Shown here: in pieces, positions 1 through 64,000 of the stretch
How positions within the stretch are numbered: the stretch's first letter is position 1
Layout: each line of letters opens with the position of its first letter
The notes under the pieces: generated by a model
The model's input: only the letters and a program-made list of their open reading frames with translations
Databases searched by the model: none
Told to the model about the DNA's origin: nothing
Assembly: GCF_001424665.1 (NCBI RefSeq)
Contig: NZ_LMQS01000002.1
Span: forward strand, 310,001 to 374,000
From: Methylophilus sp. Leaf416
GTDB taxonomy: Bacteria > Pseudomonadota > Gammaproteobacteria > Burkholderiales > Methylophilaceae
Length of the DNA: 64,000 nt
Direction of reading: 5' to 3'
Made by a program: the position numbers and the translations under genes

Positions 1-86
1 TATGCCAGGAATAAGCCATGCTTCTCTACCTGGCGGCTATCAGCCGTGATCCCGTGTACCGGCGCTGGAATAATGTACTTACTCAC
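1..86 (-). CDS. murE: MurE, UDP-MurNAc-tripeptide synthetase (N-terminal fragment)
   Basis: Only the first 28 codons lie in the window; the gene runs off the left edge. The frame read on the minus strand from a GTG at 86 gives MSKYIIPAPVHGITADSRQV and then EKHGLFLA. ITADSR followed by a Gly-Leu-Phe stretch is the conserved N-terminal signature of Mur ligases, and murE normally follows ftsI in the division and cell-wall cluster. The GTG overlaps the ftsI stop, which implies translational coupling. MurE adds the third residue (usually meso-diaminopimelate in Gram-negatives) to UDP-MurNAc-dipeptide in the cytoplasm. Everything beyond the N-terminus is inferred from family and position. Confidence 0.8.
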   Translation of the reverse strand, partial: MSKYIIPAPVHGITADSRQVEKHGLFLA

Positions 87-1810
87 ATGGCCTCCGGTAC
101 CGCTGCGGCTTCTGCAGGTGTGGCCAAAGGCAAAGCATTACCATCCTGAGGAACCGCCAGCATACGTAATACATCATTCATGACAGCACTGAATACCGGC
201 GCAGCTACGCTGCCGCCGTAATATTCGCCATTGTTTGGCTCGTCTATCATCACCGCCATGATCAGGCGCGGGTTAGAAGCGGGCACCATACCGACGAAAG
301 AACCTACATATTTGTCATGCTCATAGCCATGAGCGCCCAGTTTGTGCGCAGTACCGGTTTTACCGCCGACGCGATAACCGGTCACTTGTGCTTTCAATGC
401 GGTGCCGCCTGGCTGCACCACCAGTTCCAGCATATCTTTGACTGCATTTGCTACCTTGGCAGAAAATACCTGACGGCCTACTGGTGGCTCAGATAGTTTG
501 GTTAGCGTTACAGGCAGCAATTCGCCTTCATTGGCGAACACAGTGTAGGCACGAGCCAATTGCAATAAAGTCACGCTGATACCGTGCCCATAAGACATGG
601 TGGCCTGCTCGATAGGACGCCAGGTTTTGTAATCGCGTACCTTGCCAGAAGCCTCGCCCGGAAAACCGATTTTTGTCGGCGAGCCAAATCCGAGCTGAAT
701 GTAGGTATTCCATAACTGTTCGCGGTTGAGCTCCAGCGCCATTTTGGCCGAGCCGACGTTGGAAGATTTCTGGATGATCTGCGACACGCTGAGCATCTGG
801 TTAGGGTGCGCATCGTGAATGGTGGCTGTGCCTACGCGTAAATAGCCAGGTGCGGTCTGGATTTTGGTATCCGGCTGGTAAGGCCCGAATTCCATGGCAG
901 CGGCTGCGGTGACCGGCTTCATGGTAGAGCCAGGTTCAAAAATATTGACGATGGCTGAGTTACGCAGTTTACTGGCGACATTGCCCGGATTATTCGGGTT
1001 GTAGGTGGGAATATTTACCAGCGCCAGCACTTCGCCGGTTTTGGCATCCAGTACCACTGCGGCACCTGCTTTGGCTTTATGTTTCTCAACCGCGCGCAAC
1101 AACTCTCGGTGCACTACATATTGCACGGTGCGGTCTATGCTCAACACCAGATCCTGGCCATCATGTGGCAGTTTAATCGCGACCAGGTCTTCAACCACAT
1201 GGCCTTTGCGGTCTCGCACAAAATCGCGCTTGCCGGAAGTGCCGGACAAGACGCTGTTACGATAGAGCTCCATGCCCTCAACACCAGTGTCATCCACCCC
1301 TGTGAAACCGACGATATGTGCCGCCACTTCTGCCGCAGGGTAGAAGCGTTTGTATTCTTTCTGACTGAATACGCCGGGCACTTTCATCGCCATCACCAGT
1401 TTTGCCACATCGGGCGCTACTCTCCGTTTGATATATACAAATTCTTTTTTCTTTTGCTGCACTTTTTGCTGCAACTCTTTTGGCCGCATTTCCAGCAACT
1501 TGGCCATTTGCTTCAACTGCGCCGCCGAGATATTGACATCGGTCGGGTTCATCCATAACGACTCCACCGGCAGGCTGATTGCCAATGGCTTGAAGTTACG
1601 GTCATAAATCTTGCCGCGGTGAGGCATCAATTCCACTTTACGCCGTGAAAAGGCTTCACCTTTTTTAATCAGATAATCCTTGTGCAGGGTTTGCAGGTAA
1701 AACCCGCGACCCAGCAACAATACAAAACCCAACAACAACAGCACCAGCAGCGTTCTTCTACGCCAGGCCGGCAATTTCACCAGCTTATGTTGACTCTCTT
1801 TAAGCAGCAT
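83..1810 (-). CDS. ftsI: FtsI (PBP3), septal peptidoglycan transpeptidase
   Basis: The 575-residue protein has the layout of a class B penicillin-binding protein: a short cytoplasmic tail, one membrane anchor at about residues 20-40, a non-catalytic dimerisation domain, then the transpeptidase domain. The three active-site motifs are visible: GSTMK with the nucleophilic serine near residue 295, SSN (KSSNVGSAK), and KTGT in GGKTGTAH. It cross-links peptidoglycan at the septum with FtsW and FtsL. It lies between ftsL and murE on the same strand, 19 bases after ftsL and overlapping murE, so it is part of the division and cell-wall operon. The length is normal for the family. Confidence 0.96.
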   Translation of the reverse strand: MLLKESQHKLVKLPAWRRRTLLVLLLLGFVLLLGRGFYLQTLHKDYLIKKGEAFSRRKVELMPHRGKIYDRNFKPLAISLPVESLWMNPTDVNISAAQLKQMAKLLEMRPKELQQKVQQKKKEFVYIKRRVAPDVAKLVMAMKVPGVFSQKEYKRFYPAAEVAAHIVGFTGVDDTGVEGMELYRNSVLSGTSGKRDFVRDRKGHVVEDLVAIKLPHDGQDLVLSIDRTVQYVVHRELLRAVEKHKAKAGAAVVLDAKTGEVLALVNIPTYNPNNPGNVASKLRNSAIVNIFEPGSTMKPVTAAAAMEFGPYQPDTKIQTAPGYLRVGTATIHDAHPNQMLSVSQIIQKSSNVGSAKMALELNREQLWNTYIQLGFGSPTKIGFPGEASGKVRDYKTWRPIEQATMSYGHGISVTLLQLARAYTVFANEGELLPVTLTKLSEPPVGRQVFSAKVANAVKDMLELVVQPGGTALKAQVTGYRVGGKTGTAHKLGAHGYEHDKYVGSFVGMVPASNPRLIMAVMIDEPNNGEYYGGSVAAPVFSAVMNDVLRMLAVPQDGNALPLATPAEAAAVPEAM

Positions 1811-1829
1811 GACCGTTCACTAATTCACA

Positions 1830-2132
1830 CTACTTAGTCGCTGCCGGCACAACAATAGGCGCCGTCGGCACATCCACTACAATGACCTGCGTTTGCTGCA
1901 TGCTAGGGCTGTGCATATGCAAACGTGCGGTGGCAAACTCTTCCAGCCGCGAATGCATGGCCCAGGTACTTTGCTCAATCTGCAACTGGTCATACTCAGT
2001 CATATATTGCTTGGTCAGCATTTCCTGTCGGTCAAGCTCAAAATACAACTTGCGTGCCTTGTATTGCGCGGTGACCACCCCTAGTGCCATGGCAATCGTC
2101 AATACAAATAAAATCAGGTTCAGGCGTATCAT
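1830..2132 (-). CDS. ftsL: FtsL, cell division protein
   Basis: A 100-residue bitopic membrane protein with one N-terminal membrane helix (about residues 4-22) and a periplasmic part that looks like a coiled coil (about 25-75), rich in Glu, Gln and Leu. Sequence conservation in FtsL is low, so the call rests on size, topology and position between rsmH and ftsI. FtsL forms a complex with FtsB and FtsQ that activates FtsWI at the septum. The gap to rsmH is only 9 bases, so the two are co-transcribed. Confidence 0.9.
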   Translation of the reverse strand: MIRLNLILFVLTIAMALGVVTAQYKARKLYFELDRQEMLTKQYMTEYDQLQIEQSTWAMHSRLEEFATARLHMHSPSMQQTQVIVVDVPTAPIVVPAATK

Positions 2133-2141
2133 TCAAAACCG

Positions 2142-3128
2142 TTACTGAACACTTGTGCGCTCTGCCACGCGCAACACCGCACTGCGTGAACGCACATTTG
2201 CAGACACTTCAGCCTGGCTTGGCTTAGTGGCCTTACCTACTGAAATCAGACGCGGCTGTGGTATATCCTTCGCACGCACCGGCAAACCCGCCGGCAAATT
2301 ATCCCTGTCCATTTCAGACTGGATAAAACGCTTGACGATACGGTCTTCCAGCGAGTGAAAGCTGATCACTGCCAGACGGCCACGCTCACGCAGCAAGCGC
2401 AAACAGTCAGGCAACACTAGCGAGAGTTCCTCAAGCTCTTGATTGACGAAAATCCGTAAAGCCTGAAATGTGCGCGTTGCAGGGTTCTGGCCCGGCTCAA
2501 CCTTGTGGATGGCGCCTGCCACGATCTTGGCAAGTTGTCCCGTAGTGGTGATGGCATGCCCATCTTCGCGCTCCTTAACAATCGCCCTTGCAACCTGCTT
2601 AGCAAACCGTTCTTCACCATAGTCCCTTATCACCTCAACCAATTGCTTCTCTGAAATTGTCGCTAACCACTCGGCGGCGGTTTTGCCACGACTCTGATCC
2701 ATACGCATATCCAGCGGCCCGTCAAAACGGAAACTGAATCCACGCTCACCTTCATCAATCTGCGGGGAAGAAATCCCCAAATCGAGCAAAATGCCATCCA
2801 CCGCTTCCACGCCCAACTCCGCCAGCACCTCTGTCATGCCGGAAAAATGGGCATGCGCGATGTTAAAACGCGTATCGGAGATGCTTTTTGCATGGGCAAT
2901 AGCCGCCAGATCGCGATCAAGCGCAATCAGGCGACCTTGTGAACCTAACCTGGAAAGTATCAGGCGACTATGCCCGCCGCGCCCGAATGTGCCATCCACA
3001 TAAACGCCATCGGCACGCACATTAAGCGCATCGACTGCCTCATGCAAAAGCACCGTGATGTGGCTGGCGGCTGGCGACACAGACGTTTCCGTCGAAGACG
3101 CGGGCGCTGACTTCGCGCCCGCCATCAT
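2142..3128 (-). CDS. rsmH: RsmH (MraW), 16S rRNA m4C1402 methyltransferase
   Basis: A 328-residue S-adenosylmethionine-dependent methyltransferase that makes N4-methylcytidine at 16S rRNA position 1402. The SAM-binding loop [12 protein letters not shown], the [20 protein letters not shown] block and the C-terminal [13 protein letters not shown] motif are diagnostic. I take the ATG at 3128, which overlaps the mraZ stop in an ATGA arrangement; a second ATG follows at once. A longer frame to 3218 exists but runs through mraZ and adds residues unlike the family. The N-terminal extension of about 20 Ala/Ser-rich residues before [10 protein letters not shown] is variable in this family. Confidence 0.95.
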
Positions 3129-3571
3129 AGTGAGAATCCCTCTAGTTCTTGAGGAATCTGTAATTGATCGGTAGACATGAGCTTTTCCAACTGCTGATCC
3201 CAGGCAGCTACATCCCACAACTCGAAATGGCTACCCTGGCCAACCATCATCACATCTTTATCAAGCCCGGCAAATTTGCGCAGCACCGCATTCACCAACA
3301 AACGGCCGGCAGAATCCAGATGCATGACATCCGCCTGGCCGACAATCATGCGCTGGATACCACTGATTTGAGGATTGAAACTGGACAAACTGGTCAGCTT
3401 GGTTTCAATAGGCTCCCAAGCCGCTTGCGGATATAAAATCAGGCAGCGATGCGGATGCGCAGTCAACACAACTTCGCTTTGACCGCCTGCGGTCAGGGCG
3501 TCACGGTGCTTGGCCGGCACACTGAGCCGCCCTTTAGCATCCAAACTTAACTGTACTGCCCCGCGAAACAT
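3125..3571 (-). CDS. mraZ: MraZ, transcriptional regulator of the division cluster
   Basis: A 148-residue protein with two SpoVT/AbrB-like repeats. The [14 protein letters not shown] motif near the N-terminus and [15 protein letters not shown] in the second half are the two characteristic DxxGR loops. In E. coli, MraZ represses its own promoter by binding direct repeats upstream of mraZ; matching boxes are seen at 3613-3637. It is the first gene of the cluster and overlaps rsmH by 4 bases. A GGTGAT ribosome-binding sequence precedes the ATG. Confidence 0.96.
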
Positions 3572-3612
3572 GGTTAACTGATCACCTTTTTTGTACGTTT
3601 ATGAGAAAATTT

Positions 3613-3637
3613 CCCACAATTCAACACAAAATCACCC
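3613..3637 (-). promoter_or_regulatory. candidate MraZ-binding repeats
   Basis: On the minus strand three 5-base blocks, GGGTG, GTGTT and GTGGG, start exactly 10 bases apart (5 bases plus N5). Described MraZ sites are TGGGN repeats with 5-base spacers. The last block is a clean match; the other two are degenerate. The array lies just downstream of the predicted -10 box at 3646-3651, over the expected transcription start, which suits autorepression. Confidence 0.6.
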
Positions 3638-3645
3638 TTTTGCAC

Positions 3646-3674
3646 ACTATAGATAAATTAAAAGTGCTTGGCAA
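3646..3674 (-). promoter_or_regulatory. mraZ promoter (sigma-70 type)
   Basis: On the minus strand TTGCCA (3674-3669) is followed by a 17-base spacer and TATAGT (3651-3646). Both boxes are close to consensus. The start site would be near 3639, about 70 bases before the mraZ ATG. Confidence 0.65.
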
Positions 3675-3681
3675 GCACTTT
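3661..3681. repeat. perfect 21-bp palindrome over the mraZ -35 box
   Basis: AAAGTGCTTG, one central base, then CAAGCACTTT: two perfect 10-base arms. It covers the predicted -35 hexamer of mraZ. It could be an operator. On the minus strand it is also followed by TTTAATTT and could act as a hairpin terminator, although no minus-strand gene lies upstream. Confidence 0.6.
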
Positions 3682-3908
3682 CATGGAAAATTTTCTTTAA
3701 AGACAAAGACTTACGACATTTTAACAAACCAATTCAAATCAACATATTGCAGCAATGAATACACAATGTTGTTTAATAAAAATAGCTATCCCATTGAAAA
3801 TATTGAATAATTAAAAAATATAAATATTTGAGTTATTTTTTGCATTAAATACCGTGACAATTGGTCGAATAACCAGCATTTAAATACACACATTTATCCA
3901 ACATATAT

Positions 3909-4244
3909 ATGTCGCGAAAACTGAAGTTTTTCTTGATAGGCACAGCTATTTTGTTAGCCATGGAATGGCGTTCTTTACTTTATTACTTATCGCCGCCACC
4001 AGATTTTGGCAAGGGCAAAGTCACCCTTTACGCAACTGACTGGTGCCCTTATTGTGCAAAAACGCGCGCATTGCTTGAGCAATTGCATGTGCCATATAAG
4101 GAATACAATATTGAAACGTCAGAAGAAGGTAGAGATCAATATCAGCGCCTGGCCGGTAAAGGTGTGCCGGTGTTATTGATTGATGGAGAAGTGGTGCGCG
4201 GATTTAATGAAAAGACTATTGTTGCTGCGCTAGCGCAATGGTAA
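3909..4244 (+). CDS. Membrane-anchored glutaredoxin-like protein
   Basis: A 111-residue protein with a hydrophobic N-terminal segment (about residues 6-18) and a glutaredoxin fold from about residue 36. The CPYC redox motif sits in DWCPYCAKTRALLEQLHVPY, and the later KGVPVLLIDGEVVRGF carries the cis-proline (VP) and the glutathione-site glycine region. Dithiol CPYC glutaredoxins reduce disulfides with glutathione. The N-terminal segment suggests membrane attachment; which side of the membrane the domain faces cannot be told. It is transcribed away from mraZ and toward the minus-strand rnpB. Confidence 0.8.
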   Translation: MSRKLKFFLIGTAILLAMEWRSLLYYLSPPPDFGKGKVTLYATDWCPYCAKTRALLEQLHVPYKEYNIETSEEGRDQYQRLAGKGVPVLLIDGEVVRGFNEKTIVAALAQW

Positions 4245-4285
4245 GGCAGCCATGTTCAAAACAAACTGAAAACAAAACAGGAAGA

Positions 4286-4653
4286 GTAAAGCCAACCGGT
4301 AAGCCGGGTTCTGTAACTACTTGCGTAGCTGACAGTCATTCCTCTAGGCGTGCAATTACTCACACGCTCAAGCTATCTACCCGCTGGCAGCGCGAGCCAC
4401 GCCTTATTACTTGCGTAAAATGCCAGCCTATTTGATATTGCTGCAGATGGAGGTTACCGCGTTTCACCCGTTTCGACGCAAGCTCGCAACAAGTTGCTCC
4501 CAGGTCGAACCGACTCGTCTCTGTGGCCCTATTCCTCACCTTATACTGTTTCCAGCTTTCAGCGTACGGCCGTTAGCCGTCATCCCGCTCTGTGCAGCCC
4601 GGACTTTCCTCCCCCTAGCAAATGCCAAGCGGCGACTGTCTGGTTGGCTTCAT
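4286..4653 (-). ncRNA. rnpB: RNase P RNA (M1 RNA)
   Basis: Read on the minus strand, the segment begins with GAAGCCAACCAGACAGTCGC, matching the 5' end of bacterial type A RNase P RNA. It then contains the universally conserved GAGGAAAGTCCGGGCT block and ends with ACAGAACCCGGCTTA. The ends CCAACC and GGTTGG can pair (P1 stem). This RNA is the catalytic subunit that matures the 5' ends of tRNAs. The ends are approximate by a few bases. Open frames that cross it on the plus strand are shadows. Confidence 0.95.
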
Positions 4654-4706
4654 GGTCATTTTAACATGCCACAAGCTAGCGACACTCGTCAGATGCAAGA
4701 GCGTCG

Positions 4707-4712
4707 TATAAT
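4707..4712 (+). promoter_or_regulatory. -10 box for ung
   Basis: A perfect TATAAT 33 bases before the ung ATG. No good -35 hexamer is seen at the usual distance, so the assignment rests on the -10 box alone. Confidence 0.4.
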
Positions 4713-4744
4713 TTCACAACCAACTCTTTTAAATACAACACAAT

Positions 4745-5428
4745 ATGTCCCAAGAAAAAACCGGCCAACTCGATCCTTCATGGCAAGCCAAGATAGGCGA
4801 AGAACTTGATAAGCCTTACATGCAGTCTCTCAAGGCTTTTTTGCAGCAGGAGAAAGCTGCGGGTAAAACGATTTACCCGCCCGGGCCGCTAATTTTCAAT
4901 GCATTTAATCACACCCCGTTTGACCAGGTACGTGTGGTGATTATCGGGCAGGATCCTTACCACGGGCCGGGGCAGGCGCATGGCTTGAGTTTTTCGGTAC
5001 AGGCGGGCGTGGCTTTACCGCCATCACTGATGAATATCTTTAAGGAAATCGAATCAGACATTGGCATTCGCATGAGTGGCAGTGGTGATTTAACACCTTG
5101 GGCAGACCAGGGCGTTCTATTACTGAATGCCACGCTGACTGTGCAGATGGCAACTGCCGGTTCGCACCAGAACCGCGGCTGGGAGCAATTTACCAATGCG
5201 GCGATTACCGCCCTGAATGCTTACAGGGAAGGACTGGTGTTTGTGCTGTGGGGAAGTTATGCGCAAAAGAAAGGAGCCATGATAGACCCCAACAAACATT
5301 TGATTTTAAAGTCTGTGCACCCGTCGCCACTATCGGCGCATCGCGGTTTTTTTGGTAACCGCCAATTTTCCCAAATCAACGATTACCTGGTTTCGCGTGG
5401 ACAATCGCCAATTTCATGGCAGCTTTAG
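4745..5428 (+). CDS. ung: Uracil-DNA glycosylase
   Basis: A 227-residue family 1 uracil-DNA glycosylase, which removes uracil from DNA to start base excision repair. The water-activating motif [18 protein letters not shown] (about residues 67-84) and the DNA-intercalation loop [13 protein letters not shown] (about 192-204) are intact, as is LLLNATLTV. The length is typical. It stands alone between rnpB and pyrC; the -10 box at 4707 suggests its own promoter. Confidence 0.97.
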
Positions 5429-5504
5429 GATAGTTACCGTGCTGCAGGCAGGTTGAACCTGGCCTATGCAGACTCATGTATACCGCAAGTCACTATCAAC
5501 CTTT

Positions 5505-6539
5505 TTACACCAGTTTCCATGCGATAGTCTGCCCGGCACGCAACGGCACTAACACATCATCGGCGAAGGGGATTGACTCCGGCACCAGCCACTCCTCTTT
5601 ACGTAAGGTGATTTTGTCAGTGTTGCGTGGCAGATGGTAAAAATCCGGCCCATAAAAACTGGCAAACCCTTCCAGCTTGTCCAGCGCGCCCGCTGCTTCA
5701 AAGGCTTCCGCATAGAGCTCAATGGCTGCATGTGCGGTGTACATGCCGGCACATCCGCAACTTGCCTCTTTCGCCGATTTTGGATGCGGCGCACTGTCGG
5801 TGCCGAGAAAGAATTTTGGCGAGCCTGAGATCGCCGCTTTGACTAAAGCCTGCCTGTGCGTTTCACGCTTAAGCACTGGCAAGCAGTAGTGATGCGGGCG
5901 AATGCCACCGGTAAACATGGCATTGCGGTTCATTAGCAAGTGATGCGCAGTGATAGTCGCTGCCAGATTATCCGAACCTTGCGCCACAAACTCAGCAGCA
6001 TCTTTGGTAGTGATATGTTCGAATACAACTTTCAGGCCAGGGAAGTCTTTCAGTAAAGGCTGCAAGTGTCGCTCAATAAACACTTTTTCGCGGTCAAACA
6101 CATCAATCTCGGCATCAGTCACCTCGCCATGTATCAACAATGGCATGCCAGATTTTTCCATTTCAGCTAACACAGCGGCACATTTTGCCAGGCTGGTGAC
6201 GCCGGAATCACTATTGGTAGTAGCACCCGCCGGATACAACTTCACCGCCTTGACTACGCCATCCTGATGCGCACGCGAAATTTCTTCAGCCGCCATATTG
6301 TCGGTCAGATAGAGCGTCATCAGTGGCTCAAAAATCAGCGCCGCAGGCAATGCCTGCCTGATGCGATCATAATAAGCACGTGCGGCATCAGCGGTTGATA
6401 CTGGTGGGCGCAAGTTTGGCATCACGATGGCGCGGGCAAATTGTTTCGCCGTATCCGGCAATACTGCTTTTAAAGTCTCGCCATCGCGCAGGTGTAAGTG
6501 CCAGTCATCGGGGCGGGTAATCGTCAGTTGGGTTGTCAT
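5505..6539 (-). CDS. pyrC: Dihydroorotase
   Basis: A 344-residue class II dihydroorotase that closes N-carbamoyl-aspartate to dihydroorotate in pyrimidine synthesis. The metal-binding HLHLRDG motif near the N-terminus is present. So are the region of the carboxylated lysine ([19 protein letters not shown]), [20 protein letters not shown], and the catalytic Asp in [14 protein letters not shown]. Length and order match E. coli PyrC. It is convergent with ung, and rsmI lies 21 bases upstream on the same strand. Confidence 0.97.
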
Positions 6540-6560
6540 CTTGAATAATATATTGAAAGT

Positions 6561-7409
6561 TTAAACGGCGTCTTTTAATGCCAGCGCCGCCTCATAGAGT
6601 TCGTTTTTCTTGTAGCCGGTAATATCTGTCGCCAGCGCAACGGCCTGTTTCAAAGGCAGCTCTTGCAACAAGCGCTTGAGAATACGCTGGGTTTCATCAT
6701 CCAGCCCTTCCGCTTTGACTTCAGGCGCAGGATGAACCAGCAACACAAATTCGCCGCGCTGCTGATTACTGTCTGCTTCTAACCAGTTTACAGCCTCTGT
6801 CAAGCTACTGACATGTATGGTTTCAAAGGTCTTGGTCAGCTCGCGTGCAATGGTTAGCAAACGCGCCCCGCCAAATACTGTTTGCAGATCTTTTACGCAC
6901 TCGATAATCCTGTGTGGCGCCTCATATAACACCAATGTGGAAGGATAAGCTTTTAACAGCTCCAGCCGCTTGCGACGCTGCGAGCCACTGGCGGGTAAAA
7001 ACCCTTCGAAACAGAACCCTGTTTGCACAATGCCTGAGGCAGATAAGGCCGCAATCACGGCACTGGCACCGGGGATGGGCACTACTTTCAAGCCCGCCTC
7101 CAGCACTGCATGCACGACTACTGCTCCGGGGTCACTAACGGCTGGGGTACCGGCATCTGTCACCAGCGCAATGGATTCACCAGCCTGCAATCGCCTTAGC
7201 AAAGCTTCCGCAGAATGTTGTTCGTTGTGTTCATGCACTGCAATCAGGGGCTTGCTAATTCCGAAATGCCGTAAGAGACCAACGCTGTGCCGGGTATCTT
7301 CAGCCGCAATCGCATCGACCAGTTTCAACGTCTCCAGCGCACGCAGGGTGATATCACCCAAATTGCCGATCGGTGTCGCCACCACATATAATGTACCCAA
7401 CTCACTCAT
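6561..7409 (-). CDS. rsmI: RsmI, 16S rRNA 2'-O-methyltransferase (C1402)
   Basis: A 282-residue member of the tetrapyrrole methylase-fold family. The N-terminal VVATPIGNLGDITLRA, the AEDTRH block, LVTDAGTPAVSDPG and VPIPGASAVIAAL are hallmarks of RsmI (YraL). It methylates the ribose of C1402 in 16S rRNA, the same nucleotide whose base is methylated by RsmH at 2142-3128. It is divergent from yraN with about 85 bases between them, a common arrangement, and probably co-transcribed with pyrC. Confidence 0.95.
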   Translation of the reverse strand: MSELGTLYVVATPIGNLGDITLRALETLKLVDAIAAEDTRHSVGLLRHFGISKPLIAVHEHNEQHSAEALLRRLQAGESIALVTDAGTPAVSDPGAVVVHAVLEAGLKVVPIPGASAVIAALSASGIVQTGFCFEGFLPASGSQRRKRLELLKAYPSTLVLYEAPHRIIECVKDLQTVFGGARLLTIARELTKTFETIHVSSLTEAVNWLEADSNQQRGEFVLLVHPAPEVKAEGLDDETQRILKRLLQELPLKQAVALATDITGYKKNELYEAALALKDAV

Positions 7410-7494
7410 GCCGCCATTTTAAGGCATCGCGACCTTTTCGCTAAGCACTATAGTTTTCCCAGGCATTTAAAAAGATGATCATTACCCGCAAACT

Positions 7495-7851
7495 ATGAAA
7501 CTTAACCTCAATAATAAAGGCATTGCTGCTGAGGCAGCGGCGGCCAGGTTTCTTAAGCAACAGGGCCTGGTATTGGTTGCGCAAAACTACAGTTGCCGGT
7601 TTGGCGAGATCGATCTGATCATGCAGGAAAAGAGCACACTGGTATTTGTTGAAGTCCGACTTCGCAGTAATCAGAAGTTTACCAGTGCCGCGGACAGCAT
7701 TCACCACCATAAACAGCAAAAATTGATTCGCGCTGCGCAGTATTATCTGCAAAGCCAGGACATTAATCGCCCCTGTCGTTTCGATGCTGTGCTGTTTAAC
7801 GAGCCTAGTTTTGAATCCCCAAACTGGATTCGTAATGCAATCGAAACATAA
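7495..7851 (+). CDS. YraN family (UPF0102) nuclease-fold protein
   Basis: A 118-residue protein of the YraN/UPF0102 family. The N-terminal NKGIAAEAAAARFLKQQG and the core CRFGEIDLIM plus LVFVEVRLRS form a restriction-endonuclease-like PD-(D/E)XK pattern, with Asp in EIDLI and Glu in VEVR. The cellular role is not settled. It faces rsmI across a short divergent region and is followed by a BON lipoprotein gene, recalling the rsmI-yraN-dolP order of enterobacteria but without a diaA-like gene between. Confidence 0.9.
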   Translation: MKLNLNNKGIAAEAAAARFLKQQGLVLVAQNYSCRFGEIDLIMQEKSTLVFVEVRLRSNQKFTSAADSIHHHKQQKLIRAAQYYLQSQDINRPCRFDAVLFNEPSFESPNWIRNAIET

Positions 7852-7953
7852 AGAGCGTAGAATTTTATTTAACGTCTGCTGTCCATTATTTATCCATAAC
7901 CAATCTTCTTAGTTTTTCTCGCAAACCTTAGTGTTGTAAATCAAGGAAACTTC

Positions 7954-8523
7954 ATGAATAAAAAAATCTCCGCCATTGCCCTGTTATTAATCAGCACACA
8001 ACTGAGTGGCTGTTTTCCCGCTATTGTAGGTGGTGCCGCAGCGGGTGGCGCGATGGCTGCAGATCGTCGATCTTCAGGTATTTATGTTGAAGATGAAAAT
8101 ATCGAGCTAAAAACACTGAAACGCATTTCGCAATACATGGATAAAGAATCCCATATTAATGTGACCAGCTATAACCGCATTGTGTTGCTGACTGGCGAAG
8201 TGCCAAACAATGGGCAGCAGACACAGGCTGAAACATTGACACGTGAAGTGTCCAATGTGCGTGATATCCACAATGCGATTACTGTCGGCCCGGCTTCGTC
8301 AATTGGTGATCGCAGCAACGATACTTATATTACTACCAAAGTCAAAACGCGCTTCCTTAGTGAAAACCTGTTCCCATCCAATGTGGTAAAAGTAGTGACA
8401 GAAGCCAGCGTTGTCTACCTGATGGGTATCGTGTCTGAAAAAGAAGCTGAAGATGCGGTAGAAATCGCCCGAACTACCGAAGGCGTGACTAAAGTAGTCA
8501 AAGTTTTTGAGTACACCAAATAA
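7954..8523 (+). CDS. BON-domain outer-membrane lipoprotein (DolP/YraP-like)
   Basis: A 189-residue protein with a lipoprotein signal peptide ending in a lipobox (LSGC, Cys about residue 20). The glycine/alanine-rich stretch IVGGAAAGGAMAAD follows, then two BON domains (about residues 45-115 and 120-189). Dual-BON lipoproteins of this kind sit at the inner face of the outer membrane and help envelope integrity. The family match is good; the equivalence with DolP is inferred from architecture and position after yraN. A near-consensus AAGGAA precedes the ATG. Confidence 0.9.
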   Translation: MNKKISAIALLLISTQLSGCFPAIVGGAAAGGAMAADRRSSGIYVEDENIELKTLKRISQYMDKESHINVTSYNRIVLLTGEVPNNGQQTQAETLTREVSNVRDIHNAITVGPASSIGDRSNDTYITTKVKTRFLSENLFPSNVVKVVTEASVVYLMGIVSEKEAEDAVEIARTTEGVTKVVKVFEYTK

Positions 8524-8552
8524 TTTTTTATATAAAGCTTTAAGGAAACTGA

Positions 8553-8846
8553 ATGGAAGACCAGGAAATTATCATTCAAGGGATTACGCTTGCCGGAAAA
8601 CCCTTTCGCCCCAGCGATTGGGTAGACCGCATGTGTAGCACCTTCGCCAGTTTTGGTGTTGATAAAAAATTACGCTACTCGCCTTATTTAAAACCCAAGC
8701 TGGTAAATAATGTGCGCAGTCTCTCGGTGGATATGAAATTGAAGCAGGTCAACCCTGAAGGGTTTGAACAGCTGATCCAGTTTGCTACAGAAAATCAGCT
8801 CAGCATTATCAATGCGGCGGGTGAAGCGGTCACTATCGACTCTTAG
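8553..8846 (+). CDS. DUF3579 family protein
   Basis: A 97-residue soluble protein matching the betaproteobacterial DUF3579 family: IIIQGITLAGKPFRPSDW at the N-terminus, YSPYLKP in the middle, and a C-terminal half with VNPEGFEQLIQFA. The function is unknown. It starts 29 bases after the BON lipoprotein gene, with an AAGGAA ribosome-binding site, and is probably in the same transcript. Confidence 0.8.
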   Translation: MEDQEIIIQGITLAGKPFRPSDWVDRMCSTFASFGVDKKLRYSPYLKPKLVNNVRSLSVDMKLKQVNPEGFEQLIQFATENQLSIINAAGEAVTIDS

Positions 8847-8877
8847 CACTTACATTATTAATACCGCTGGACTCAGC

Positions 8878-9354
8878 TCAAGATGCGGCCTCTTTTAGCA
8901 ATTGCTCCAACCAGCGCTTGCTAACAGGACCGCGTTTCACTTTATACAATTGCCCATCAGGCTTATAGATATAGGTAGTAGGTAATACTTCGGGCTCCGG
9001 CACTGGTTTCTTTTGCGTACTGCCCAAGATAATGGGATACGAAATCAGCATATCTTCCGCAAAGTCAGTCACAGACTTTTCAGTTTTGTATTGCACCGCC
9101 ACACCCAGCACCATGACATTTTTCAGCCGTTGCTCATCATAAAATGCGACCAGTTCAGGCATTTCTTCCAGGCAGGGTGGGCACCAGGGTGCCCAGTAAT
9201 TGACCACCACCCATTGACCCCGGTAGCCAGATAATTTATGCGTTTTACCTGCCGTATCCTGCATGACCCATGTCTGGAGCGGGTCAGCTTGCAGGCTGAT
9301 CATCCAAAGCATGCCAAGTAATCCTATGCATAAGTTAAAACGGTTACCGCCCAT
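8878..9354 (-). CDS. TlpA-like periplasmic thioredoxin-fold protein
   Basis: A 158-residue thioredoxin-fold protein with an N-terminal signal or anchor (about residues 1-24). The WAPWCPPCLEEMPEL block has the CPPC redox site typical of TlpA/ResA proteins, which act in disulfide reduction and cytochrome c maturation outside the cytoplasm. I use the ATG at 9354 because it has AAAGG nine bases upstream; the frame could open further up at 9405 but lacks such a site there. It converges on the DUF3579 gene. A role in cytochrome maturation is plausible in a cell with XoxG-type cytochromes but unproved. Confidence 0.85.
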   Translation of the reverse strand: MGGNRFNLCIGLLGMLWMISLQADPLQTWVMQDTAGKTHKLSGYRGQWVVVNYWAPWCPPCLEEMPELVAFYDEQRLKNVMVLGVAVQYKTEKSVTDFAEDMLISYPIILGSTQKKPVPEPEVLPTTYIYKPDGQLYKVKRGPVSKRWLEQLLKEAAS

Positions 9355-9430
9355 AATTACCTTTAACTCGAACTTTCTGCTATTGAAAACCACACAATAG
9401 AACACATATAAGGCTATGTTTGAAAAAAAC

Positions 9431-9460
9431 TTGATTCTGCTGGAAATCTGTTGCTATACT
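9431..9460 (+). promoter_or_regulatory. trxA promoter
   Basis: TTGATT (9431-9436), an 18-base spacer, then TATACT (9455-9460). The start site would fall near 9467, leaving a leader of about 140 bases before the trxA ATG at 9605. Confidence 0.55.
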
Positions 9461-9604
9461 TGCTGCAAACACTTTTAGTAATTTCATATTTTCAGCAAAT
9501 TACTAATTCAAACTATTTTAGCCAAACAATATTTAGCGCCAACATCAGAATTTTTCTGTGCAATTCCACTCTATCAATTCTTCACCCATTCTTACGAGGC
9601 AATA

Positions 9605-9931
9605 ATGAGCGACAACATTACCCATTTAAGCGATGCCAGCTTTGAACAGGAAGTTTTACAATCTACGGTTCCGGTACTGGTTGATTACTGGGCTGAATGG
9701 TGTGGCCCTTGTAAAATGATTGCACCTATCCTGGATGATATCAGCAAAGAATACGCTGGCCGCCTGAAAGTTGCCAAACTGAATATCGATGATAACCAGA
9801 ATACGCCACCTAAGTATGGCATTCGTGGGATCCCTACTTTAATGCTGTTTAAAAACGGCAATGTAGAGGCCACAAAAGTAGGCGCACTCTCCAAGTCTCA
9901 ACTCAGCGCGTTTATCGACAGCAATATTTAA
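9605..9931 (+). CDS. trxA: Thioredoxin 1
   Basis: A 108-residue classical thioredoxin: [21 protein letters not shown] carries the WCGPC active site, and [14 protein letters not shown] carries the cis-proline loop. It reduces cytoplasmic protein disulfides with thioredoxin reductase. A GAGG ribosome-binding site precedes the ATG, a hairpin terminator follows at 9940, and rho comes next. The trxA-rho neighbourhood is widespread in proteobacteria. Confidence 0.97.
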
Positions 9932-9939
9932 TCCATTCA

Positions 9940-9972
9940 CCCGGTTTCAAATAACTTCGAAACCGGGTTTTC
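9940..9972 (+). terminator. terminator after trxA
   Basis: A CCCGGTTTC/GAAACCGGG stem (9940-9948 and 9959-9967) followed by TTTTCTCTT. Confidence 0.8.
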
Positions 9973-10011
9973 TCTTCTTATTCTCCGACGTCTCAATCTA
10001 GCGAGTCACTC

Positions 10012-11271
10012 ATGCACTTATCCGACTTAAAACATCTCCCCGTTACCGAACTGGTAGAAATGGCCACCAGTAACGAAATCGAAAATGCTAGCCGCATGCG
10101 CAAGCAAGACCTGATTTTTGCCATTTTGAAAAACAAAGCAAAAAAAGGCGACAGCATTTTTGGAGATGGGACGTTGGAAGTGCTGCCAGACGGTTTTGGC
10201 TTTTTGCGCTCACCTGATACTTCTTACCTGGCCGGTCCGGATGATATTTATGTGTCTCCCTCGCAAATCCGCCGTTTCAACCTGCATACAGGGGACAGCA
10301 TTCAGGGTGAGATTCGCACCCCAAAAGATGGCGAGCGTTATTTTGCGTTAGTTAAAGTAGACAGCGTTAATGGCGAAGCGCCAGAGAATACCAAGCACAA
10401 GATACTGTTTGAGAACTTAACACCATTATTCCCAACCATTCCGCTCACACTTGAGCGTGATATTCGCGGTGAAGAGAACATCACCAGCCGCATGATCGAT
10501 ATCATTGCACCAATCGGCAGAGGCCAGCGTGCCTTGCTGGTGGCCAGCCCGAAAAGCGGTAAAACGGTCATGCTGCAAAATGTGGCACATGCCATTACAG
10601 CCAACCATCCTGACTGTGTGATGATTGTATTGCTGATTGATGAGCGTCCGGAAGAAGTGACAGAAATGACCCGCTCGGTACGCGGTGAAGTGGTCGCTTC
10701 AACCTTTGACGAGCCGGCAACACGTCACGTACAGGTCGCAGAAATGGTGCTCGAAAAAGCCAAGCGCCTGGTCGAACACAAAAAAGATGTAGTCATTCTT
10801 TTAGACTCCATTACCCGCCTGGCCCGTGCATACAACACAGTCATTCCATCATCCGGCAAAGTATTAACCGGTGGTGTGGATGCAAATGCCTTGCAAAAAC
10901 CAAAACGTTTCTTCGGTGCGGCACGTAATGTGGAGGAAGGTGGCTCACTCACCATCATCGCCACTGCACTGGTAGACACTGGCTCTCGTATGGATGATGT
11001 CATTTACGAAGAGTTTAAAGGTACCGGCAACATGGAAATCCACCTGGATAGACGCATGGCCGAGAAACGTATTTATCCAGCCATTAACGTTAATAAATCC
11101 GGTACCCGCCGTGAAGAGTTGTTGCTGGATAAAGATATACTGCAAAAAATCTGGGTATTGCGCAAATTGCTCTACCCTATGGATGACCTTGAAGCGATGG
11201 AATTCTTGCTGGATAAAATCAAGGCCACTAAAACCAATAACGACTTTTTTGACAGCATGCGCCGCGGTTAA
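10012..11271 (+). CDS. rho: Transcription termination factor Rho
   Basis: A 419-residue hexameric RNA helicase that ends Rho-dependent transcripts. The N-terminal helical region, the cold-shock-like RNA-binding domain ([17 protein letters not shown]) and the RecA-like ATPase core with Walker A (SPKSGKT, about residue 180) and Walker B ([11 protein letters not shown]) are intact, as are the Q-loop and the [18 protein letters not shown] region. The length equals that of E. coli Rho within a residue. Confidence 0.98.
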
Positions 11272-11305
11272 TGTTAGATAGCGTTGAATTATTACGAGAA
11301 ATCTA

Positions 11306-11334
11306 TTGATTAATAGAATGAATTGGGTGATAAT
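11306..11334 (+). promoter_or_regulatory. rpmE promoter
   Basis: TTGATT (11306-11311), a 17-base spacer and GATAAT (11329-11334), lying between rho and rpmE. The start would be near 11341, about 33 bases before the rpmE ATG. Confidence 0.55.
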
Positions 11335-11373
11335 CGCGCGCTTACCGCAACTGCTTAAAGATAGAGAGAAAGC

Positions 11374-11574
11374 ATGAAAGCCGACATTCACCCAACATAC
11401 CCAGAAATTAACGTCACCTGTAGCTGTGGCAATAAATTCAAAACCCGTTCTACCAGCGGCAAAGATCTGAGCATCGAAGTATGTTCACAATGCCACCCTT
11501 TCTACACTGGCAAACAGAAGATTGTGGATACCGCTGGTCGCGTTGAGAAATTCCGCCAAAAATACGGCATGTAA
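11374..11574 (+). CDS. rpmE: 50S ribosomal protein L31
   Basis: A 66-residue L31 of the zinc-binding (C+) type: CSCGNKF supplies two cysteines and [13 protein letters not shown] the other two. The C+ form stores zinc and is replaced by a C- paralogue during zinc starvation in many bacteria; no paralogue is in this window. A strong hairpin terminator follows. Confidence 0.96.
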
Positions 11575-11592
11575 TTGGGTGGAATGTATTCT

Positions 11593-11625
11593 AAAAAGGC
11601 AGCATGGCTGCCTTTTTTGTTTTTA
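11593..11625 (+). terminator. terminator after rpmE
   Basis: AAAAAGGCAGC, a 3-base loop, GCTGCCTTTTTT and further T residues. Confidence 0.88.
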
Positions 11626-11709
11626 ACGCATGCTACTTTATCTTGTTTACCCCTGATGGTTTACACTAGATAGCAGCATAGGCACATAACTTGAGCACAC
11701 AGCAGACAC

Positions 11710-13377
11710 ATGCAGTTTTTTATTGATCACGATTGGCAGGAAAATATGGCCACTCCGCGCGCCAAGGTGGGGGAACGGGCCAAAACACACCTGCTGATTC
11801 TGCTATGTACCATCTGGTTATGCGTAGGCTTAATCGGTCACTCACCATGGAAACCTTTCGAATCGCAATCGGCCAGCATTATCCAAAGCCTGATTGACCA
11901 CCCCTTTTTATCAGCACAAAGCTGGACCGATGGTCACTGGATTGCGCCGGTGTCTGCAGGGCACCCAGCACTTGAAACCCCTCCGCTGTTTTACTGGGTT
12001 GCTACCGCATTTTCACAAACCCTCTCCCCTTTATTACCGATTCATGATGCGGCACGCTTAAGCGTGGGTATCTGGATGCTGGTCACGCTGCTGATGATGG
12101 GATTGAGTGGCCGTGAATTATGGAACTTGGGTGCAGGACGACAGACCAACTTTATATTTATCGGCTGTCTGGGGCTAGTGGTCAGCGCACATACCATCAT
12201 GCCAGAAGTAGCTGCGCTCAGCGGCATCAGCATGGCCTTTTATGCATTGACGCTGGTGATACGCAAACCGGTAAGGGCAATGTGGTTGCTTGCTGGCGGA
12301 TTACTGATTGCCTTTTTATCAGCAGGATTATTACCCGCTGCCATGGTTGCGGGGACTACTGCAGGGGTGATTTTCTTGCCTGTGATACGGCAGCGTATGG
12401 AGGCCAAACGTGCTTTACTGCTTGGCATCACACTGGCATTACCCGGCATTATACTGTGGTGCCTGTTATGTCAGCAGTGGGCAAATGGCTTGTGGGCGGC
12501 CTGGTGGGCAACGCAGGTGACTGTACAAATACCAAGTAACCATGTGTATTTTATGCGGACGCTTGCTTGGTACGCATGGCCGGCCTTGCCGCTTGCATTA
12601 TGGGGAATCTGGCGCTTCAGGCATGCAGTGCTGAACACTTACCGCTTTCAGCTCAGCCTGATTTTTTTTGTATGGGCATTCGTGCTAATCGGTTTTTTCA
12701 GTGATCGCAGCGAAGTAAATGCCTTGCCGCTGCTGATACCGCTAACGGCTTTGGCGGCTGGTAGCATAGAAACCCTTAAGCGCGGCGCAGCGGGCGCATT
12801 AAACTGGTTTGGCCTGATTTTATTCGGCTTGCTGATCGCGATTGCCTGGTTAGGGTGGTGGGCGATGCTAACGGGTCATCCGATCAGACTTTACCAGCGT
12901 CTGGCTTACTTGTCTGGCCTGCAAACCATCCAGCTTAGTGTGCTTTACGGTGCCATTGCAGTGGCGGTGACATTGATCTGGTTATCCGGCGTGATACGTT
13001 CCAAGCACTCCAACCGCTCCAGTGCGACTAACTGGGCTATCGGCATGACCTGTGCATGGACTGTATTTATGAGTTTATGGTTACCGATGATAGAAGCGGC
13101 CCGTACTTACCAGCCTATTTTTGAAGATATGCGTAATCATTTGCCTGCACACTACCGCTGTATCAGCAGCCGCAATATTGGTTCTTCACAAGCAGACTTG
13201 CTGCATTACCACGCCGGCATTCGTCTAACAGCAGAATCAGCAGGGTGTGACTTGCTGCTAATTGAGGATCAGCCAGGTAAGCGCCACACCTCACCAGGCA
13301 CGGAGTGGTCGTTAATTTGGGAGGGTGAGCAAAGCCGCCAGAGTAAAGAGTCTTACAGGCTGCTTCAGCATCGTTAA
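11710..13377 (+). CDS. ArnT-like GT-C glycosyltransferase (GT39/83 family)
   Basis: A 555-residue polytopic membrane protein with about 10-12 membrane helices and a soluble C-terminal part (about 470-555). The first periplasmic loop has GHSPWKPFESQSASI, matching the conserved first loop of ArnT/PMT-type enzymes, which transfer sugars from polyprenyl-phosphate to lipid A or proteins. The usual acidic pair in that loop appears here as Phe-Glu, so one acidic residue is replaced. ATG codons at 11710 and 11755 are both possible; the second would start just before the charged stretch that precedes the first helix. The donor and acceptor are unknown. Confidence 0.75.
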   Translation: MQFFIDHDWQENMATPRAKVGERAKTHLLILLCTIWLCVGLIGHSPWKPFESQSASIIQSLIDHPFLSAQSWTDGHWIAPVSAGHPALETPPLFYWVATAFSQTLSPLLPIHDAARLSVGIWMLVTLLMMGLSGRELWNLGAGRQTNFIFIGCLGLVVSAHTIMPEVAALSGISMAFYALTLVIRKPVRAMWLLAGGLLIAFLSAGLLPAAMVAGTTAGVIFLPVIRQRMEAKRALLLGITLALPGIILWCLLCQQWANGLWAAWWATQVTVQIPSNHVYFMRTLAWYAWPALPLALWGIWRFRHAVLNTYRFQLSLIFFVWAFVLIGFFSDRSEVNALPLLIPLTALAAGSIETLKRGAAGALNWFGLILFGLLIAIAWLGWWAMLTGHPIRLYQRLAYLSGLQTIQLSVLYGAIAVAVTLIWLSGVIRSKHSNRSSATNWAIGMTCAWTVFMSLWLPMIEAARTYQPIFEDMRNHLPAHYRCISSRNIGSSQADLLHYHAGIRLTAESAGCDLLLIEDQPGKRHTSPGTEWSLIWEGEQSRQSKESYRLLQHR

Positions 13378-13402
13378 TCTATAGACGTTAACGCAGAATG
13401 AT

Positions 13403-13621
13403 TCAAGCTTGAATATGTTGCTGAATGGCAGCCAAAACCTTGGGGTGCAAGCCCGCGCCCTGCTGTTGTTGCACATGCGCCACCAGCGATTTAATCATCA
13501 CCGAGTTCCAGAATTTTTTCAAATGACTGGCAATTTCCAGCTTGGCATCTTCCACATCCGGATTTGCCTCAAAAAAATCGCCAATCTGGTTGGCCATTTT
13601 GATTAATTTATCGACTTCCAT
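13403..13621 (-). CDS. fdsD: Formate dehydrogenase delta subunit FdsD
   Basis: A 72-residue protein: LIKMANQIGDFFEANPDVEDA near the start, HLKKFWNS in the middle and LVAHVQQQQGAGLHPKVLAAIQ at the end. This fits the small FdsD family encoded at the end of NAD-linked formate dehydrogenase operons. It probably assists assembly or activity of the Fds complex. It lies 96 bases after fdsC on the same strand, and its stop is only 26 bases from the end of the convergent glycosyltransferase gene. Confidence 0.88.
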   Translation of the reverse strand: MEVDKLIKMANQIGDFFEANPDVEDAKLEIASHLKKFWNSVMIKSLVAHVQQQQGAGLHPKVLAAIQQHIQA

Positions 13622-13717
13622 CGCTTGCTCTTTTCAAATCAACAATCAGTTAACTGTTCAATCACAGATATCAACACCGAATAAGCAGAATTATCTTTTC
13701 TTCGATTCGATTTAAAT

Positions 13718-14614
13718 CTAGCCTGTTAATTCGCCATGGTAAACCACGCACTGTGCTGGCCTGGCAAACCCTACCAGCAAAAAATCCTGTTCTTGTGCCA
13801 GATTCACCGCTAATGCTGTCGGGGCAGAGATAGCTACTAATGCCCGGCCACCGGCCATAGAAACTTTTTGTACCATTTCATAACTGGCGCGGCTGGTTGT
13901 CAGCACCCAGTGCTTGCTCCATAACTCGCCAAACTTAAGATTCTGCCGCAACAATAATCCAATGAGTTTATCCAGCGCATTATGCCTGCCGACATCCTCA
14001 CGCACATGCAATACGTCGCCCTGGTCATTGACGATTGCACACGCATGGGTTGCTCCGGTGATTTGCTGTAGCGGTTGCTGCGATTTGAGTTGCGCTATGG
14101 CAGTATCAATCGCTTGCAGTGAAAGGTTGGGCCTAGATGTTGTTGGCAGTGAAGGAATCTTGAAAACCTGGTCCAGGCTTTCCGCACCACATAAACCGCA
14201 GCCGGTACGGCCAGTCAGGTTACGCCGTTGCTCTTTGAGCGCCGCAAACTGTGCCGTGGCTAACTCGATATGCAATTCAATGCCCTTCAACAGACCATTA
14301 GCATGATGGATGGCTTTTGCGTCGATTCCGTAAATTTGCGCGCGCTCGCTAATAATGCCTTCGGTAAATGAAAACCCGTAGGCAAAGTCTTCCAGGTCAG
14401 CTGGCGTTGCAAGCATCACCACGTGCGAAATGCCGTTATACACCAGCGCGACCGGTACTTCTTGTGCAAGCGTATCCACCACGCTTTGTGGTTGCCCATT
14501 ACGCCAGCGGGTTACCTCAAATTCGTGGCCTGCTTGATAAGCAGTGAGTGGCTGCCAATCGTTGCTTGTGTCCGCGATTGGGCAGTCATCATATTCAATT
14601 GCTGGTTGAGCCAT
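13718..14614 (-). CDS. fdhD: FdhD/FdsC, formate dehydrogenase sulfurtransferase
   Basis: A 298-residue FdhD family protein, which passes sulfur to the molybdenum cofactor so that formate dehydrogenase is active. TGRTGCGLCGAESL holds the conserved CxxC, and HVREDVGRHNALDKLIG and LTTSRASYEMVQKVSMAGG are family signatures. I use the ATG at 14614, whose first base is the last base of the fdsA stop (TGATG); the frame stays open upstream to 14692 but only inside fdsA. In fds operons this gene is often called fdsC. Confidence 0.94.
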   Translation of the reverse strand: MAQPAIEYDDCPIADTSNDWQPLTAYQAGHEFEVTRWRNGQPQSVVDTLAQEVPVALVYNGISHVVMLATPADLEDFAYGFSFTEGIISERAQIYGIDAKAIHHANGLLKGIELHIELATAQFAALKEQRRNLTGRTGCGLCGAESLDQVFKIPSLPTTSRPNLSLQAIDTAIAQLKSQQPLQQITGATHACAIVNDQGDVLHVREDVGRHNALDKLIGLLLRQNLKFGELWSKHWVLTTSRASYEMVQKVSMAGGRALVAISAPTALAVNLAQEQDFLLVGFARPAQCVVYHGELTG

Positions 14615-17535
14615 CAGGAAACAACCGTTTGCGGATCCATCCCCGACAATTCGATTTGCGTATCGCTGAAGGTGCGGTAGTCTTTCTGCCACTCTGACAA
14701 CTGGTTCACCTTGGTTACCTGCACCGCTGTCACTTTATATTCCGGGCAATTGGTGGCCCAGTCGGAGTTATCGGTAGTGATCACATTGGCGCCAGATTCA
14801 GGGTGGTGGAAAGTAGTGTACACCACGCCCGGCTGCACGCGCTCGGTGATCTTGGCGCGCAACACCGTTTGGCCGGCACGGCTGCTTATACCTACCCAGT
14901 CACCTTCCAGAATGCCGCGGTCTTCAGCATCATGTGGATGGATCTCAATCTTGTCTTCCGTATGCCAGACTACATTTTCAGTACGGCGCGTTTGCGCACC
15001 AACGTTATATTGCGACAGGATGCGGCCGGTCGTCAGGATCAACGGGAATTTTCCGTTGACGCGTTCAGTCGTAGGCACATATTGCGTGACGAAGAATTTA
15101 CCTTTGCCGCGTACAAACTCTTCGACGTGCATGGTCGGCGTACCAGTCGGCGCTTCATCATTACAAGGCCACTGGATACTACCCAGTTCATCCAGTTTTT
15201 TGAAACTCACCCCTTTAAAAGTAGGTGTCAGCGCTGCAATTTCATCCATGATGTCGCTGGCATGGTTGTAATGCATAGGGTAACCCAATGCCTCTGAGAA
15301 CTTGGCTGTAATCTCCCAGTCCTCCAAACCAGCTTCGTGCTTGCCATCTTCCCTGAGACCATTTTTTGGCGTCATCACCTTACGCACCGGCGAGATACGA
15401 CGCTCGGCATTAGTAAAGGTACCATTTTTCTCGAGGAAAGAAGCACCGGGGAAAAATACGTGCGCAAACTTCGCTGTTTCGTTCAGGAACAAGTCCTGCA
15501 CAATCACGCATTCCATATTCTCCAGCGCATGCGTCACGTGCTGGGTATCCGGATCAGATTGCGCGATATCTTCACCAACGCAATAAACAGCTTTAAAGCT
15601 GCCTTCAGCCGCCAGGTCCAGCATGTTAGGGATACGCAATCCTGGGTCTGCGCTCAAAGGAACCCCCCAGGCTGCTTCAAACAATGCGCGCGTTTCGTCA
15701 TCTGACACATGGCGATAACCGGGGAACTCATGCGGCATGGAGCCCATATCACAAGAACCTTGAACGTTATTCTGTCCACGCAACGGGTTGACGCCTACGC
15801 CTTCGCGGCCAATATTACCGGTCGCCATCGCCAGGTTGGCGATACCCATCACGGTGGTTGAGCCCTGGCTATGTTCAGTCACGCCCAGGCCATAATAAAT
15901 AGCAGCATTACCTCCCGTCGCAAACAGGCGCGCGGCTTCGCGTACTTTTTGCGGATCCAGTCCTAAATCTTTGGCCAGCGCCTCAGGTGAATTTTCCGGT
16001 TTGGCAACAAAGTCACGCCAGGCCACGAAAGAATCCCATTCGCAACGCTCTTTGACAAAGTCCTCTTTAACCAAACCTTCGGTGACTACGACATGTGCCA
16101 ATGCACTGATCAGTGCGACATTGGTACCTGGGCGCAAATTGAGGTGATAGTCCGCACGAATATGAGGTGAATTTTCTACCAGGTCAATCGCACGCGGGTC
16201 GGCTACGATAAGTTTGGCGCCTTCACGCAGGCGGCGTTTCATCAATGAGCCGAAGACTGGATGACCGTCGGTTGGATTGGCGCCCATGACAAAAATCACA
16301 TCCGACTTCATCACGGAATCAAAGGTCTGTGTACCGGCAGATTCCCCCAGTGTTTGTTTTAAACCATAACCAGTCGGGCTGTGGCAAACGCGCGCGCAGG
16401 TATCTACGTTATTACTGCCGAATACAGCGCGAATCAGCTTCTGCGTCACGTAGACTTCTTCGTTAGTACAACGGCTGGAAGTAATGCCACCGACTGCATC
16501 TTTACCATATTGAGCCTGGATACGTTGAATTTCACTGGCAGCATAGTTAATCGCCTCATCCCAGCCCACTTTTTGCCATGGATCATGAATGCTCTTGCGT
16601 ATCATCGGGGTGGTGATACGGTCAGCATGGGTTGCATAGCCCCAGGCAAAACGGCCTTTAACGCAACTATGTCCATGGTTGGCGCCACCTTCTTTGGTCG
16701 GCGTCATACGTACCACTTCTTCGCCCTTCATTTCGGCATCAAAGCTGCAACCGACACCGCAATAAGCACACGTGGTGGTCACGCTATGTTCTGGCGTACC
16801 TGCTGCTATCACGGTTTTTTCCATCAGGGTAGCAGTAGGACAAGCCTGTACGCAGGCACCACAGGACACACATTCTGAATCGAGGAAATCCTGGTTACCA
16901 GCAGACACTTTGCTATCAAAGCCGCGGCCCTGTATGGTCAAGGCAAAGGTGCCTTGTGTTTCTTCGCAGGCACGCACACAGCGGGAACAGACGATGCATT
17001 TTGACGCATCAAACGTAAAGTAAGGGTTGGATTCGTCTTTAGCCTGACCAAGGTGATTCTCACCTTCATAGCCATAGCGGACCTCGCGCAGGCCTACTGC
17101 ACCTGCCATATCCTGCAATTCGCAATCACCGTTGGCGGCACAGGTCAAACAATCCAGTGGATGGTCGGAAATATATAATTCCATCACCCCACGGCGCACA
17201 TCGGCCAGTTTTGGTGTTTGCGTTTTGACTTTAATGCCTGAAGCGACAGGCGTCGTGCACGAAGCCGGGTAACCGCGACGACCTTCAATTTCCACCAGGC
17301 ACAGTCGGCAGGAGCCGAAAGCTTCCAGCGAATCGGTCGCACACAGTTTAGGTACGGTTACGCCACCCAATTGTGCCGCATGCATAATTGAAGTACCTTC
17401 AGGCACAGTCACGTCGACGCCGTCGATATTCAGCGTCACCATGACATCGCTGTCAGATTTTGGTGTGCCGTAATCTTTGTTCGCGTCGTACTTCAATACT
17501 GAATGTTGGGAAGGGGTATATTTGATGTCATCCAT
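14614..17535 (-). CDS. fdsA: NAD-dependent formate dehydrogenase, alpha (molybdenum) subunit
   Basis: A 973-residue catalytic subunit that oxidises formate to CO2. Cluster motifs run in order: a [2Fe-2S] ferredoxin-like domain (Cys65, 76, 79, 93), a His/Cys3 cluster motif (His125, Cys129, 132, 138), two [4Fe-4S] motifs (CIVCSRCVRAC and CVSCGACVQAC), then the molybdopterin domain starting at about 255 with CAYCGVGC. The catalytic position is Cys384-His385 in ARVCHSPTGYG, so this is a cysteine and not a selenocysteine enzyme. It sits between fdsB and fdhD. The soluble NAD-linked complex supplies most NADH from formate in methylotrophs. Confidence 0.97.
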   Translation of the reverse strand: MDDIKYTPSQHSVLKYDANKDYGTPKSDSDVMVTLNIDGVDVTVPEGTSIMHAAQLGGVTVPKLCATDSLEAFGSCRLCLVEIEGRRGYPASCTTPVASGIKVKTQTPKLADVRRGVMELYISDHPLDCLTCAANGDCELQDMAGAVGLREVRYGYEGENHLGQAKDESNPYFTFDASKCIVCSRCVRACEETQGTFALTIQGRGFDSKVSAGNQDFLDSECVSCGACVQACPTATLMEKTVIAAGTPEHSVTTTCAYCGVGCSFDAEMKGEEVVRMTPTKEGGANHGHSCVKGRFAWGYATHADRITTPMIRKSIHDPWQKVGWDEAINYAASEIQRIQAQYGKDAVGGITSSRCTNEEVYVTQKLIRAVFGSNNVDTCARVCHSPTGYGLKQTLGESAGTQTFDSVMKSDVIFVMGANPTDGHPVFGSLMKRRLREGAKLIVADPRAIDLVENSPHIRADYHLNLRPGTNVALISALAHVVVTEGLVKEDFVKERCEWDSFVAWRDFVAKPENSPEALAKDLGLDPQKVREAARLFATGGNAAIYYGLGVTEHSQGSTTVMGIANLAMATGNIGREGVGVNPLRGQNNVQGSCDMGSMPHEFPGYRHVSDDETRALFEAAWGVPLSADPGLRIPNMLDLAAEGSFKAVYCVGEDIAQSDPDTQHVTHALENMECVIVQDLFLNETAKFAHVFFPGASFLEKNGTFTNAERRISPVRKVMTPKNGLREDGKHEAGLEDWEITAKFSEALGYPMHYNHASDIMDEIAALTPTFKGVSFKKLDELGSIQWPCNDEAPTGTPTMHVEEFVRGKGKFFVTQYVPTTERVNGKFPLILTTGRILSQYNVGAQTRRTENVVWHTEDKIEIHPHDAEDRGILEGDWVGISSRAGQTVLRAKITERVQPGVVYTTFHHPESGANVITTDNSDWATNCPEYKVTAVQVTKVNQLSEWQKDYRTFSDTQIELSGMDPQTVVS

Positions 17536-17552
17536 AATGTCACCTTTACTGC

Positions 17553-19118
17553 CTAGGCAGCAGCTTCTTTATTACTCAGACCAAAATCTTCGGGGAAATG
17601 ATTCAGCGCACTTAGTACCGGGTAAGGCGTCATCCCACCCAGTGCGCATAAAGAACCATTCAGCATGGTGTCCGACAAGTCCCGCAGCAACTGCACATTC
17701 TGCGGATGATTTTTACCGGCCACAATTTTATCCATCACTTCGACGCCACGGGTAGAACCAATCCTGCACGGCGTGCATTTACCGCAGCTTTCAATGGCGC
17801 AGAATTCGAACGCGTAACGTGCCATTTTGGCCATATCCGCCGTCTCATCAAACGCCACGATGCCGCCATGACCGAGTACCGCCCAGATTTTGCCAAATTC
17901 TTCATAATCCAGCGGTGTATCAAACTGGCTTTCCGGCAGGTAAGCGCCTAATGGGCCACCAACCTGCACTGCGCGGATAGGTTTACCGGAGGCCGAGCCA
18001 CCGCCATAGTCATACAACAGCTCGCGCAAGGTGGCACCAAATGCCAGTTCAACCAATCCGGTTTGCTTCAGGTTACCCGCTAGCTGGATAGGTAGGGTGC
18101 CGCGTGACCTGCCCATGCCGTAATCGGCATAATATTGTGCGCCTTTATCCAGAATGATAGGCACGGTTGCCAGCGAAATTACGTTATTAACAATTGTCGG
18201 CTTGCCAAACAAACCTTCAATCGCAGGCAATGGTGGTTTGAAACGCACCAGGCCGCGTTTGCCTTCCAGGCTTTCCAGCAGCGATGTCTCTTCACCGCAG
18301 ACATAGGCGCCGGCGGCACGCCGTACTTCCAGATGAAAGGTTTTACCGGAACCCTGAATATTTTCACCCAGGTAGCCAGCTATATTTGCCCGGCGGATAG
18401 CTTCATTCAAGGTTTTGAGCGCATGCGGGTATTCGCTACGCAGATAGATATATCCCTGGGTAGCACCGACAGCGATACCGGCAATCGTCATCCCTTCGAT
18501 CAGGACAAACGGATCGTCTTCCATGATCATGCGGTCAGAATAAGTGCCGGAGTCCCCTTCATCGGCATTGCAGACCACATACTTCTGCTCTGCCGGTGCA
18601 TTCAGCACCGTATTCCATTTAATGCCGGTCGGGAAAGCTGCACCACCGCGGCCACGCAAACCGGAATCCGTGACTGCTTTCACAATGTCAGCCCCGCTCA
18701 ATGCCAGTGCATTTTTCAGGCCTTTGTAGCCATCATGGGCCAGATAATCTTCCAGCGATACCGGATCGGTAATCCCTACGCGGGTAAATGTCAGGCGTTG
18801 CTGTGTTTTCAACCAGGCAAGCTCTTCGGTTAATCCCAGATATAAAGGATGCCCTTTTGCAGAATCTGACAGTGCATTAATAAAATTTGCATCAAACAGA
18901 CTGGCAACATCTTTAGGTTGCACCGGGCCAAAAGCGACGCGACCTTCGGCAAGCTCCACTTCCACCAATGGCTCCAGCCAGAACAGTCCGCGTGAACCGT
19001 TACGGATCAGCTGTATATCAATACCTCTTGCTTGCGCTTCTGCCACTATGGCTTTGGCAGTGCGTTCGGCGCCTAGTGACAAGGCGGTCGAGTCAATCGG
19101 CACATATACCTTAACCAT
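17553..19118 (-). CDS. fdsB: Formate dehydrogenase beta (NADH-forming, FMN) subunit
   Basis: A 521-residue NuoF-like subunit with an extra N-terminal thioredoxin-like domain (about 1-110). The FMN/NAD-binding region has [16 protein letters not shown] and [14 protein letters not shown]; the [4Fe-4S] site is [12 protein letters not shown] near residue 440. It takes electrons from FdsA and reduces NAD+. I choose the ATG at 19118, which has GAGG eight bases upstream and overlaps the fdsG stop by 8 bases; a TTG further up at 19133 is also in frame. Confidence 0.96.
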
Positions 19119-19590
19119 GGCAAACCTCGGCAATCAGCTCAGAAACCTTTTCACTATTCATGCGTCCATACACTTCATCATTCAGCATCACCGCCGGTGA
19201 GCAGCCACAGTTACCCAGGCAATACACGGGTAGCAATGTGACCTTGCCGTCTTGGGTTGTTTGATGGTAATCCACGCCTAGTCTGGATTTGAGTTCAGTC
19301 TCAAGTTTTTCGGAACCCATAGCCTGGCAGGATTCCGCACGACAAATCTGCAACACATGCTTGCCAATCGGGTGTGTACGGAAATGGTGGTAAAAACTGA
19401 CGACACCATGCACTTCAGCGACTGAAAGTGCTAATGCCTTGGATATATCGGGATAAATAATCTCAGGGACATAGCCGATATCATCCTGAATCGCATGTAA
19501 AAGAGGCATCAAACCACCCGGCACATGCTGATGTGCTTGGATATGTGCTTTTATGAGCGTCTGCTGCTCCTGGCTTAATAAATGATCCAA
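19111..19590 (-). CDS. fdsG: Formate dehydrogenase gamma ([2Fe-2S], NuoE-like) subunit
   Basis: A 159-residue NuoE-like subunit. The four [2Fe-2S] ligands are seen in CRAESCQ and [11 protein letters not shown], and [17 protein letters not shown] is typical. It is first in the fdsGBACD operon. The start is a TTG with GAGG seven bases upstream; no better in-frame ATG precedes it. Only 13 bases upstream of this codon lies a GTTACA direct repeat also found near xoxF, so regulation of the operon probably acts right at this point. Confidence 0.93.
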
Positions 19591-19602
19591 ACTAACCTCG
19601 CA

Positions 19603-19619
19603 GTTACAATTTAGTTACA
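19603..19619. promoter_or_regulatory. GTTACA-N5-GTTACA direct repeat, fdsG/moaA intergenic region
   Basis: Two exact GTTACA hexamers (19603-19608 and 19614-19619), 11 bases apart start to start, separated by ATTTA. The same arrangement occurs upstream of xoxF at 34229-34245. One-helical-turn direct repeats are typical sites for response regulators of the OmpR/PhoB type. The site lies 13 bases before the fdsG start codon and 84 bases before moaA. Confidence 0.6.
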
Positions 19620-19702
19620 TTCTATCACCCCGAAATCATACGCTTTATTCATCCCTTGTGAAACCATGAAAAGGGCATAGAATATTGATTACTTTAAAAT
19701 TA

Positions 19703-20722
19703 ATGGACGCAATGCAATTTTCGACTCACATTCCCTCGCAGCTTATCGACCAGTTTGGCCGGCATGTCGACTACATTCGCCTGTCAATCACAGACCGTTG
19801 TGATTTCCGTTGCCAGTATTGCATGGCTGAAGAAATGACATTTTTGCCTCGCGATGAAGTGCTGAGCCTTGAAGAATGTTCGCGACTGGTTAAATTGTTT
19901 GTCCGTATGGGCGTGACGAAAGTTCGTATTACCGGCGGCGAACCATTGGTGCGCAAAAATGCCATGTGGCTGTTTAAAGAGATAGGCCATTTGCCAGGCC
20001 TGCAGGAATGCCTGCTCACTACTAACGGTAGCCAGCTGGATAAACACAGCCTGACTTTAAAAGCCGCTGGTGTTAACCGTATCAATATTTCTCTAGATAG
20101 CCTGGATGAAGAACGCTTCCGCAAGATCACCCGTGTCGGTGAACTGCCAAAAGTGCTGTCCGGCATTGAGCATGCCATTCAAGCCGGATTCAGCAATATC
20201 AAACTTAACACTGTGCTGATGCGTGGCATTAATGATGATGAAGCCTTCGACCTGGTGAACTTTGCTATCCAGAAACATATTGATATTAGCTTTATTGAAG
20301 AAATGCCATTAGGTGAAGTTAACCATGACCGTGAAAGCAGTTGCATCAGTAATAACGAAACGCTGGCACAATTAAAAAATAAGTTTTCACTCACCCCGAG
20401 CATGCATAAAACCGGTGGCCCTGCGCGTTACTGGCAAGTGAATGGAGAAAAAACAAGAATCGGGTTTATCTCCCCGCATAGCCATAACTTTTGCGAAAGC
20501 TGCAATCGTGTGCGCATCACCTGTAAAGGTGAATTATTCTTATGCCTGGGACAAGAACATAAAATTGACCTGATGCCACTTTTGCGCACTCACCCTAAAG
20601 ACGATATGCCCCTGGTTGAAGCTATCTTGCAAGGCATGCGCATCAAACCCAAAGGACATGACTTTGATTTACAGCGCGCAGCGCCAGCCGTAATTCGATT
20701 TATGTCGCATACAGGCGGTTAA
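19703..20722 (+). CDS. moaA: MoaA, GTP 3',8-cyclase
   Basis: A radical SAM enzyme of about 339 residues that starts molybdopterin synthesis from GTP. The SAM cluster motif CDFRCQYCM lies in RLSITDRCDFRCQYC; the C-terminal second cluster is CESCNRVRITCKGELFLC; TGGEPLVRKN is also typical. The start is uncertain: ATG at 19703 or 19712, or an upstream TTG at 19685; no strong ribosome-binding site is seen. It is divergent from fdsG, whose product complex needs this cofactor. Its stop directly abuts the mobA ATG. Confidence 0.95.
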   Translation: MDAMQFSTHIPSQLIDQFGRHVDYIRLSITDRCDFRCQYCMAEEMTFLPRDEVLSLEECSRLVKLFVRMGVTKVRITGGEPLVRKNAMWLFKEIGHLPGLQECLLTTNGSQLDKHSLTLKAAGVNRINISLDSLDEERFRKITRVGELPKVLSGIEHAIQAGFSNIKLNTVLMRGINDDEAFDLVNFAIQKHIDISFIEEMPLGEVNHDRESSCISNNETLAQLKNKFSLTPSMHKTGGPARYWQVNGEKTRIGFISPHSHNFCESCNRVRITCKGELFLCLGQEHKIDLMPLLRTHPKDDMPLVEAILQGMRIKPKGHDFDLQRAAPAVIRFMSHTGG

Positions 20723-21271
20723 ATGCAGGTTACCGCAGTTATCCTGGCCGGCGGGCGTGGTATGCGTATGGGTGGCATTGATAAGGGGCTAGTCGATTAT
20801 CAAGGCAAAACGATGGTGGCACATGTGCTTGACCGCATACAGCCACAAGTGGCGCAAGTCATGATTAATGCAAACCGTAACCTCGAGACCTATCACCAGT
20901 TCGGTGTACCCGTAGTCACAGATGCTAATACGCAGTTCGACGGTCCGTTATCAGGTTTTCAGGCAGGTTTAAAACATACCCAAACTGACTGGCTACTGAC
21001 AGTGCCATGCGACTCACCCCTGTTGCCGCTGGATTTAAGCCAGCGAATGTCGCGAGCGATTAACCACTCAAATGCTTTGATAGCAATTGCACGTAGTAGC
21101 AGCGGAGACCATCCGGTGTTTTGCCTGCTTCATCGCAGTTTAAGCAACGATCTTGATGCATTTCTGCAAGAGGGGCAGCGCCGCGTCAGTGCCTGGCAAG
21201 CACGGCATACACCGGTGTTTGTTGATTTTGAAGATGAGCTAGCCTTTACTAACATTAATCATGCACTTTAG
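20723..21271 (+). CDS. mobA: MobA, molybdenum cofactor guanylyltransferase
   Basis: A 182-residue nucleotidyltransferase that joins GMP to molybdopterin. AVILAGGRGMRMGGIDKGL is the nucleotide-binding signature, TVPCDSPLLP the metal-binding Asp region, and FDGPLSGFQAGL is also conserved. The start codon follows the moaA stop without a gap. Bacterial formate dehydrogenases use the guanine dinucleotide form of the cofactor, so this gene fits the neighbouring fds operon. Confidence 0.95.
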   Translation: MQVTAVILAGGRGMRMGGIDKGLVDYQGKTMVAHVLDRIQPQVAQVMINANRNLETYHQFGVPVVTDANTQFDGPLSGFQAGLKHTQTDWLLTVPCDSPLLPLDLSQRMSRAINHSNALIAIARSSSGDHPVFCLLHRSLSNDLDAFLQEGQRRVSAWQARHTPVFVDFEDELAFTNINHAL

Positions 21272-21404
21272 CTGTATCCACAAGTAGATATAAATAGCCC
21301 TACCGTCTGGACTGCGAACAACCTTGGATCAGACTTGATTTTTAACATGGTGGCTGACGCCACAGCCTGTAAAATAATGATTTTGCAATTGGTGAATATT
21401 TGTC

Positions 21405-22673
21405 ATGCAATCTTCTGATTTAGAACTATCCGATTTAGCGTCAAAGGCCTCGTGCGTGGATGACTATGACCCGAACGCGATGTCAGTGACACAGGCACGT
21501 CACTACATCCAGCAGTTCTTAAGCCCGGTCAGCGAAACTGAAACAGTAACACTCAAAGACAGTTTGGGACGTTTTTTAGCCAAACCAGTGATTTCCGGCA
21601 TGAATGTGCCTGGCCATAATAATTCGGCTATGGATGGTTTTGCCTTCAGGCATGCAGAAGGGGGGAATCCACTCAACGTGATCGGTACTGCATTTGCGGG
21701 CGCTCCGTTTACTTCAGAAATTCCGGCCGGCTGCTGCATCAAAATCATGACTGGAGCGGTCATCCCACCTACCGTTGATACGGTCATCATGCAGGAACAA
21801 ACCTCAACTGAAGGCGAGTTGGTTACCCTGGTAAAATTGCCGGCTTTGGGCGCCAATATCCGCCTGACCGGAGAAGATGTAGCGATAGGCCAAACGGTGT
21901 TGACGCCTGGTCATCGCATTGAACCTGCAGATATGGGTCTGCTGGCCTCTTTGGGGATTGGTGAAATTGAGGTCTATCGTCGATTAAAAGTGGCTTTTTT
22001 TAGCACTGGTGATGAGTTGGTAAGCGTCGGCAAACCTTTGCAACAAGGGCAGATTTATGACAGTAACCGCTACAGTTTATGGGGTGTGTTAGAAGCAATT
22101 GGTGTGTCAGTCACTGACCTTGGCAATGTGGCCGATGACCCGACTGCCTTGGAAAAAACTTTGCTGGAAGCCGCCTCTGGGTACGATGTAGTAATTACCA
22201 GTGGTGGCGTCTCGGTCGGCGAAGCAGACTTTATGAAACAACTGCTAGCCAAACATGGACAGGTTTTGTTCTGGAAAATCAACATGAAGCCAGGCCGGCC
22301 GCTGGCTTACGGCAAAATCGGCACTGCGCATTATTTTGGACTGCCTGGTAACCCGGTGTCTGCGATGGTGACTTTCTACCAGTTTGTTCAGGAAGCGCTC
22401 AAAACTTTGATGGGAGCAGCTCACCTGGCAACACCCTCTTTTCAAGTCGAATGTGTCAACGCCATCAAAAAGGCTACTGGCCGTACTGAATTTCAGCGGG
22501 GCATATTGTTTAAAGAAGGTGAAACCTGGAAAGTGAAAACCACTGGCGAACAAGGCTCTGGTATTTTAAGTAGCATGAGCCGGGCCAATTGCTTTATTGT
22601 GCTTAATGAGCAAACCGGCGCACTGGAAGCTGGGACTTTGGTAGAAGTGCAACCTTTCCATGGCGTGTGCTAG
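21405..22673 (+). CDS. moeA: MoeA, molybdopterin molybdenumtransferase
   Basis: A 422-residue protein that inserts molybdate into adenylated molybdopterin. NVPGHNNSAMDGFAF, AGCCIKIMTGAVIPPTVDTVIMQEQT, TGDELV, GQIYDSNRY, TSGGVSVGEADFMK and the LPGNPVSAMVTF block are all characteristic. An N-terminal extension of about 25 residues precedes the usual start of homology. It follows mobA after about 130 bases and completes a small cofactor cluster beside formate dehydrogenase; moaBCDE and mogA are not in the window. Confidence 0.96.
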   Translation: MQSSDLELSDLASKASCVDDYDPNAMSVTQARHYIQQFLSPVSETETVTLKDSLGRFLAKPVISGMNVPGHNNSAMDGFAFRHAEGGNPLNVIGTAFAGAPFTSEIPAGCCIKIMTGAVIPPTVDTVIMQEQTSTEGELVTLVKLPALGANIRLTGEDVAIGQTVLTPGHRIEPADMGLLASLGIGEIEVYRRLKVAFFSTGDELVSVGKPLQQGQIYDSNRYSLWGVLEAIGVSVTDLGNVADDPTALEKTLLEAASGYDVVITSGGVSVGEADFMKQLLAKHGQVLFWKINMKPGRPLAYGKIGTAHYFGLPGNPVSAMVTFYQFVQEALKTLMGAAHLATPSFQVECVNAIKKATGRTEFQRGILFKEGETWKVKTTGEQGSGILSSMSRANCFIVLNEQTGALEAGTLVEVQPFHGVC

Positions 22674-22759
22674 ATAACAAACCTTCAGGCACTGGCAGGA
22701 ATGCTAAAAAATAGCTTATAGTGTCGGGTCGTATAGGGCTTTAAGGTTAGGGTTTAGGC

Positions 22760-23560
22760 GTGCAAGCCGTTCTACAAGAATCAAAAACACAGTTCAAACA
22801 TGTATTGGAGTGGTGCCTGATTGGCTCGCTGCTGGTACATGCATTGATCATGCTTTATATTCCCAAACCTACTTACGAAAAGCCCCCGGTCCAGAAACAG
22901 GAAATTCAAATCGAGCTCGTGAAAGAGACACCACCAGCAGCGGTTTCGCCTCCAGCCGAGCCTGAGCCAACGCCACCTACACCTGAACCACCCAAGCCTG
23001 AACCGGTAAAACCACCACCTAAGCCGGTAGAGCCTAAGCCTGCGGAACAAAAACCAACCCTGCCGCAAAAGGCATCGCCTCTGCCGGAACCACCGGTAGA
23101 GCCTACCCGGACAGTTACAGAAGCGCCGGCGCCTTCAGTGATTACGGCGAAACCAACCGCTAGCGAGAGTAAAGCTGAAGTGGTCCCGCCGCCAGCACCG
23201 CCAGCACCGCCTGCACCACCCCCTGAGCCTCCCAAAGCGACGGGGCCTAGTGAAGGTGATATTGAAGCTGCGCGCAATGCGTTTAGAAACGCAGCACACA
23301 GGGAGCTAAAGAAAAACCAGCGCTACCCCAGAATTGCGCAAGACAGGGGCATTGAAGGTGATGTCAAACTGAGCATTAACATTGATGACCATGGCAACAT
23401 CACAGGGATCGAAGTGCTTGAGTCCAGTGGCAATAAAGCGATTGATGAGGCGGCACTGGCAGCCGCACAGAAATCGCAGTTAAAACCGCATTTTAACGAG
23501 ATTCTGCGCGGTAAAATCAGCAATATTGTAGTGACTGTCAGCTTCAGATTGTCCAGCTAG
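22760..23560 (+). CDS. TonB family energy transducer
   Basis: A 266-residue TonB-like protein: one N-terminal membrane helix (about 18-33, CLIGSLLVHALIMLYIP), a long periplasmic spacer rich in Pro, Glu, Lys and Ala (about 35-165), and a C-terminal TonB domain (about 175-266) with YPRIAQDRGIEGDVKLSINI and VLESSGNKAIDEAAL. It transmits the proton-motive force to outer-membrane receptors with ExbB and ExbD. No exbBD and no TonB-dependent receptor are nearby. The start is GTG. The sensor kinase gene begins 3 bases after its stop. Confidence 0.9.
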   Translation: MQAVLQESKTQFKHVLEWCLIGSLLVHALIMLYIPKPTYEKPPVQKQEIQIELVKETPPAAVSPPAEPEPTPPTPEPPKPEPVKPPPKPVEPKPAEQKPTLPQKASPLPEPPVEPTRTVTEAPAPSVITAKPTASESKAEVVPPPAPPAPPAPPPEPPKATGPSEGDIEAARNAFRNAAHRELKKNQRYPRIAQDRGIEGDVKLSINIDDHGNITGIEVLESSGNKAIDEAALAAAQKSQLKPHFNEILRGKISNIVVTVSFRLSS

Positions 23561-23563
23561 CAC

Positions 23564-25042
23564 ATGGCACTTTCCCACGGAAAATTTAAAAAAGCGTTTA
23601 CGCAACGGGCGTATGGCAAGTCTCTTCGACACTTATTGCTGTTTCATGACCTGTACTTTATTGCCCTGATTATTCTGGCCGTGGCCAGTGGTGGCTACGG
23701 CATTTATCTATGGGATAAAGCCTCCAAACAATCCCAGCGTATCAATATCGTTATCCAGGAAATTTATCTGGTCAGGGGCGATTTATATCGCCAGGTAAAG
23801 GAGTTATTCGATGCTTTTTTTCTGCAGGAAGAAAATGCGCTCAACGAATACAACCACTACACGGCATCCATTTTGTTGCACCTGGAGCGCTTGCAAAAGA
23901 TTGCGATTGATGAAGAAGAAAGAACTGCGCTTAGCGAAATTGAAAGTAAATACCGCAAGCTTGTAAATGAAGCACCGACCTTGTTCTACCGCTATCAGAA
24001 CAACCCGAACAAACAGGCGCAGAAGTCTATTTACCAGGATATTGAAACCGGTATTTTTACGCATTACGAAGAAGTATCCAAACGCGCTGAGCACCTGCTG
24101 ATGATCAAGCAAAGCGAGATCAAAAATCGCCTGGAAGATGCCAGAAGCAGCTCAATTGCAGTGTTGTCATTGCCACTATTGCTGGCCTGTGTACTGATTA
24201 TTTATTCAAGGCGCATTTTAAAGCGGTCCATCGTCAAACCAATCAATGACATCATGATTGCTACCAATGCGATCAGTGCTGGCAACCTGAGCCACCAGGT
24301 GCCTGAAGCAGGTGCGGAAGAGCTGGCGGTGCTATCTAAAGAGATTAATAAAATGGCCGAGGATCTGGCCTTAAGCCGTGATGCCCTCGTTAAAAGTGAA
24401 AAACAGGCGGCACTCGGCCTGCTGGTGCCGATGCTGGCACATAACATCCGCAATCCGCTCGCCAGTATTCGCGCAACAGCCCAGGTGATTGATGCGCCGG
24501 ACCGTGATACCCAGGAATCTGTGCAGGGGATCATACACACTGTAGACCGCCTGGAAAGATGGACTGGCAGCCTGCTCTCATATTTGCACCCGATTAAACC
24601 GATGCTGAACCAGCTAATGCTGTCGTCAATTGTGCAAGGTGCGATCATGACGCTGCAGCCCAAACTTAATGAAAAAAACATCAAAATCATTGAAGACAGT
24701 GCCAATATAAAACGCCTGATATTGACTGATGAGCACCTGCTGGAACAAATGCTCTATAACTTATTGCTCAACGCTTCTGAAGCCTCTCCGAAAGGCTCTG
24801 AGATTCATATTCAGTGTATACTTTTAGACAATACGTTGACGCTGGTCATCATAGATCAGGGCCCCGGAATGCCGTTTAAGCCAGATCCGCATGCCATCAC
24901 ACCTGGACCAACCACCAAACGCTTTGGTACCGGCCTGGGTATTCCTTTTGCATTCAAAGTCTGCGAAGAGTTAGGCGGCGCCATGCAGTTTGACAGCCAG
25001 GCCGGCAATGGCACCCGCATCACTATTTCATTACCTCAATAA
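23564..25042 (+). CDS. Membrane sensor histidine kinase (orphan)
   Basis: A 492-residue kinase. The first membrane helix is at about 33-52, a helical periplasmic sensor region at about 55-190, the second helix at about 195-215, and a HAMP linker after it. The dimerisation/phosphoacceptor domain has His293 in MLAHNIRNPLASIRAT. The ATP-binding domain shows an N box (LYNLLLNASEA), a G1 box (IIDQGPGMP) and a G2 box (KRFGTGLGIPFA). No response regulator gene lies next to it. It is 3 bases from the tonB-like gene and very likely co-transcribed, which may link its signal to TonB-dependent uptake. The stimulus is unknown. Confidence 0.9.
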   Translation: MALSHGKFKKAFTQRAYGKSLRHLLLFHDLYFIALIILAVASGGYGIYLWDKASKQSQRINIVIQEIYLVRGDLYRQVKELFDAFFLQEENALNEYNHYTASILLHLERLQKIAIDEEERTALSEIESKYRKLVNEAPTLFYRYQNNPNKQAQKSIYQDIETGIFTHYEEVSKRAEHLLMIKQSEIKNRLEDARSSSIAVLSLPLLLACVLIIYSRRILKRSIVKPINDIMIATNAISAGNLSHQVPEAGAEELAVLSKEINKMAEDLALSRDALVKSEKQAALGLLVPMLAHNIRNPLASIRATAQVIDAPDRDTQESVQGIIHTVDRLERWTGSLLSYLHPIKPMLNQLMLSSIVQGAIMTLQPKLNEKNIKIIEDSANIKRLILTDEHLLEQMLYNLLLNASEASPKGSEIHIQCILLDNTLTLVIIDQGPGMPFKPDPHAITPGPTTKRFGTGLGIPFAFKVCEELGGAMQFDSQAGNGTRITISLPQ

Positions 25043-25140
25043 CCTGGACCACACAAAAGCTTGATTGCGTTAGCGACTAATTTTCTTTTTCTGCTTGCTT
25101 AATTTTGGTTTTTTATCAACAATGTGGTTAAGCATTTGCC

Positions 25141-25611
25141 ATGAATATTATGTTGAATTCACCTGCTCCCGCGTTATCCTTGCCAGCCACCTCCGGCCTT
25201 CAATTCAAAGTCAGCGACTATTTGGGGAAATACATTGTTTTGTATTTTTATCCCAAAGATGCGACGCCTGGCTGTACCACTCAAGGCATCCAGTTTCGAG
25301 ATATGCATGCTGAGTTCACAGCCGCAAATGCCGTGATTTTCGGAATTTCGCGGGATACACTTAAATCTCACGAAAACTTCAAAGCCAAGTACCTGTTTCC
25401 GTTTGAGTTAATCTCCGATAGCGAAGAGCTTGCCTGTCAGGCGTTTGATGTGATTAAAATGAAAAACATGTACGGCAAGCAGGTACGTGGTATTGAGCGT
25501 AGTACGTTTTTAATTGATCCGAAAGGCACCATTGTCCACGAGTGGCGTGGTGTCAAGGTCGATGGCCATGCCGCAGAAGTGCTGGCCTGTATCCAATCTT
25601 TCCACTCATAA
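25141..25611 (+). CDS. bcp: Thioredoxin-dependent peroxiredoxin Bcp (PrxQ)
   Basis: A 156-residue peroxiredoxin of the Bcp/PrxQ class. The peroxidatic cysteine is in FYPKDATPGCTTQG (about residue 45). The resolving-position residue five later, Cys in many Bcp proteins, is here part of QGIQFRD, so it is probably a 1-Cys form or resolves elsewhere. ISRDTLKSHENFKAKY is also typical. It removes hydroperoxides with thioredoxin. ATG codons at 25141 and 25150 are both possible. Confidence 0.93.
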   Translation: MNIMLNSPAPALSLPATSGLQFKVSDYLGKYIVLYFYPKDATPGCTTQGIQFRDMHAEFTAANAVIFGISRDTLKSHENFKAKYLFPFELISDSEELACQAFDVIKMKNMYGKQVRGIERSTFLIDPKGTIVHEWRGVKVDGHAAEVLACIQSFHS

Positions 25612-25622
25612 AGTGATTTTCT

Positions 25623-27017
25623 ATGGCACGTGCTCCACAAACTAAGCTGTTCGTTCTGGATACCAATGTACTGATGCACGATCCTTCATCGCTGTTCAGG
25701 TTCGAAGAACACGATGTGTACTTACCGATGGTGACCTTGGAAGAGTTGGATAATGGCAAAAAAGGTCTTACGGAAGTTGCCCGAAATGCGCGCCAAGCCA
25801 GCCGTTTCCTGGAAGAAATCATGGGTAGCGCCGATACTGATAACTTGGAAGCTGGCTGTTCGCTAGCGATCAAGGGTAATCGCCACCTGCCGGGAAAACT
25901 GTTTTTCCAGACGGAACATGTGCCTACAGATTTGCCAGGATTGGCAGGGAGTAAAGCAGACAACCAGATTATCAGTGTAGTTCTGTCACTTAAGAAACAA
26001 ACCCCTGACCGTAACGTCATCCTGGTCAGCAAGGATATTAATATCCGCATCAAGGCACGCGCAATGGGTGTGCCTTCTGAAGACTACTTCAACGACAAAG
26101 TGCTGGAAGACAGCGATATGCTGTATACCGGCTTGCGAGAGCTACCGGAAAACTTCTGGGAGGAACATAGCAAAGACATGCATTCCTGGCAGGAAGCAGG
26201 CCGGATGTTTTACAAAATCAGCGGACCGGTTGTGAAATCGCTCCTGATCAATGAATTTGTGTTTTATGAATACAACAAACCTTTTCATGCGATAGTGCGC
26301 AAACTTGAAGATAATTCTGCGGTGCTGGAAGTGGTGCATGACCATGCAAACCCCAAGCACAATGTATGGGGCATTACCGCGCGTAATCGCGAACAGAACT
26401 TTGCTTTAAATCTGTTGATGGATCCTGACATTGATTTCGTGACCTTGCTCGGCCAGGCAGGTACCGGTAAAACATTATTGACCCTGGCGGCCGCCCTGAC
26501 GCAAACCCTTGATAAAAAACGCTATTCTGAAATCATCATGACCCGTGTCACCGTACCGGTGGGTGAAGATATCGGCTTTTTACCAGGCACTGAAGAAGAA
26601 AAAATGGCGCCTTGGATGGGCGCACTGGAAGATAACCTGGATGTGCTGAACAAGACTGATGAAGATGTCGGTGAATGGGGCCGTGCTGCAACACAGGATT
26701 TGATCCGTACGAGAATCAAGATCAAGTCGCTCAACTTTATGCGTGGCCGCACTTTCCTGAATAAATTCCTGATCATTGATGAAGCGCAAAACCTGACGCC
26801 GAAACAGATGAAAACGCTCATTACGCGCGCAGGCCCAGGCACCAAAGTTGTCTGTTTGGGCAATATTGCGCAAATTGATACACCTTATTTAACAGAAGGT
26901 AGCTCTGGCCTTACTTATGTGGTTGACCGCTTCAAGAACTGGCAGCATAACGGCCACATCACCCTGATTCGTGGCGAGCGTTCGCGCCTGGCTGATTTTG
27001 CGGCAGAGGTGTTGTAG
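25623..27017 (+). CDS. PIN domain-PhoH family ATPase
   Basis: A 464-residue protein with two parts. The N-terminal PIN nuclease domain (about 1-150) has LFVLDTNVLMHDP, TLEELDNGKKG and the Asp of SKDINIRIKARAMG. The C-terminal PhoH ATPase has Walker A GQAGTGKT near residue 277 and Walker B FLIIDEAQNLTPKQM near 382. PIN-PhoH proteins are thought to be RNA helicase-ribonucleases. It follows bcp after 11 bases, a pairing common in betaproteobacteria, and precedes lplT by 21 bases. Confidence 0.93.
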   Translation: MARAPQTKLFVLDTNVLMHDPSSLFRFEEHDVYLPMVTLEELDNGKKGLTEVARNARQASRFLEEIMGSADTDNLEAGCSLAIKGNRHLPGKLFFQTEHVPTDLPGLAGSKADNQIISVVLSLKKQTPDRNVILVSKDINIRIKARAMGVPSEDYFNDKVLEDSDMLYTGLRELPENFWEEHSKDMHSWQEAGRMFYKISGPVVKSLLINEFVFYEYNKPFHAIVRKLEDNSAVLEVVHDHANPKHNVWGITARNREQNFALNLLMDPDIDFVTLLGQAGTGKTLLTLAAALTQTLDKKRYSEIIMTRVTVPVGEDIGFLPGTEEEKMAPWMGALEDNLDVLNKTDEDVGEWGRAATQDLIRTRIKIKSLNFMRGRTFLNKFLIIDEAQNLTPKQMKTLITRAGPGTKVVCLGNIAQIDTPYLTEGSSGLTYVVDRFKNWQHNGHITLIRGERSRLADFAAEVL

Positions 27018-27038
27018 ACATTCGTCTGCCCTGCTGCC

Positions 27039-28208
27039 ATGGTCAAAGGCTTTTATACCCTACTGATTGCCCAGTTTTTATCGGCAATTGCCGATAATGC
27101 ACTCCTGTTTGCAGCCATTGCCCTGCTCGCGCAACTGAATGCCCCGACTTGGCACGAGCCTTTGTTGCGCGAGTTTTTCGTCATCTCCTATATCCTGCTA
27201 GCGCCGTTTGTAGGCCCCTTTGCTGACGCGTTACCCAAAGGCCGGGTCATGTTTTTAAGCAATGGCCTCAAGTTCGCAGGGTGTTTGCTGGCGCTCGCTG
27301 GTGTACCTCCACTATACGCCTATGCGGTGGTGGGTATTGGTGCAGCGGCGTACTCCCCGGCTAAATACGGCATCCTGACTGAAATGCTGCCTTCGCATCT
27401 ACTGATCAAAGCCAATGCGTGGATGGAAGGCACGACAGTGACCGCCATTATTCTGGGACCAGTGTTTGGATCTACAATTGCTGCCGCGACCAGCCCTTAT
27501 GTGGGTATTGCGTTTATTACGCTGCTTTATCTACTGGCGGCAGCGTTTAACTATTTCATCCCTAAAGTACCTATCGACCACAAGGTAGAGCAAAAGACGC
27601 TCAAGTACTTGTTGAAGGACTTTTGGCATGCATTTATTACCTTGTGGAAAGACCCGCAAGGCCAGGTTTCCCTGGCGGTAACAACACTGTTCTGGGGCGC
27701 CGGGGCGACTTTGCAGTTTGTGGTTCTGAAATGGGCAGACGTGAAGCTCGGCTTTACACAGCAGGAAGCGACTTACCTGATCGCGATTCTGGCTGTAGGC
27801 ATTGCTGCCGGTTCAGTCATCGCCTCGCGCTATGTCCAGCTGGAGAATGCCGTTAAGGTATTACCAGCAGGCATTTATATGGGCATCCTGGTGATCAGTA
27901 TGGTACTTATTACCAACCCGATTGTAGCTGCTGTTTTACTGTTTGTGATTGGCGTGTTGTCAGGCTATTTTTTAGTGCCGCTGAACTCTCTGCTACAGCA
28001 TCGTGGCCATCATTTGCTGGGTGCCGGGCACTCGATCGCTGTGCAAAACTTTAACGAAAACATAGGCATACTACTGTTACTGGGTGCCTATACCTGGATG
28101 GTGGGTGCAAAGTTCGAAATCAATACCATTGTGGCAATATTTGGTGTGTTTATTATTGTCAGTATGTCGTTGATTACATTCGTTTACCGTAAACATATTC
28201 AACGTTAA
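27039..28208 (+). CDS. lplT: LplT, lysophospholipid transporter
   Basis: A 389-residue major facilitator with about 11-12 membrane helices. FYTLLIAQFLSAIADNALLFA at the N-terminus, GPFADALPKGRVM, YSPAKYGILTEMLP and VPLNSLLQHRGHHLLGAGHSIAVQNFNEN match LplT, which flips lysophospholipids across the inner membrane for re-acylation. In enterobacteria it is paired with the acyltransferase Aas; here no aas is adjacent. A strong bidirectional terminator follows. Confidence 0.92.
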   Translation: MVKGFYTLLIAQFLSAIADNALLFAAIALLAQLNAPTWHEPLLREFFVISYILLAPFVGPFADALPKGRVMFLSNGLKFAGCLLALAGVPPLYAYAVVGIGAAAYSPAKYGILTEMLPSHLLIKANAWMEGTTVTAIILGPVFGSTIAAATSPYVGIAFITLLYLLAAAFNYFIPKVPIDHKVEQKTLKYLLKDFWHAFITLWKDPQGQVSLAVTTLFWGAGATLQFVVLKWADVKLGFTQQEATYLIAILAVGIAAGSVIASRYVQLENAVKVLPAGIYMGILVISMVLITNPIVAAVLLFVIGVLSGYFLVPLNSLLQHRGHHLLGAGHSIAVQNFNENIGILLLLGAYTWMVGAKFEINTIVAIFGVFIIVSMSLITFVYRKHIQR

Positions 28209-28234
28209 GTAAACTAAACACTTTGGGGCTAAAC

Positions 28235-28268
28235 AAAAAGGGCGCTTGCAGCGCCCTTTTTGTTTTTT
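28235..28268. terminator. bidirectional terminator between lplT and ndh
   Basis: AAAAAGGGCGC, a 5-base loop, GCGCCCTTTTT: an 11-base stem with A and T tracts on both sides, serving the two convergent genes. Confidence 0.9.
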
Positions 28269-28282
28269 GACATGCTGAGTGA

Positions 28283-29608
28283 TTAGTGCAGTTTCACATG
28301 TGGTTCGGTACGTCTGGATATCAGGCGGCCGATGCTATGCACAATCACCGCCAGCACGCCATGCAATGCCATCAAATGCATTTTATACAGGCTACGGTAC
28401 ATCACACGGGCAAATAAGCCCTGAATATACATGCTGCCGCCAGCCACAGCACCCATCAAGCTACCGACAGTAGAGTATTTACCAAGGTTAACCAGTGAGC
28501 CATAATCGCGGTAATGAAACTCTGGCAGCGTTTCTTTGCCTGCCACGCGTGCTTTCACTGTTTTCACCAGTAATGATGCTTCCTGATGCGCAGCTTGCGC
28601 ACGTGGCGGCACCGTCGTGTCGTGGCCCAGCCATGGACAGGCGGCACAATCACCAAAAGCAAAAATATTTTCGTCACGCGTGGTTTGCAGGTGCTGGTTA
28701 ACGACTAGTTGATTAATTCTATTCGTCTCCAGGCCATCAATATCCTTTAGGAAATCCGGTGCCTTAATACCCGCTGCCCACACCACCAGTTCCGCAGGAA
28801 TAAAACGACCACTATGTGTGGTAATCCCTTTAGGAGACACTTCAGTCACGCGCTCACCAGTAAAGACGTTCACACGCAGTTTACGCAACTCAACATCTAC
28901 GGCGTAAGAAAGCTTATTCGGTAACGCCGGCAAAATGCGGTCGCTGGCTTCAATCAGTGAAATTTTGACATCACGATCCGGGTCAATCTTGTCCAATCCG
29001 TAGGCAGTTAATTCACGTGTGGTGTTATGCAGCTCAGCAGCGAGTTCAACACCGGTGGCACCCGCGCCTACGATAGCAACTTCCAGCTGACCAGGTTTCA
29101 ATGCTTCAGATTGCGTCTGCGCCCGTAATAATGCGTTGTGCAGGTAACGGTGGAACCGTTGTGCCTGGGAGTGAGTGTCTAATGCCAGTGAGTATTCACG
29201 TGCTCCGTTGATGCCAAAGTCATTAGTCGTACTACCAACGGCAATAATCAGGGTGTCATATTTAAACGTACGCCGTGCAATCACTTCATTGCCATCTTCG
29301 TCCATAAATGGCGCCAGGCTCACTTCACGCGTAGCGCGATTTAAGCCATCCATACGCCCCAGGCGGAACTTGAAGTGATGCCAATGCGCTTGTGCAAGGT
29401 AATCCAGCTCGTGACGGTCTGGATCCATGCTACCGGCTGCGATTTCATGTAATAACGGTTTCCATACATGTGTTCTGGTGCTATCAATCAGCGTGATGAG
29501 AGCCTTGTTCTTTTTTCCAAGGGAATCTCCCAGCTTGGTTGCCAACTCCAGTCCACCTGCGCCACCACCTACGATGATGACATGGTGCAAATTATTTTCA
29601 TCCGTCAC
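28283..29608 (-). CDS. ndh: Type II NADH dehydrogenase
   Basis: A 441-residue single-subunit NADH:quinone oxidoreductase. The FAD-binding GGGAGGLELATKLGD is near the N-terminus, the second dinucleotide fold has VAIVGAGATGVELAAELHN, and WAAGIKAPDFL plus FAFGDCAACPW are typical of NDH-2. A hydrophobic C-terminal part may anchor it to the inner membrane. I use the GTG at 29608, preceded by AAGGA; the frame stays open to 29650 across a hairpin. Next to methanol and formate oxidation genes, it is a plausible sink for NADH without proton pumping. Confidence 0.93.
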   Translation of the reverse strand: MTDENNLHHVIIVGGGAGGLELATKLGDSLGKKNKALITLIDSTRTHVWKPLLHEIAAGSMDPDRHELDYLAQAHWHHFKFRLGRMDGLNRATREVSLAPFMDEDGNEVIARRTFKYDTLIIAVGSTTNDFGINGAREYSLALDTHSQAQRFHRYLHNALLRAQTQSEALKPGQLEVAIVGAGATGVELAAELHNTTRELTAYGLDKIDPDRDVKISLIEASDRILPALPNKLSYAVDVELRKLRVNVFTGERVTEVSPKGITTHSGRFIPAELVVWAAGIKAPDFLKDIDGLETNRINQLVVNQHLQTTRDENIFAFGDCAACPWLGHDTTVPPRAQAAHQEASLLVKTVKARVAGKETLPEFHYRDYGSLVNLGKYSTVGSLMGAVAGGSMYIQGLFARVMYRSLYKMHLMALHGVLAVIVHSIGRLISRRTEPHVKLH

Positions 29609-29623
29609 ACTATATCCTTCAAT

Positions 29624-29656
29624 AAAAAAGCGCGCCTGCCGTACTGCCAAGCGCGC
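29624..29656 (-). terminator. hairpin between lipocytochrome and ndh
   Basis: On the minus strand two GCGCGC arms (29656-29651 and 29635-29630) around a 15-base loop are followed by TTTTTT. It would partly end the cytochrome transcript and let some reading continue into ndh. Confidence 0.55.
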
Positions 29657-29676
29657 ACAACAACTACATTATACCG

Positions 29677-30189
29677 CTATTCGTTACCTGTGATTTTGGC
29701 ATGGCTACGAATAAAAGCGATCACTTTCAATACGTCATCTGGCTTCAAACCATCATCTGGTGCCATCAGACCAAAACCTTTTGCACCCATACCGCCATTT
29801 GTACCATGCCAGATAGTCTCAAACATGCCTTTGTTAGTGGCATTTTTGGCATACCGGAAGTTTTCACCAATCAGGCCAGGCCCAACCGCACCTTCGCCAT
29901 GACCACCATGACAAGCTACGCAGGAAAACAAGTTAAATTTCTTTTTGCCTTCCTTGATTGCATCTTCTTTGCCGATATATGGATTTTTGCCTGTGCTTAA
30001 AAATTCTTTTGCGGCTGGTGTATCGAACATTTTTGCATCGATTTGCAACGGCTGTCCATCCTGGGTAGCTTCAAATTTGATTGCCTTAATATCCTCTGCA
30101 GCTGCCTCTGATCCGGCACCGGATTGACCACCATTACTACATGCCACCAATAACGTAGCAAGAACTGACGTTAACAACAAACTTCTCAT
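29677..30189 (-). CDS. c-type cytochrome lipoprotein, XoxG-like paralogue
   Basis: A 170-residue c-type cytochrome with a lipoprotein signal ending in LLVACS (lipobox Cys about residue 17), a short linker, and one haem site CVACH in FSCVACHGGHGEGAVGPGL. The likely sixth-ligand Met lies in the TNGGMGAKGFGLMAPDDGL stretch. From about residue 40 on it is nearly the same as the soluble cytochrome encoded just upstream at 30335-30817, so the two arose by duplication. The lipid anchor would hold it on a periplasmic membrane face. A role as electron acceptor of XoxF, or relay to the membrane, is inferred. Confidence 0.88.
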   Translation of the reverse strand: MRSLLLTSVLATLLVACSNGGQSGAGSEAAAEDIKAIKFEATQDGQPLQIDAKMFDTPAAKEFLSTGKNPYIGKEDAIKEGKKKFNLFSCVACHGGHGEGAVGPGLIGENFRYAKNATNKGMFETIWHGTNGGMGAKGFGLMAPDDGLKPDDVLKVIAFIRSHAKITGNE

Positions 30190-30284
30190 GATTGCCCCCC
30201 ATATGTTTACTTAGATATTCTTTGAAATTAAACAGTTTTTTATTGTTTTAATTATAGATAAAACCGACTGAATCATTGTGCCAT

Positions 30285-30318
30285 AAAAACAAAAAACGGT
30301 CACCAAGGTGACCGTTTT
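30285..30318 (-). terminator. terminator after the soluble cytochrome
   Basis: AAAACGGTCACC and GGTGACCGTTTT (12-base stem, 2-base loop) followed on the minus strand by TTTTTTGTTTTT. Confidence 0.88.
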
Positions 30319-30334
30319 AAGTTGGTATTAATTA

Positions 30335-30817
30335 TTATTCGTTACCAGTAGCTTTAACAACGCTGTTGCTACGGATGAAAGCAATCACTTGCAGCACTTC
30401 ATCTGGTTTCAAGCCATCATCTGGAGCCATCAGGCCATAGCCTTTAGCGCCCATACCACCATTAGTACCGTGCCAGATGGTTTCAAACATGCCTTTGTTA
30501 GTAGCATCTTTAGCGTAACGGAAGTTAGCACCGATCAAACCAGGACCAACTGCGCCTTCACCTTTACCACCGTGACAGGCTACACATGAATACAGGTTAA
30601 ATTTCTTTTTACCTGCTTTGATGGCAGCTTCGTTGCCGATATATGGGTTTTTACCTGTCGCCAAAAACTCTTTGGCTGCATCGGTATCAAACATGGCTTT
30701 ATCAATATTGATGGTAGATCCGTCTTGAGTAGCCGAAAAAGTTATATCAGCCACGGCGCCTGTTGCAAATGCCAACAGAGAAATCATTACAGCTGATTTA
30801 ATTTTGTTGCCTAACAT
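30335..30817 (-). CDS. xoxG: Soluble c-type cytochrome, probable XoxG (electron acceptor of XoxF)
   Basis: A 160-residue periplasmic cytochrome with a cleavable signal peptide (about 1-23, ending GAVA) and one haem motif CVACH in YSCVACHGGKGEGAVGPGL. MFETIWHGTNGGMGAKGYG and APDDGLKPDEVLQVIAFIR match the cytochrome cL/XoxG group. It follows xoxJ on the same strand, as in other xox clusters, and takes electrons from methanol dehydrogenase. An AGGAG site precedes the ATG and a strong terminator follows. The symbol rests on position and family; the lipocytochrome next to it could share the role. Confidence 0.87.
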   Translation of the reverse strand: MLGNKIKSAVMISLLAFATGAVADITFSATQDGSTINIDKAMFDTDAAKEFLATGKNPYIGNEAAIKAGKKKFNLYSCVACHGGKGEGAVGPGLIGANFRYAKDATNKGMFETIWHGTNGGMGAKGYGLMAPDDGLKPDEVLQVIAFIRSNSVVKATGNE

Positions 30818-31038
30818 GTTGTCTCCTAATCCTAAACAAAATGAGCGGCGTTAATTAGATAACCAAATAATTAACGCATGCTCATTTAACGAATCGTTTC
30901 AGAAACGGTTGACGAATATTTCCGAATTATATTCAGAATCTTTCACGTGGCCATTTCAAAACAAGTGGTCGATTTTACTGGGTTTTTTTTCCATTGTCAT
31001 TAATCGAGGCCTGTTTATAATATTTTTTCAATTCAGTG

Positions 31039-31917
31039 TTATTTTTTGTACACACTGTCACCTTCAACTACCGGTACGGTTGGAATCCCATAATCTTTCA
31101 GGATTGCATCAATCTTATCCTTGTTACGCTCAAGCGATTCATTGATCATCTTGATGCGGTCCTTGTCTTTCATTCTGACAGCAACAGAGATATTCCAGTA
31201 TTCCTTACCTTTTAAATTAACTTTGTTGTACTCAGGAATCATGCGGATTTCCAAAGGCTCTTTAGATTGCTTTGCATAATAACCAGCAATCGGGCCCCAC
31301 ATAATGGCCACATCAATTTTGCCTGTTACCAAATCATCAATCATAAAGCTGGTTGGCAGGTTCAAATCGCGCTGCAAACGATATGGACGTGCATTGGTCA
31401 TCAAGTTGTGATCATTTAAAGGAATAGTCGCAGGACTTTGGCCAACAATACCAATTATGCCTTTTTTAAGATCCGGGGAATCCCAATTGGTGATATCGTA
31501 GTTGCTGTTTTTACGCCATACGAAGACATGGCCGGAACGGTAATAAGGTTTGGATGTGCGCAGGCCATCAAAATCTGAAGTCATACCGATAATGACATCA
31601 CATCGCATTGCATTAATCGTATTGCGCAAAAAGCCCTGACGGTTATAGGCATACTGGAAAGTCAGCTTTTTACCGAGATCGTCCGCCAACACTTTTGCAA
31701 TTTTGTCTTCAAACCCTTCCAACTTGATATTGGAGTAAGGCATATTGTCAGGATCAGAACACACCTTAAACTCTGATTCATCAGCTACCCGGCGCACTTC
31801 TCCGATACGTCCTTCATCAGGGTTGATAGAAGGAATCTCTATTTCCTCAGCTAATACTGTTGCCTGTGTTGCCCATAACAATCCAATCGCACCCAATAAC
31901 TTCCATGTCATTTTCAT
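31039..31917 (-). CDS. xoxJ: XoxJ, periplasmic binding-type accessory protein
   Basis: A 292-residue periplasmic protein with a signal peptide (about 1-23) and the fold of bacterial solute-binding proteins (family 3). FKVCSDPDNMPYSN near residue 52 is the hallmark of the MxaJ/XoxJ group. XoxJ is thought to help activate or assemble XoxF. It lies downstream of xoxF on the same strand with about 245 bases between, a gap that holds a terminator, so it probably has its own promoter or depends on read-through. Confidence 0.93.
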   Translation of the reverse strand: MKMTWKLLGAIGLLWATQATVLAEEIEIPSINPDEGRIGEVRRVADESEFKVCSDPDNMPYSNIKLEGFEDKIAKVLADDLGKKLTFQYAYNRQGFLRNTINAMRCDVIIGMTSDFDGLRTSKPYYRSGHVFVWRKNSNYDITNWDSPDLKKGIIGIVGQSPATIPLNDHNLMTNARPYRLQRDLNLPTSFMIDDLVTGKIDVAIMWGPIAGYYAKQSKEPLEIRMIPEYNKVNLKGKEYWNISVAVRMKDKDRIKMINESLERNKDKIDAILKDYGIPTVPVVEGDSVYKK

Positions 31918-32083
31918 CTTGATTTCATCCTTGTTGTAATTTCACCTGTCGCCTTTGGAGTATTTTTTGAGCTCAAAAGTTCTGCTAACGTACGACAAGA
32001 GGCATCATCTTATCTTGAATAAGATTCTATTTGTAGCCAAAACGTACTTTAATTTCTTTTGTTATTACTAATCATGAATTTCA

Positions 32084-32116
32084 TGAAAAAAAACACCCTG
32101 CCGAAGCAGGGTGTTT
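32084..32116 (-). terminator. terminator after xoxF
   Basis: On the minus strand AAACACCCTG and CAGGGTGTTT arms around CTTCGG, followed by eight T residues. Confidence 0.9.
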
Positions 32117-32161
32117 AAGGAGTCAACGTATTTCTTAAGTTAACTTGAAATAAATTTCAAA

Positions 32162-34027
32162 TTACAGTGAGAATACATTCAATGCACCGCCACCAGGAGC
32201 AGCGTTGTATTTTGTCAACTCTTTGTAGCCACCAGCAGCACCCAGTGCGTCGGTGTCGTTAGTCATACCAAGGTTCATCGCAACACCAGCCCAACCGCCG
32301 ATACCGGACAGTACGCCAACGTATTGTTTACCTTTATGACCGTAGGTGAATGCGTTACCGATTACACCTGAACCTACTTGGAATTTCCACAGTTCTTTAC
32401 CGTTTTGAGCATCAACAGCTTTGAACCAACGATCCAAAGTACCGTAGAACACGATATTTGTAGATGTAGTCAGAGCACCGCCCCAAGCAGAGAACTTCTC
32501 TTTGTTGTACCAAACTTTTTTGTTGGTCATTGGATCATAAGCGCCGAAGCCACCCATTACGCCGTCAGGACCAGCAAACATAGTCAATGTAGCACCAACC
32601 CATGGTTGACCTGCAACATATTTAGACTCAACTGGCTCGTATGTCATACACACGTGGTTCAATGGTGTGTACATCAAGCCTGTTTTTGGAGAGTAAGCAG
32701 CTGGCTGTTGGTCTTTAGTACCTAAAGCAGCTGGGCAAACACCCTTAGCGTTGTAGTCTTGGTGAGTAGAAGCAGTAGCCAATTTGCTTGGTACGCCTGT
32801 TTTCAGGTCAACATCAGTAGCCCAGTTCACGAATGGGTGAACTTTTTCAGCAGCAACTAATGTACCGTTACCAGCTTGCCATGTGTACAGGAAACCGTTG
32901 CGGTCATGGTGCCATGCGTATGTTTTGCCACCTTTGTCGAACAGGATTACTTCGTTAATACCATCGTAGTCCCACTCATCGTGTGGAGTCATTTGCATAC
33001 CCCATTTAGCCACACCAGTGTCTAAATCACGAGCAAAAATTGTCATGGACCATTTGTTGTCGCCTGGACGTACATCTGGGTTCCAAACTGAAGGGTTACC
33101 AGTACCGTAGTAAACCAGGTTTGTTTTTGGATCATATGGCCACCAGCCCCATACTGAACCACCACCATGTTGCCAGCCGTCTTTAACAGCCTGTGGTTTC
33201 AACCAAGTACGTGTACCCAGTTCTTTTTCGCCTGTTTTCAGTTGGTCGTTAGGAAGTTTTTTGAAAGAACCGCCTTCTTTGTTACCACCGTTAACATCTT
33301 GGTATACAGACAGAGCGCTGTATTGTGGGTTTTCTTTGTTGAAGTCAGCACCGATCAATGACTCAGCGTCAGGACCTGATGAGTAAGCTTTCCATGCCAA
33401 AGAACCGTCTTTGATGTTGTATGCAGCGATAAAGCAACGTACGCCGAATTCAGCACCTGAACAACCGGTCAATACTTTGTCTTTGTAAACGTGTGGAGCG
33501 TTAGTGTTAGTAGCACCTACTTTTGGATCGGTGTTTTTAACATCCCAAACTTTAGCACCTGTTTTTGCATCCAAAGCGATCAAAACGCCGTCGTTTTGTT
33601 GCAGGAAGATTTTACCGTCGCCGTAGCCCAGACCGCGAGAAACGTTGTCACAGCACAAAACTGCTTGAACGCTTGGGTCTTGTTTTGGGAAATAGGACCA
33701 AACGATTTTTTGGTTATCGTTCAAATCCAGAGCGTATACGTTGTTTGGGAAAGCTGTGTGAACATACATCATGTTACCAACAACTACTGGTGAACCTTCG
33801 TGACCACGGTTTACACCAGTTGCAAATGTCCAAGCTGCTTTCAGGTTTTTTACGTTACCTTTGTTAACTTGTGACAGGTTGCTGTAACCTTGATTAGAAT
33901 AGTTACCGCGTGGGTGTGTCCAGTTGTTTGAATCTTTCATTGCAGCTTCTTGGTCTGCAGCGGCAAATGCGACCATTGGCAATGCTGCTACCAGGCCCAA
34001 AGCCAGTTTGATTTTGTTAACTTGCAT
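32162..34027 (-). CDS. xoxF: XoxF, lanthanide-dependent PQQ methanol dehydrogenase
   Basis: A 621-residue periplasmic quinoprotein alcohol dehydrogenase with a signal peptide (about 1-22). The eight-bladed propeller shows repeated W-docking motifs. Vicinal Cys125-Cys126 form the ring disulfide next to PQQ. Metal ligands expected for a rare-earth site are present: Glu193 (GAEFGVR), Asn311 (YGTGNPS), Asp353 and Asp355 in EWDYDG. The second Asp is the residue that separates XoxF from calcium-type MxaF, where it is Ala. The start is the ATG at 34027, with GGAG seven bases upstream; an upstream TTG frame is rejected. No mxaFI genes are in view. Strong synonymous bias suggests very high expression. 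Confidence 0.98.
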   Translation of the reverse strand: MQVNKIKLALGLVAALPMVAFAAADQEAAMKDSNNWTHPRGNYSNQGYSNLSQVNKGNVKNLKAAWTFATGVNRGHEGSPVVVGNMMYVHTAFPNNVYALDLNDNQKIVWSYFPKQDPSVQAVLCCDNVSRGLGYGDGKIFLQQNDGVLIALDAKTGAKVWDVKNTDPKVGATNTNAPHVYKDKVLTGCSGAEFGVRCFIAAYNIKDGSLAWKAYSSGPDAESLIGADFNKENPQYSALSVYQDVNGGNKEGGSFKKLPNDQLKTGEKELGTRTWLKPQAVKDGWQHGGGSVWGWWPYDPKTNLVYYGTGNPSVWNPDVRPGDNKWSMTIFARDLDTGVAKWGMQMTPHDEWDYDGINEVILFDKGGKTYAWHHDRNGFLYTWQAGNGTLVAAEKVHPFVNWATDVDLKTGVPSKLATASTHQDYNAKGVCPAALGTKDQQPAAYSPKTGLMYTPLNHVCMTYEPVESKYVAGQPWVGATLTMFAGPDGVMGGFGAYDPMTNKKVWYNKEKFSAWGGALTTSTNIVFYGTLDRWFKAVDAQNGKELWKFQVGSGVIGNAFTYGHKGKQYVGVLSGIGGWAGVAMNLGMTNDTDALGAAGGYKELTKYNAAPGGGALNVFSL

Positions 34028-34347
34028 ATTGATCTCCAAAGTTGAAACTAAGGGTTTAATATAGGTACACGCTCAACTTGCATCCACTAGGATTGGCATA
34101 CTAAATTGTTTGCATACTTTACACATTCTCGGCTAGGGAAAAATTCCCGACTTACTGTAGAAATTCACACTTTGCCGCATGTGAGGATTGCAATATAGAA
34201 CAATTTGTTTTCAATTGCAACACTTTAGTTACAAATTGGTTACACTTTTTTCAGCTTTGATTTTGTTATTTTTTCCAACTAAAATCTCTGTGAAAAAATA
34301 TTCGATAAATCATATAGTTAATTAAACAGTTGAGAAAACCAAGCAAG
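34028..34347. other. xoxF-pip divergent regulatory region
   Basis: This 320-base AT-rich region holds the xoxF and pip promoters, neither clear enough to place. It contains the GTTACA direct repeat listed separately. Also seen are a GGGAA/TTCCC inverted repeat (34136-34149), two GCATACT copies 16 bases apart (34096-34118), and two ATTGCAA boxes near 34188 and 34215. No gene is seen inside it. Confidence 0.6.
34229..34245. promoter_or_regulatory. GTTACA-N5-GTTACA direct repeat upstream of xoxF
   Basis: Exact GTTACA hexamers at 34229-34234 and 34240-34245, separated by AATTG. Spacing and orientation are the same as at 19603-19619 upstream of fdsG. On the xoxF strand it reads TGTAAC-CAATT-TGTAAC, about 200 bases before the xoxF start and about 100 before pip. 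Confidence 0.6.
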
Positions 34348-35391
34348 ATGAATCTTTTAAGTCTTTACCCGGAATGCACCCCTTTCTACCATGAGCTTTT
34401 AAAAGTCAGCGATATACATTCTGTTTATGTTGAGCAATGCGGCAACCCGGACGGCGTCCCGGTTATTTTTTTGCATGGTGGACCAGGCAGCGGATGTAAC
34501 CCGGCACAGCGAAGATTTTTTGACCCGGCTTATTACCGCATCATCTTATTTGATCAACGCGGTTGTGGCCGCAGCCAGCCTGCTGGCGAAACCGTAGAAA
34601 ATACCACCCAGGCACTGGTTGCTGATATTGAAATCATTCGTAATCACTTGAATATCACGCAATGGCATGTATTTGGCGGTTCATGGGGAAGCACACTGGC
34701 GCTGGCTTATGCTATCAAGCACGCTGAAAATATTATCAGCCTGGTACTAAGAGGTATATTTTTAAGCAGACCAAAGGAAATCGAATGGTTTCTGGGCAAT
34801 GTTGCGCTATTTTTTCCTGAAGCCTGGCAAACCCTGTTGCAAGACGTCCCTGGAGACCAGCAGGAAAATATCCTGGAATACTACGCAGGTCTGATATTTC
34901 ACGCTGATACCTCCATTAGCATACCGGCAGCAATTCGCTGGAATGCTTTTGAAGCCAGCATTATGAGCCTGGTCCCTAAACAGGAAATTCCGAAACAACA
35001 CAGTCCAACACCTGGGACCTCTATTGCAGACAGTTCAGAACAAACTGATTCAATTAAAGATAGTCTTAGTCAGGATAATCAGTCTGTAGATGGTGCAGTC
35101 GAGTTGGCACGCGCACGCGTACAGATTCACTATATCCGGCATTTATGTTTTGTTGATGGCGATCAATTACTTCAATCGGCAGCCAAGACATTGCAAAATA
35201 TACCAACCATTATCGTACAAGGCCGCTACGACATGGTGTGCCCACCGCAAACGGCCTGGGAGCTTTCCCATGTCATGCCGCAGGCGAAACTCGTAATGGT
35301 GCCTGATGCCGGCCACTCCGCCATGGAGACCGGCACTTGCCAGGCATTGCTGGCTGCGACCGAGCAGTTCAAATCACTGACGCCTTTATAA
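34348..35391 (+). CDS. pip: Proline iminopeptidase (with an internal insertion)
   Basis: A 347-residue alpha/beta-hydrolase that releases N-terminal proline from peptides. HGGPGSG holds the oxyanion region, GGSWGSTLALAYA the nucleophilic serine, and the catalytic Asp and His are in QGRYDMVCP and PDAGHSA. Between VPKQE and VELARARVQIHYI there is an extra stretch of about 35-40 residues rich in Ser, Gln, Thr and Asp that the family normally lacks. It lies in the cap region and may be a disordered loop. I take the ATG at 34348; a TTG at 34330 is in frame. Confidence 0.92.
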   Translation: MNLLSLYPECTPFYHELLKVSDIHSVYVEQCGNPDGVPVIFLHGGPGSGCNPAQRRFFDPAYYRIILFDQRGCGRSQPAGETVENTTQALVADIEIIRNHLNITQWHVFGGSWGSTLALAYAIKHAENIISLVLRGIFLSRPKEIEWFLGNVALFFPEAWQTLLQDVPGDQQENILEYYAGLIFHADTSISIPAAIRWNAFEASIMSLVPKQEIPKQHSPTPGTSIADSSEQTDSIKDSLSQDNQSVDGAVELARARVQIHYIRHLCFVDGDQLLQSAAKTLQNIPTIIVQGRYDMVCPPQTAWELSHVMPQAKLVMVPDAGHSAMETGTCQALLAATEQFKSLTPL

Positions 35392-35415
35392 CTACTTATC
35401 TAACGGGCCCAATTA

Positions 35416-36702
35416 ATGTTTAAAGTCATTGCAAAACGTGCCAAAAGTCATTGGCTGGCACTTAAGCAATATTTTTTACCTTACATTTACTCCACTCCAC
35501 TATTCGTCATCAAAACCACCTTGCAAGGTGTGAGTAAACATAGATTGATGGGCCTGTCGGCCGCACTGTCGTTCTATGCACTGTTTGCACTGATACCACT
35601 GATTATTCTTATCTTCTTTTTAATCAGCCATATGGTGTACTCATCTGATTATGCGATTGTTAAACTGGCCATACTCACCAGCAATTTGTTACCGGAATTC
35701 AGCCAGCGCATCATGATTGAAGTCTATAACAATACGCAGACCAAAGCAGCATGGGGCGCAGTCGGTTTCTTTATTCTGCTATGGACCATCACGCCGCTGG
35801 CGGCCAATATGCGATCCAGCTTTTACCTGATTGCCAGTCGGCATGATGTGCCGTCGTTCTGGAACAAAAAAATCCGTGATGTACTGGCTGTATTGGGCGT
35901 ATTGCTGGTTTTTTTCCTGTTTACGGCAGCTGGGTTTGTGCTGGAGTCGGTCATTGTGTTTCTTGCGGTGCATCTACCTTCTGCATTCATCAACTTTGTT
36001 GGTGGCATGCTTTCCTTATTATTGACCACGGTGTTGATTGCCGGGTTTTACCGGACATTCTGCCCGTTACATGTCCAATGGCGCCACTTGCTGATATCAG
36101 CGTTCTTGACTGCCGGATTATGGTTGCTCATGCGGCCAGCATTCGGTTTATTTCTTAGTGTTAACAAGAACTTCGGTGCTGTTTTTGGCAGCATGAAAGC
36201 CATGTTTGTGTCCATCAGCTGGCTTTACCTGAACTTTGCTATTTTCCTGATCGGTTTCGAGCTGATGGTAACGCTCAGGCAAAAAGATGTGCTGCTGCTG
36301 AAAGGGTTATTTGATGACCTTCCCAATCAACAACATTACCTGCAAACATTAATGCATAAATACGGTAAAACTTACTCACAAGGCAGTTGCGTGTTTAACC
36401 AGGGTGAAACAAATCATCATTACTATATGGTGGTTGAGGGTACGCTGCACCTGGTTCAACGCCAAGCGGATAATTCGGAAAAAACCATCCGCATTTTGCA
36501 ATATGGTGATTTTTTTGGCGACATTGCCTTGTTTTCTGCCCAGCCGGTGACGGCCAGCGCCGTTGTTGTTTCCGAACAAGCGTCAATAATTGAGATTTAT
36601 GCCGAGTCCATTGAAGATCTGTTACAGGAAGAACCGAAAATTGCGGTGCGCTTGTTAAAACAGCTATCGAATCATGCGCAAATAAACGCCACCACCCCCT
36701 AG
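35416..36702 (+). CDS. YihY/BrkB family membrane protein fused to a cyclic-nucleotide-binding domain
   Basis: A 428-residue protein. Residues about 1-290 form a YihY/BrkB membrane domain with six helices (LSAALSFYALFALIPLIIL at the first, and GAVFGSMKAMFVSISWLYLNF near the last). Residues about 305-425 form a cNMP-binding-like jelly roll with KTYSQGSCVFNQGETNHHYYMVVEG and ILQYGDFFGDIALFSAQPVTASAVV. In a true cyclic-nucleotide pocket an Arg follows the G(E/D)xAL motif; here GDIALFSAQPVTAS has Gln-Pro-Val at that place, so ligand binding is doubtful. Function is unknown; older RNase BN labels for this family are wrong. Confidence 0.87.
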   Translation: MFKVIAKRAKSHWLALKQYFLPYIYSTPLFVIKTTLQGVSKHRLMGLSAALSFYALFALIPLIILIFFLISHMVYSSDYAIVKLAILTSNLLPEFSQRIMIEVYNNTQTKAAWGAVGFFILLWTITPLAANMRSSFYLIASRHDVPSFWNKKIRDVLAVLGVLLVFFLFTAAGFVLESVIVFLAVHLPSAFINFVGGMLSLLLTTVLIAGFYRTFCPLHVQWRHLLISAFLTAGLWLLMRPAFGLFLSVNKNFGAVFGSMKAMFVSISWLYLNFAIFLIGFELMVTLRQKDVLLLKGLFDDLPNQQHYLQTLMHKYGKTYSQGSCVFNQGETNHHYYMVVEGTLHLVQRQADNSEKTIRILQYGDFFGDIALFSAQPVTASAVVVSEQASIIEIYAESIEDLLQEEPKIAVRLLKQLSNHAQINATTP

Positions 36703-36774
36703 ATTCTTTCAGATCTATTTTTTATACACCAGCCATTCGGATTGGTAATTTTAGCTAGCTAAAAGATTGCAGAA

Positions 36775-36801
36775 TTGTAAGATATGTTACAAAATTGTAA
36801 C
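36775..36801. promoter_or_regulatory. TTGTAA/GTTACA inverted-repeat cluster upstream of the TPR-oxygenase gene
   Basis: TTGTAA (36775-36780), GTTACAA (36786-36792) and TTGTAAC (36795-36801) give overlapping inverted repeats, including a 7-2-7 palindrome. The half-site equals that of the direct repeats near xoxF and fdsG, but the arrangement is inverted. It lies 21 bases before the start codon. Confidence 0.45.
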
Positions 36802-36821
36802 TATTTTAGGAATTTTGCATA

Positions 36822-38327
36822 ATGGCACTTTCGCTTCCTCAGGAAATAAATGCGCTGATACAACAGCTGAATGCCAGCCAGTTTGCCCAAGTAGCAAATC
36901 GCGCCAGGCAGTTGGCTGCACAATATCCACGTGAGTTTGTATTGCACCATCTGCTCGCATTGGCATTGGATCAGAGCCAGCAATATGCAGAGGCTAAACA
37001 GGCATATGCGCACGCGCTCAAACTGCAGCCCAATCACGTCGAGCTTTGGTTTAACTATGCCATTGTCTTAACCCAGCTTGATCAACCGACAGACGCAGAA
37101 CAAGCCTATCGCAAAGCCATTTCGCTCAACCCATCTTTTTTTGAGGCGCACGGCAATCTGGGCACCTTGTTACAGAAGCAAGGTCGCCTCGATGAAGCGA
37201 TTAGCTGTTATCAAGCCGGCTTGCGTATTCAACCACAGGATGCGCGCGGACATTTCAACCTGGCAACCGCTCAGCGTGACAAGGGCCAGTTAAAAGAAGC
37301 GGTAGGCAGTTACGAGCGTGCTATTGCGCTATTCCCCAATTACACGGATGCCTACAACAATCTCGGGGAAACCTGGCGTGACCAAGGCGACATGGGCAAG
37401 GCGGTGCAATATTACCAACAAGCCCTGCAGCGCAATCCTGACCATGCCGGCGCCAATTACAATATGGGTGAATTTCTTTATCTGGCCAAGCGTTTTGAGG
37501 AAGCGATTCCTTACTTTGAGCACTCCCGCCTCGATGACTGGCAATCCCGTGTGATGTATTGCCTGTACCGGGCAGAGAGATTTGATGCATTTAAACAGTT
37601 GCGTGATGAAGTCATTCAGCAAGGGCCACACACTGCCCCATTTATTGCTACTTTGTCCACGCACTACAGCATTAATCATGGGGAGGCAGACCCTTACCAG
37701 TTTTGTCCTAACGGGTTTGAATTTGTCTATCACCGTTCAATTCCTGAACTGGCGCCTGGCAGCCCGTTGCTGGCAGAACTGCTGGACAATATTGCACAGA
37801 CTGATATCGCCGAACGCAAACAAGCTCGTTTAACCAATGGCAAGCAATCAGCGGGCAATCTTTTCAAACGCCCGGAACCGGCCTTTCGGACTTTAGGTGA
37901 TCTGGTTAAACGCGAATTTAGTCACTATCAGCAACAATTTCAAAAAGCTGACTGCGCCCTCATCACGCATTTCCCCGAGACACTGGAATTTACCAGTTCG
38001 TGGTATGTCAGCATGCAAAAAGGCGGTCACCTGGATGCGCATATCCACGAAATTGGCTGGATCAGTGGCGCAGTTTACCTTGCGATGCCCGAAACAGACG
38101 ATCCCAAAGAAGGCGCTTTTGAATATGGCACGCATGGGGATGGTTACCCGAAACTACACGACAATTTCCCGACCAATTTCATCAAGCCCAGGGTGGGCGA
38201 TATTGTGCTGTTTCCTTCTTCCCTGTTTCACAGGACCATTCCATTCAATGCAGACGCACAGCGCATCTGCGTAGCCTTTGACCTAAAACCCGCAACAGTT
38301 TTGCAAACCGCCCGCAGTCAATACTGA
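36822..38327 (+). CDS. TPR protein with C-terminal 2OG-Fe(II) oxygenase-like domain
   Basis: A 501-residue soluble protein. The N-terminal half (about 30-260) holds six or seven tetratricopeptide repeats, for example NPSFFEAHGNLGTLLQKQGR and FPNYTDAYNNLGETWRDQG. The C-terminal part (about 370-495) looks like the putative 2OG-Fe(II) oxygenase family. The HIHEIGWISGAVYL block near 405 supplies likely iron-ligand His. GDIVLFPSSLFHRTIPF supplies the distal His, and QRICVAF the Arg for 2-oxoglutarate. TPR-hydroxylase fusions may modify a partner protein, but no substrate is known. It stands alone with a palindromic upstream region. Confidence 0.85.
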   Translation: MALSLPQEINALIQQLNASQFAQVANRARQLAAQYPREFVLHHLLALALDQSQQYAEAKQAYAHALKLQPNHVELWFNYAIVLTQLDQPTDAEQAYRKAISLNPSFFEAHGNLGTLLQKQGRLDEAISCYQAGLRIQPQDARGHFNLATAQRDKGQLKEAVGSYERAIALFPNYTDAYNNLGETWRDQGDMGKAVQYYQQALQRNPDHAGANYNMGEFLYLAKRFEEAIPYFEHSRLDDWQSRVMYCLYRAERFDAFKQLRDEVIQQGPHTAPFIATLSTHYSINHGEADPYQFCPNGFEFVYHRSIPELAPGSPLLAELLDNIAQTDIAERKQARLTNGKQSAGNLFKRPEPAFRTLGDLVKREFSHYQQQFQKADCALITHFPETLEFTSSWYVSMQKGGHLDAHIHEIGWISGAVYLAMPETDDPKEGAFEYGTHGDGYPKLHDNFPTNFIKPRVGDIVLFPSSLFHRTIPFNADAQRICVAFDLKPATVLQTARSQY

Positions 38328-38544
38328 CTTCGGTATACCTTACATCAGCATCCATTCCCCGGCTTTTAGCCAGTATTCAATAAGTTGCTTATCAAATGCA
38401 TACAGAATTTATCAGTTTTTTGGATTGTAGATTTTGTGCCACAAGGTATGATGTTTCCTATTAAGTGCTGATTGTCTGCATGTTTTCTTAAGTGTATGGT
38501 CAATAGCTCTCGCCGATAACATCATATGGGAGTTCAGCCTGGAA

Positions 38545-39213
38545 ATGAAACCAACCTTTTGCAGGAAGACGCAACCATTGAACCTTGTGATTTCACTGAC
38601 TCCCAGCGTTGAATCCCGCCTCGAAGAATTGGAAGCAAGCAGCCGGGTAAACGTCCGCATTGGCAATTCCCTTGCCCGTCACATCAGTGTTCTTCGCATC
38701 TGGTTACCTTTCACACTAGGCCTTGCAACAGCCAGCGTAAGCTGGGCGGCCTCTGCGCCGCAAGACATGCGCGAAATCACCAGTGAGCTGATTTATAACT
38801 TCGCCCTGCTTAGCCAGACACCCAATCGCACATTGCAGGATGCTTATAATATATGCGCTTTCGAAGAGGATATCGGCTACCTGCAATCAAGCACTTTACA
38901 ATCGCAAAAGTTACAGAACTTGCAGGTCTCTTTGCTCCCGCTTAAAACAATAGCTGACGTTAAACGCTGCAATCTGCTGTATATTCAAGACTTTGTTGTT
39001 CAAAAGCCGCTTGAATTACAACAGTCCATCCAAAAAGACGTGGTGCTGACGGTCGTGCACACTGGAAATAAGTTTGCCGATTATAGCCATGTGGTGATTA
39101 GTGCCCAGGATAAGCGTTACCAGTTTGATTTACGGATACAACCGGCAAAACAGGCGGGAATTATGTTCGATGCACGGCTGTTGAAACTGGCCACTAATAT
39201 TATTAACGATTAA
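38545..39213 (+). CDS. YfiR/DUF4154 family periplasmic protein
   Basis: A 222-residue protein with an unusually long N-terminal tail before the hydrophobic segment (about 50-68), so the real start may be further in. The mature part has the YfiR pattern: AYNICAFEEDIGYL, KRCNLLYIQDF, and KRYQFDLRIQPAKQAGIMFDARLLKLA at the end. YfiR in Pseudomonas binds and represses the cyclase YfiN in the periplasm. The next gene, about 6 bases on, encodes a CHASE8-HAMP-GGDEF-EAL protein, so the pair is a YfiR-YfiN-like module with an added phosphodiesterase domain. No yfiB-like gene follows. Confidence 0.82.
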   Translation: MKPTFCRKTQPLNLVISLTPSVESRLEELEASSRVNVRIGNSLARHISVLRIWLPFTLGLATASVSWAASAPQDMREITSELIYNFALLSQTPNRTLQDAYNICAFEEDIGYLQSSTLQSQKLQNLQVSLLPLKTIADVKRCNLLYIQDFVVQKPLELQQSIQKDVVLTVVHTGNKFADYSHVVISAQDKRYQFDLRIQPAKQAGIMFDARLLKLATNIIND

Positions 39214-39219
39214 TTGTGT

Positions 39220-41295
39220 ATGTTAAGACTGTTCCGTAACCTGAAAATTGCCGAGAAATTACTGCTGACCGAACTGGCAATGACGTTGAGCATGCTGTTG
39301 GTTTTTAGCATATTCGCCTTGGGCAATCATTACCACGACCTCCGCACGCATTTGATTCAAAACATTCTGGTGCAAATGAATGTGGTCGCCACCTCGATTG
39401 GCCCGGCAGTCATGTTTGATGAATTGAGTTCAGCAGCAAAAACGCTTGAACCGCTGTCAGACAACGAGAACATCCGCACCATCGTGGTCCTGAACCAGCA
39501 GCAGCAAACGCTGGAAAGCCTGCATCCGTTGCATGCCCCTATCACTTCAGCCTGGCAATGGTTATATCCTTTTTTTGGCGACATGGAGCTCACTGCACCT
39601 ATTATCGTCAATGAGAAAGCCGTCGGTACGTTACGCGCCATTATCAAGCAAGAGCAGATTGTCGATATGCTGATTGGCTTCGCCTGGTCGAATACCATTG
39701 CCGCGATTGCAGCTGCGCTATTCGGTTATTTCGTCATGTGGCGTTTAAATCGATACATCGTCGGCCCGATTCACAATCTGCAAACCTTCGTTAGTAACAT
39801 TACCCAAAATCATCATTACGAGCAGCGCATCTACACCAACAGCAATGATGAAATTGGCCTGTTGGGCAAAGATATTAACAATATGCTCGAAAGCATTAGC
39901 CAGCGCGATGCGCAATTGCAGAAAGAATTAGACCACCGCAAGGAGATCGAAGAAAAACTGCAGTTTTTGGCGCACTACGATAAAGGTACCCTGCTGCTCA
40001 ATCGCCATGCGTTTGAAGAAATCATCACCAAAAAAATCACCACCCCGATCGATGAGCGCAAACACATTTACCTGCTGCTGCTGGATCTGGACCGTTTCAA
40101 AATCGTCAATGATACTTTTGGCCATAATACAGGCGACAAACTGTTACAACAGGTTGCTCACAGGCTGCGTGGCAATATGTCACAGGAGGATGCCATTTTC
40201 AGGCTGGGCGGTGACGAGTTTGCGGTGATTCTTGATGCACCTAAACGCACTACCATAGAACAAGTCTGTAAACGGGTTATCCAGAATATTTCTACGCCCT
40301 TCATTGTCGATGACCACGAAATTCACATAGGCGTGAGTATAGGCGTTGCCACCTTAAGGCCTGGTTTTGACTCTAAAACTGAAGTGATGAAAAATGCTGA
40401 CATAGCGCTCTACCAAGCCAAAGACGCTGGCCGCAATACTTACCGTTTTTACAGCGATGAAGATGAAACCAATACTTCCGAGCTGCGCACACTCCGTGAG
40501 GAACTGCATTTTTCCCTGCAAAACCAGGAACTGGAGCTGTTCTACCAACCCATCATTCATACCCAGCACCTGAAAACCATAGGCTTTGAAGCACTGCTCA
40601 GGTGGCGTCACCCAACCAGGGGCTTGCTGGCACCAGACCAGTTCATCCATTTGGCTGAAGGCTCAGGACTGATCATCAGCATTGGCGCCTGGGTCATTCA
40701 CCAGTCATTAAGGCAGCTGGCAATGTGGCAACAAATGTTCGATAAAGAGCTGTTCATGAACGTCAATATTTCATCCCGCCAGTTGGATGATGACAGTTTG
40801 TCAGGGACTATCCGCCACGCACTGGAGCATTATCATATCGCGCCACGCACCCTTAATCTGGAAATCACCGAATCAATGGTGATGCGTAACATTGAAGCGG
40901 CCAAACATATCCTCTATGCACTCAAGCAATTAGGCATAGGCATTGCCATTGATGACTTTGGTATCGGCCACTCCTCAATGAATTACCTGAAACAGTTGCC
41001 AGTAGATATTCTCAAAATTGACAAACAATTTACCAGCGGCATCCCGCATGACAAAGTGGATATTGCGATTGTAGATGCTCTGGTGGCACTGGCTGTCAGC
41101 CTGAATCTGAAAGTGGTGGCCGAAGGCGTAGAAAGCGCCATCCAGTTTGAATACCTGCAATACAAGCTCTGCCATCACGTACAAGGCTATTTATTTAGTG
41201 CCGCGCTCTCTGCCAGCCAAACCACTGCATTCATGGCTGAGTTTCCAGAAAGTATTCCGGCCAGTTTCCGCAAAGCCGTTCAGCAAGAAACATAA
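39220..41295 (+). CDS. Membrane GGDEF-EAL c-di-GMP enzyme, YfiN-like sensor
   Basis: A protein of 691 residues: a membrane helix (about 20-35), a CHASE8-like periplasmic domain (about 36-145), a second helix and HAMP (about 150-220), GGDEF (about 245-400) and EAL (about 425-685). The cyclase motif RLGGDEFAV is intact, but the inhibitory RxxD five residues before it is missing (SQED). The EAL domain has EALLRWRHP, NISSRQL, LEITES, IDDFGIGHSS, KIDKQF and EGVES, so phosphodiesterase activity is likely. I take the ATG at 39220; a TTG just upstream is possible. The YfiR-like gene before it probably controls it. Confidence 0.93.
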   Translation: MLRLFRNLKIAEKLLLTELAMTLSMLLVFSIFALGNHYHDLRTHLIQNILVQMNVVATSIGPAVMFDELSSAAKTLEPLSDNENIRTIVVLNQQQQTLESLHPLHAPITSAWQWLYPFFGDMELTAPIIVNEKAVGTLRAIIKQEQIVDMLIGFAWSNTIAAIAAALFGYFVMWRLNRYIVGPIHNLQTFVSNITQNHHYEQRIYTNSNDEIGLLGKDINNMLESISQRDAQLQKELDHRKEIEEKLQFLAHYDKGTLLLNRHAFEEIITKKITTPIDERKHIYLLLLDLDRFKIVNDTFGHNTGDKLLQQVAHRLRGNMSQEDAIFRLGGDEFAVILDAPKRTTIEQVCKRVIQNISTPFIVDDHEIHIGVSIGVATLRPGFDSKTEVMKNADIALYQAKDAGRNTYRFYSDEDETNTSELRTLREELHFSLQNQELELFYQPIIHTQHLKTIGFEALLRWRHPTRGLLAPDQFIHLAEGSGLIISIGAWVIHQSLRQLAMWQQMFDKELFMNVNISSRQLDDDSLSGTIRHALEHYHIAPRTLNLEITESMVMRNIEAAKHILYALKQLGIGIAIDDFGIGHSSMNYLKQLPVDILKIDKQFTSGIPHDKVDIAIVDALVALAVSLNLKVVAEGVESAIQFEYLQYKLCHHVQGYLFSAALSASQTTAFMAEFPESIPASFRKAVQQET

Positions 41296-41341
41296 TATCG
41301 TTGTTGAGAATTAAAAATACATACTAGCTTTAGGGGGTTTC

Positions 41342-42595
41342 ATGTCACGCTTTTCATCGCCATTGATGGTTGGCATTTTATTATCGGCTCATCAACTTAC
41401 AAGCCATGCAGCTGGCTTTGCCCTATCCGAACAAAGTGGTAGCGGCATGGGTAATGCTTACGCAGGCGCCGCAGCTGTTGCTGAAGATGCCAGCACTATC
41501 TATTTCAATCCGGCCGGGATGACCTATATTCAGGGCAGTCAGCTAGTCGGTGCCTTGCATACGATTAAAACCTCGGGCGACTTTCACAATCAAGGAAGTT
41601 CAGTCGCTGGCAATGAAGGCGGCGATTTCGGGAGTTGGGCATTTTTACCAAATATTTACTACAAGCTAGATCTTACCGAACAACTGAAATTCGGCATAGG
41701 CATTGGGACTCCATTTGGCTTGAAAACTGAATATGACAGAAACTGGCTTGGACGCTTCCAGGCAGTGAAGTCCGAGCTCAAAACCATCAATATAAACCCG
41801 TCACTGGCCTGGAAAGTAAATGAACAATGGTCGCTTGGCTTCGGTATTTCAGCCATGTGGGCAGAAGCCGAACTGACCAGCTCCGCGAATTTAGGTCTGC
41901 TTGGCACAACCACTGTTAAAAACAAGGGTGATGACTGGGGATTTGGTTACAATCTGGGCGCAATTTACCAGGCCACACCTGACACCCGTTTCGGGGTAGC
42001 TTACCGCTCTAAAGTGGAACAGCATTTAAAAGGTGATGTACGTTCTCCATTTACCCAGGCGAACGGCGTTCCGGGATCTACATTGAATACAGATATCTCC
42101 GCAGACCTCACATTGCCTGAAACATTTTCTTTTAGTGCGTTTAGCCATTTGAACGATAAATGGGAATTGCTGACTGATATCACCTGGACGCGCTGGAGCC
42201 AGTTTAAAGAACTGAAAATCGTGCGTGAAAATGGGAGCAATACCACAGTAGGCCCCGCCATCACCGAACATTGGAACAACGTATTACGCTACTCAGTTGG
42301 CTTGAATTACCTCTACTCTGACACGATTAAACTGCGCACCGGCCTGGCTTATGATGATGAAGCGATTGATAATGAGCACCGCACCGCACGCATTCCGGGC
42401 AATGACCGTATCTGGCTTTCTCTAGGCGCAAGCTGGCAATATACTCCCCAGACCAAACTGGATATCGGCTACACACATCTGTTTATCAAAGATGCGCGCA
42501 TTAACGATGATCAGCGTCCCACAAGAGGGTTGATCGCAGGTAAATATGAAGGCAGCGCTGATATCTTAAGCCTGCAATTTGCCTATAATTTCTAG
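41342..42595 (+). CDS. FadL/OmpP1/TodX family outer-membrane transporter
   Basis: A 417-residue outer-membrane barrel with a signal peptide ending at HAAG. ALSEQSGSGMGNAYAGAAAVAEDASTIYFNPAGM is the N-terminal hatch region typical of FadL proteins, which carry hydrophobic molecules across the outer membrane. The C-terminal end in aromatic FAYNF fits outer-membrane assembly. The substrate cannot be told. It lies 46 bases after the GGDEF-EAL gene and ends at a clear terminator. Confidence 0.92.
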   Translation: MSRFSSPLMVGILLSAHQLTSHAAGFALSEQSGSGMGNAYAGAAAVAEDASTIYFNPAGMTYIQGSQLVGALHTIKTSGDFHNQGSSVAGNEGGDFGSWAFLPNIYYKLDLTEQLKFGIGIGTPFGLKTEYDRNWLGRFQAVKSELKTININPSLAWKVNEQWSLGFGISAMWAEAELTSSANLGLLGTTTVKNKGDDWGFGYNLGAIYQATPDTRFGVAYRSKVEQHLKGDVRSPFTQANGVPGSTLNTDISADLTLPETFSFSAFSHLNDKWELLTDITWTRWSQFKELKIVRENGSNTTVGPAITEHWNNVLRYSVGLNYLYSDTIKLRTGLAYDDEAIDNEHRTARIPGNDRIWLSLGASWQYTPQTKLDIGYTHLFIKDARINDDQRPTRGLIAGKYEGSADILSLQFAYNF

Positions 42596-42616
42596 CTGAT
42601 CCACTGCTGTTTACAC

Positions 42617-42650
42617 AAGCCGTGCTTTTGAAAAGCACGGCTTTTTCTTT
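42617..42650 (+). terminator. terminator after the FadL-like gene
   Basis: AAGCCGTGCTTTT, one base, AAAAGCACGGCTT followed by TTTCTTT. Confidence 0.9.
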
Positions 42651-42772
42651 CCCTTGCAGCGCCCACTTCAACTTGTCAGGTTGATGTAAGCCTGCTGTCA
42701 TCTAACATTCACACACAAAACCGAGAATTGCTGCTTTGCAATAACCCGCAACATCGCTCTCAAGGATAATGG

Positions 42773-44245
42773 ATGACCATCAAGCATTTTTTCACATTCG
42801 CATTACTGCCACTTGCCATACACCAGGCATTTGCCGCCGAGGCACTAAGCCCCGCAGACCAGCCTACGACAGTTTCACAAGAATCACCTTCATTCCTGAC
42901 ACGTTTTATGAATGACGATAATCCGTTCAGGATCAATTTTGACCTCGGTGACCACCCCTCTTATTTCCAGGTATATGGCCTGGTAGATATTGGCCTGACC
43001 CATATCAACCATTCTTTACCCGAGAGCTACGAATTAGCGAATAACTTTTATCCTTATGCGGGTGCAAAAAAGACGCCCAGAACCACTTCAAGAACCAACT
43101 GGGTGAATGGTGGCTGGCAAGGCTCACGCCTGGGCTTTAAGGGTGAAGTCGCCAAACTGCAGGCATGGGATCATGACTTTAAATTCATCTATCAATTTGA
43201 AGCCGGTTTTAATACGCTGGATATGAAACTGCACGATGCTGCACAAACATTGGCAGACAACTCCGGTACTAATGCCAACTCCAGCGTCAGCACCAACTCA
43301 TCCATGAACGGTGAACTGTTCACCCGCCAAGCCTGGGCAGGGATAGACGGTGGTTCATTGGGTAAATTGACCTATGGTACCCAATACAACCCGTTCTTCG
43401 AAATTACCGTAACCTATGACCCAAACGGCAAAGCAGACAGTTTTTCACCATTGGGTGAAAGTGGTACCGTTGGCGGTGGCGGTGGTGTCTCAGAAAACTC
43501 GCGTATGAAAAACTCTATCAAATACGCCAACGTGTATGAGTTGGAAGATCATGACAAAATCAATTATGCAGTGATCAACCAGTTCGGAAACTCGGCAGGC
43601 ACCTCGCACGGCAACGGCTTTACCACGCAACTAGGCTACGAAAGCAGTGCGTTCGGCGTCCAGTTTGCCTATGATAAGTTTTTCGACTCGGTAAGGTCCG
43701 GTACAGCAGCGCCTGGTAATCCTTTAGCGAATGACACCATTGCCGTAGCCCTGCTTAACACCGAAGCCGCATTGCTGACCGGCAGATGGTCACCCACCAA
43801 AGACCTGAAAATCATCGGCGGTATGGAGTGGTATCAGTTAAAACCATCATCAACGCCTAGCATCACTTATCACAACCTATATGATCAAACCGTATTTGGC
43901 GGCGTTGCCACCTCCTCATTACGTCCAGGTTTTAAACAGGATAACCATGTGTATTACCTGGGTGCCAATTTTGACTTTGCGCAACGTATGCCTGCACTGG
44001 CCGGCCTGACAAGCTCTATCGGTTTCTATGAAACCAAAGCAGATGCCATTGACGGACCGACGATTTCAACTAACTCGCAGGGCAAAATCGACACCTGGAC
44101 GGCGATGGCTGACTACCGGTTCAACAAACGCATTGATACGTATGTGGCTTACACCACCAACCACTTCTCAGGTGACAAATACCCGAGCGCCACCACCTAC
44201 CGTGATGTCAACAGCGTAGGTGCAGGTCTGCGCCTCAAGTTTTAA
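42773..44245 (+). CDS. General porin-like outer-membrane protein
   Basis: A 490-residue beta-barrel protein with a signal peptide (about 1-21, ending AFA). FQVYGLVDIGLTHINHS, SRLGFKGEVAKL and FTRQAWAGIDGGSLGKLTYGTQYNPF match the betaproteobacterial porin family. It is longer than the usual 350-400 residues, with an N-terminal linker and large loops, including a polar NSGTNANSSVSTNSS stretch. It ends in LRLKF with the terminal Phe of outer-membrane proteins. Solute preference is not known. Confidence 0.87.
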   Translation: MTIKHFFTFALLPLAIHQAFAAEALSPADQPTTVSQESPSFLTRFMNDDNPFRINFDLGDHPSYFQVYGLVDIGLTHINHSLPESYELANNFYPYAGAKKTPRTTSRTNWVNGGWQGSRLGFKGEVAKLQAWDHDFKFIYQFEAGFNTLDMKLHDAAQTLADNSGTNANSSVSTNSSMNGELFTRQAWAGIDGGSLGKLTYGTQYNPFFEITVTYDPNGKADSFSPLGESGTVGGGGGVSENSRMKNSIKYANVYELEDHDKINYAVINQFGNSAGTSHGNGFTTQLGYESSAFGVQFAYDKFFDSVRSGTAAPGNPLANDTIAVALLNTEAALLTGRWSPTKDLKIIGGMEWYQLKPSSTPSITYHNLYDQTVFGGVATSSLRPGFKQDNHVYYLGANFDFAQRMPALAGLTSSIGFYETKADAIDGPTISTNSQGKIDTWTAMADYRFNKRIDTYVAYTTNHFSGDKYPSATTYRDVNSVGAGLRLKF

Positions 44246-44263
44246 AAACGGCGCCAGAAACAA

Positions 44264-44294
44264 AAAGACTCAAGCAACGCTTGAGTCTTTCTTA
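44264..44294. terminator. terminator between porin and PEP-CTERM genes
   Basis: AAAGACTCAAG, a 5-base loop, CTTGAGTCTTT, with A and T tracts on both sides; it can serve both convergent genes. Confidence 0.85.
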
Positions 44295-44314
44295 TGTCCG
44301 TCAGCTGATTGCTA

Positions 44315-45244
44315 TCAGGATTTATTAGAAGCACGCTTGCGCGTGAACATGCCAACCACTGCCAATCCTGCCAATAACATCACATAGGACTCTGGCTCAG
44401 GTACGGGTATAACCGTCAGCCCTGCAACTTCAGTCGCTTTAAACATACCGTTCACATTGACTTGTGTATTGGTGTTCCAGCTTTTGCCAATCACGTTACC
44501 GTTGATTGCAGTGTAGCCACCGGTAATATCTGCCAGCGGCGCAAGTATGCTGCCTGTCGCGCCAGAGCCGGTATTTAATTCAGTTGCCTGATAGAAGTTA
44601 TAAATGACATTGAAACCATATTTGCCAAAATCGGTGCCCGTGCCACCATCAAATTTCAGGCTAGTGCCGGAAATATTCAGGATGATGGTTTGGCCGTTGG
44701 AAAAACCGCTAAAAGTCGTATTGTTTCTGGAGTTAAAAAAGCTGCCATCAATATCAAAAATCTGTGCATCGGTACTATTGCTGGCGGTTAATTGCATGCC
44801 AGAGTAGTCGTAGGTAGCAGACCCGGTATTGGCCAGGCCATTGAGACTGACTGACAGATTTTGCAGGTAGGTGCGCTCATTGGCAAAATTGATAGGGTTG
44901 TTATTAGTATAAGCCCCGGTAAAGCCAAAGCCCGAAGTGCTTGAAGCGCCGGCCGTATCAATATTACCGTTCTTGACGCTGCCACTGTTGAATGTCACAT
45001 TTTTAGCGACGACCAACGCATTGCCAGCAACCGCCTTATTGAGCTCATTTACCGCGTAATTGGAAACATTAAAGTTGCCACCAACGGCTACTGCACCTTC
45101 AACATCGCTATTACTGCTGCTAAAATTTTCAAACACAAACAGGTTAAATTTTCCAGCGACACCCAGGTCCAGAATACTGGCAGATGCGCTCAATGCCTGT
45201 ATTGACATTGCGGTAATGATGAAGCTTTTTACGATTAATTTCAT
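44315..45244 (-). CDS. Choice-of-anchor A, PEP-CTERM-sorted exported protein
   Basis: A protein of 309 residues with a signal peptide (about 1-23), a choice-of-anchor A domain (VAGKFNLFVFENFSSSNSDVEGAVAVGGNF, and later VIGKSWNTNTQVNVNGMF), and a C-terminal PEP-CTERM signal: VPVPEPESYVMLLAGLAVVG followed by MFTRKRASNKS. Such proteins are handled by exosortase and associated with exopolysaccharide and biofilm. No exosortase gene is in the window. I take the ATG at 45244; a TTG four codons upstream is in frame. Confidence 0.9.
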   Translation of the reverse strand: MKLIVKSFIITAMSIQALSASASILDLGVAGKFNLFVFENFSSSNSDVEGAVAVGGNFNVSNYAVNELNKAVAGNALVVAKNVTFNSGSVKNGNIDTAGASSTSGFGFTGAYTNNNPINFANERTYLQNLSVSLNGLANTGSATYDYSGMQLTASNSTDAQIFDIDGSFFNSRNNTTFSGFSNGQTIILNISGTSLKFDGGTGTDFGKYGFNVIYNFYQATELNTGSGATGSILAPLADITGGYTAINGNVIGKSWNTNTQVNVNGMFKATEVAGLTVIPVPEPESYVMLLAGLAVVGMFTRKRASNKS

Positions 45245-45424
45245 ATTCTTTTTCAATGGATTTCTTCAAGTGATTGCAAGCAATCCGGCATACTAAAGAA
45301 TCATGAATCATTAAGCATGGGTTTTTAACTTATTTTACGTAGCCATGGTTATCGCAGGCTGTCGCAAGCGCCCAATAACAATTGTCCTGAGTCGCCTTTT
45401 TGAAATTAGGTGGGTTTAATAAGC

Positions 45425-48004
45425 TTAATTGGAATTAACGGCTTCTGCTTTTAGCAACTGCTCGAAAGCCTCTGCCGGAATCGGCGGTGAATAGAAAAAT
45501 CCCTGGGCGAAATCACAATGGATATCATGCAGCAAGTCACGCTGCATGGCTGTCTCCACCCCTTCAGCAATCACTTTCAGCCCAAGCTTATGAGCCATGA
45601 CTATAATCGCTTCGCAGAGCACATAACTTTCATTGCCTTCGTTCAGGTTAGAGGTGAACGACTGGTCGATTTTAAGGTAATCAATATCAAACTTGCTCAG
45701 GTAAGACAGCGATGAATAACCAGTACCAAAATCGTCAATCGCGACCTGGATGCCCTTGTCCCGGAAATGCAGCAAGCGCTGTTCTACAATAGGATCAGGA
45801 TCCAATAATAGCCCTTCAGTGATTTCGACAACAATGCGTTTGCCATCCACACCCAGGGTTTGCAGAAGCTGTATCCAATCGTCACTGATTGTTGAGGGAT
45901 CGATAAACTGCATCGGTGATTTGTTGACACTAATGGCGAATTCGTCGCCTGCCAGTGACTGCCATCTCTGTGCATTTTGCGCAGCCTGCCTGAATATCCA
46001 GTCACCCATCCTGCTAATCTCGCCGGTTTCTTCGGCGACCGGAATAAACAGTGTCGGGCTGATCAGTCCTCGTGTAGGGTGCTGCCAGCGCATCAATGTC
46101 TCGGCTTTGACGATTTTGCCGGTGCGCATGCAAATAATTGGCTGGTAATAATCACGCAACTCATTATTTTCAACCGCAGTGCGTAAATCCCTGGCCAGCG
46201 AAGTGCGCTGGGCTAGTGCATCGCGGATTGCCAGGGAGAAATAGCGTACATTGTTCCGGCCGCGGCTTTTGGCTTCATACATGGCCTGGTCAGAATGCTT
46301 GATCATTTCCTCGGCATTCACTGCATCGTCCGGAAACTGGCTGATGCCTATGCTTGCGGTAACGAATATGCGCTCGCCACTCAGAATATAAGAATGTGAA
46401 ATATCCTGCAGCAGCTGGGTACACAGTGTTTGCAAATCGCCGGTTTCCTCCGGCACAATCACGGCAAACTCATCGCCGCCCAAACGGGCGACGGTTGCAG
46501 AATCGGGCAGGTTGTGTTGAATGCGGCGGCCAACTTCAATCAGTAATTCATCGCCAGTATGGTGACCCAGCGTATCGTTAATATCCTTAAATTGATCGAG
46601 ATCAAGAAACAAAAGAGTTAAGCGGCGTTGCTTTACAGTGGCTTCCTGAATCGCTTCTACCAATCGCTGCTGGAAATAGTGCCGGTTAGGTAATTGTGTC
46701 AGGCTGTCATAATTTGCCTGACGCCAGATAACCTCTTCTGCCGCTTTCTTTTCAGTAATATCAAAATGCGTGCCGTGCATCACCAGCGGCTCACCGGCTG
46801 GTGTGCGTGAGATCAGGCTACCGCGGTCAGAAACCCATATCCAGTGGCCATCTTTATGGCGCATCCTGATATCGCACTCATAAAAATCGATCTCATTATT
46901 TAGATGCCGATCAATCAATTGCATGGCGTTTTGCAAATCATCCGGATGCATCAATGACGTAGCCACTTCAAGCGTGAGTGGCTGCAACTCTTCAAGGGTA
47001 TAGCCAACGATTTCCGCCCAGCGTGCATTAAAGTGACACTCGTTGGTTTGCAAGTTCCACTCCCAGGTAGCTGCCCTGGTGGCATCAATAATCTGGGTCA
47101 GCCGCAAGCGCTGGTTTTCAATCTCTTCACTTTTACTTTGAATCTCTGCGGTCTTGCGTCTTACTGCCACGCGCAATGTATAAATTAGCAGCAGCAACAC
47201 GACAGCGATCACCAATACCAGTGCCACGGCCACAATTGCCTGCTTGGAATAAGCGTTGCGCGGTATATGACGGCCTTTCCATTTGGATTCGATGGCTGCC
47301 ATCTCATCTGCAGAGATGCTTGCAGCACCCTGTTCTACTAGCGCCAGTATCGGTGTATTTTCTTTTTTGACCGCGCGGTGAAACTGGCCCTGATAAATGG
47401 TAAATGCACGCAGAATACTGGTCTCCGCACCAAGCTTGTATAAATAATAGCGGGCAGGAAAATCATCCATGCAAGTGATCATGACTTGTTGCTTTAAGGT
47501 CGCCTGGATAATCTCGTCATAAGAGTTGTATACCCGGAAAGATTTAACCCCGGCCTCTTTTAATTTATAAATGCAGGCATCGCCTTTTTGCACGCCAACC
47601 GTAAAACCGGCCAATGAGTCCGCAGAGATTAAACCGGTCATACTCTCATGGGCATAAATGCCTATCGGCAAGGTGGCATAAGGTGCTGAAAATGCATAAG
47701 TCACCTCACGCTCGGGGTTGCGATAAATCATCTCGATGACATCGGCATGACCACTCAGCAATTGCTGTTGAGCCATTTCCCAGCGGGTTGAAATTAACGT
47801 GACACTAATGCCGGTTTTTTTCTCCCACAGTTTCCAGTAATCGGCGAGTATGCCGACCGTATTTCCACGGTCGTCTTTGAATAAATAAGGGGGGTAATTG
47901 TCATCACTGATGACAGTGATGGCGTTAGGAGGCGCGGCTACTGCCTGGCAAGTGGCCGCCAGGCTTATGACAAGGATGATTGAATATTGAATGAATTTCC
48001 ACAT
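45425..48004 (-). CDS. Periplasmic solute-binding-PAS-GGDEF-EAL c-di-GMP enzyme
   Basis: An 859-residue sensor. A signal peptide is followed by a family 3 solute-binding domain (about 28-250, AITVISDDNYPPYLF onward), a membrane helix (about 252-275), a short coiled coil, a PAS domain (about 300-420), GGDEF (about 430-590) and EAL (about 600-855). RLGGDEFAVI is intact without the RxxD inhibitory site. The signature EAL is ETL here (KAETLMRWQHP), keeping the metal-binding Glu; IDDFGTGYSS, KIDQSF and EGVET are also present. It probably couples a periplasmic ligand, perhaps an amino acid, to c-di-GMP turnover. Confidence 0.93.
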   Translation of the reverse strand: MWKFIQYSIILVISLAATCQAVAAPPNAITVISDDNYPPYLFKDDRGNTVGILADYWKLWEKKTGISVTLISTRWEMAQQQLLSGHADVIEMIYRNPEREVTYAFSAPYATLPIGIYAHESMTGLISADSLAGFTVGVQKGDACIYKLKEAGVKSFRVYNSYDEIIQATLKQQVMITCMDDFPARYYLYKLGAETSILRAFTIYQGQFHRAVKKENTPILALVEQGAASISADEMAAIESKWKGRHIPRNAYSKQAIVAVALVLVIAVVLLLLIYTLRVAVRRKTAEIQSKSEEIENQRLRLTQIIDATRAATWEWNLQTNECHFNARWAEIVGYTLEELQPLTLEVATSLMHPDDLQNAMQLIDRHLNNEIDFYECDIRMRHKDGHWIWVSDRGSLISRTPAGEPLVMHGTHFDITEKKAAEEVIWRQANYDSLTQLPNRHYFQQRLVEAIQEATVKQRRLTLLFLDLDQFKDINDTLGHHTGDELLIEVGRRIQHNLPDSATVARLGGDEFAVIVPEETGDLQTLCTQLLQDISHSYILSGERIFVTASIGISQFPDDAVNAEEMIKHSDQAMYEAKSRGRNNVRYFSLAIRDALAQRTSLARDLRTAVENNELRDYYQPIICMRTGKIVKAETLMRWQHPTRGLISPTLFIPVAEETGEISRMGDWIFRQAAQNAQRWQSLAGDEFAISVNKSPMQFIDPSTISDDWIQLLQTLGVDGKRIVVEITEGLLLDPDPIVEQRLLHFRDKGIQVAIDDFGTGYSSLSYLSKFDIDYLKIDQSFTSNLNEGNESYVLCEAIIVMAHKLGLKVIAEGVETAMQRDLLHDIHCDFAQGFFYSPPIPAEAFEQLLKAEAVNSN

Positions 48005-48284
48005 GGCGAATAGGAGTGACCACTTACATCAATTCATCTTTCGTCACATGAAGAAACTGTTATTGAGATTTTTAACGATTATGAATGATAAGAAAAATTA
48101 ATACCATCTTCCATACAATTAAATTAATAATAATGGTGACAATCTATATATTCCTGTTGGCATAAATCATACATCTGACGACGAATAAAGAACATATTCC
48201 ATATCCCCTATCTGACTTTTCAAATATTGCTATTGAGAAAGCGGCATTTCGTGCAGTACTCTAAATTTCTTTTCAGTCACGCCA

Positions 48285-49043
48285 CTAAAATACTCTGATT
48301 AACCTGAAGCTCCATAGCTTGTCTGCTTTGCCGGTAGCATTAATCGTTGAGTGCGCAACACCCGCCTGCAAGGTATATTGCTGATTCATATCATAGTGTA
48401 ATTGTGGCGTCAGCCGGTATCGCCAAGAACCGCCTGTGCTTACTTCCTGATTCAACTCGAGACCAAATGTGAGACGGGGTGAAACATCATAGAAAACCGT
48501 ATTATTCAGCAGGTATTCGATATTTGCGCTGCGGTTGATACCATTCACTCGCAGCCCCAGCATGCTCAATGAAGACCAGCGATCTGCCCATTTGATGGCA
48601 TGAATATAGGTCGCATCGCCGGAAAGGGTTTTGGTGTGTTTGTCCAGGTCAATAAATGCCTGCCAGCCATTTGCCGTGCCTGAATAGTGGTCTATCCCCA
48701 GCGTTTTCTGGATAGCTACTTTATATCGTTCATGACTGGCATTCTCAAACGGTAACTCAAGCTCGATTGCCAGGTCATCTGCGAGGCCGTACTCAATTTC
48801 GGGTGCCCAACTGGCATCATTCGTTTGCTGATTGATATCTACCAGCGCATTGATTTCCATATCGCCTTTCTTTACGCCAAGAGGGCGAACCAGGTCATAG
48901 ACCATAGGTTCCGGAATCTTCAGCAACCTGTCACTGTGGGCAGCATCAGTTTCGTGGAAAAGCGTTTCTTCGGAGGCTTGAATCGGCAGTGAAAAGAGTA
49001 AAAAACCATTAACCAGCAAAAAAATAATTTGCCTGAATTTCAT
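48285..49043 (-). CDS. Predicted outer-membrane beta-barrel protein, unknown family
   Basis: A 252-residue exported protein with a signal peptide (about 1-23, ending IQA). The rest alternates hydrophobic and polar residues in short strands (AIELELPFEN, YTLQAGVAHSTI, WRYRLTPQLHYDM) and ends with LWSFRLIRVF, the terminal Phe being typical of outer-membrane barrels. I do not recognise a named family or catalytic motif. It lies alone between two c-di-GMP genes, about 280 bases from the first; that gap holds nothing I can name. Confidence 0.7.
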   Translation of the reverse strand: MKFRQIIFLLVNGFLLFSLPIQASEETLFHETDAAHSDRLLKIPEPMVYDLVRPLGVKKGDMEINALVDINQQTNDASWAPEIEYGLADDLAIELELPFENASHERYKVAIQKTLGIDHYSGTANGWQAFIDLDKHTKTLSGDATYIHAIKWADRWSSLSMLGLRVNGINRSANIEYLLNNTVFYDVSPRLTFGLELNQEVSTGGSWRYRLTPQLHYDMNQQYTLQAGVAHSTINATGKADKLWSFRLIRVF

Positions 49044-49152
49044 AATTGCATTTATATCAATAAAAATAGAATGCTAACATGCCCTCTGTGTTTTAAAGCG
49101 ATTGCTTATGGTCGAACTCATTTACATGCTCAATAAGAATTGGCGCTAATCG

Positions 49153-50499
49153 CTATTTTTGCCAGGAGCTGTATGTGTTGCGGCCTTTTTGTTTGGCCTG
49201 GTAAAGCGCAATATCTGCTTGCTTGAATAGCTGTTTCAATGCCACCTCTGAAGTAGGTTCAAACAGGGTCAAGCCAATACTTAGGTGCACAGAAATCTCA
49301 TGTCCGTGAATATGCATAGGCTTTTTAAACACGCTTAAAAGTTTGGTTGCCACTTTAACCAGGCTATCTTCCGAGTGCTGATCCCTGGCCACAATCACGA
49401 ATTCATCGCCACCAATCCGGCTGACAGTGTCAACATCGCGGATATTACTTTTCAGTAAGTTAGCAACTGTTTTGATCACTTCATCGCCGACATCATGGCC
49501 AAAATTATCATTGATACTTTTGAAGTGATCGACATCGAGTGCTATCAGGCCAAACCTTTTATTAAAGCGCTTGGCTTCCGAATGCACATAATTAAGCCGG
49601 TTTTCCAGCGACCGACGGTTCGGCAGGCCGGTGAGGCTATCCATCAGCGCACCTTCAGAGAGGTAATAGCGCTCCTTGGCAAAAAAGTAAGCAAACAGGC
49701 CTACTAGCACGCTGAAAAATAAACTTAGCCACACCCCAAACTTGCGGTCATGCAAGTTATGGATTTTCTTGTTTTCAATTACCCATTCCCATTTACCGTT
49801 AGGTACCCGGCTTTCCTGAATGTAGGCATGTTTTTGGTTGAACAGCCTGGGGTCGCCATAAAACACATGTTTGTCTTCCGCGGTTCTGATCGCAAACTCA
49901 AACTCGCTGCTGCAGTTGTTTTTGAAAGCTGCATCCAGAAATCCATTGGTATCGATGACCGTAGAAATAATGCCCCAATACTTGCCATCAACAAAAATCG
50001 GAAACCGGTAAATCATGCCGCTGCCGCCCTGGATAAGCGCCAACGGACCATCAAGCACACCTTGCCTTGAGTCTATCGCCAGTTTGACTTTAGGCCATTG
50101 CGTAGCGACATCACGGTAGTCGATACCTAAAATTTTCTCATTGGATTTTTCTGGATAGACATAGGTAAGCTTGTAATCTACTGCTACTGCCAGATTCCTG
50201 ACATGCTGGGCTTGCGCCCATAGATCTGCCAGGATGGCTTGTACTTTTTCGGTCTCAAGATGATTGCGGTAGACTTTGATAAAACTGGATAAACCATTCG
50301 AGATGAACAGCAGAGAATTCAGTTCACGGTCCATCTCGGAACGTAGCACATTGCCGTAAGCCGCTGCTTCAAGATAGGCTTCACTTTCGTCTTTTTGCCG
50401 CTGGTAATCAAACAAGAAATACCAGAACATAAAAGCCAGTAGCGTTGCCAACAAGCCGACACAAATGCTTTTCTCTGTTTGATTAAGTTTGCGAAACAC
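49153..50499 (-). CDS. CHASE-domain diguanylate cyclase
   Basis: A 448-residue membrane enzyme with a helix at about 10-30, a periplasmic CHASE domain (about 45-215), a second helix (about 257-276) and GGDEF (about 285-448). RIGGDEFVIV is intact and the inhibitory site RDVD lies five residues upstream, so it makes c-di-GMP with product inhibition. There is no EAL domain. The start codon is GTG with a weak ribosome-binding site. The stimulus is unknown; CHASE domains sense small ligands. Confidence 0.93.
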   Translation of the reverse strand: MFRKLNQTEKSICVGLLATLLAFMFWYFLFDYQRQKDESEAYLEAAAYGNVLRSEMDRELNSLLFISNGLSSFIKVYRNHLETEKVQAILADLWAQAQHVRNLAVAVDYKLTYVYPEKSNEKILGIDYRDVATQWPKVKLAIDSRQGVLDGPLALIQGGSGMIYRFPIFVDGKYWGIISTVIDTNGFLDAAFKNNCSSEFEFAIRTAEDKHVFYGDPRLFNQKHAYIQESRVPNGKWEWVIENKKIHNLHDRKFGVWLSLFFSVLVGLFAYFFAKERYYLSEGALMDSLTGLPNRRSLENRLNYVHSEAKRFNKRFGLIALDVDHFKSINDNFGHDVGDEVIKTVANLLKSNIRDVDTVSRIGGDEFVIVARDQHSEDSLVKVATKLLSVFKKPMHIHGHEISVHLSIGLTLFEPTSEVALKQLFKQADIALYQAKQKGRNTYSSWQK

Positions 50500-50890
50500 T
50501 GTTCTATTTCACGAATAAAATGATCTGAAACCATTTTATTCTAAAAAATGGATCTTTATTATTACGCAAAAGCACGGTAATCACAGGCTTATTTTTAAAT
50601 TAGCTACTACGATAAACATAAATTCGCAAGTTTTTAATGAATATCTGTAGTTACTCCATTCATAATGTCCCTGTATAAACCTAAATATGTGTTTAAACCA
50701 AGTTTCATTTATGCATTCATCACACTTGCTTTTAACCAAGACAATCATCTCTCGCAATATTAAAACCAATCCGACTATCATCAGTCCAAATTACAAACCA
50801 AAGAAAAGCGCTATTAAACTATAGTATTGATGGCTATGTTTTTTTGGCGTATTTTTATATAGTTTGCATGACACCCGTCAGGAGTAAACT
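50500..50890. other. AT-rich intergenic region
   Basis: About 390 bases between the divergent CHASE-GGDEF and GAF-PAS-GGDEF genes. A 66-codon minus-strand frame at 50581-50781 lacks a ribosome-binding site and family features and is not called. Otherwise only an AGGAG site at 50880 before the next gene is clear. Confidence 0.55.
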
Positions 50891-52813
50891 GTGTCCATAC
50901 AAGAAAAAACTGCATCGGAAAAAACAGGCACTGAAAAACTGAGGCTGGAAAAACTAAGGTCATTAGGTTTACTCGATTCAGACCCGGATGAATTTTTTGA
51001 TTGTATTACGCGGGTGGCGTCCACCATTCTTGGCACCGAGATATCGGTAATCTCGCTGATTGATGAAGACCGGCAGTGGTTCAAATCAAAGCATGGTATC
51101 GAACTGTCCGAAACCCCTAGGGACATTTCCTTTTGCACCCATGCTGTGAGCAGCGGCACAGAACTGATCGTTGAAGATGCAACTAACGATGCCAGATTCC
51201 TCAGTAACCCCTTAGTAGTCAATGCACCCAACATCCGTTTTTATGCCGGGATCCCGATCAAGAGCATACAAGGTTATTCACTAGGCACCTTATGCGTGAT
51301 CGGCTGTAAACCTAAACGCCCAAACGCAAGTGAATTGAAGGCATTAAGTGATCTTGCCCAGCTGGCAACCAAAGAGATCCAGTTTCGCGAGCGCATGCTG
51401 AGTGCACAAGATACGATTGATCATGCACAGGGTAAATTCCAGAGTGTCTTTGAAAATGCCGGCGCAGGTATTGCCCTGGTCAAGCCCTCAGGACCATGGC
51501 TGCAGGTGAATGACGAGCTCTGCAAAATCGTCGATTACACCAGGGAGGAGCTGCTTGGCCTGACTTTCCAGGACATCACGTACCCGGGAGATCTGCACAA
51601 AGAGTTGCAGTTGCAGGAGCAGTTGCTAGAAAATAAGATAGACCGCTACCAGCTGGAAAAAAGATATATCAGAAAAGATGGTTCGCTCGTCTGGGTAGAG
51701 CTTACAGTCACGAAACAGATGACAGAACGCAATGAAATCGATTACCTGATTGCCATCATCAATGATATCAACGTGGCCAAAGAGACCGAATTTGCGCTAG
51801 ATGCCTTAAGGAAAACACTGGAAGAAAAAGTCAGCCAACGTACGGATGAACTCAAGCAAGTCAATCAATCACTGTCCCGTGCCTATCAGGAAAAATCAAA
51901 ATCTGAACAGGAACTACAGAATAAAGAACTTGAACTCAGGACCATTCTGACCAATGCCAATGAAGCATATATCTGCATGGATGCAGAGGGATACATCACC
52001 GCCTGGAATAAACAGGCAGAACATACCTTTGGTTGGCTGGAACAAGAAGCGATAGGCCAAAAACTGGAGAAACTGATTATTCCACTCGAATTGAGGCACG
52101 CCCACCAGTCTGGCATGAGTCGCTACCTGCAAGAAAAAAACTCCAGAGTAGTCGGCAGCCGCATTGAGCTGGAAGCGTTGCGTAAAGATGGTATACGCAT
52201 CCCGGTTGAGCTGCAGGTCAATGCGCTGGAAATTAATGGGCAGGTGTTGTTCACCTCTTTTTTACGAGATATCACAGAACGCAAACAGCTGGAAAACCTG
52301 CTCAAAAGTGAAGCCAGGAACGACCCGCTCACTGGGCTGGCTAACCGCAGGATACTGGAGGAGTTGTTGCCAGTGGCTTTCCAAAACGCTAAAAGTCACC
52401 AGACTTACCTGGCACTGGTATTTATCGACCTGGATGGCTTTAAATTAATCAATGACACGTATGGCCATCAGGCTGGAGACCAGCTCCTACGGGAGGTCGC
52501 TAACCGCATCAACCGATGCACCAGGACTTCTGACACTGTGGTCAGATACGCGGGGGATGAGTTTGTGATTGTGCTGGAAAACCTCAAAAATAAAGAGGAT
52601 ACCAACAGGATTTCCGCCAATATCCAGAAAATGATTGCCGAGCCGGTACAGATAGGTGACCAGCAACTGAATATCACCCTAAGTATAGGCATAGCCTACT
52701 ATGGCGGCCTGCAACCGCAACAAATAGAGCCACTGGAGTTGATCAGACGGGCTGATAAAGCCATGTACACGGCCAAAAAGAATGGCAAAAACGGCACAGT
52801 CATTATTGATTAG
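50891..52813 (+). CDS. GAF-PAS-PAS-GGDEF diguanylate cyclase
   Basis: A 640-residue soluble enzyme: GAF domain (about 20-165, with LGTEISVISLIDEDRQWF and FYAGIPIKS), first PAS/PAC (about 175-300), a coiled coil rich in Glu, Gln and Lys, second PAS/PAC (about 350-475), then GGDEF (about 480-640). The signature is AGDEF, a known active variant, and RTSD five residues before it supplies the inhibitory RxxD site. The start is GTG with AGGAG seven bases upstream. No membrane helix is seen, so it senses cytoplasmic or diffusible cues. Confidence 0.92.
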   Translation: MSIQEKTASEKTGTEKLRLEKLRSLGLLDSDPDEFFDCITRVASTILGTEISVISLIDEDRQWFKSKHGIELSETPRDISFCTHAVSSGTELIVEDATNDARFLSNPLVVNAPNIRFYAGIPIKSIQGYSLGTLCVIGCKPKRPNASELKALSDLAQLATKEIQFRERMLSAQDTIDHAQGKFQSVFENAGAGIALVKPSGPWLQVNDELCKIVDYTREELLGLTFQDITYPGDLHKELQLQEQLLENKIDRYQLEKRYIRKDGSLVWVELTVTKQMTERNEIDYLIAIINDINVAKETEFALDALRKTLEEKVSQRTDELKQVNQSLSRAYQEKSKSEQELQNKELELRTILTNANEAYICMDAEGYITAWNKQAEHTFGWLEQEAIGQKLEKLIIPLELRHAHQSGMSRYLQEKNSRVVGSRIELEALRKDGIRIPVELQVNALEINGQVLFTSFLRDITERKQLENLLKSEARNDPLTGLANRRILEELLPVAFQNAKSHQTYLALVFIDLDGFKLINDTYGHQAGDQLLREVANRINRCTRTSDTVVRYAGDEFVIVLENLKNKEDTNRISANIQKMIAEPVQIGDQQLNITLSIGIAYYGGLQPQQIEPLELIRRADKAMYTAKKNGKNGTVIID

Positions 52814-52878
52814 CGGCTACTTGCAAAAGCCTGGACAGATGTGAGCGCTGGTGTTTAAAAGTCAGTGTTCACTCCTGG

Positions 52879-55800
52879 TTAATTGCTTTGGCTTTTAGCA
52901 TTCTCGGTTTCCATCCAATCATAGACTACCGGCAGGCATATCAACGTTAAGACGGTAGCTGTGAATAGCCCACCAATCACCACAATCGCTAATGGCCGCA
53001 GGATTTCTGAACCCACGCCGGTAGCTAGCACAAACGGAATTAGCCCGAAAATCTCCACCATCGCTGTCATCATCACTGGCCGCAAACGCAAGGCCGTACC
53101 TTCAAGTACCGCTTCCCGAATGTTTTTCCCCTCAGCGCGCAAACTGTTGATGAATGAAACCAGCACAATCCCGTTCAACATCGCGACGCCAAATACAGCA
53201 ATAAAGCCGATCGCAGCCGGCACTGAAAGATACTGTCCGGAGATGGCCAGCGAAAATATGCCGCCCATGGCGGCAAAAGGCACATTGGTGAGTATCAACC
53301 CGGCATAACGAACAGAATTAAACGCGGTATATAACAGCACAAAAATCAGGCCTATTGTCAGTGGCACAATGATTGCCAGTTTAGTAAGTGCGCGTTGCTG
53401 GTTTTCGAACGCGCCGCCCCACTCTATCCAGTAGCCTGCTGGCAACATCACATGTTGATTGATACCGGCTTGTGCCTCCTTCACGAAACCATCAATGTCA
53501 CGCCCTTGTACATCCATTTGAATGACTGCATAACGTTGCAATTGCTCACGACGGATAAAGGCATAACCTTCTTCTGTGCTCAATGTCGTCACCTGCGAGA
53601 GTGGAATCAATGCGCCTTGTGCTGTCGGTATGGGGATGTCGCCGATGGCTTTGAGATTATCCCGATACGCGGGCGGAAACCATACCTGGATCGCAAAGCG
53701 CTTAATGCCATCAAGCACAGTTGACACCGGCTTGCCACCAATGCCGGATTGCACAATCTGTAATACATCATCTGCGTTGATCCCGTAGCGGGCGATCGCT
53801 TCGCGGTTTACTTCGATAGTTAATTGCGGTTTTCCCAAGTTAGCTTCTAACGCCAGGTCAGTCACGCCATCCACTTTTTCTATCGTGCTTTTCACCTGGT
53901 TAGCAATACGGTCTATGGTTGCCAGGTCATCGCCATACACTTTTGCAGACAAGGTTGCCCTGACCCCGGAAATTAATTCTTCAACCCGCATTTGTATCGG
54001 TTGGGTAGCGGCTATCACCGCCTCGGGCACTTGCTTTTCCAACTGTGACTGCAGTTTCTGGGCAAGTTGCTGGTAGCTGATTTTCTGCGGCCAGGCGGAT
54101 ACCGGGTGTAAATGGACCAGGATTTCCATGTAGTTTACATCCGCAATTTCGCCTTTTTCAGCCCGCCCTATCATGGCGACACTGCCTTTCACTTCCGGCA
54201 TATTTTTCAGGCTTTGATAAACACGGTCTGACACCGAAATCGACTGATCCAGTGAGGCTGAAGGAATACTGGTGACCCTGAACAAAATATCCTGCTCCTG
54301 CAAATTGGGCATAAACGACTTGCCCAAAAACTGGAACATGACAATTGCGACCAAAAATGCGAGCGCGGTCACAGCGACAATCACTTTGCTATGGCCCAGG
54401 CTCCATTGCAACGTTCTTAGATAAACAGGTTTACAGTAACGAATCAACCAAGGGTCTTTTTCAATATGCACTTTCTGTTGCTTAAGCACTAGTGATGAAA
54501 GCACAGGGATCAGCGTCAGTGTCAGCAGCATTGACCCTATCATGGCAAATGTCATATTGATCGCCAGGGGTTTGAACAGCTTGCCTTCAAGACCCGTCAG
54601 CGAAAATATCGGCAGGAACACCACCATAATAATCAATACCCCAAACGCAATCGGGTGGATGACCTCCTGGCTAGCTTGCAATATCACCTGGGATTTATTC
54701 ACAGAGTTTCCGGCATGCTGCGCCAATCGCCGGAAACAATTCTCCACCAGTACCAGAGGCCCATCGATGGTCATGCCGACACCAATAATCAGCCCACCCA
54801 GTGACATCAGGTTGGCCGAGACACCGTATTGTTCCATCAGGATAAACGCAATTAATCGTCCCAAAGGAATAGCAACCACAACGACCAGTGCAGCGCGCAC
54901 TTCACCCAATAACAGGAAAAGCACGGCGATGACCAGCAGCGCGCCCTCTAGCATGGCGCGGTCTGCCATATGAATCGCCTTGTCAATTATCGCCGTGCGG
55001 TCATATACCGTTTCCAGCGTCACATTTTTAGGCAGTGCCTCTTTTACCAGTGCCAGCTTTTGCTTGGCTGCATTCACTACCTGCTGGGCATTTTCACCCA
55101 GGCGGGCCAGCACCATCCCCATGACGACTTCCTTGCCATCTTGGGTGACCGCGCCAACGCGTAAGCCGGGGCCTTCCACGACGGTAGCAATGTTTTCGAT
55201 ATAGACCGGAACGCCCTGATGTTCAGCCACGACAATTTTCTGTATATCGTGCGTATTTTTGACCAGGCCCAATCCGCGTACCAGAAACTGTTCCTGACCG
55301 ACATTGATAAACTGACCGCCCACTTGCCGGTTATTGGCGGTGAGCCGCTCAACCACCTGGGCAAAAGTTAAGCCATATTTAAACAGTTTTTGCGGATCTA
55401 TCTGCACCTGGAATTGTTTTTCCTGACCACCCCATGAGGTAATGTCATCCACTCCCGGCGCAGTGCGCACCATCATACGCACTGTCCAATCCTGCAAAGT
55501 ACGCAGCTCCATGGCATTCATGGTGTCCGACTTTAAGGTATACCAAAGCACTTGCCCCAAGCCTGAAGTGTTAGGTCCCAGGGTTGGCTCGCCATAGCCC
55601 GCGCCACCATCACCCATCGTAATGCGCGACTTCACCTCTGCCAGTTTTTCGCTCACCAGAAAGCGTGCCTGCTGGATATCCGTATGATCTTTGAAATAAA
55701 CGCTGACATACGACAAGCCGAACAAAGAAACCGAACGGATGTGCTCAATACCCTTGAGTCCGGCCAATGCACTTTCCACCGGGAAGGTGACTAGCTTTTC

Positions 55801-55983
55801 AACGTCTTCCGAAGCCAGGCCTGGCGATTCCGTATATATATTTACCTGCGCCGGGGTAACATCCGGAAAAGCATCCAGCGGCACATTCTGCCAGGCTCTA
55901 ACCCCGAAAAAGACCAGCAATAGTGAAGCCAGAATCACCAGCAGCCGGTAACGCAGCGACGTTTCTAATATCCAATGAAGCAT
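52879..55983 (-). CDS. CusA/CzcA-type heavy-metal RND efflux pump
   Basis: A 1034-residue inner-membrane RND transporter: 12 membrane helices and two large periplasmic loops. VPLDAFPDVTPAQVNIYTESPGL at the N-terminus and the helix-4 region SLGGLIIGVGMTIDGPLVLVENC place it in the heavy-metal efflux branch. The helix-4 motif differs from both the classical CzcA DFG...DGA form and the CusA form, so the metal cannot be read from it. With the adaptor and outer-membrane genes upstream on the same strand it forms a tripartite pump spanning the envelope. Confidence 0.92.
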   Translation of the reverse strand: MLHWILETSLRYRLLVILASLLLVFFGVRAWQNVPLDAFPDVTPAQVNIYTESPGLASEDVEKLVTFPVESALAGLKGIEHIRSVSLFGLSYVSVYFKDHTDIQQARFLVSEKLAEVKSRITMGDGGAGYGEPTLGPNTSGLGQVLWYTLKSDTMNAMELRTLQDWTVRMMVRTAPGVDDITSWGGQEKQFQVQIDPQKLFKYGLTFAQVVERLTANNRQVGGQFINVGQEQFLVRGLGLVKNTHDIQKIVVAEHQGVPVYIENIATVVEGPGLRVGAVTQDGKEVVMGMVLARLGENAQQVVNAAKQKLALVKEALPKNVTLETVYDRTAIIDKAIHMADRAMLEGALLVIAVLFLLLGEVRAALVVVVAIPLGRLIAFILMEQYGVSANLMSLGGLIIGVGMTIDGPLVLVENCFRRLAQHAGNSVNKSQVILQASQEVIHPIAFGVLIIMVVFLPIFSLTGLEGKLFKPLAINMTFAMIGSMLLTLTLIPVLSSLVLKQQKVHIEKDPWLIRYCKPVYLRTLQWSLGHSKVIVAVTALAFLVAIVMFQFLGKSFMPNLQEQDILFRVTSIPSASLDQSISVSDRVYQSLKNMPEVKGSVAMIGRAEKGEIADVNYMEILVHLHPVSAWPQKISYQQLAQKLQSQLEKQVPEAVIAATQPIQMRVEELISGVRATLSAKVYGDDLATIDRIANQVKSTIEKVDGVTDLALEANLGKPQLTIEVNREAIARYGINADDVLQIVQSGIGGKPVSTVLDGIKRFAIQVWFPPAYRDNLKAIGDIPIPTAQGALIPLSQVTTLSTEEGYAFIRREQLQRYAVIQMDVQGRDIDGFVKEAQAGINQHVMLPAGYWIEWGGAFENQQRALTKLAIIVPLTIGLIFVLLYTAFNSVRYAGLILTNVPFAAMGGIFSLAISGQYLSVPAAIGFIAVFGVAMLNGIVLVSFINSLRAEGKNIREAVLEGTALRLRPVMMTAMVEIFGLIPFVLATGVGSEILRPLAIVVIGGLFTATVLTLICLPVVYDWMETENAKSQSN

Positions 55984-55992
55984 ACGCGCCCC

Positions 55993-57213
55993 TTAGTGTT
56001 CATCGCTGATTTGTGATTTAAGTTGCCGTGCTTTCAGGGCATAAACACCCGCTTGCGCGATATCTTCACCCTCGCGCAGGCCGCTTTTAATTTCCACATT
56101 GGCATTCACGCGCTGACCTGGCTCGACCGGCCTGGCTTCAAACGTATACTGATGCCCGTCTTTATTTTGCACAATATAAACATAAGGAACACCCTGGATC
56201 ACCACCACCGCATCATTCGGAATCACCAGCGCTTCCCTGGCGGCCGTATGACTGAGGACAGCGGTAGCAAACATATCAATGCGTAATTTGCGCTCGGGGT
56301 TGGGTAATTCAATACGCGCTTTCACGGTGCGCGTGGCTTTATCGACTATGCTCGCCAGGTAACCGACTTTGCCGGAAAAGGTTTCTTCAGGATAAGCACT
56401 GACGCTAACGGTAGCGGTTTTGCCTATCGATATATCTTTTAAATCACTTTCCGGAATATCTGCCTCAATCCAGACGGTAGACATATCGGCAATGGTGAAA
56501 ATACTGTCAGTGGTTTTCGCCAGTTCGCCAATCACCGCATTTTTTTCAAGCACAATGCCCACAAATGGCGCGGTCAGCACATACGTAGAGCCGCCGTTTA
56601 AGCTGTTTTGTTTATTCAGTCCGCCATACATTCTCAAGCGCTCAGAGTCTGCATAAAAAGCTGACTTTGCTCTCTCCAGCGCAGCTTGCGACTCAATCAT
56701 CTGCCTCTGCGGCACCACTTTATCGGCATACAAACGTGAGATGCGTTCATAGTTTGCTTGTGCCAGGGACAACTCACTTTTTGAGCTGCGATATTGCGCC
56801 CGCGCTTCGCCCATTTGGATACTATCGATTTCGGCCAGTGCCTGCCCTGCTTTCACCTGGTCCCCAAGATTAGCAATCACTTTGGCCAGCTTGCCCTCAA
56901 TACGTGGCGTAACATGGGCCAGTTTATTCTGGTTGGCAACAATATTGGCTGTGAAAGTGAGTTGATCCTGCAATGGCTGCTTAACAACCGGCGCCACAGA
57001 AATACCAAACTGCTGCAACTCGGCCTCGCTGAAAGTGAGTGTTGCTTTAGTTGCCTGATGTCCGCTATTTTCCTGGTGTTGAGTTTTCGATATTGGCTTG
57101 TCTGTATGTGCAGATTCCGAATCTCTATCAGGGTGACATGCGCTGAGCAATATTGTTAATAACACCAGCCAAACTGCATTGCTTCGCTGTAATTTAATGA
57201 GTGTTTTATGCAT
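55993..57213 (-). CDS. Efflux periplasmic adaptor (CzcB/CusB-like lipoprotein)
   Basis: A 406-residue membrane-fusion protein. It has a lipoprotein signal with lipobox LLSACH, a His-rich linker (about 28-55) that may bind metal, then the barrel-sandwich and helical-hairpin domains with VTPRIEGKLAKVIANLGDQVKAGQ. It bridges the RND pump and the outer-membrane channel. It starts 9 bases before the pump gene and 12 bases after the channel gene, so the three are one operon. Confidence 0.92.
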   Translation of the reverse strand: MHKTLIKLQRSNAVWLVLLTILLSACHPDRDSESAHTDKPISKTQHQENSGHQATKATLTFSEAELQQFGISVAPVVKQPLQDQLTFTANIVANQNKLAHVTPRIEGKLAKVIANLGDQVKAGQALAEIDSIQMGEARAQYRSSKSELSLAQANYERISRLYADKVVPQRQMIESQAALERAKSAFYADSERLRMYGGLNKQNSLNGGSTYVLTAPFVGIVLEKNAVIGELAKTTDSIFTIADMSTVWIEADIPESDLKDISIGKTATVSVSAYPEETFSGKVGYLASIVDKATRTVKARIELPNPERKLRIDMFATAVLSHTAAREALVIPNDAVVVIQGVPYVYIVQNKDGHQYTFEARPVEPGQRVNANVEIKSGLREGEDIAQAGVYALKARQLKSQISDEH

Positions 57214-57225
57214 TTTTATCCTGCT

Positions 57226-58542
57226 TTATGGTACTGAAAAAGTCGGCACTGGTAAAACAGGCATCGCCCACCCAGAGATATACTCAAGTTCGATCTGCAC
57301 CAGCCGCATATCTTTTTGGGCGTCGATAATATCGCGTTGCGCATCTACCGCCTGGCGCTGGAGAATCAGTAATTGCGGCAGGCCGATTTCGCCATTTTCA
57401 AAGGCGAGCTTTGCCAGCGTGAGATTTTCTTCCAGTCGTGGATAGACTTCTTTATTTAAACGGCTAATACGCTCGCGGATGTTTTCGCGGCGTACCCAGG
57501 CCGCCTGGATCGCCGCTTTCGCATTACGCGTCAATGCAGCACGATTGATTTCAGATTGTGTTAACTCGGCACTGGCACGGCCAATGCCAGCACCATTACG
57601 GCGGAAGATGGGTAGCGGCAGCGATAAGCCAAGTAAGGTGATATTGTCATCCCCGGCAACAGTCGCTTCGCGGCTATTGTTGACGCTCACAGTGAGGTCA
57701 GGGTAGGTCAGGTTTTTCTGTAATTCTAATCTGGACCGGGCGGCGGATTCCTTGACACCCAATGATTGAATGGCAGGACGGTCAGTTAACTTTTCCAGCA
57801 GGTCGCTGAGAGTATAAGCATGGGTCACCGGCATCAACTCCCCTGACACCGCAGGTAATTCTGTTTCACCTAATTGCAAGGTAGCTGCCAGTTGCGCGCG
57901 GGCACGCACCAATTGCTCATTCAACGCACTCAGTTGATTGCGCGCACGCTCGAAATCCACTACGGCCAGATTTCCATCGAGCAGGCTGTCTTCACCCGCC
58001 TGAACCCGTTTGCGTGATAAAGCGGTATTCTGCTCTATCAGTTTCAGGATCCGCTGTTCCACTTCTATGCGTTTCTGGATAGCCAGCACAGTCACAAACT
58101 GCTCTTCCATTTGCGCATGCAGCGTGCGGTATTCTTCAGCAATATCCAGTGCAATGGCTTGCTGGCTTTGTTGCGCGGCATTTCTACGCCAGCCTTGCTG
58201 GCCGGCAATTTCAAACGTCTGCGCAATGCCAGCGCCCCACTCCCCGCGCCTGTTGTTGGCGCCAGGTGATTGGGCAATGCTGCGTTGCCGCATATCCATA
58301 CTGACTACCGGATTATAGTAAAGCAACCCTTTGGCATCCTGATAATCACCGTCAGGAATATTCTGGTTCGCGATCTGGCGCTGTAATTCAGGATTACCTC
58401 TGGCAGCAAATTGCCAGGCTTGTTCCAGCGTTAATGGTGCTGCATGTAATGACCCATAGGCGAAGCTGAGTGATAGCCATAAACCAAAACTGACAGCCGT
58501 TGCAAGCCGCTGCAACCCTGTCTCAAACATAGGGATAAACAC
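57226..58542 (-). CDS. Outer-membrane efflux channel (CzcC/TolC family)
   Basis: A 438-residue TolC-type channel with a signal peptide (about 1-35) and two repeats rich in coiled coil. LTLEQAWQFAARGNPELQRQ opens the mature protein and FENGEIGLPQLLILQRQAVDAQRDIIDAQ is in the second repeat. It is the exit duct of the metal pump. The start is GTG at 58542, with AGAGG eight bases upstream; an ATG four codons later is also possible. Confidence 0.92.
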   Translation of the reverse strand: MFIPMFETGLQRLATAVSFGLWLSLSFAYGSLHAAPLTLEQAWQFAARGNPELQRQIANQNIPDGDYQDAKGLLYYNPVVSMDMRQRSIAQSPGANNRRGEWGAGIAQTFEIAGQQGWRRNAAQQSQQAIALDIAEEYRTLHAQMEEQFVTVLAIQKRIEVEQRILKLIEQNTALSRKRVQAGEDSLLDGNLAVVDFERARNQLSALNEQLVRARAQLAATLQLGETELPAVSGELMPVTHAYTLSDLLEKLTDRPAIQSLGVKESAARSRLELQKNLTYPDLTVSVNNSREATVAGDDNITLLGLSLPLPIFRRNGAGIGRASAELTQSEINRAALTRNAKAAIQAAWVRRENIRERISRLNKEVYPRLEENLTLAKLAFENGEIGLPQLLILQRQAVDAQRDIIDAQKDMRLVQIELEYISGWAMPVLPVPTFSVP

Positions 58543-58605
58543 AGTGAATACCTCTCAAAATCAATCATATTTACAGATGCCGAAGGCACCTGACTGACTC
58601 ATGAT

Positions 58606-58956
58606 TTAGCAGAGGATAGGAGGGCGGTACAGGCCTTGGAGAAAAGGGTGGTTAACCTGAGAGGGAATAGGGAAAGTATAGACACCGGCATCCAGTGCAG
58701 GCATAACATGCGCTATTCCATTGGAAACCAATCCAACAATATGCGCTGAAAAATGGCAGGCATGATTGCAGGTTGACTCTTGATGTTGCTGAGAATTTTC
58801 CTGCGTTTTTTTCTGTAAATGAACGTCCAGTAATTGGGTATCTTCAGGCGTGAAGATATCGTCAGTTATCACAAGGGGCGACACTGACCACGCTGACGAG
58901 CTTAGGATAGAAAGCAGCGCGATCAAAGCCAGAAATTTTTTAAACAATGGATGCAT
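58606..58956 (-). CDS. Small exported His/Cys-containing protein, CzcI-like
   Basis: A 116-residue protein with a signal peptide (about 1-24) and a metal-binding-looking cluster CNHACHFSAH preceded by HQEST. It ends in LYRPPILC, like the small proteins (CzcI/DUF2946 type) encoded first in metal-efflux operons. It lies 63 bases before the channel gene on the same strand. A periplasmic metal-binding or regulatory role is inferred from position and residues. Confidence 0.65.
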   Translation of the reverse strand: MHPLFKKFLALIALLSILSSSAWSVSPLVITDDIFTPEDTQLLDVHLQKKTQENSQQHQESTCNHACHFSAHIVGLVSNGIAHVMPALDAGVYTFPIPSQVNHPFLQGLYRPPILC

Positions 58957-59211
58957 GCGTTTTCAATTTAGCAATTACCAGTTTAATAGTCAAGAAACCT
59001 GGTTAAGATTGATACAGATGCGGTGAATGCTAATTCGAATTGCGGAAGCAGCCAAAAAATAATAGGGCGAACATCAGCTTTGCCGAACTCGGATACTTAA
59101 GTGAATATTATAGCGTATCCTTATAGCGAGTAATGGCAATACAACTTGAACAATAGTGCTATTCAAAAGAGATTGGCAATAATATGTTCGCCAGGCAGCC
59201 TATCGGCAGCA

Positions 59212-59382
59212 CTAAACATCAATAAAGCCTGCCGTAAATGACAGAATAATTAATGCTACGACCACTACACTCATTACGCCTTTGCTTGCATGATATTCAG
59301 CCCAGGGAATGTTGTAAGGCAAAGTACGCGCTGCACTGATGGCAGCTAAAACGACAAATACAATAAGCAAGGCACTCATCAT
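59212..59382 (-). CDS. Small two-helix membrane protein
   Basis: A 56-residue protein with two predicted membrane helices (about 3-18 and 37-54), linked by a short loop PYNIPWAEYHASKG. The start is the ATG at 59382, with AGGAG seven bases upstream, so a real gene is likely despite the size. The family is not recognised. A 30-base motif shared with other genes of this region lies about 120 bases upstream. Confidence 0.7.
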   Translation of the reverse strand: MMSALLIVFVVLAAISAARTLPYNIPWAEYHASKGVMSVVVVALIILSFTAGFIDV

Positions 59383-59500
59383 AGCGTTCTCCTGCAAATC
59401 AATCCTACATCGTTGTTACTGCATGTAGTGTTGAATTTATCTTAATTAATTGGGTGATTCAATCATCGCCAAAATCAAGAAATCCTGCCATACAACTAAT

Positions 59501-59530
59501 GCTGAACTTTTTGTAGGAAAGTTCAGACAA
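59501..59530. repeat. 30-bp shared motif, copy 1
   Basis: GCTGAACTTTTTGTAGGAAA followed by GTTCAGACAA. It matches copy 2 at 60695-60724 in 25 of 30 positions. CTGAAC and GTTCAG at its two sides form an inverted repeat around TGTAGG. Confidence 0.65.
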
Positions 59531-59532
59531 CG

Positions 59533-59739
59533 CTATTCATGTGCATTTTTCAGTGCTTTTGAATGCTTAATCGCCATCGCCTGTTTAACTGTTCGCGTAG
59601 CGGATTTTCCTTCCCGCCTCTGGAGATGATATTCACGTAATTTTTCACGTGTTTGGGAATGGTTAGTATCCGATGAGCTTGCATAAGCCTCATCTACTCT
59701 GTCGGAATCAAAATAATCTGGATGTAATCTGTCTAGCAT
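59533..59739 (-). CDS. Small hydrophilic protein, unknown
   Basis: A 68-residue charged, soluble protein beginning MLDRLHPDYFDSDRVDEAY and continuing with REKLREYHLQRREGK. The start is the ATG at 59739 because a near-perfect AAGGAG lies 7 bases upstream; the frame is open ten codons further but without such a site. No family is recognised. It sits in a group of small genes of probable stress function. Confidence 0.6.
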   Translation of the reverse strand: MLDRLHPDYFDSDRVDEAYASSSDTNHSQTREKLREYHLQRREGKSATRTVKQAMAIKHSKALKNAHE

Positions 59740-60015
59740 ATCAATCTCCTTATCAAGAATTGCCAACACATGAATGGTGGATTGTTAGTGCAGGGAAGGT
59801 TTTGAAATACTGCAAATAATTAGATCAATTTTACGTGATATGCATGTGCCTAACTGTCAGTCAGTTTATGAAATAGGCGTAGGAATTCTTATCGTATACA
59901 AAGCATATTCTTTATCAAAAAATTCTTACATCACATTCAGGGATTTACCTATAAAAACACTGTGCCCAGCGCAGTATTGTGGAACCACTTTCACTATAAA
60001 CACAGGTATTAAAAA

Positions 60016-60192
60016 ATGTCTTATTCACTCATAGAACAGCATTTTTTCGGGCAACAGGACGACACTCATCATCCGGTATTTCCTGAAGAAACCCATAAGC
60101 CGATAAAACCTAATCCGGACACCCCATATGAGCCAACTGAACCTGCCGAACCTGATATCCAGCCAGACATCATTGGCGACAATACACAATGA
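60016..60192 (+). CDS. Possible small Pro/Glu/Asp-rich protein
   Basis: A 58-codon frame beginning MSYSLIEQHFFGQQDDTHH and then very rich in proline and acidic residues: PEETHKPIKPNPDTPYEPTE, PAEPDIQPDI. Such composition is hard to get by chance in this AT-rich stretch. The upstream AGGT is a weak ribosome-binding site. No family is recognised; the product would be disordered. Confidence 0.4.
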   Translation: MSYSLIEQHFFGQQDDTHHPVFPEETHKPIKPNPDTPYEPTEPAEPDIQPDIIGDNTQ

Positions 60193-60314
60193 TGGTTGAG
60201 TCACTCACATAAATGGCATTCACTTTGAATGCCACCATAATGTATGCATGTTCAATGCTCAATAGGTTTGTATAGTTACTAACTAGCATCGATAAATATC
60301 TATGAATTCTGCTC

Positions 60315-60620
60315 TTAGGTTGTTTGCTGTTTGGCTGAAGCGTAACCAGCTTCAGTCAGCCTGAAAGCATCATCCAGCGGAGTGATCCATTCCTGTTTTT
60401 TTGCATATTCAATCCCACTCACCATATCTTCTTCGCTTTTTTGTTTGTCATACCAGACGCCACTTAACTTGTTCGTCAGCAATGCTTCACCCGTAAGTAA
60501 TTTGAAATGGTTCACAAAAATACTTATTAGTAACTGTGCATTCTGTTCTGGCGTATTTAGCTTATCTGTTTCAACAGCGTTATTAGGTTCAGTTTTATCA
60601 ATTTGTGATTCTCCGCACAT
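60315..60620 (-). CDS. Hypothetical protein
   Basis: A 101-residue soluble protein with a polar N-terminus (about 1-25) and a compact part with LISIFVNHFKLLTGEALL, WYDKQKSEEDMVSGIEYAKK and FRLTEAGY. The last part looks like a small winged-helix-type fold, but I cannot confirm it. The ATG at 60620 has GAGGAG upstream at good distance; a GTG two codons earlier is too close to it. Copy 2 of the 30-base motif lies 75 bases upstream. Confidence 0.65.
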   Translation of the reverse strand: MCGESQIDKTEPNNAVETDKLNTPEQNAQLLISIFVNHFKLLTGEALLTNKLSGVWYDKQKSEEDMVSGIEYAKKQEWITPLDDAFRLTEAGYASAKQQTT

Positions 60621-60694
60621 ATTCACTCTCCTCAGATTTGGTTGGTTATAAAACTATCTTGCCCTGCTGATTAAGAAGTCGCTATGCCCATCTT

Positions 60695-60724
60695 GCTGAA
60701 TTGCCTGTAGGAATGTTCAGACAA
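60695..60724. repeat. 30-bp shared motif, copy 2
   Basis: GCTGAATTGCCTGTAGGAAT followed by GTTCAGACAA. It lies between the divergent hypothetical (60620) and DUF2490 (60813) genes and is thus 75-90 bases upstream of both. Confidence 0.65.
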
Positions 60725-60812
60725 AATACTGACGTTGAATAAAGCAAATTAAGATTTAATTCAGCTGCATGGCATACACTTTTTCTTAAACAGAAAGAGG
60801 AAAAGTCTCGCC

Positions 60813-61517
60813 ATGACAAAACGTACTTCAACTATTGCTCCTGCATTGAGAATACTTATTTTGACTTCAGTCTCTCTTATCTCAATCAAGGCTGATGCTG
60901 GCCTCAAAGAAGATAGTGGCTACTGGTTTAATCTGCGTATGCAGGGTGAATTACCGGTTCAGAATTTTTATTGGGATATGGATATCAACCCGCGATGGCG
61001 GAATGAGGGAAAGCACTTGGATAATCTTTATTTGCGCCCGGCCGTGTTTTACAAACCGGATTCAAAAACCAGCCTTTGGCTGGGTCACGATACGATAGCC
61101 AGTCATCCGGATGGAAAATCTTCTTACCAGGAAAATCGCTGGTGGCAGCAGTTCCAGTATCAATTCGATCCTGTCCAATCAATCACTTTTACCAACCGCA
61201 GCCGACTGGAAGAGCGAACCCGCGAAGGTTTTCATGACACAGGACATAGGTTGCGGCAAATGTTTAGGGCCTCCAAGGCGTTGACGAATTATCCTGCGCT
61301 CTCTTATGTGATGTCCGATGAATTGTTTGTCAACGTGGACCAAACTGATTGGGGCGCACATCGTGGCTTAGACCAGAACCGTCTCTTTGTAGGGGCTAAC
61401 TGGAAAGTAAATAAGCGCTGCACACTGGAGACCGGCTATCTTAACCAGATAGTGAATAAAACTACCCACAATCTCGAAAACCATGTCATTAGTACAACAG
61501 TAGGTTTCAAATTCTAA
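60813..61517 (+). CDS. DUF2490 family outer-membrane protein
   Basis: A 234-residue protein with a signal peptide (about 1-29) and the DUF2490 pattern: SGYWFNLRMQGEL, LYLRPAVFYKPDSKTSLWLG, NRWWQQFQYQF, SRLEERT, DQNRLFVGANWKVNKRCTLETGYLNQ and a terminal TTVGFKF with the Phe of outer-membrane barrels. The function is unknown. GAGGAAA precedes the ATG. Confidence 0.88.
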   Translation: MTKRTSTIAPALRILILTSVSLISIKADAGLKEDSGYWFNLRMQGELPVQNFYWDMDINPRWRNEGKHLDNLYLRPAVFYKPDSKTSLWLGHDTIASHPDGKSSYQENRWWQQFQYQFDPVQSITFTNRSRLEERTREGFHDTGHRLRQMFRASKALTNYPALSYVMSDELFVNVDQTDWGAHRGLDQNRLFVGANWKVNKRCTLETGYLNQIVNKTTHNLENHVISTTVGFKF

Positions 61518-61555
61518 GATTGATATTTTTCTGTCTTTGCTTAAACCAGGATTTA

Positions 61556-61585
61556 TTTTCAGTACTTTCCTACAGTACTTTGCGC
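61556..61585. repeat. 30-bp shared motif, copy 3 (diverged)
   Basis: Reverse orientation: TTTTCAGTACTTTCCTACAG followed by TACTTTGCGC. The core TTTCCTACA is identical to copy 1; about 21 of 30 positions agree. It lies about 80 bases upstream of the DUF421 gene. Confidence 0.45.
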
Positions 61586-61666
61586 CGAATCTGACAATGC
61601 AATTGCTTGCAGTTTTGTAGCATGCAGGAGAGGCAAGTCCTCAATACTAAACAGGGGTTTAAAAAG

Positions 61667-62149
61667 ATGGATTTCTCTGCATTTCATTTAACCGTTCCGC
61701 TATGGGAGATCATCCTCAGAGGCTCGGTGGTTTACTGGTTTTTATTCCTGATCTTCAGATCTATCTTGCGTCGCAGCATGGGGAGCGTCGGCGTCAGTGA
61801 TTTCCTGTTTGTGGTGATTATTGCGGATGCTTCACAAAACGCTATGAGTGGCGATTCCAAATCTATTTCCGATGGTCTGGTACTCATTGCAGTTTTAGTA
61901 TTCTGGAACATGTTGATTGACTGGCTCAGCTTCAAATACAAATGGGTAAGGAGAATGGTAGAAGCGCCGCCACTGGTACTGATAAAAAATGGCGTGTTGC
62001 AACTGCGCGAAATGAGAAAGGAATTTGTCACCAAAGATGAAATTATGGCCAAATTAAGAGAAGAAGGTATAGGCCAAGTTTCAGAGGTTAAACAAATGCA
62101 AATCGAGATGGATGGAGAAATCAGCGTTGTCCGCTATGAAGAAAATTGA
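61667..62149 (+). CDS. DUF421 (YetF-like) membrane protein
   Basis: A protein of 160 residues with an N-terminal membrane part (three helices, about 10-90, with ILRGSVVYWFLFLIFRSILRR, GSVGVSDFLFVVIIADASQNAM and LVLIAVLVFWNMLIDWLS). A C-terminal cytoplasmic domain follows (APPLVLIKNGVLQLREMRKEFVTKDEIMAKLREEGI). This is the DUF421/YetF layout. I take the ATG at 61667 with AGGGG about ten bases upstream; the frame is open to 61607. Confidence 0.85.
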   Translation: MDFSAFHLTVPLWEIILRGSVVYWFLFLIFRSILRRSMGSVGVSDFLFVVIIADASQNAMSGDSKSISDGLVLIAVLVFWNMLIDWLSFKYKWVRRMVEAPPLVLIKNGVLQLREMRKEFVTKDEIMAKLREEGIGQVSEVKQMQIEMDGEISVVRYEEN

Positions 62150-62485
62150 TTTCAGTACGCTTGCATACAGCCAGTTTTTACTACTAAACCCTATAAAATA
62201 AAAAAAATTAACAATTTCATCCTTCTGCACTTCAGACTCGTCAACATGTGCCGATAACTAGACTATAGTGATAATTTGCATAAATATAATTGTCTCTATT
62301 AGTTTCAAGAACGATATCCATCAACATTAAAGAAAAAAAATAATTATGTTTATCACTCTTGTGCATCGCGTGCATTCAATCATTTCGAGTTCGCCCACGT
62401 TTACCCCTTAATTACCATCGGCCAGCTTTAGGCCGATGTGTATAAACCATGCAGCGATAAGACTGACTTTTGGAAGGGTGCAAAA
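62150..62485. other. AT-rich intergenic region
   Basis: About 335 bases between DUF421 and the EAL gene. AT-rich with an A run near 62330; a weak GGCCGATGTG/CATCGGCC-type inverted repeat near 62418-62440 could end transcription. No gene is seen. Confidence 0.45.
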
Positions 62486-64000
62486 TTGAACAAACTATTA
62501 AATATAGGCTGGAGGAACAATAAAGTCCTGACCGGCATTACTGTTTTGCTGATTTTGGTTACAGCCTTTGTTTCGATTTTTTTATCGTTAATGATTGCGC
62601 AAAATCAAGCCATCTCAAAAGAAACCAAGCGTCTGCGTGAAGTCACCAATGGGGTTTTGATGCGCATGAATAGTACCCGCACGCAGTTCGCCAATGTCGT
62701 TCACCACTTTGAATCCGTCCCGGAACAAGAGGCCTGTGCACCCCGCCATATCAAGAAAATGCAGGAATTCAATATCGCCGGTTTTTTCCTGCAGGCAGTG
62801 GCTCATGTCAAAGATAACCGTATCGTATGCTCCTCGATTGCAGAAGTATTTGATGGTGTTTCCCTCGGCAACCCTTCCAGAATTGAGCCGGATGGCACCA
62901 GGTTATACGCCAATCTGAAAGTGTCCGATTGGCAAAACCATCATCTGGTAGTGATGGAAAAAGCCGGATGGGCCATTGTACTTGTGCCTAGTCACGCGAT
63001 TGAGGCATTGGGTAGTACCGATGTTTCAGTGGCCATTTTTGGTATACAGGAACATAAACTGTATACCTCAAGAGGCGAGATCGCACCCGAGTGGTTAAAA
63101 ACCTACCAAGGTAAGCAAGCACTTACTTTTATTGATAAAGAACGTCACATGCTGGTGTATATCGCGCCTAACAAGCTGAATTTAACCGGCGTGGTTGCCG
63201 CCATACCATTGAAGGATATTCATGATGATCTGGTTTCCTTCATCCAGATACTGATCCCGCTGGCAATGTTGGTGGGGGTATCGCTTGGTGGCATTTTCAT
63301 TTACATGCAAAGAACCAGGTACTCAACCAAATCTGCCATTTTGAAAGGACTGGCCAAAAACGAGTTTTACCTGGAATACCAGCCAATTATAAACCTGGAA
63401 AATAAACGCTGCGTCGGGGCAGAGGCATTGATTAGATGGAGAACGCCGGACAATACCTTTATCAGCCCGGATACATTTATCCCTGCCGCAGAAGCCTCGG
63501 GTGTCATATGCCAAATTACGAAGCGGGTGTTTGAGCTAGTGGCAAAAGATATGCACACAGCATTAAACATGCACAAACACTTTCACGTAGGCATTAATAT
63601 TTCATCGCATGACATTCGTTCTGGTGCATTGATGCCGATGATAGAAACCCTTAAAAAATCGACGGGCGCCAAAGGCAATCAAATATTGATTGAAGTCACA
63701 GAACGTGGTTTTCTTGATGATGAAGCAGCATTGACTACTATCAAAAATATCCGTGAATGTGGCGTAATGGTAGCGATTGATGATTTCGGGACCGGCTATT
63801 CCAGCTTGTCGTACCTGACCAAATTCCAGCTGGACTACCTTAAAATCGACAAGACGTTTGTCGACTCTGTTGGCACTGATGCCGTCACCAGCCACGTCGC
63901 TTTCCATATTATTGAAATGGCTAAAACCTTACAACTGGGTATGGTCGCTGAAGGCGTGGAAACAGAGGAACAGGCGAAGATATTACAAGAGCGCGGGGTT
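62486..64000 (+). CDS. CSS-motif EAL c-di-GMP phosphodiesterase (C-terminus beyond window)
   Basis: The frame runs from a TTG at 62486 (with AAGGG eight bases upstream) past the right edge, so the last residues are missing. The first membrane helix is at about 18-38. The periplasmic CSS domain (about 40-240) has the Cys of EQEACAPRHIKKM and the Cys-Ser-Ser of NRIVCSSIAEVF. A second helix is at about 250-272, and EAL follows from about 285. EAL residues are present: EALIRW (Glu313), INISSHD, IEVTERG, IDDFGTGYSS, KIDKTF, EGVET. CSS domains in enterobacteria form periplasmic disulfides that limit phosphodiesterase activity. Confidence 0.92.
   Translation, partial: MNKLLNIGWRNNKVLTGITVLLILVTAFVSIFLSLMIAQNQAISKETKRLREVTNGVLMRMNSTRTQFANVVHHFESVPEQEACAPRHIKKMQEFNIAGFFLQAVAHVKDNRIVCSSIAEVFDGVSLGNPSRIEPDGTRLYANLKVSDWQNHHLVVMEKAGWAIVLVPSHAIEALGSTDVSVAIFGIQEHKLYTSRGEIAPEWLKTYQGKQALTFIDKERHMLVYIAPNKLNLTGVVAAIPLKDIHDDLVSFIQILIPLAMLVGVSLGGIFIYMQRTRYSTKSAILKGLAKNEFYLEYQPIINLENKRCVGAEALIRWRTPDNTFISPDTFIPAAEASGVICQITKRVFELVAKDMHTALNMHKHFHVGINISSHDIRSGALMPMIETLKKSTGAKGNQILIEVTERGFLDDEAALTTIKNIRECGVMVAIDDFGTGYSSLSYLTKFQLDYLKIDKTFVDSVGTDAVTSHVAFHIIEMAKTLQLGMVAEGVETEEQAKILQERGV

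Follow-up and report, generated by a model that had tools for sequence, protein, structure and literature searches.

Does a short repeat that stands in front of both the formate dehydrogenase (fds) and the xoxF genes of a methylotroph mark control by a common regulator, and if so, by which one? The window analyzed is a stretch of 64,000 nucleotides (64 kb) from Methylophilus sp. Leaf416. A reading of its sequence alone had claimed that GTTACA-N5-GTTACA occurs in it exactly twice, in the same orientation, and had attributed both copies to one unknown regulator of the first and last steps of methanol oxidation. An exact scan of the window indeed finds two matches, both on the plus strand, at 19603–19619 (GTTACAATTTAGTTACA) and at 34228–34244 (GTTACAAATTGGTTACA); the second lies one base to the left of the position given earlier (34229–34245). 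Gene positions at both loci agree with the claim that each copy is situated between divergent genes, fdsG and moaA in one case and xoxF and pip in the other (Table 1). The number of chance matches was predicted to be well below one, and dinucleotide shuffles of the window gave a mean of 0.01, with none of 100 reaching two. When up to two mismatches were allowed, 7 matches were found in the window against 4.3 expected, which is no clear excess. The 11-base period corresponds to helical-turn spacing and, as had been proposed, fits tandem binding by a response regulator. In the same 11-bp phase as the xoxF box, the sequence GCAACA at 34217–34222 forms a third half-site, which is degenerate.

Table 1. 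Features of the two intergenic regions that carry the repeat, in window coordinates
Feature	Position	Strand	Basis
Tandem box TGTAACTAAATTGTAAC upstream of fdsG, between the predicted -10 and the start codon	19603..19619	-	Exact or one mismatch in 15/15 loci (L113–L127)
Predicted -10 TATGAT of the fds operon	19635..19640	-	Conserved in alignment of 15 loci
fdsG, NAD-dependent formate dehydrogenase gamma subunit	19111..19590	-	
Divergent moaA-like gene (name from the sequence-only reading), start uncertain	19685..20722	+	
Tandem box TGTAACCAATTTGTAAC with two half-sites, period 11 bp, upstream of xoxF	34228..34244	-	Exact scan; within two mismatches in 25/28 orthologous upstream regions
Third, degenerate half-site TGTTGC, 11-bp phase, overlapping the -35	34217..34222	-	TRTTGCAA in 27/28 upstream regions
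Predicted -35 hexamer TTGCAA of xoxF	34215..34220	-	Consensus scan; conserved in alignment
Predicted -10 of xoxF (TATATT), lying 17 bp beyond the -35 and 30 nt beyond the box	34192..34197	-	Consensus scan
xoxF, PQQ methanol dehydrogenase	32162..34027	-	
Divergent candidate alpha/beta hydrolase gene ("pip" in the sequence-only reading), start approximate	34345..35391	+	

Copies and Spacing of the Repeat

In the whole genome (2.94 Mb), the exact form occurs five times and its reversed control not at all. All five copies are intergenic, that is, between listed open reading frames. Besides fdsG/moaA and xoxF/pip, they precede a cytochrome c oxidase operon (DUF2244-coxB-coxA), the gene of a DUF2189 membrane protein (at C2:288273) and the genome's own ompR, which encodes an OmpR-type response regulator and has a kinase gene next to it. 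This is the genome-wide search that the sequence-only reading had called for, and the outcome it named as damaging, many copies in unrelated promoters or in coding regions, did not appear. A scan with one mismatch gave 20 matches against 23 for the reversed control. As there is no excess, the exact form alone is informative genome-wide, and mismatch-tolerant scans were dropped as evidence.

Two MoxR-type ATPase operons carry variants of the box. The one at C1:228540 has one mismatch in this genome and is exact in G002, G014 and G021, and the one at C4:376668 has the array TGTTTC-N5-TGTAAC-N4-TGTAAC. The spacer of the DUF2189 copy was found in no other genome compared in the genus, family and order sets. 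In two genomes (G020 and G006), the DUF2189 gene is divergent from DUF2244 with the cox box in between, and the DUF2189 copy may therefore be a relocated target.

Within the genus, 17 of 22 genomes (including this one) hold at least one exact copy, with 63 copies against 14 for the reversed control. Exact copies were found in 3 of 15 other genera of the family (4 copies against 3 for the control) and in 6 of 24 other families of the order (15 copies against 6). Enrichment of the exact form is thus a feature of the genus and not of the rest of the family. Two contexts of order-level matches were inspected, both in G040, and copies outside the genus carry no weight in the conclusions. The spacing was compared in 14 genomes, where the exact N5 form has 57 matches against 4 for the reversed control; spacings from N2 to N16 pooled show no excess (102 against 137). 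These 102 pairs comprise 57 with N5, 13 with N4 and 8 with N16. The N16 pairs, one each in six genomes and two in G009, were set aside: those of this genome precede, by eye, a UmuD-like open reading frame and contain further repeated bases.

Conservation of the Boxes at xoxF and fdsG

Conservation in close relatives had also been set as a check, and the box is kept at orthologous places upstream of both xoxF and fdsG. Among 28 orthologous xoxF upstream regions, a set that leaves out the paralogues L104 and L112, the box is exact in 12, has one mismatch in 3 and two mismatches in 10, and is absent in 3 (G026, G029 and G032), although all three of these genomes have OmpR. After the box, and still in 11-bp phase with it, comes TRTTGCAA, a motif overlapping the -35. 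The combined signature, TGTAAM-N5-TGTAAM-N5-TRTTGCAA, was found in 74 stretches of a genome contig collection. Fifty-six of these precede xoxF by 155–222 nt and share its orientation, 6 represent a like promoter beside the end of a locus where no xoxF was found, and 12 are in unrelated organisms. Scored as presence anywhere in the genome, the strict signature is found in 74 of 187 genomes of the family collection against 0 for the control, and a relaxed version in 139 of 187 against 1 for the reversed control. These alignments and counts indicate that the xoxF box has been conserved throughout most of the family.

At fdsG, only 12 bases separate the end of the box from the start codon. Outside L113–L127 it was found, within one mismatch, in 1 of 15 other loci, that of G019, and in the opposite orientation. 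Judged from these loci, the fds box is for the most part confined to a single clade of the genus, whereas that of xoxF is family-wide, and the two therefore do not go back to one ancient switch in common. In one clade, 15 of 15 genomes have the exact cox box directly before DUF2244, at loci selected for holding the box, and outside one clade the fds and cox boxes are patchy. With a matrix built solely from the sites of one clade, a site at p < 0.05 is found in the other genomes for 13 of 16 at xoxF, 6 of 15 at ompR, 4 of 16 at fdsG and 6 of 19 at cox, and because the genomes are related, combined p-values overstate.

A Candidate Regulator of the OmpR Type

The repeat is best explained as a tandem site bound by an OmpR-type response regulator that belongs to a two-component system of the Ris/EnvZ-OmpR kind, a reading to which we assign a probability of about 0.75. 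The GTTACA/TGTAAC half-site agrees with the published OmpR/RisA half-site. The tandem direct repeat one helical turn apart is present, with N5 at xoxF, fdsG and cox; the N4 spacing of Escherichia coli is not matched at the two window sites. The regulator itself (G000 C2:54208–54930) scores 382.7 bits against the OmpR equivalog NF007005, for which the cut-off is 331, and its DNA-binding domain is of the OmpR class, scoring 138 bits with OmpR of E. coli against 62 with RstA and 46 with PhoB. The adjoining kinase contains the RisS periplasmic domain (Pfam RisS_PPD, 118 bits) and reaches 323 bits against the EnvZ model, under the cut-off of 415. No exact or one-mismatch site adjoins the seven other OmpR-family regulator genes of this genome in genome-wide scans, with the upstream DNA inspected for five. 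Upstream of the other methanol dehydrogenase genes of this genome, no sequence comes within one mismatch of the box; the best upstream matches have two mismatches for the xoxF copy on C1 and three for that on C4, and the best match of the mxaF-like gene, in its upstream part, has three.

An OmpR match is present in 36 of 37 genomes, G033 being the one without. Boxes stand at ompR through most of the family: with G033 and G022 left out of the 37, TGTAAM-N4/5-TGTAAM precedes the gene in 30 of 35 genomes, with N5 in 16 and N4 in 14. Spacings of N3 or N6 occur upstream of ompR in none of the 35, and mononucleotide shuffles of these upstream regions give an expectation of 0.05 of 35. The ompR genes of G015, G026, G029 and G034 have no N4/N5 box, and that of G027 has a TGTAAM-N5-TGTTTC pair only. 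The use of either N4 or N5 by orthologous ompR promoters answers the difference in spacing from E. coli. Exact GTTACA-N5-GTTACA is found at 14 of 30 ompR loci compared, and in these 14 promoters the -10 lies 30–32 nt after the box; in the xoxF promoters of the genus, the distance is 30 nt.

In each of three small genomes (G036, G034 and G024), the OmpR family is represented by two regulators, one of OmpR and one of PhoB type, and all three genomes carry the xoxF box. The PhoB-type protein of G036 scores 285.6, slightly under the PhoB cut-off of 296.2. As PhoB has a box of its own, OmpR is left among the OmpR-family regulators of these genomes. The autoregulation box at ompR was not seen in G034, one of these key genomes.

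The proposed site would consist of two half-sites, three at xoxF, read by a regulator encoded elsewhere in the same genome. Phosphorylated OmpR would bind the TGTAAC half-sites head to tail, one helical turn apart. At xoxF and ompR, 30–32 nt separate the end of the box from the -10, and the box adjoins the -35 on its upstream side or covers it. With the third half-site on the -35, this is the arrangement expected of class II activation by an OmpR-family regulator, and OmpR bound there would recruit RNA polymerase to both promoters. At fdsG, a protein bound between the predicted -10 and the start codon would repress, or would act on the divergent moaA. The geometry suggests activation of xoxF and ompR and repression of fds, and control of xoxF and fdsG may thus be opposite in sign, with activator geometry at one and repressor geometry at the other. 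The RisS-type sensor domain of the kinase points to a signal that would be periplasmic or osmotic. Binding by OmpR, the sign of control and the signal are what we infer from sequence.

Part of the original proposal of one regulator for both steps stands, in that one type of operator, conserved and intergenic in all five copies, is common to xoxF and fdsG. Its other part, a regulator that is unknown and dedicated to methanol oxidation, is not supported: the half-site is that of OmpR/RisA, and the ompR promoter itself carries boxes. The targets include cytochrome c oxidase and ompR, not methanol oxidation alone.

Alternative Readings of the Repeat

The repeat might instead be read by another regulator, specific to methanol or lanthanide and either MxaB- or MxbM-like or an unnamed factor, given that such systems control methanol dehydrogenase genes in other methylotrophs (PMC5018670). 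We consider this unlikely, because the TGTAAM tandem is also found at ompR in 30 of 35 genomes and the box at cytochrome c oxidase, because the other methanol dehydrogenase genes lack a box within one mismatch, and because the half-site equals that published for OmpR/RisA. A site of the MxaB/MxbM type would be expected at mxaF, and the mxaF-like gene has nothing closer than three mismatches upstream. Reading by PhoB is quite improbable. In its favor are the 11-bp period that PhoB sites share, the presence of no OmpR-family regulator besides OmpR and PhoB in the three small genomes, and the response of xoxF to nutrient regime in an OM43 strain (PMC5120137). Of 7 genomes examined, however, 3 (G000, G034 and G024) have PhoB's own box, TGTCA-N6-TGTCA, in exact form at phoB and 2 have it with one mismatch; the phoB gene of G036 has no TGTCA box. 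The TGTAAC tandem is carried by ompR and not by phoB, whose upstream regions come no nearer to it than three mismatches, and the xoxF, ompR and fdsG boxes each differ from TGTCA-N6-TGTCA at two positions. The RstA box, TACA-N6-TACA, as quoted in PMC7315122, was rejected on its 10-bp period, the period at xoxF and fdsG being 11.

The conserved block at xoxF could also amount to no more than a strong core promoter preceded by A/T-rich DNA, with no regulator site, and the -35 TATTGCAA does persist in G026, G032 and G029 despite the loss of the box. We regard this as very improbable, since the spaced TGTAA pair is kept in register and recurs, at positions other than a -35, in front of ompR, cox and fdsG. 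A chance repeat would account for the lack of enrichment of one- and two-mismatch versions and of pairs at N2–N16 pooled, and is hardly credible in view of the 57 exact N5 matches against 4 and of the conservation at orthologous positions. The OmpR-type tandem site can be extended to a broader proposal, on which we are evenly divided: an envelope-sensing Ris/OmpR system would have been rewired to one-carbon respiration, directly activating xoxF, the lanthanide-type methanol dehydrogenase, in most of the family, including streamlined lineages, acting on ompR and, in part of the family, on the cox and MoxR-type operons, and repressing formate dehydrogenase in one clade. If so, methanol oxidation would be gated by a periplasmic or osmotic signal and not by methanol or lanthanide alone.

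Relation to Known Systems

Among the titles and abstract openings listed in searches of open-licence papers, none assigns a regulator to xoxF in Methylophilaceae or links OmpR with it. In a streamlined marine OM43 methylotroph, xoxF is reported to be always the most abundant transcript and to change ∼20-fold with nutrient regime (PMC5120137). With a candidate named, an operator mapped and a geometry predicted, the regulation of xoxF becomes open to direct test, and lanthanide-dependent methanol oxidation would be linked to an envelope-sensing system.

OmpR/RisA boxes are already known, as is the action of OmpR on an energy-oxidation cluster in Acidithiobacillus caldus (PMC9861516). RisA of Bordetella pertussis has a ChIP-seq consensus of GTTACA in 391 of 430 peak regions and a site at risA itself (PMC11019879). 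The present system is similar in its GTTACA half-site, in the site in the regulator's own promoter and in a kinase with the RisS periplasmic domain. The RisA motifs are 5 to 180 bp apart, with no fixed spacing reported, in contrast to the fixed N4/N5 here, and the RisA targets are virulence-phase genes rather than those of C1 oxidation and respiration (PMC11019879).

Analogous to EnvZ/OmpR of E. coli, the system described here has tandem GTTACA half-sites, an OmpR equivalog and a close match of the DNA-binding domain. The E. coli motif is given as KWWGTTACAT and GTTACATTTTGTTACAT (PMC5438342), with the GTTACA core in an N4 tandem (PMC5438342, PMC7315122). This N4 tandem has a 10-bp period, whereas here the boxes of xoxF, fdsG and cox have N5 and those of ompR either spacing; the targets, here xoxF, fds and cox, differ as well. 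A functional parallel exists in A. caldus, where OmpR acts directly on the tetrathionate cluster via GTTACA boxes (PMC9861516). There too an energy-oxidation gene cluster is the target; the control is negative and concerns sulfur oxidation, in contrast to C1 oxidation and the activator geometry at xoxF. The MxaY/MxaB, MxbDM and MxcQE systems of other methylotrophs likewise place methanol dehydrogenase genes under two-component control. They switch mxaF versus xoxF with lanthanide (PMC5018670), whereas here the box stands at xoxF and the mxaF-like gene is without one within one mismatch.

Conservation of the xoxF Leader and Distribution of the Box

A conserved block, AACCCTTAGT, was observed in the xoxF leader in 26 of the 28 orthologous upstream regions of the family, where it varies less than the flanking DNA. 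The genome carries, on contigs C2, C1, C4 and C3, three XoxF-type genes and one mxaF-like gene, about 52 percent identical; among these, the tandem GTTACA-N5-GTTACA box is found only at the xoxF copy in the window.

Variants of the box were also seen at two operons for MoxR-type ATPases (L195, C1:228540; L194, C4:376668), the former of which also encodes a DUF58 protein. These operons are possible further targets.

The half-sites recur in other arrangements. In the palindrome TGTTACAAAATTGTAACA they stand in inverted order, and a tetratricopeptide-like ORF starts ∼20 bases beyond it. Upstream of a UmuD-like ORF, GTTACA-centred direct repeats with a 22-bp period were observed (locus L193, about 960-1010; C2:87366-87393 in the same genome). 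Pairs of half-sites with a 16-base spacer, resembling these repeats, were found in 7 of 14 genomes.

Features of the window, with positions and strand
Feature	Position	Strand	Remark
Bacterial class A RNase P RNA	4284-4651	minus	224.6 bits
Two similar tandem cytochrome c genes	29677-30189, 30335-30817	minus	below xoxF and the gene for a solute-binding-type protein
AACCCTTAGT block	34028-34066	minus	xoxF leader, just 5′ of the xoxF ribosome-binding site
TGTTACAAAATTGTAACA palindrome	36785-36802		inverted half-sites
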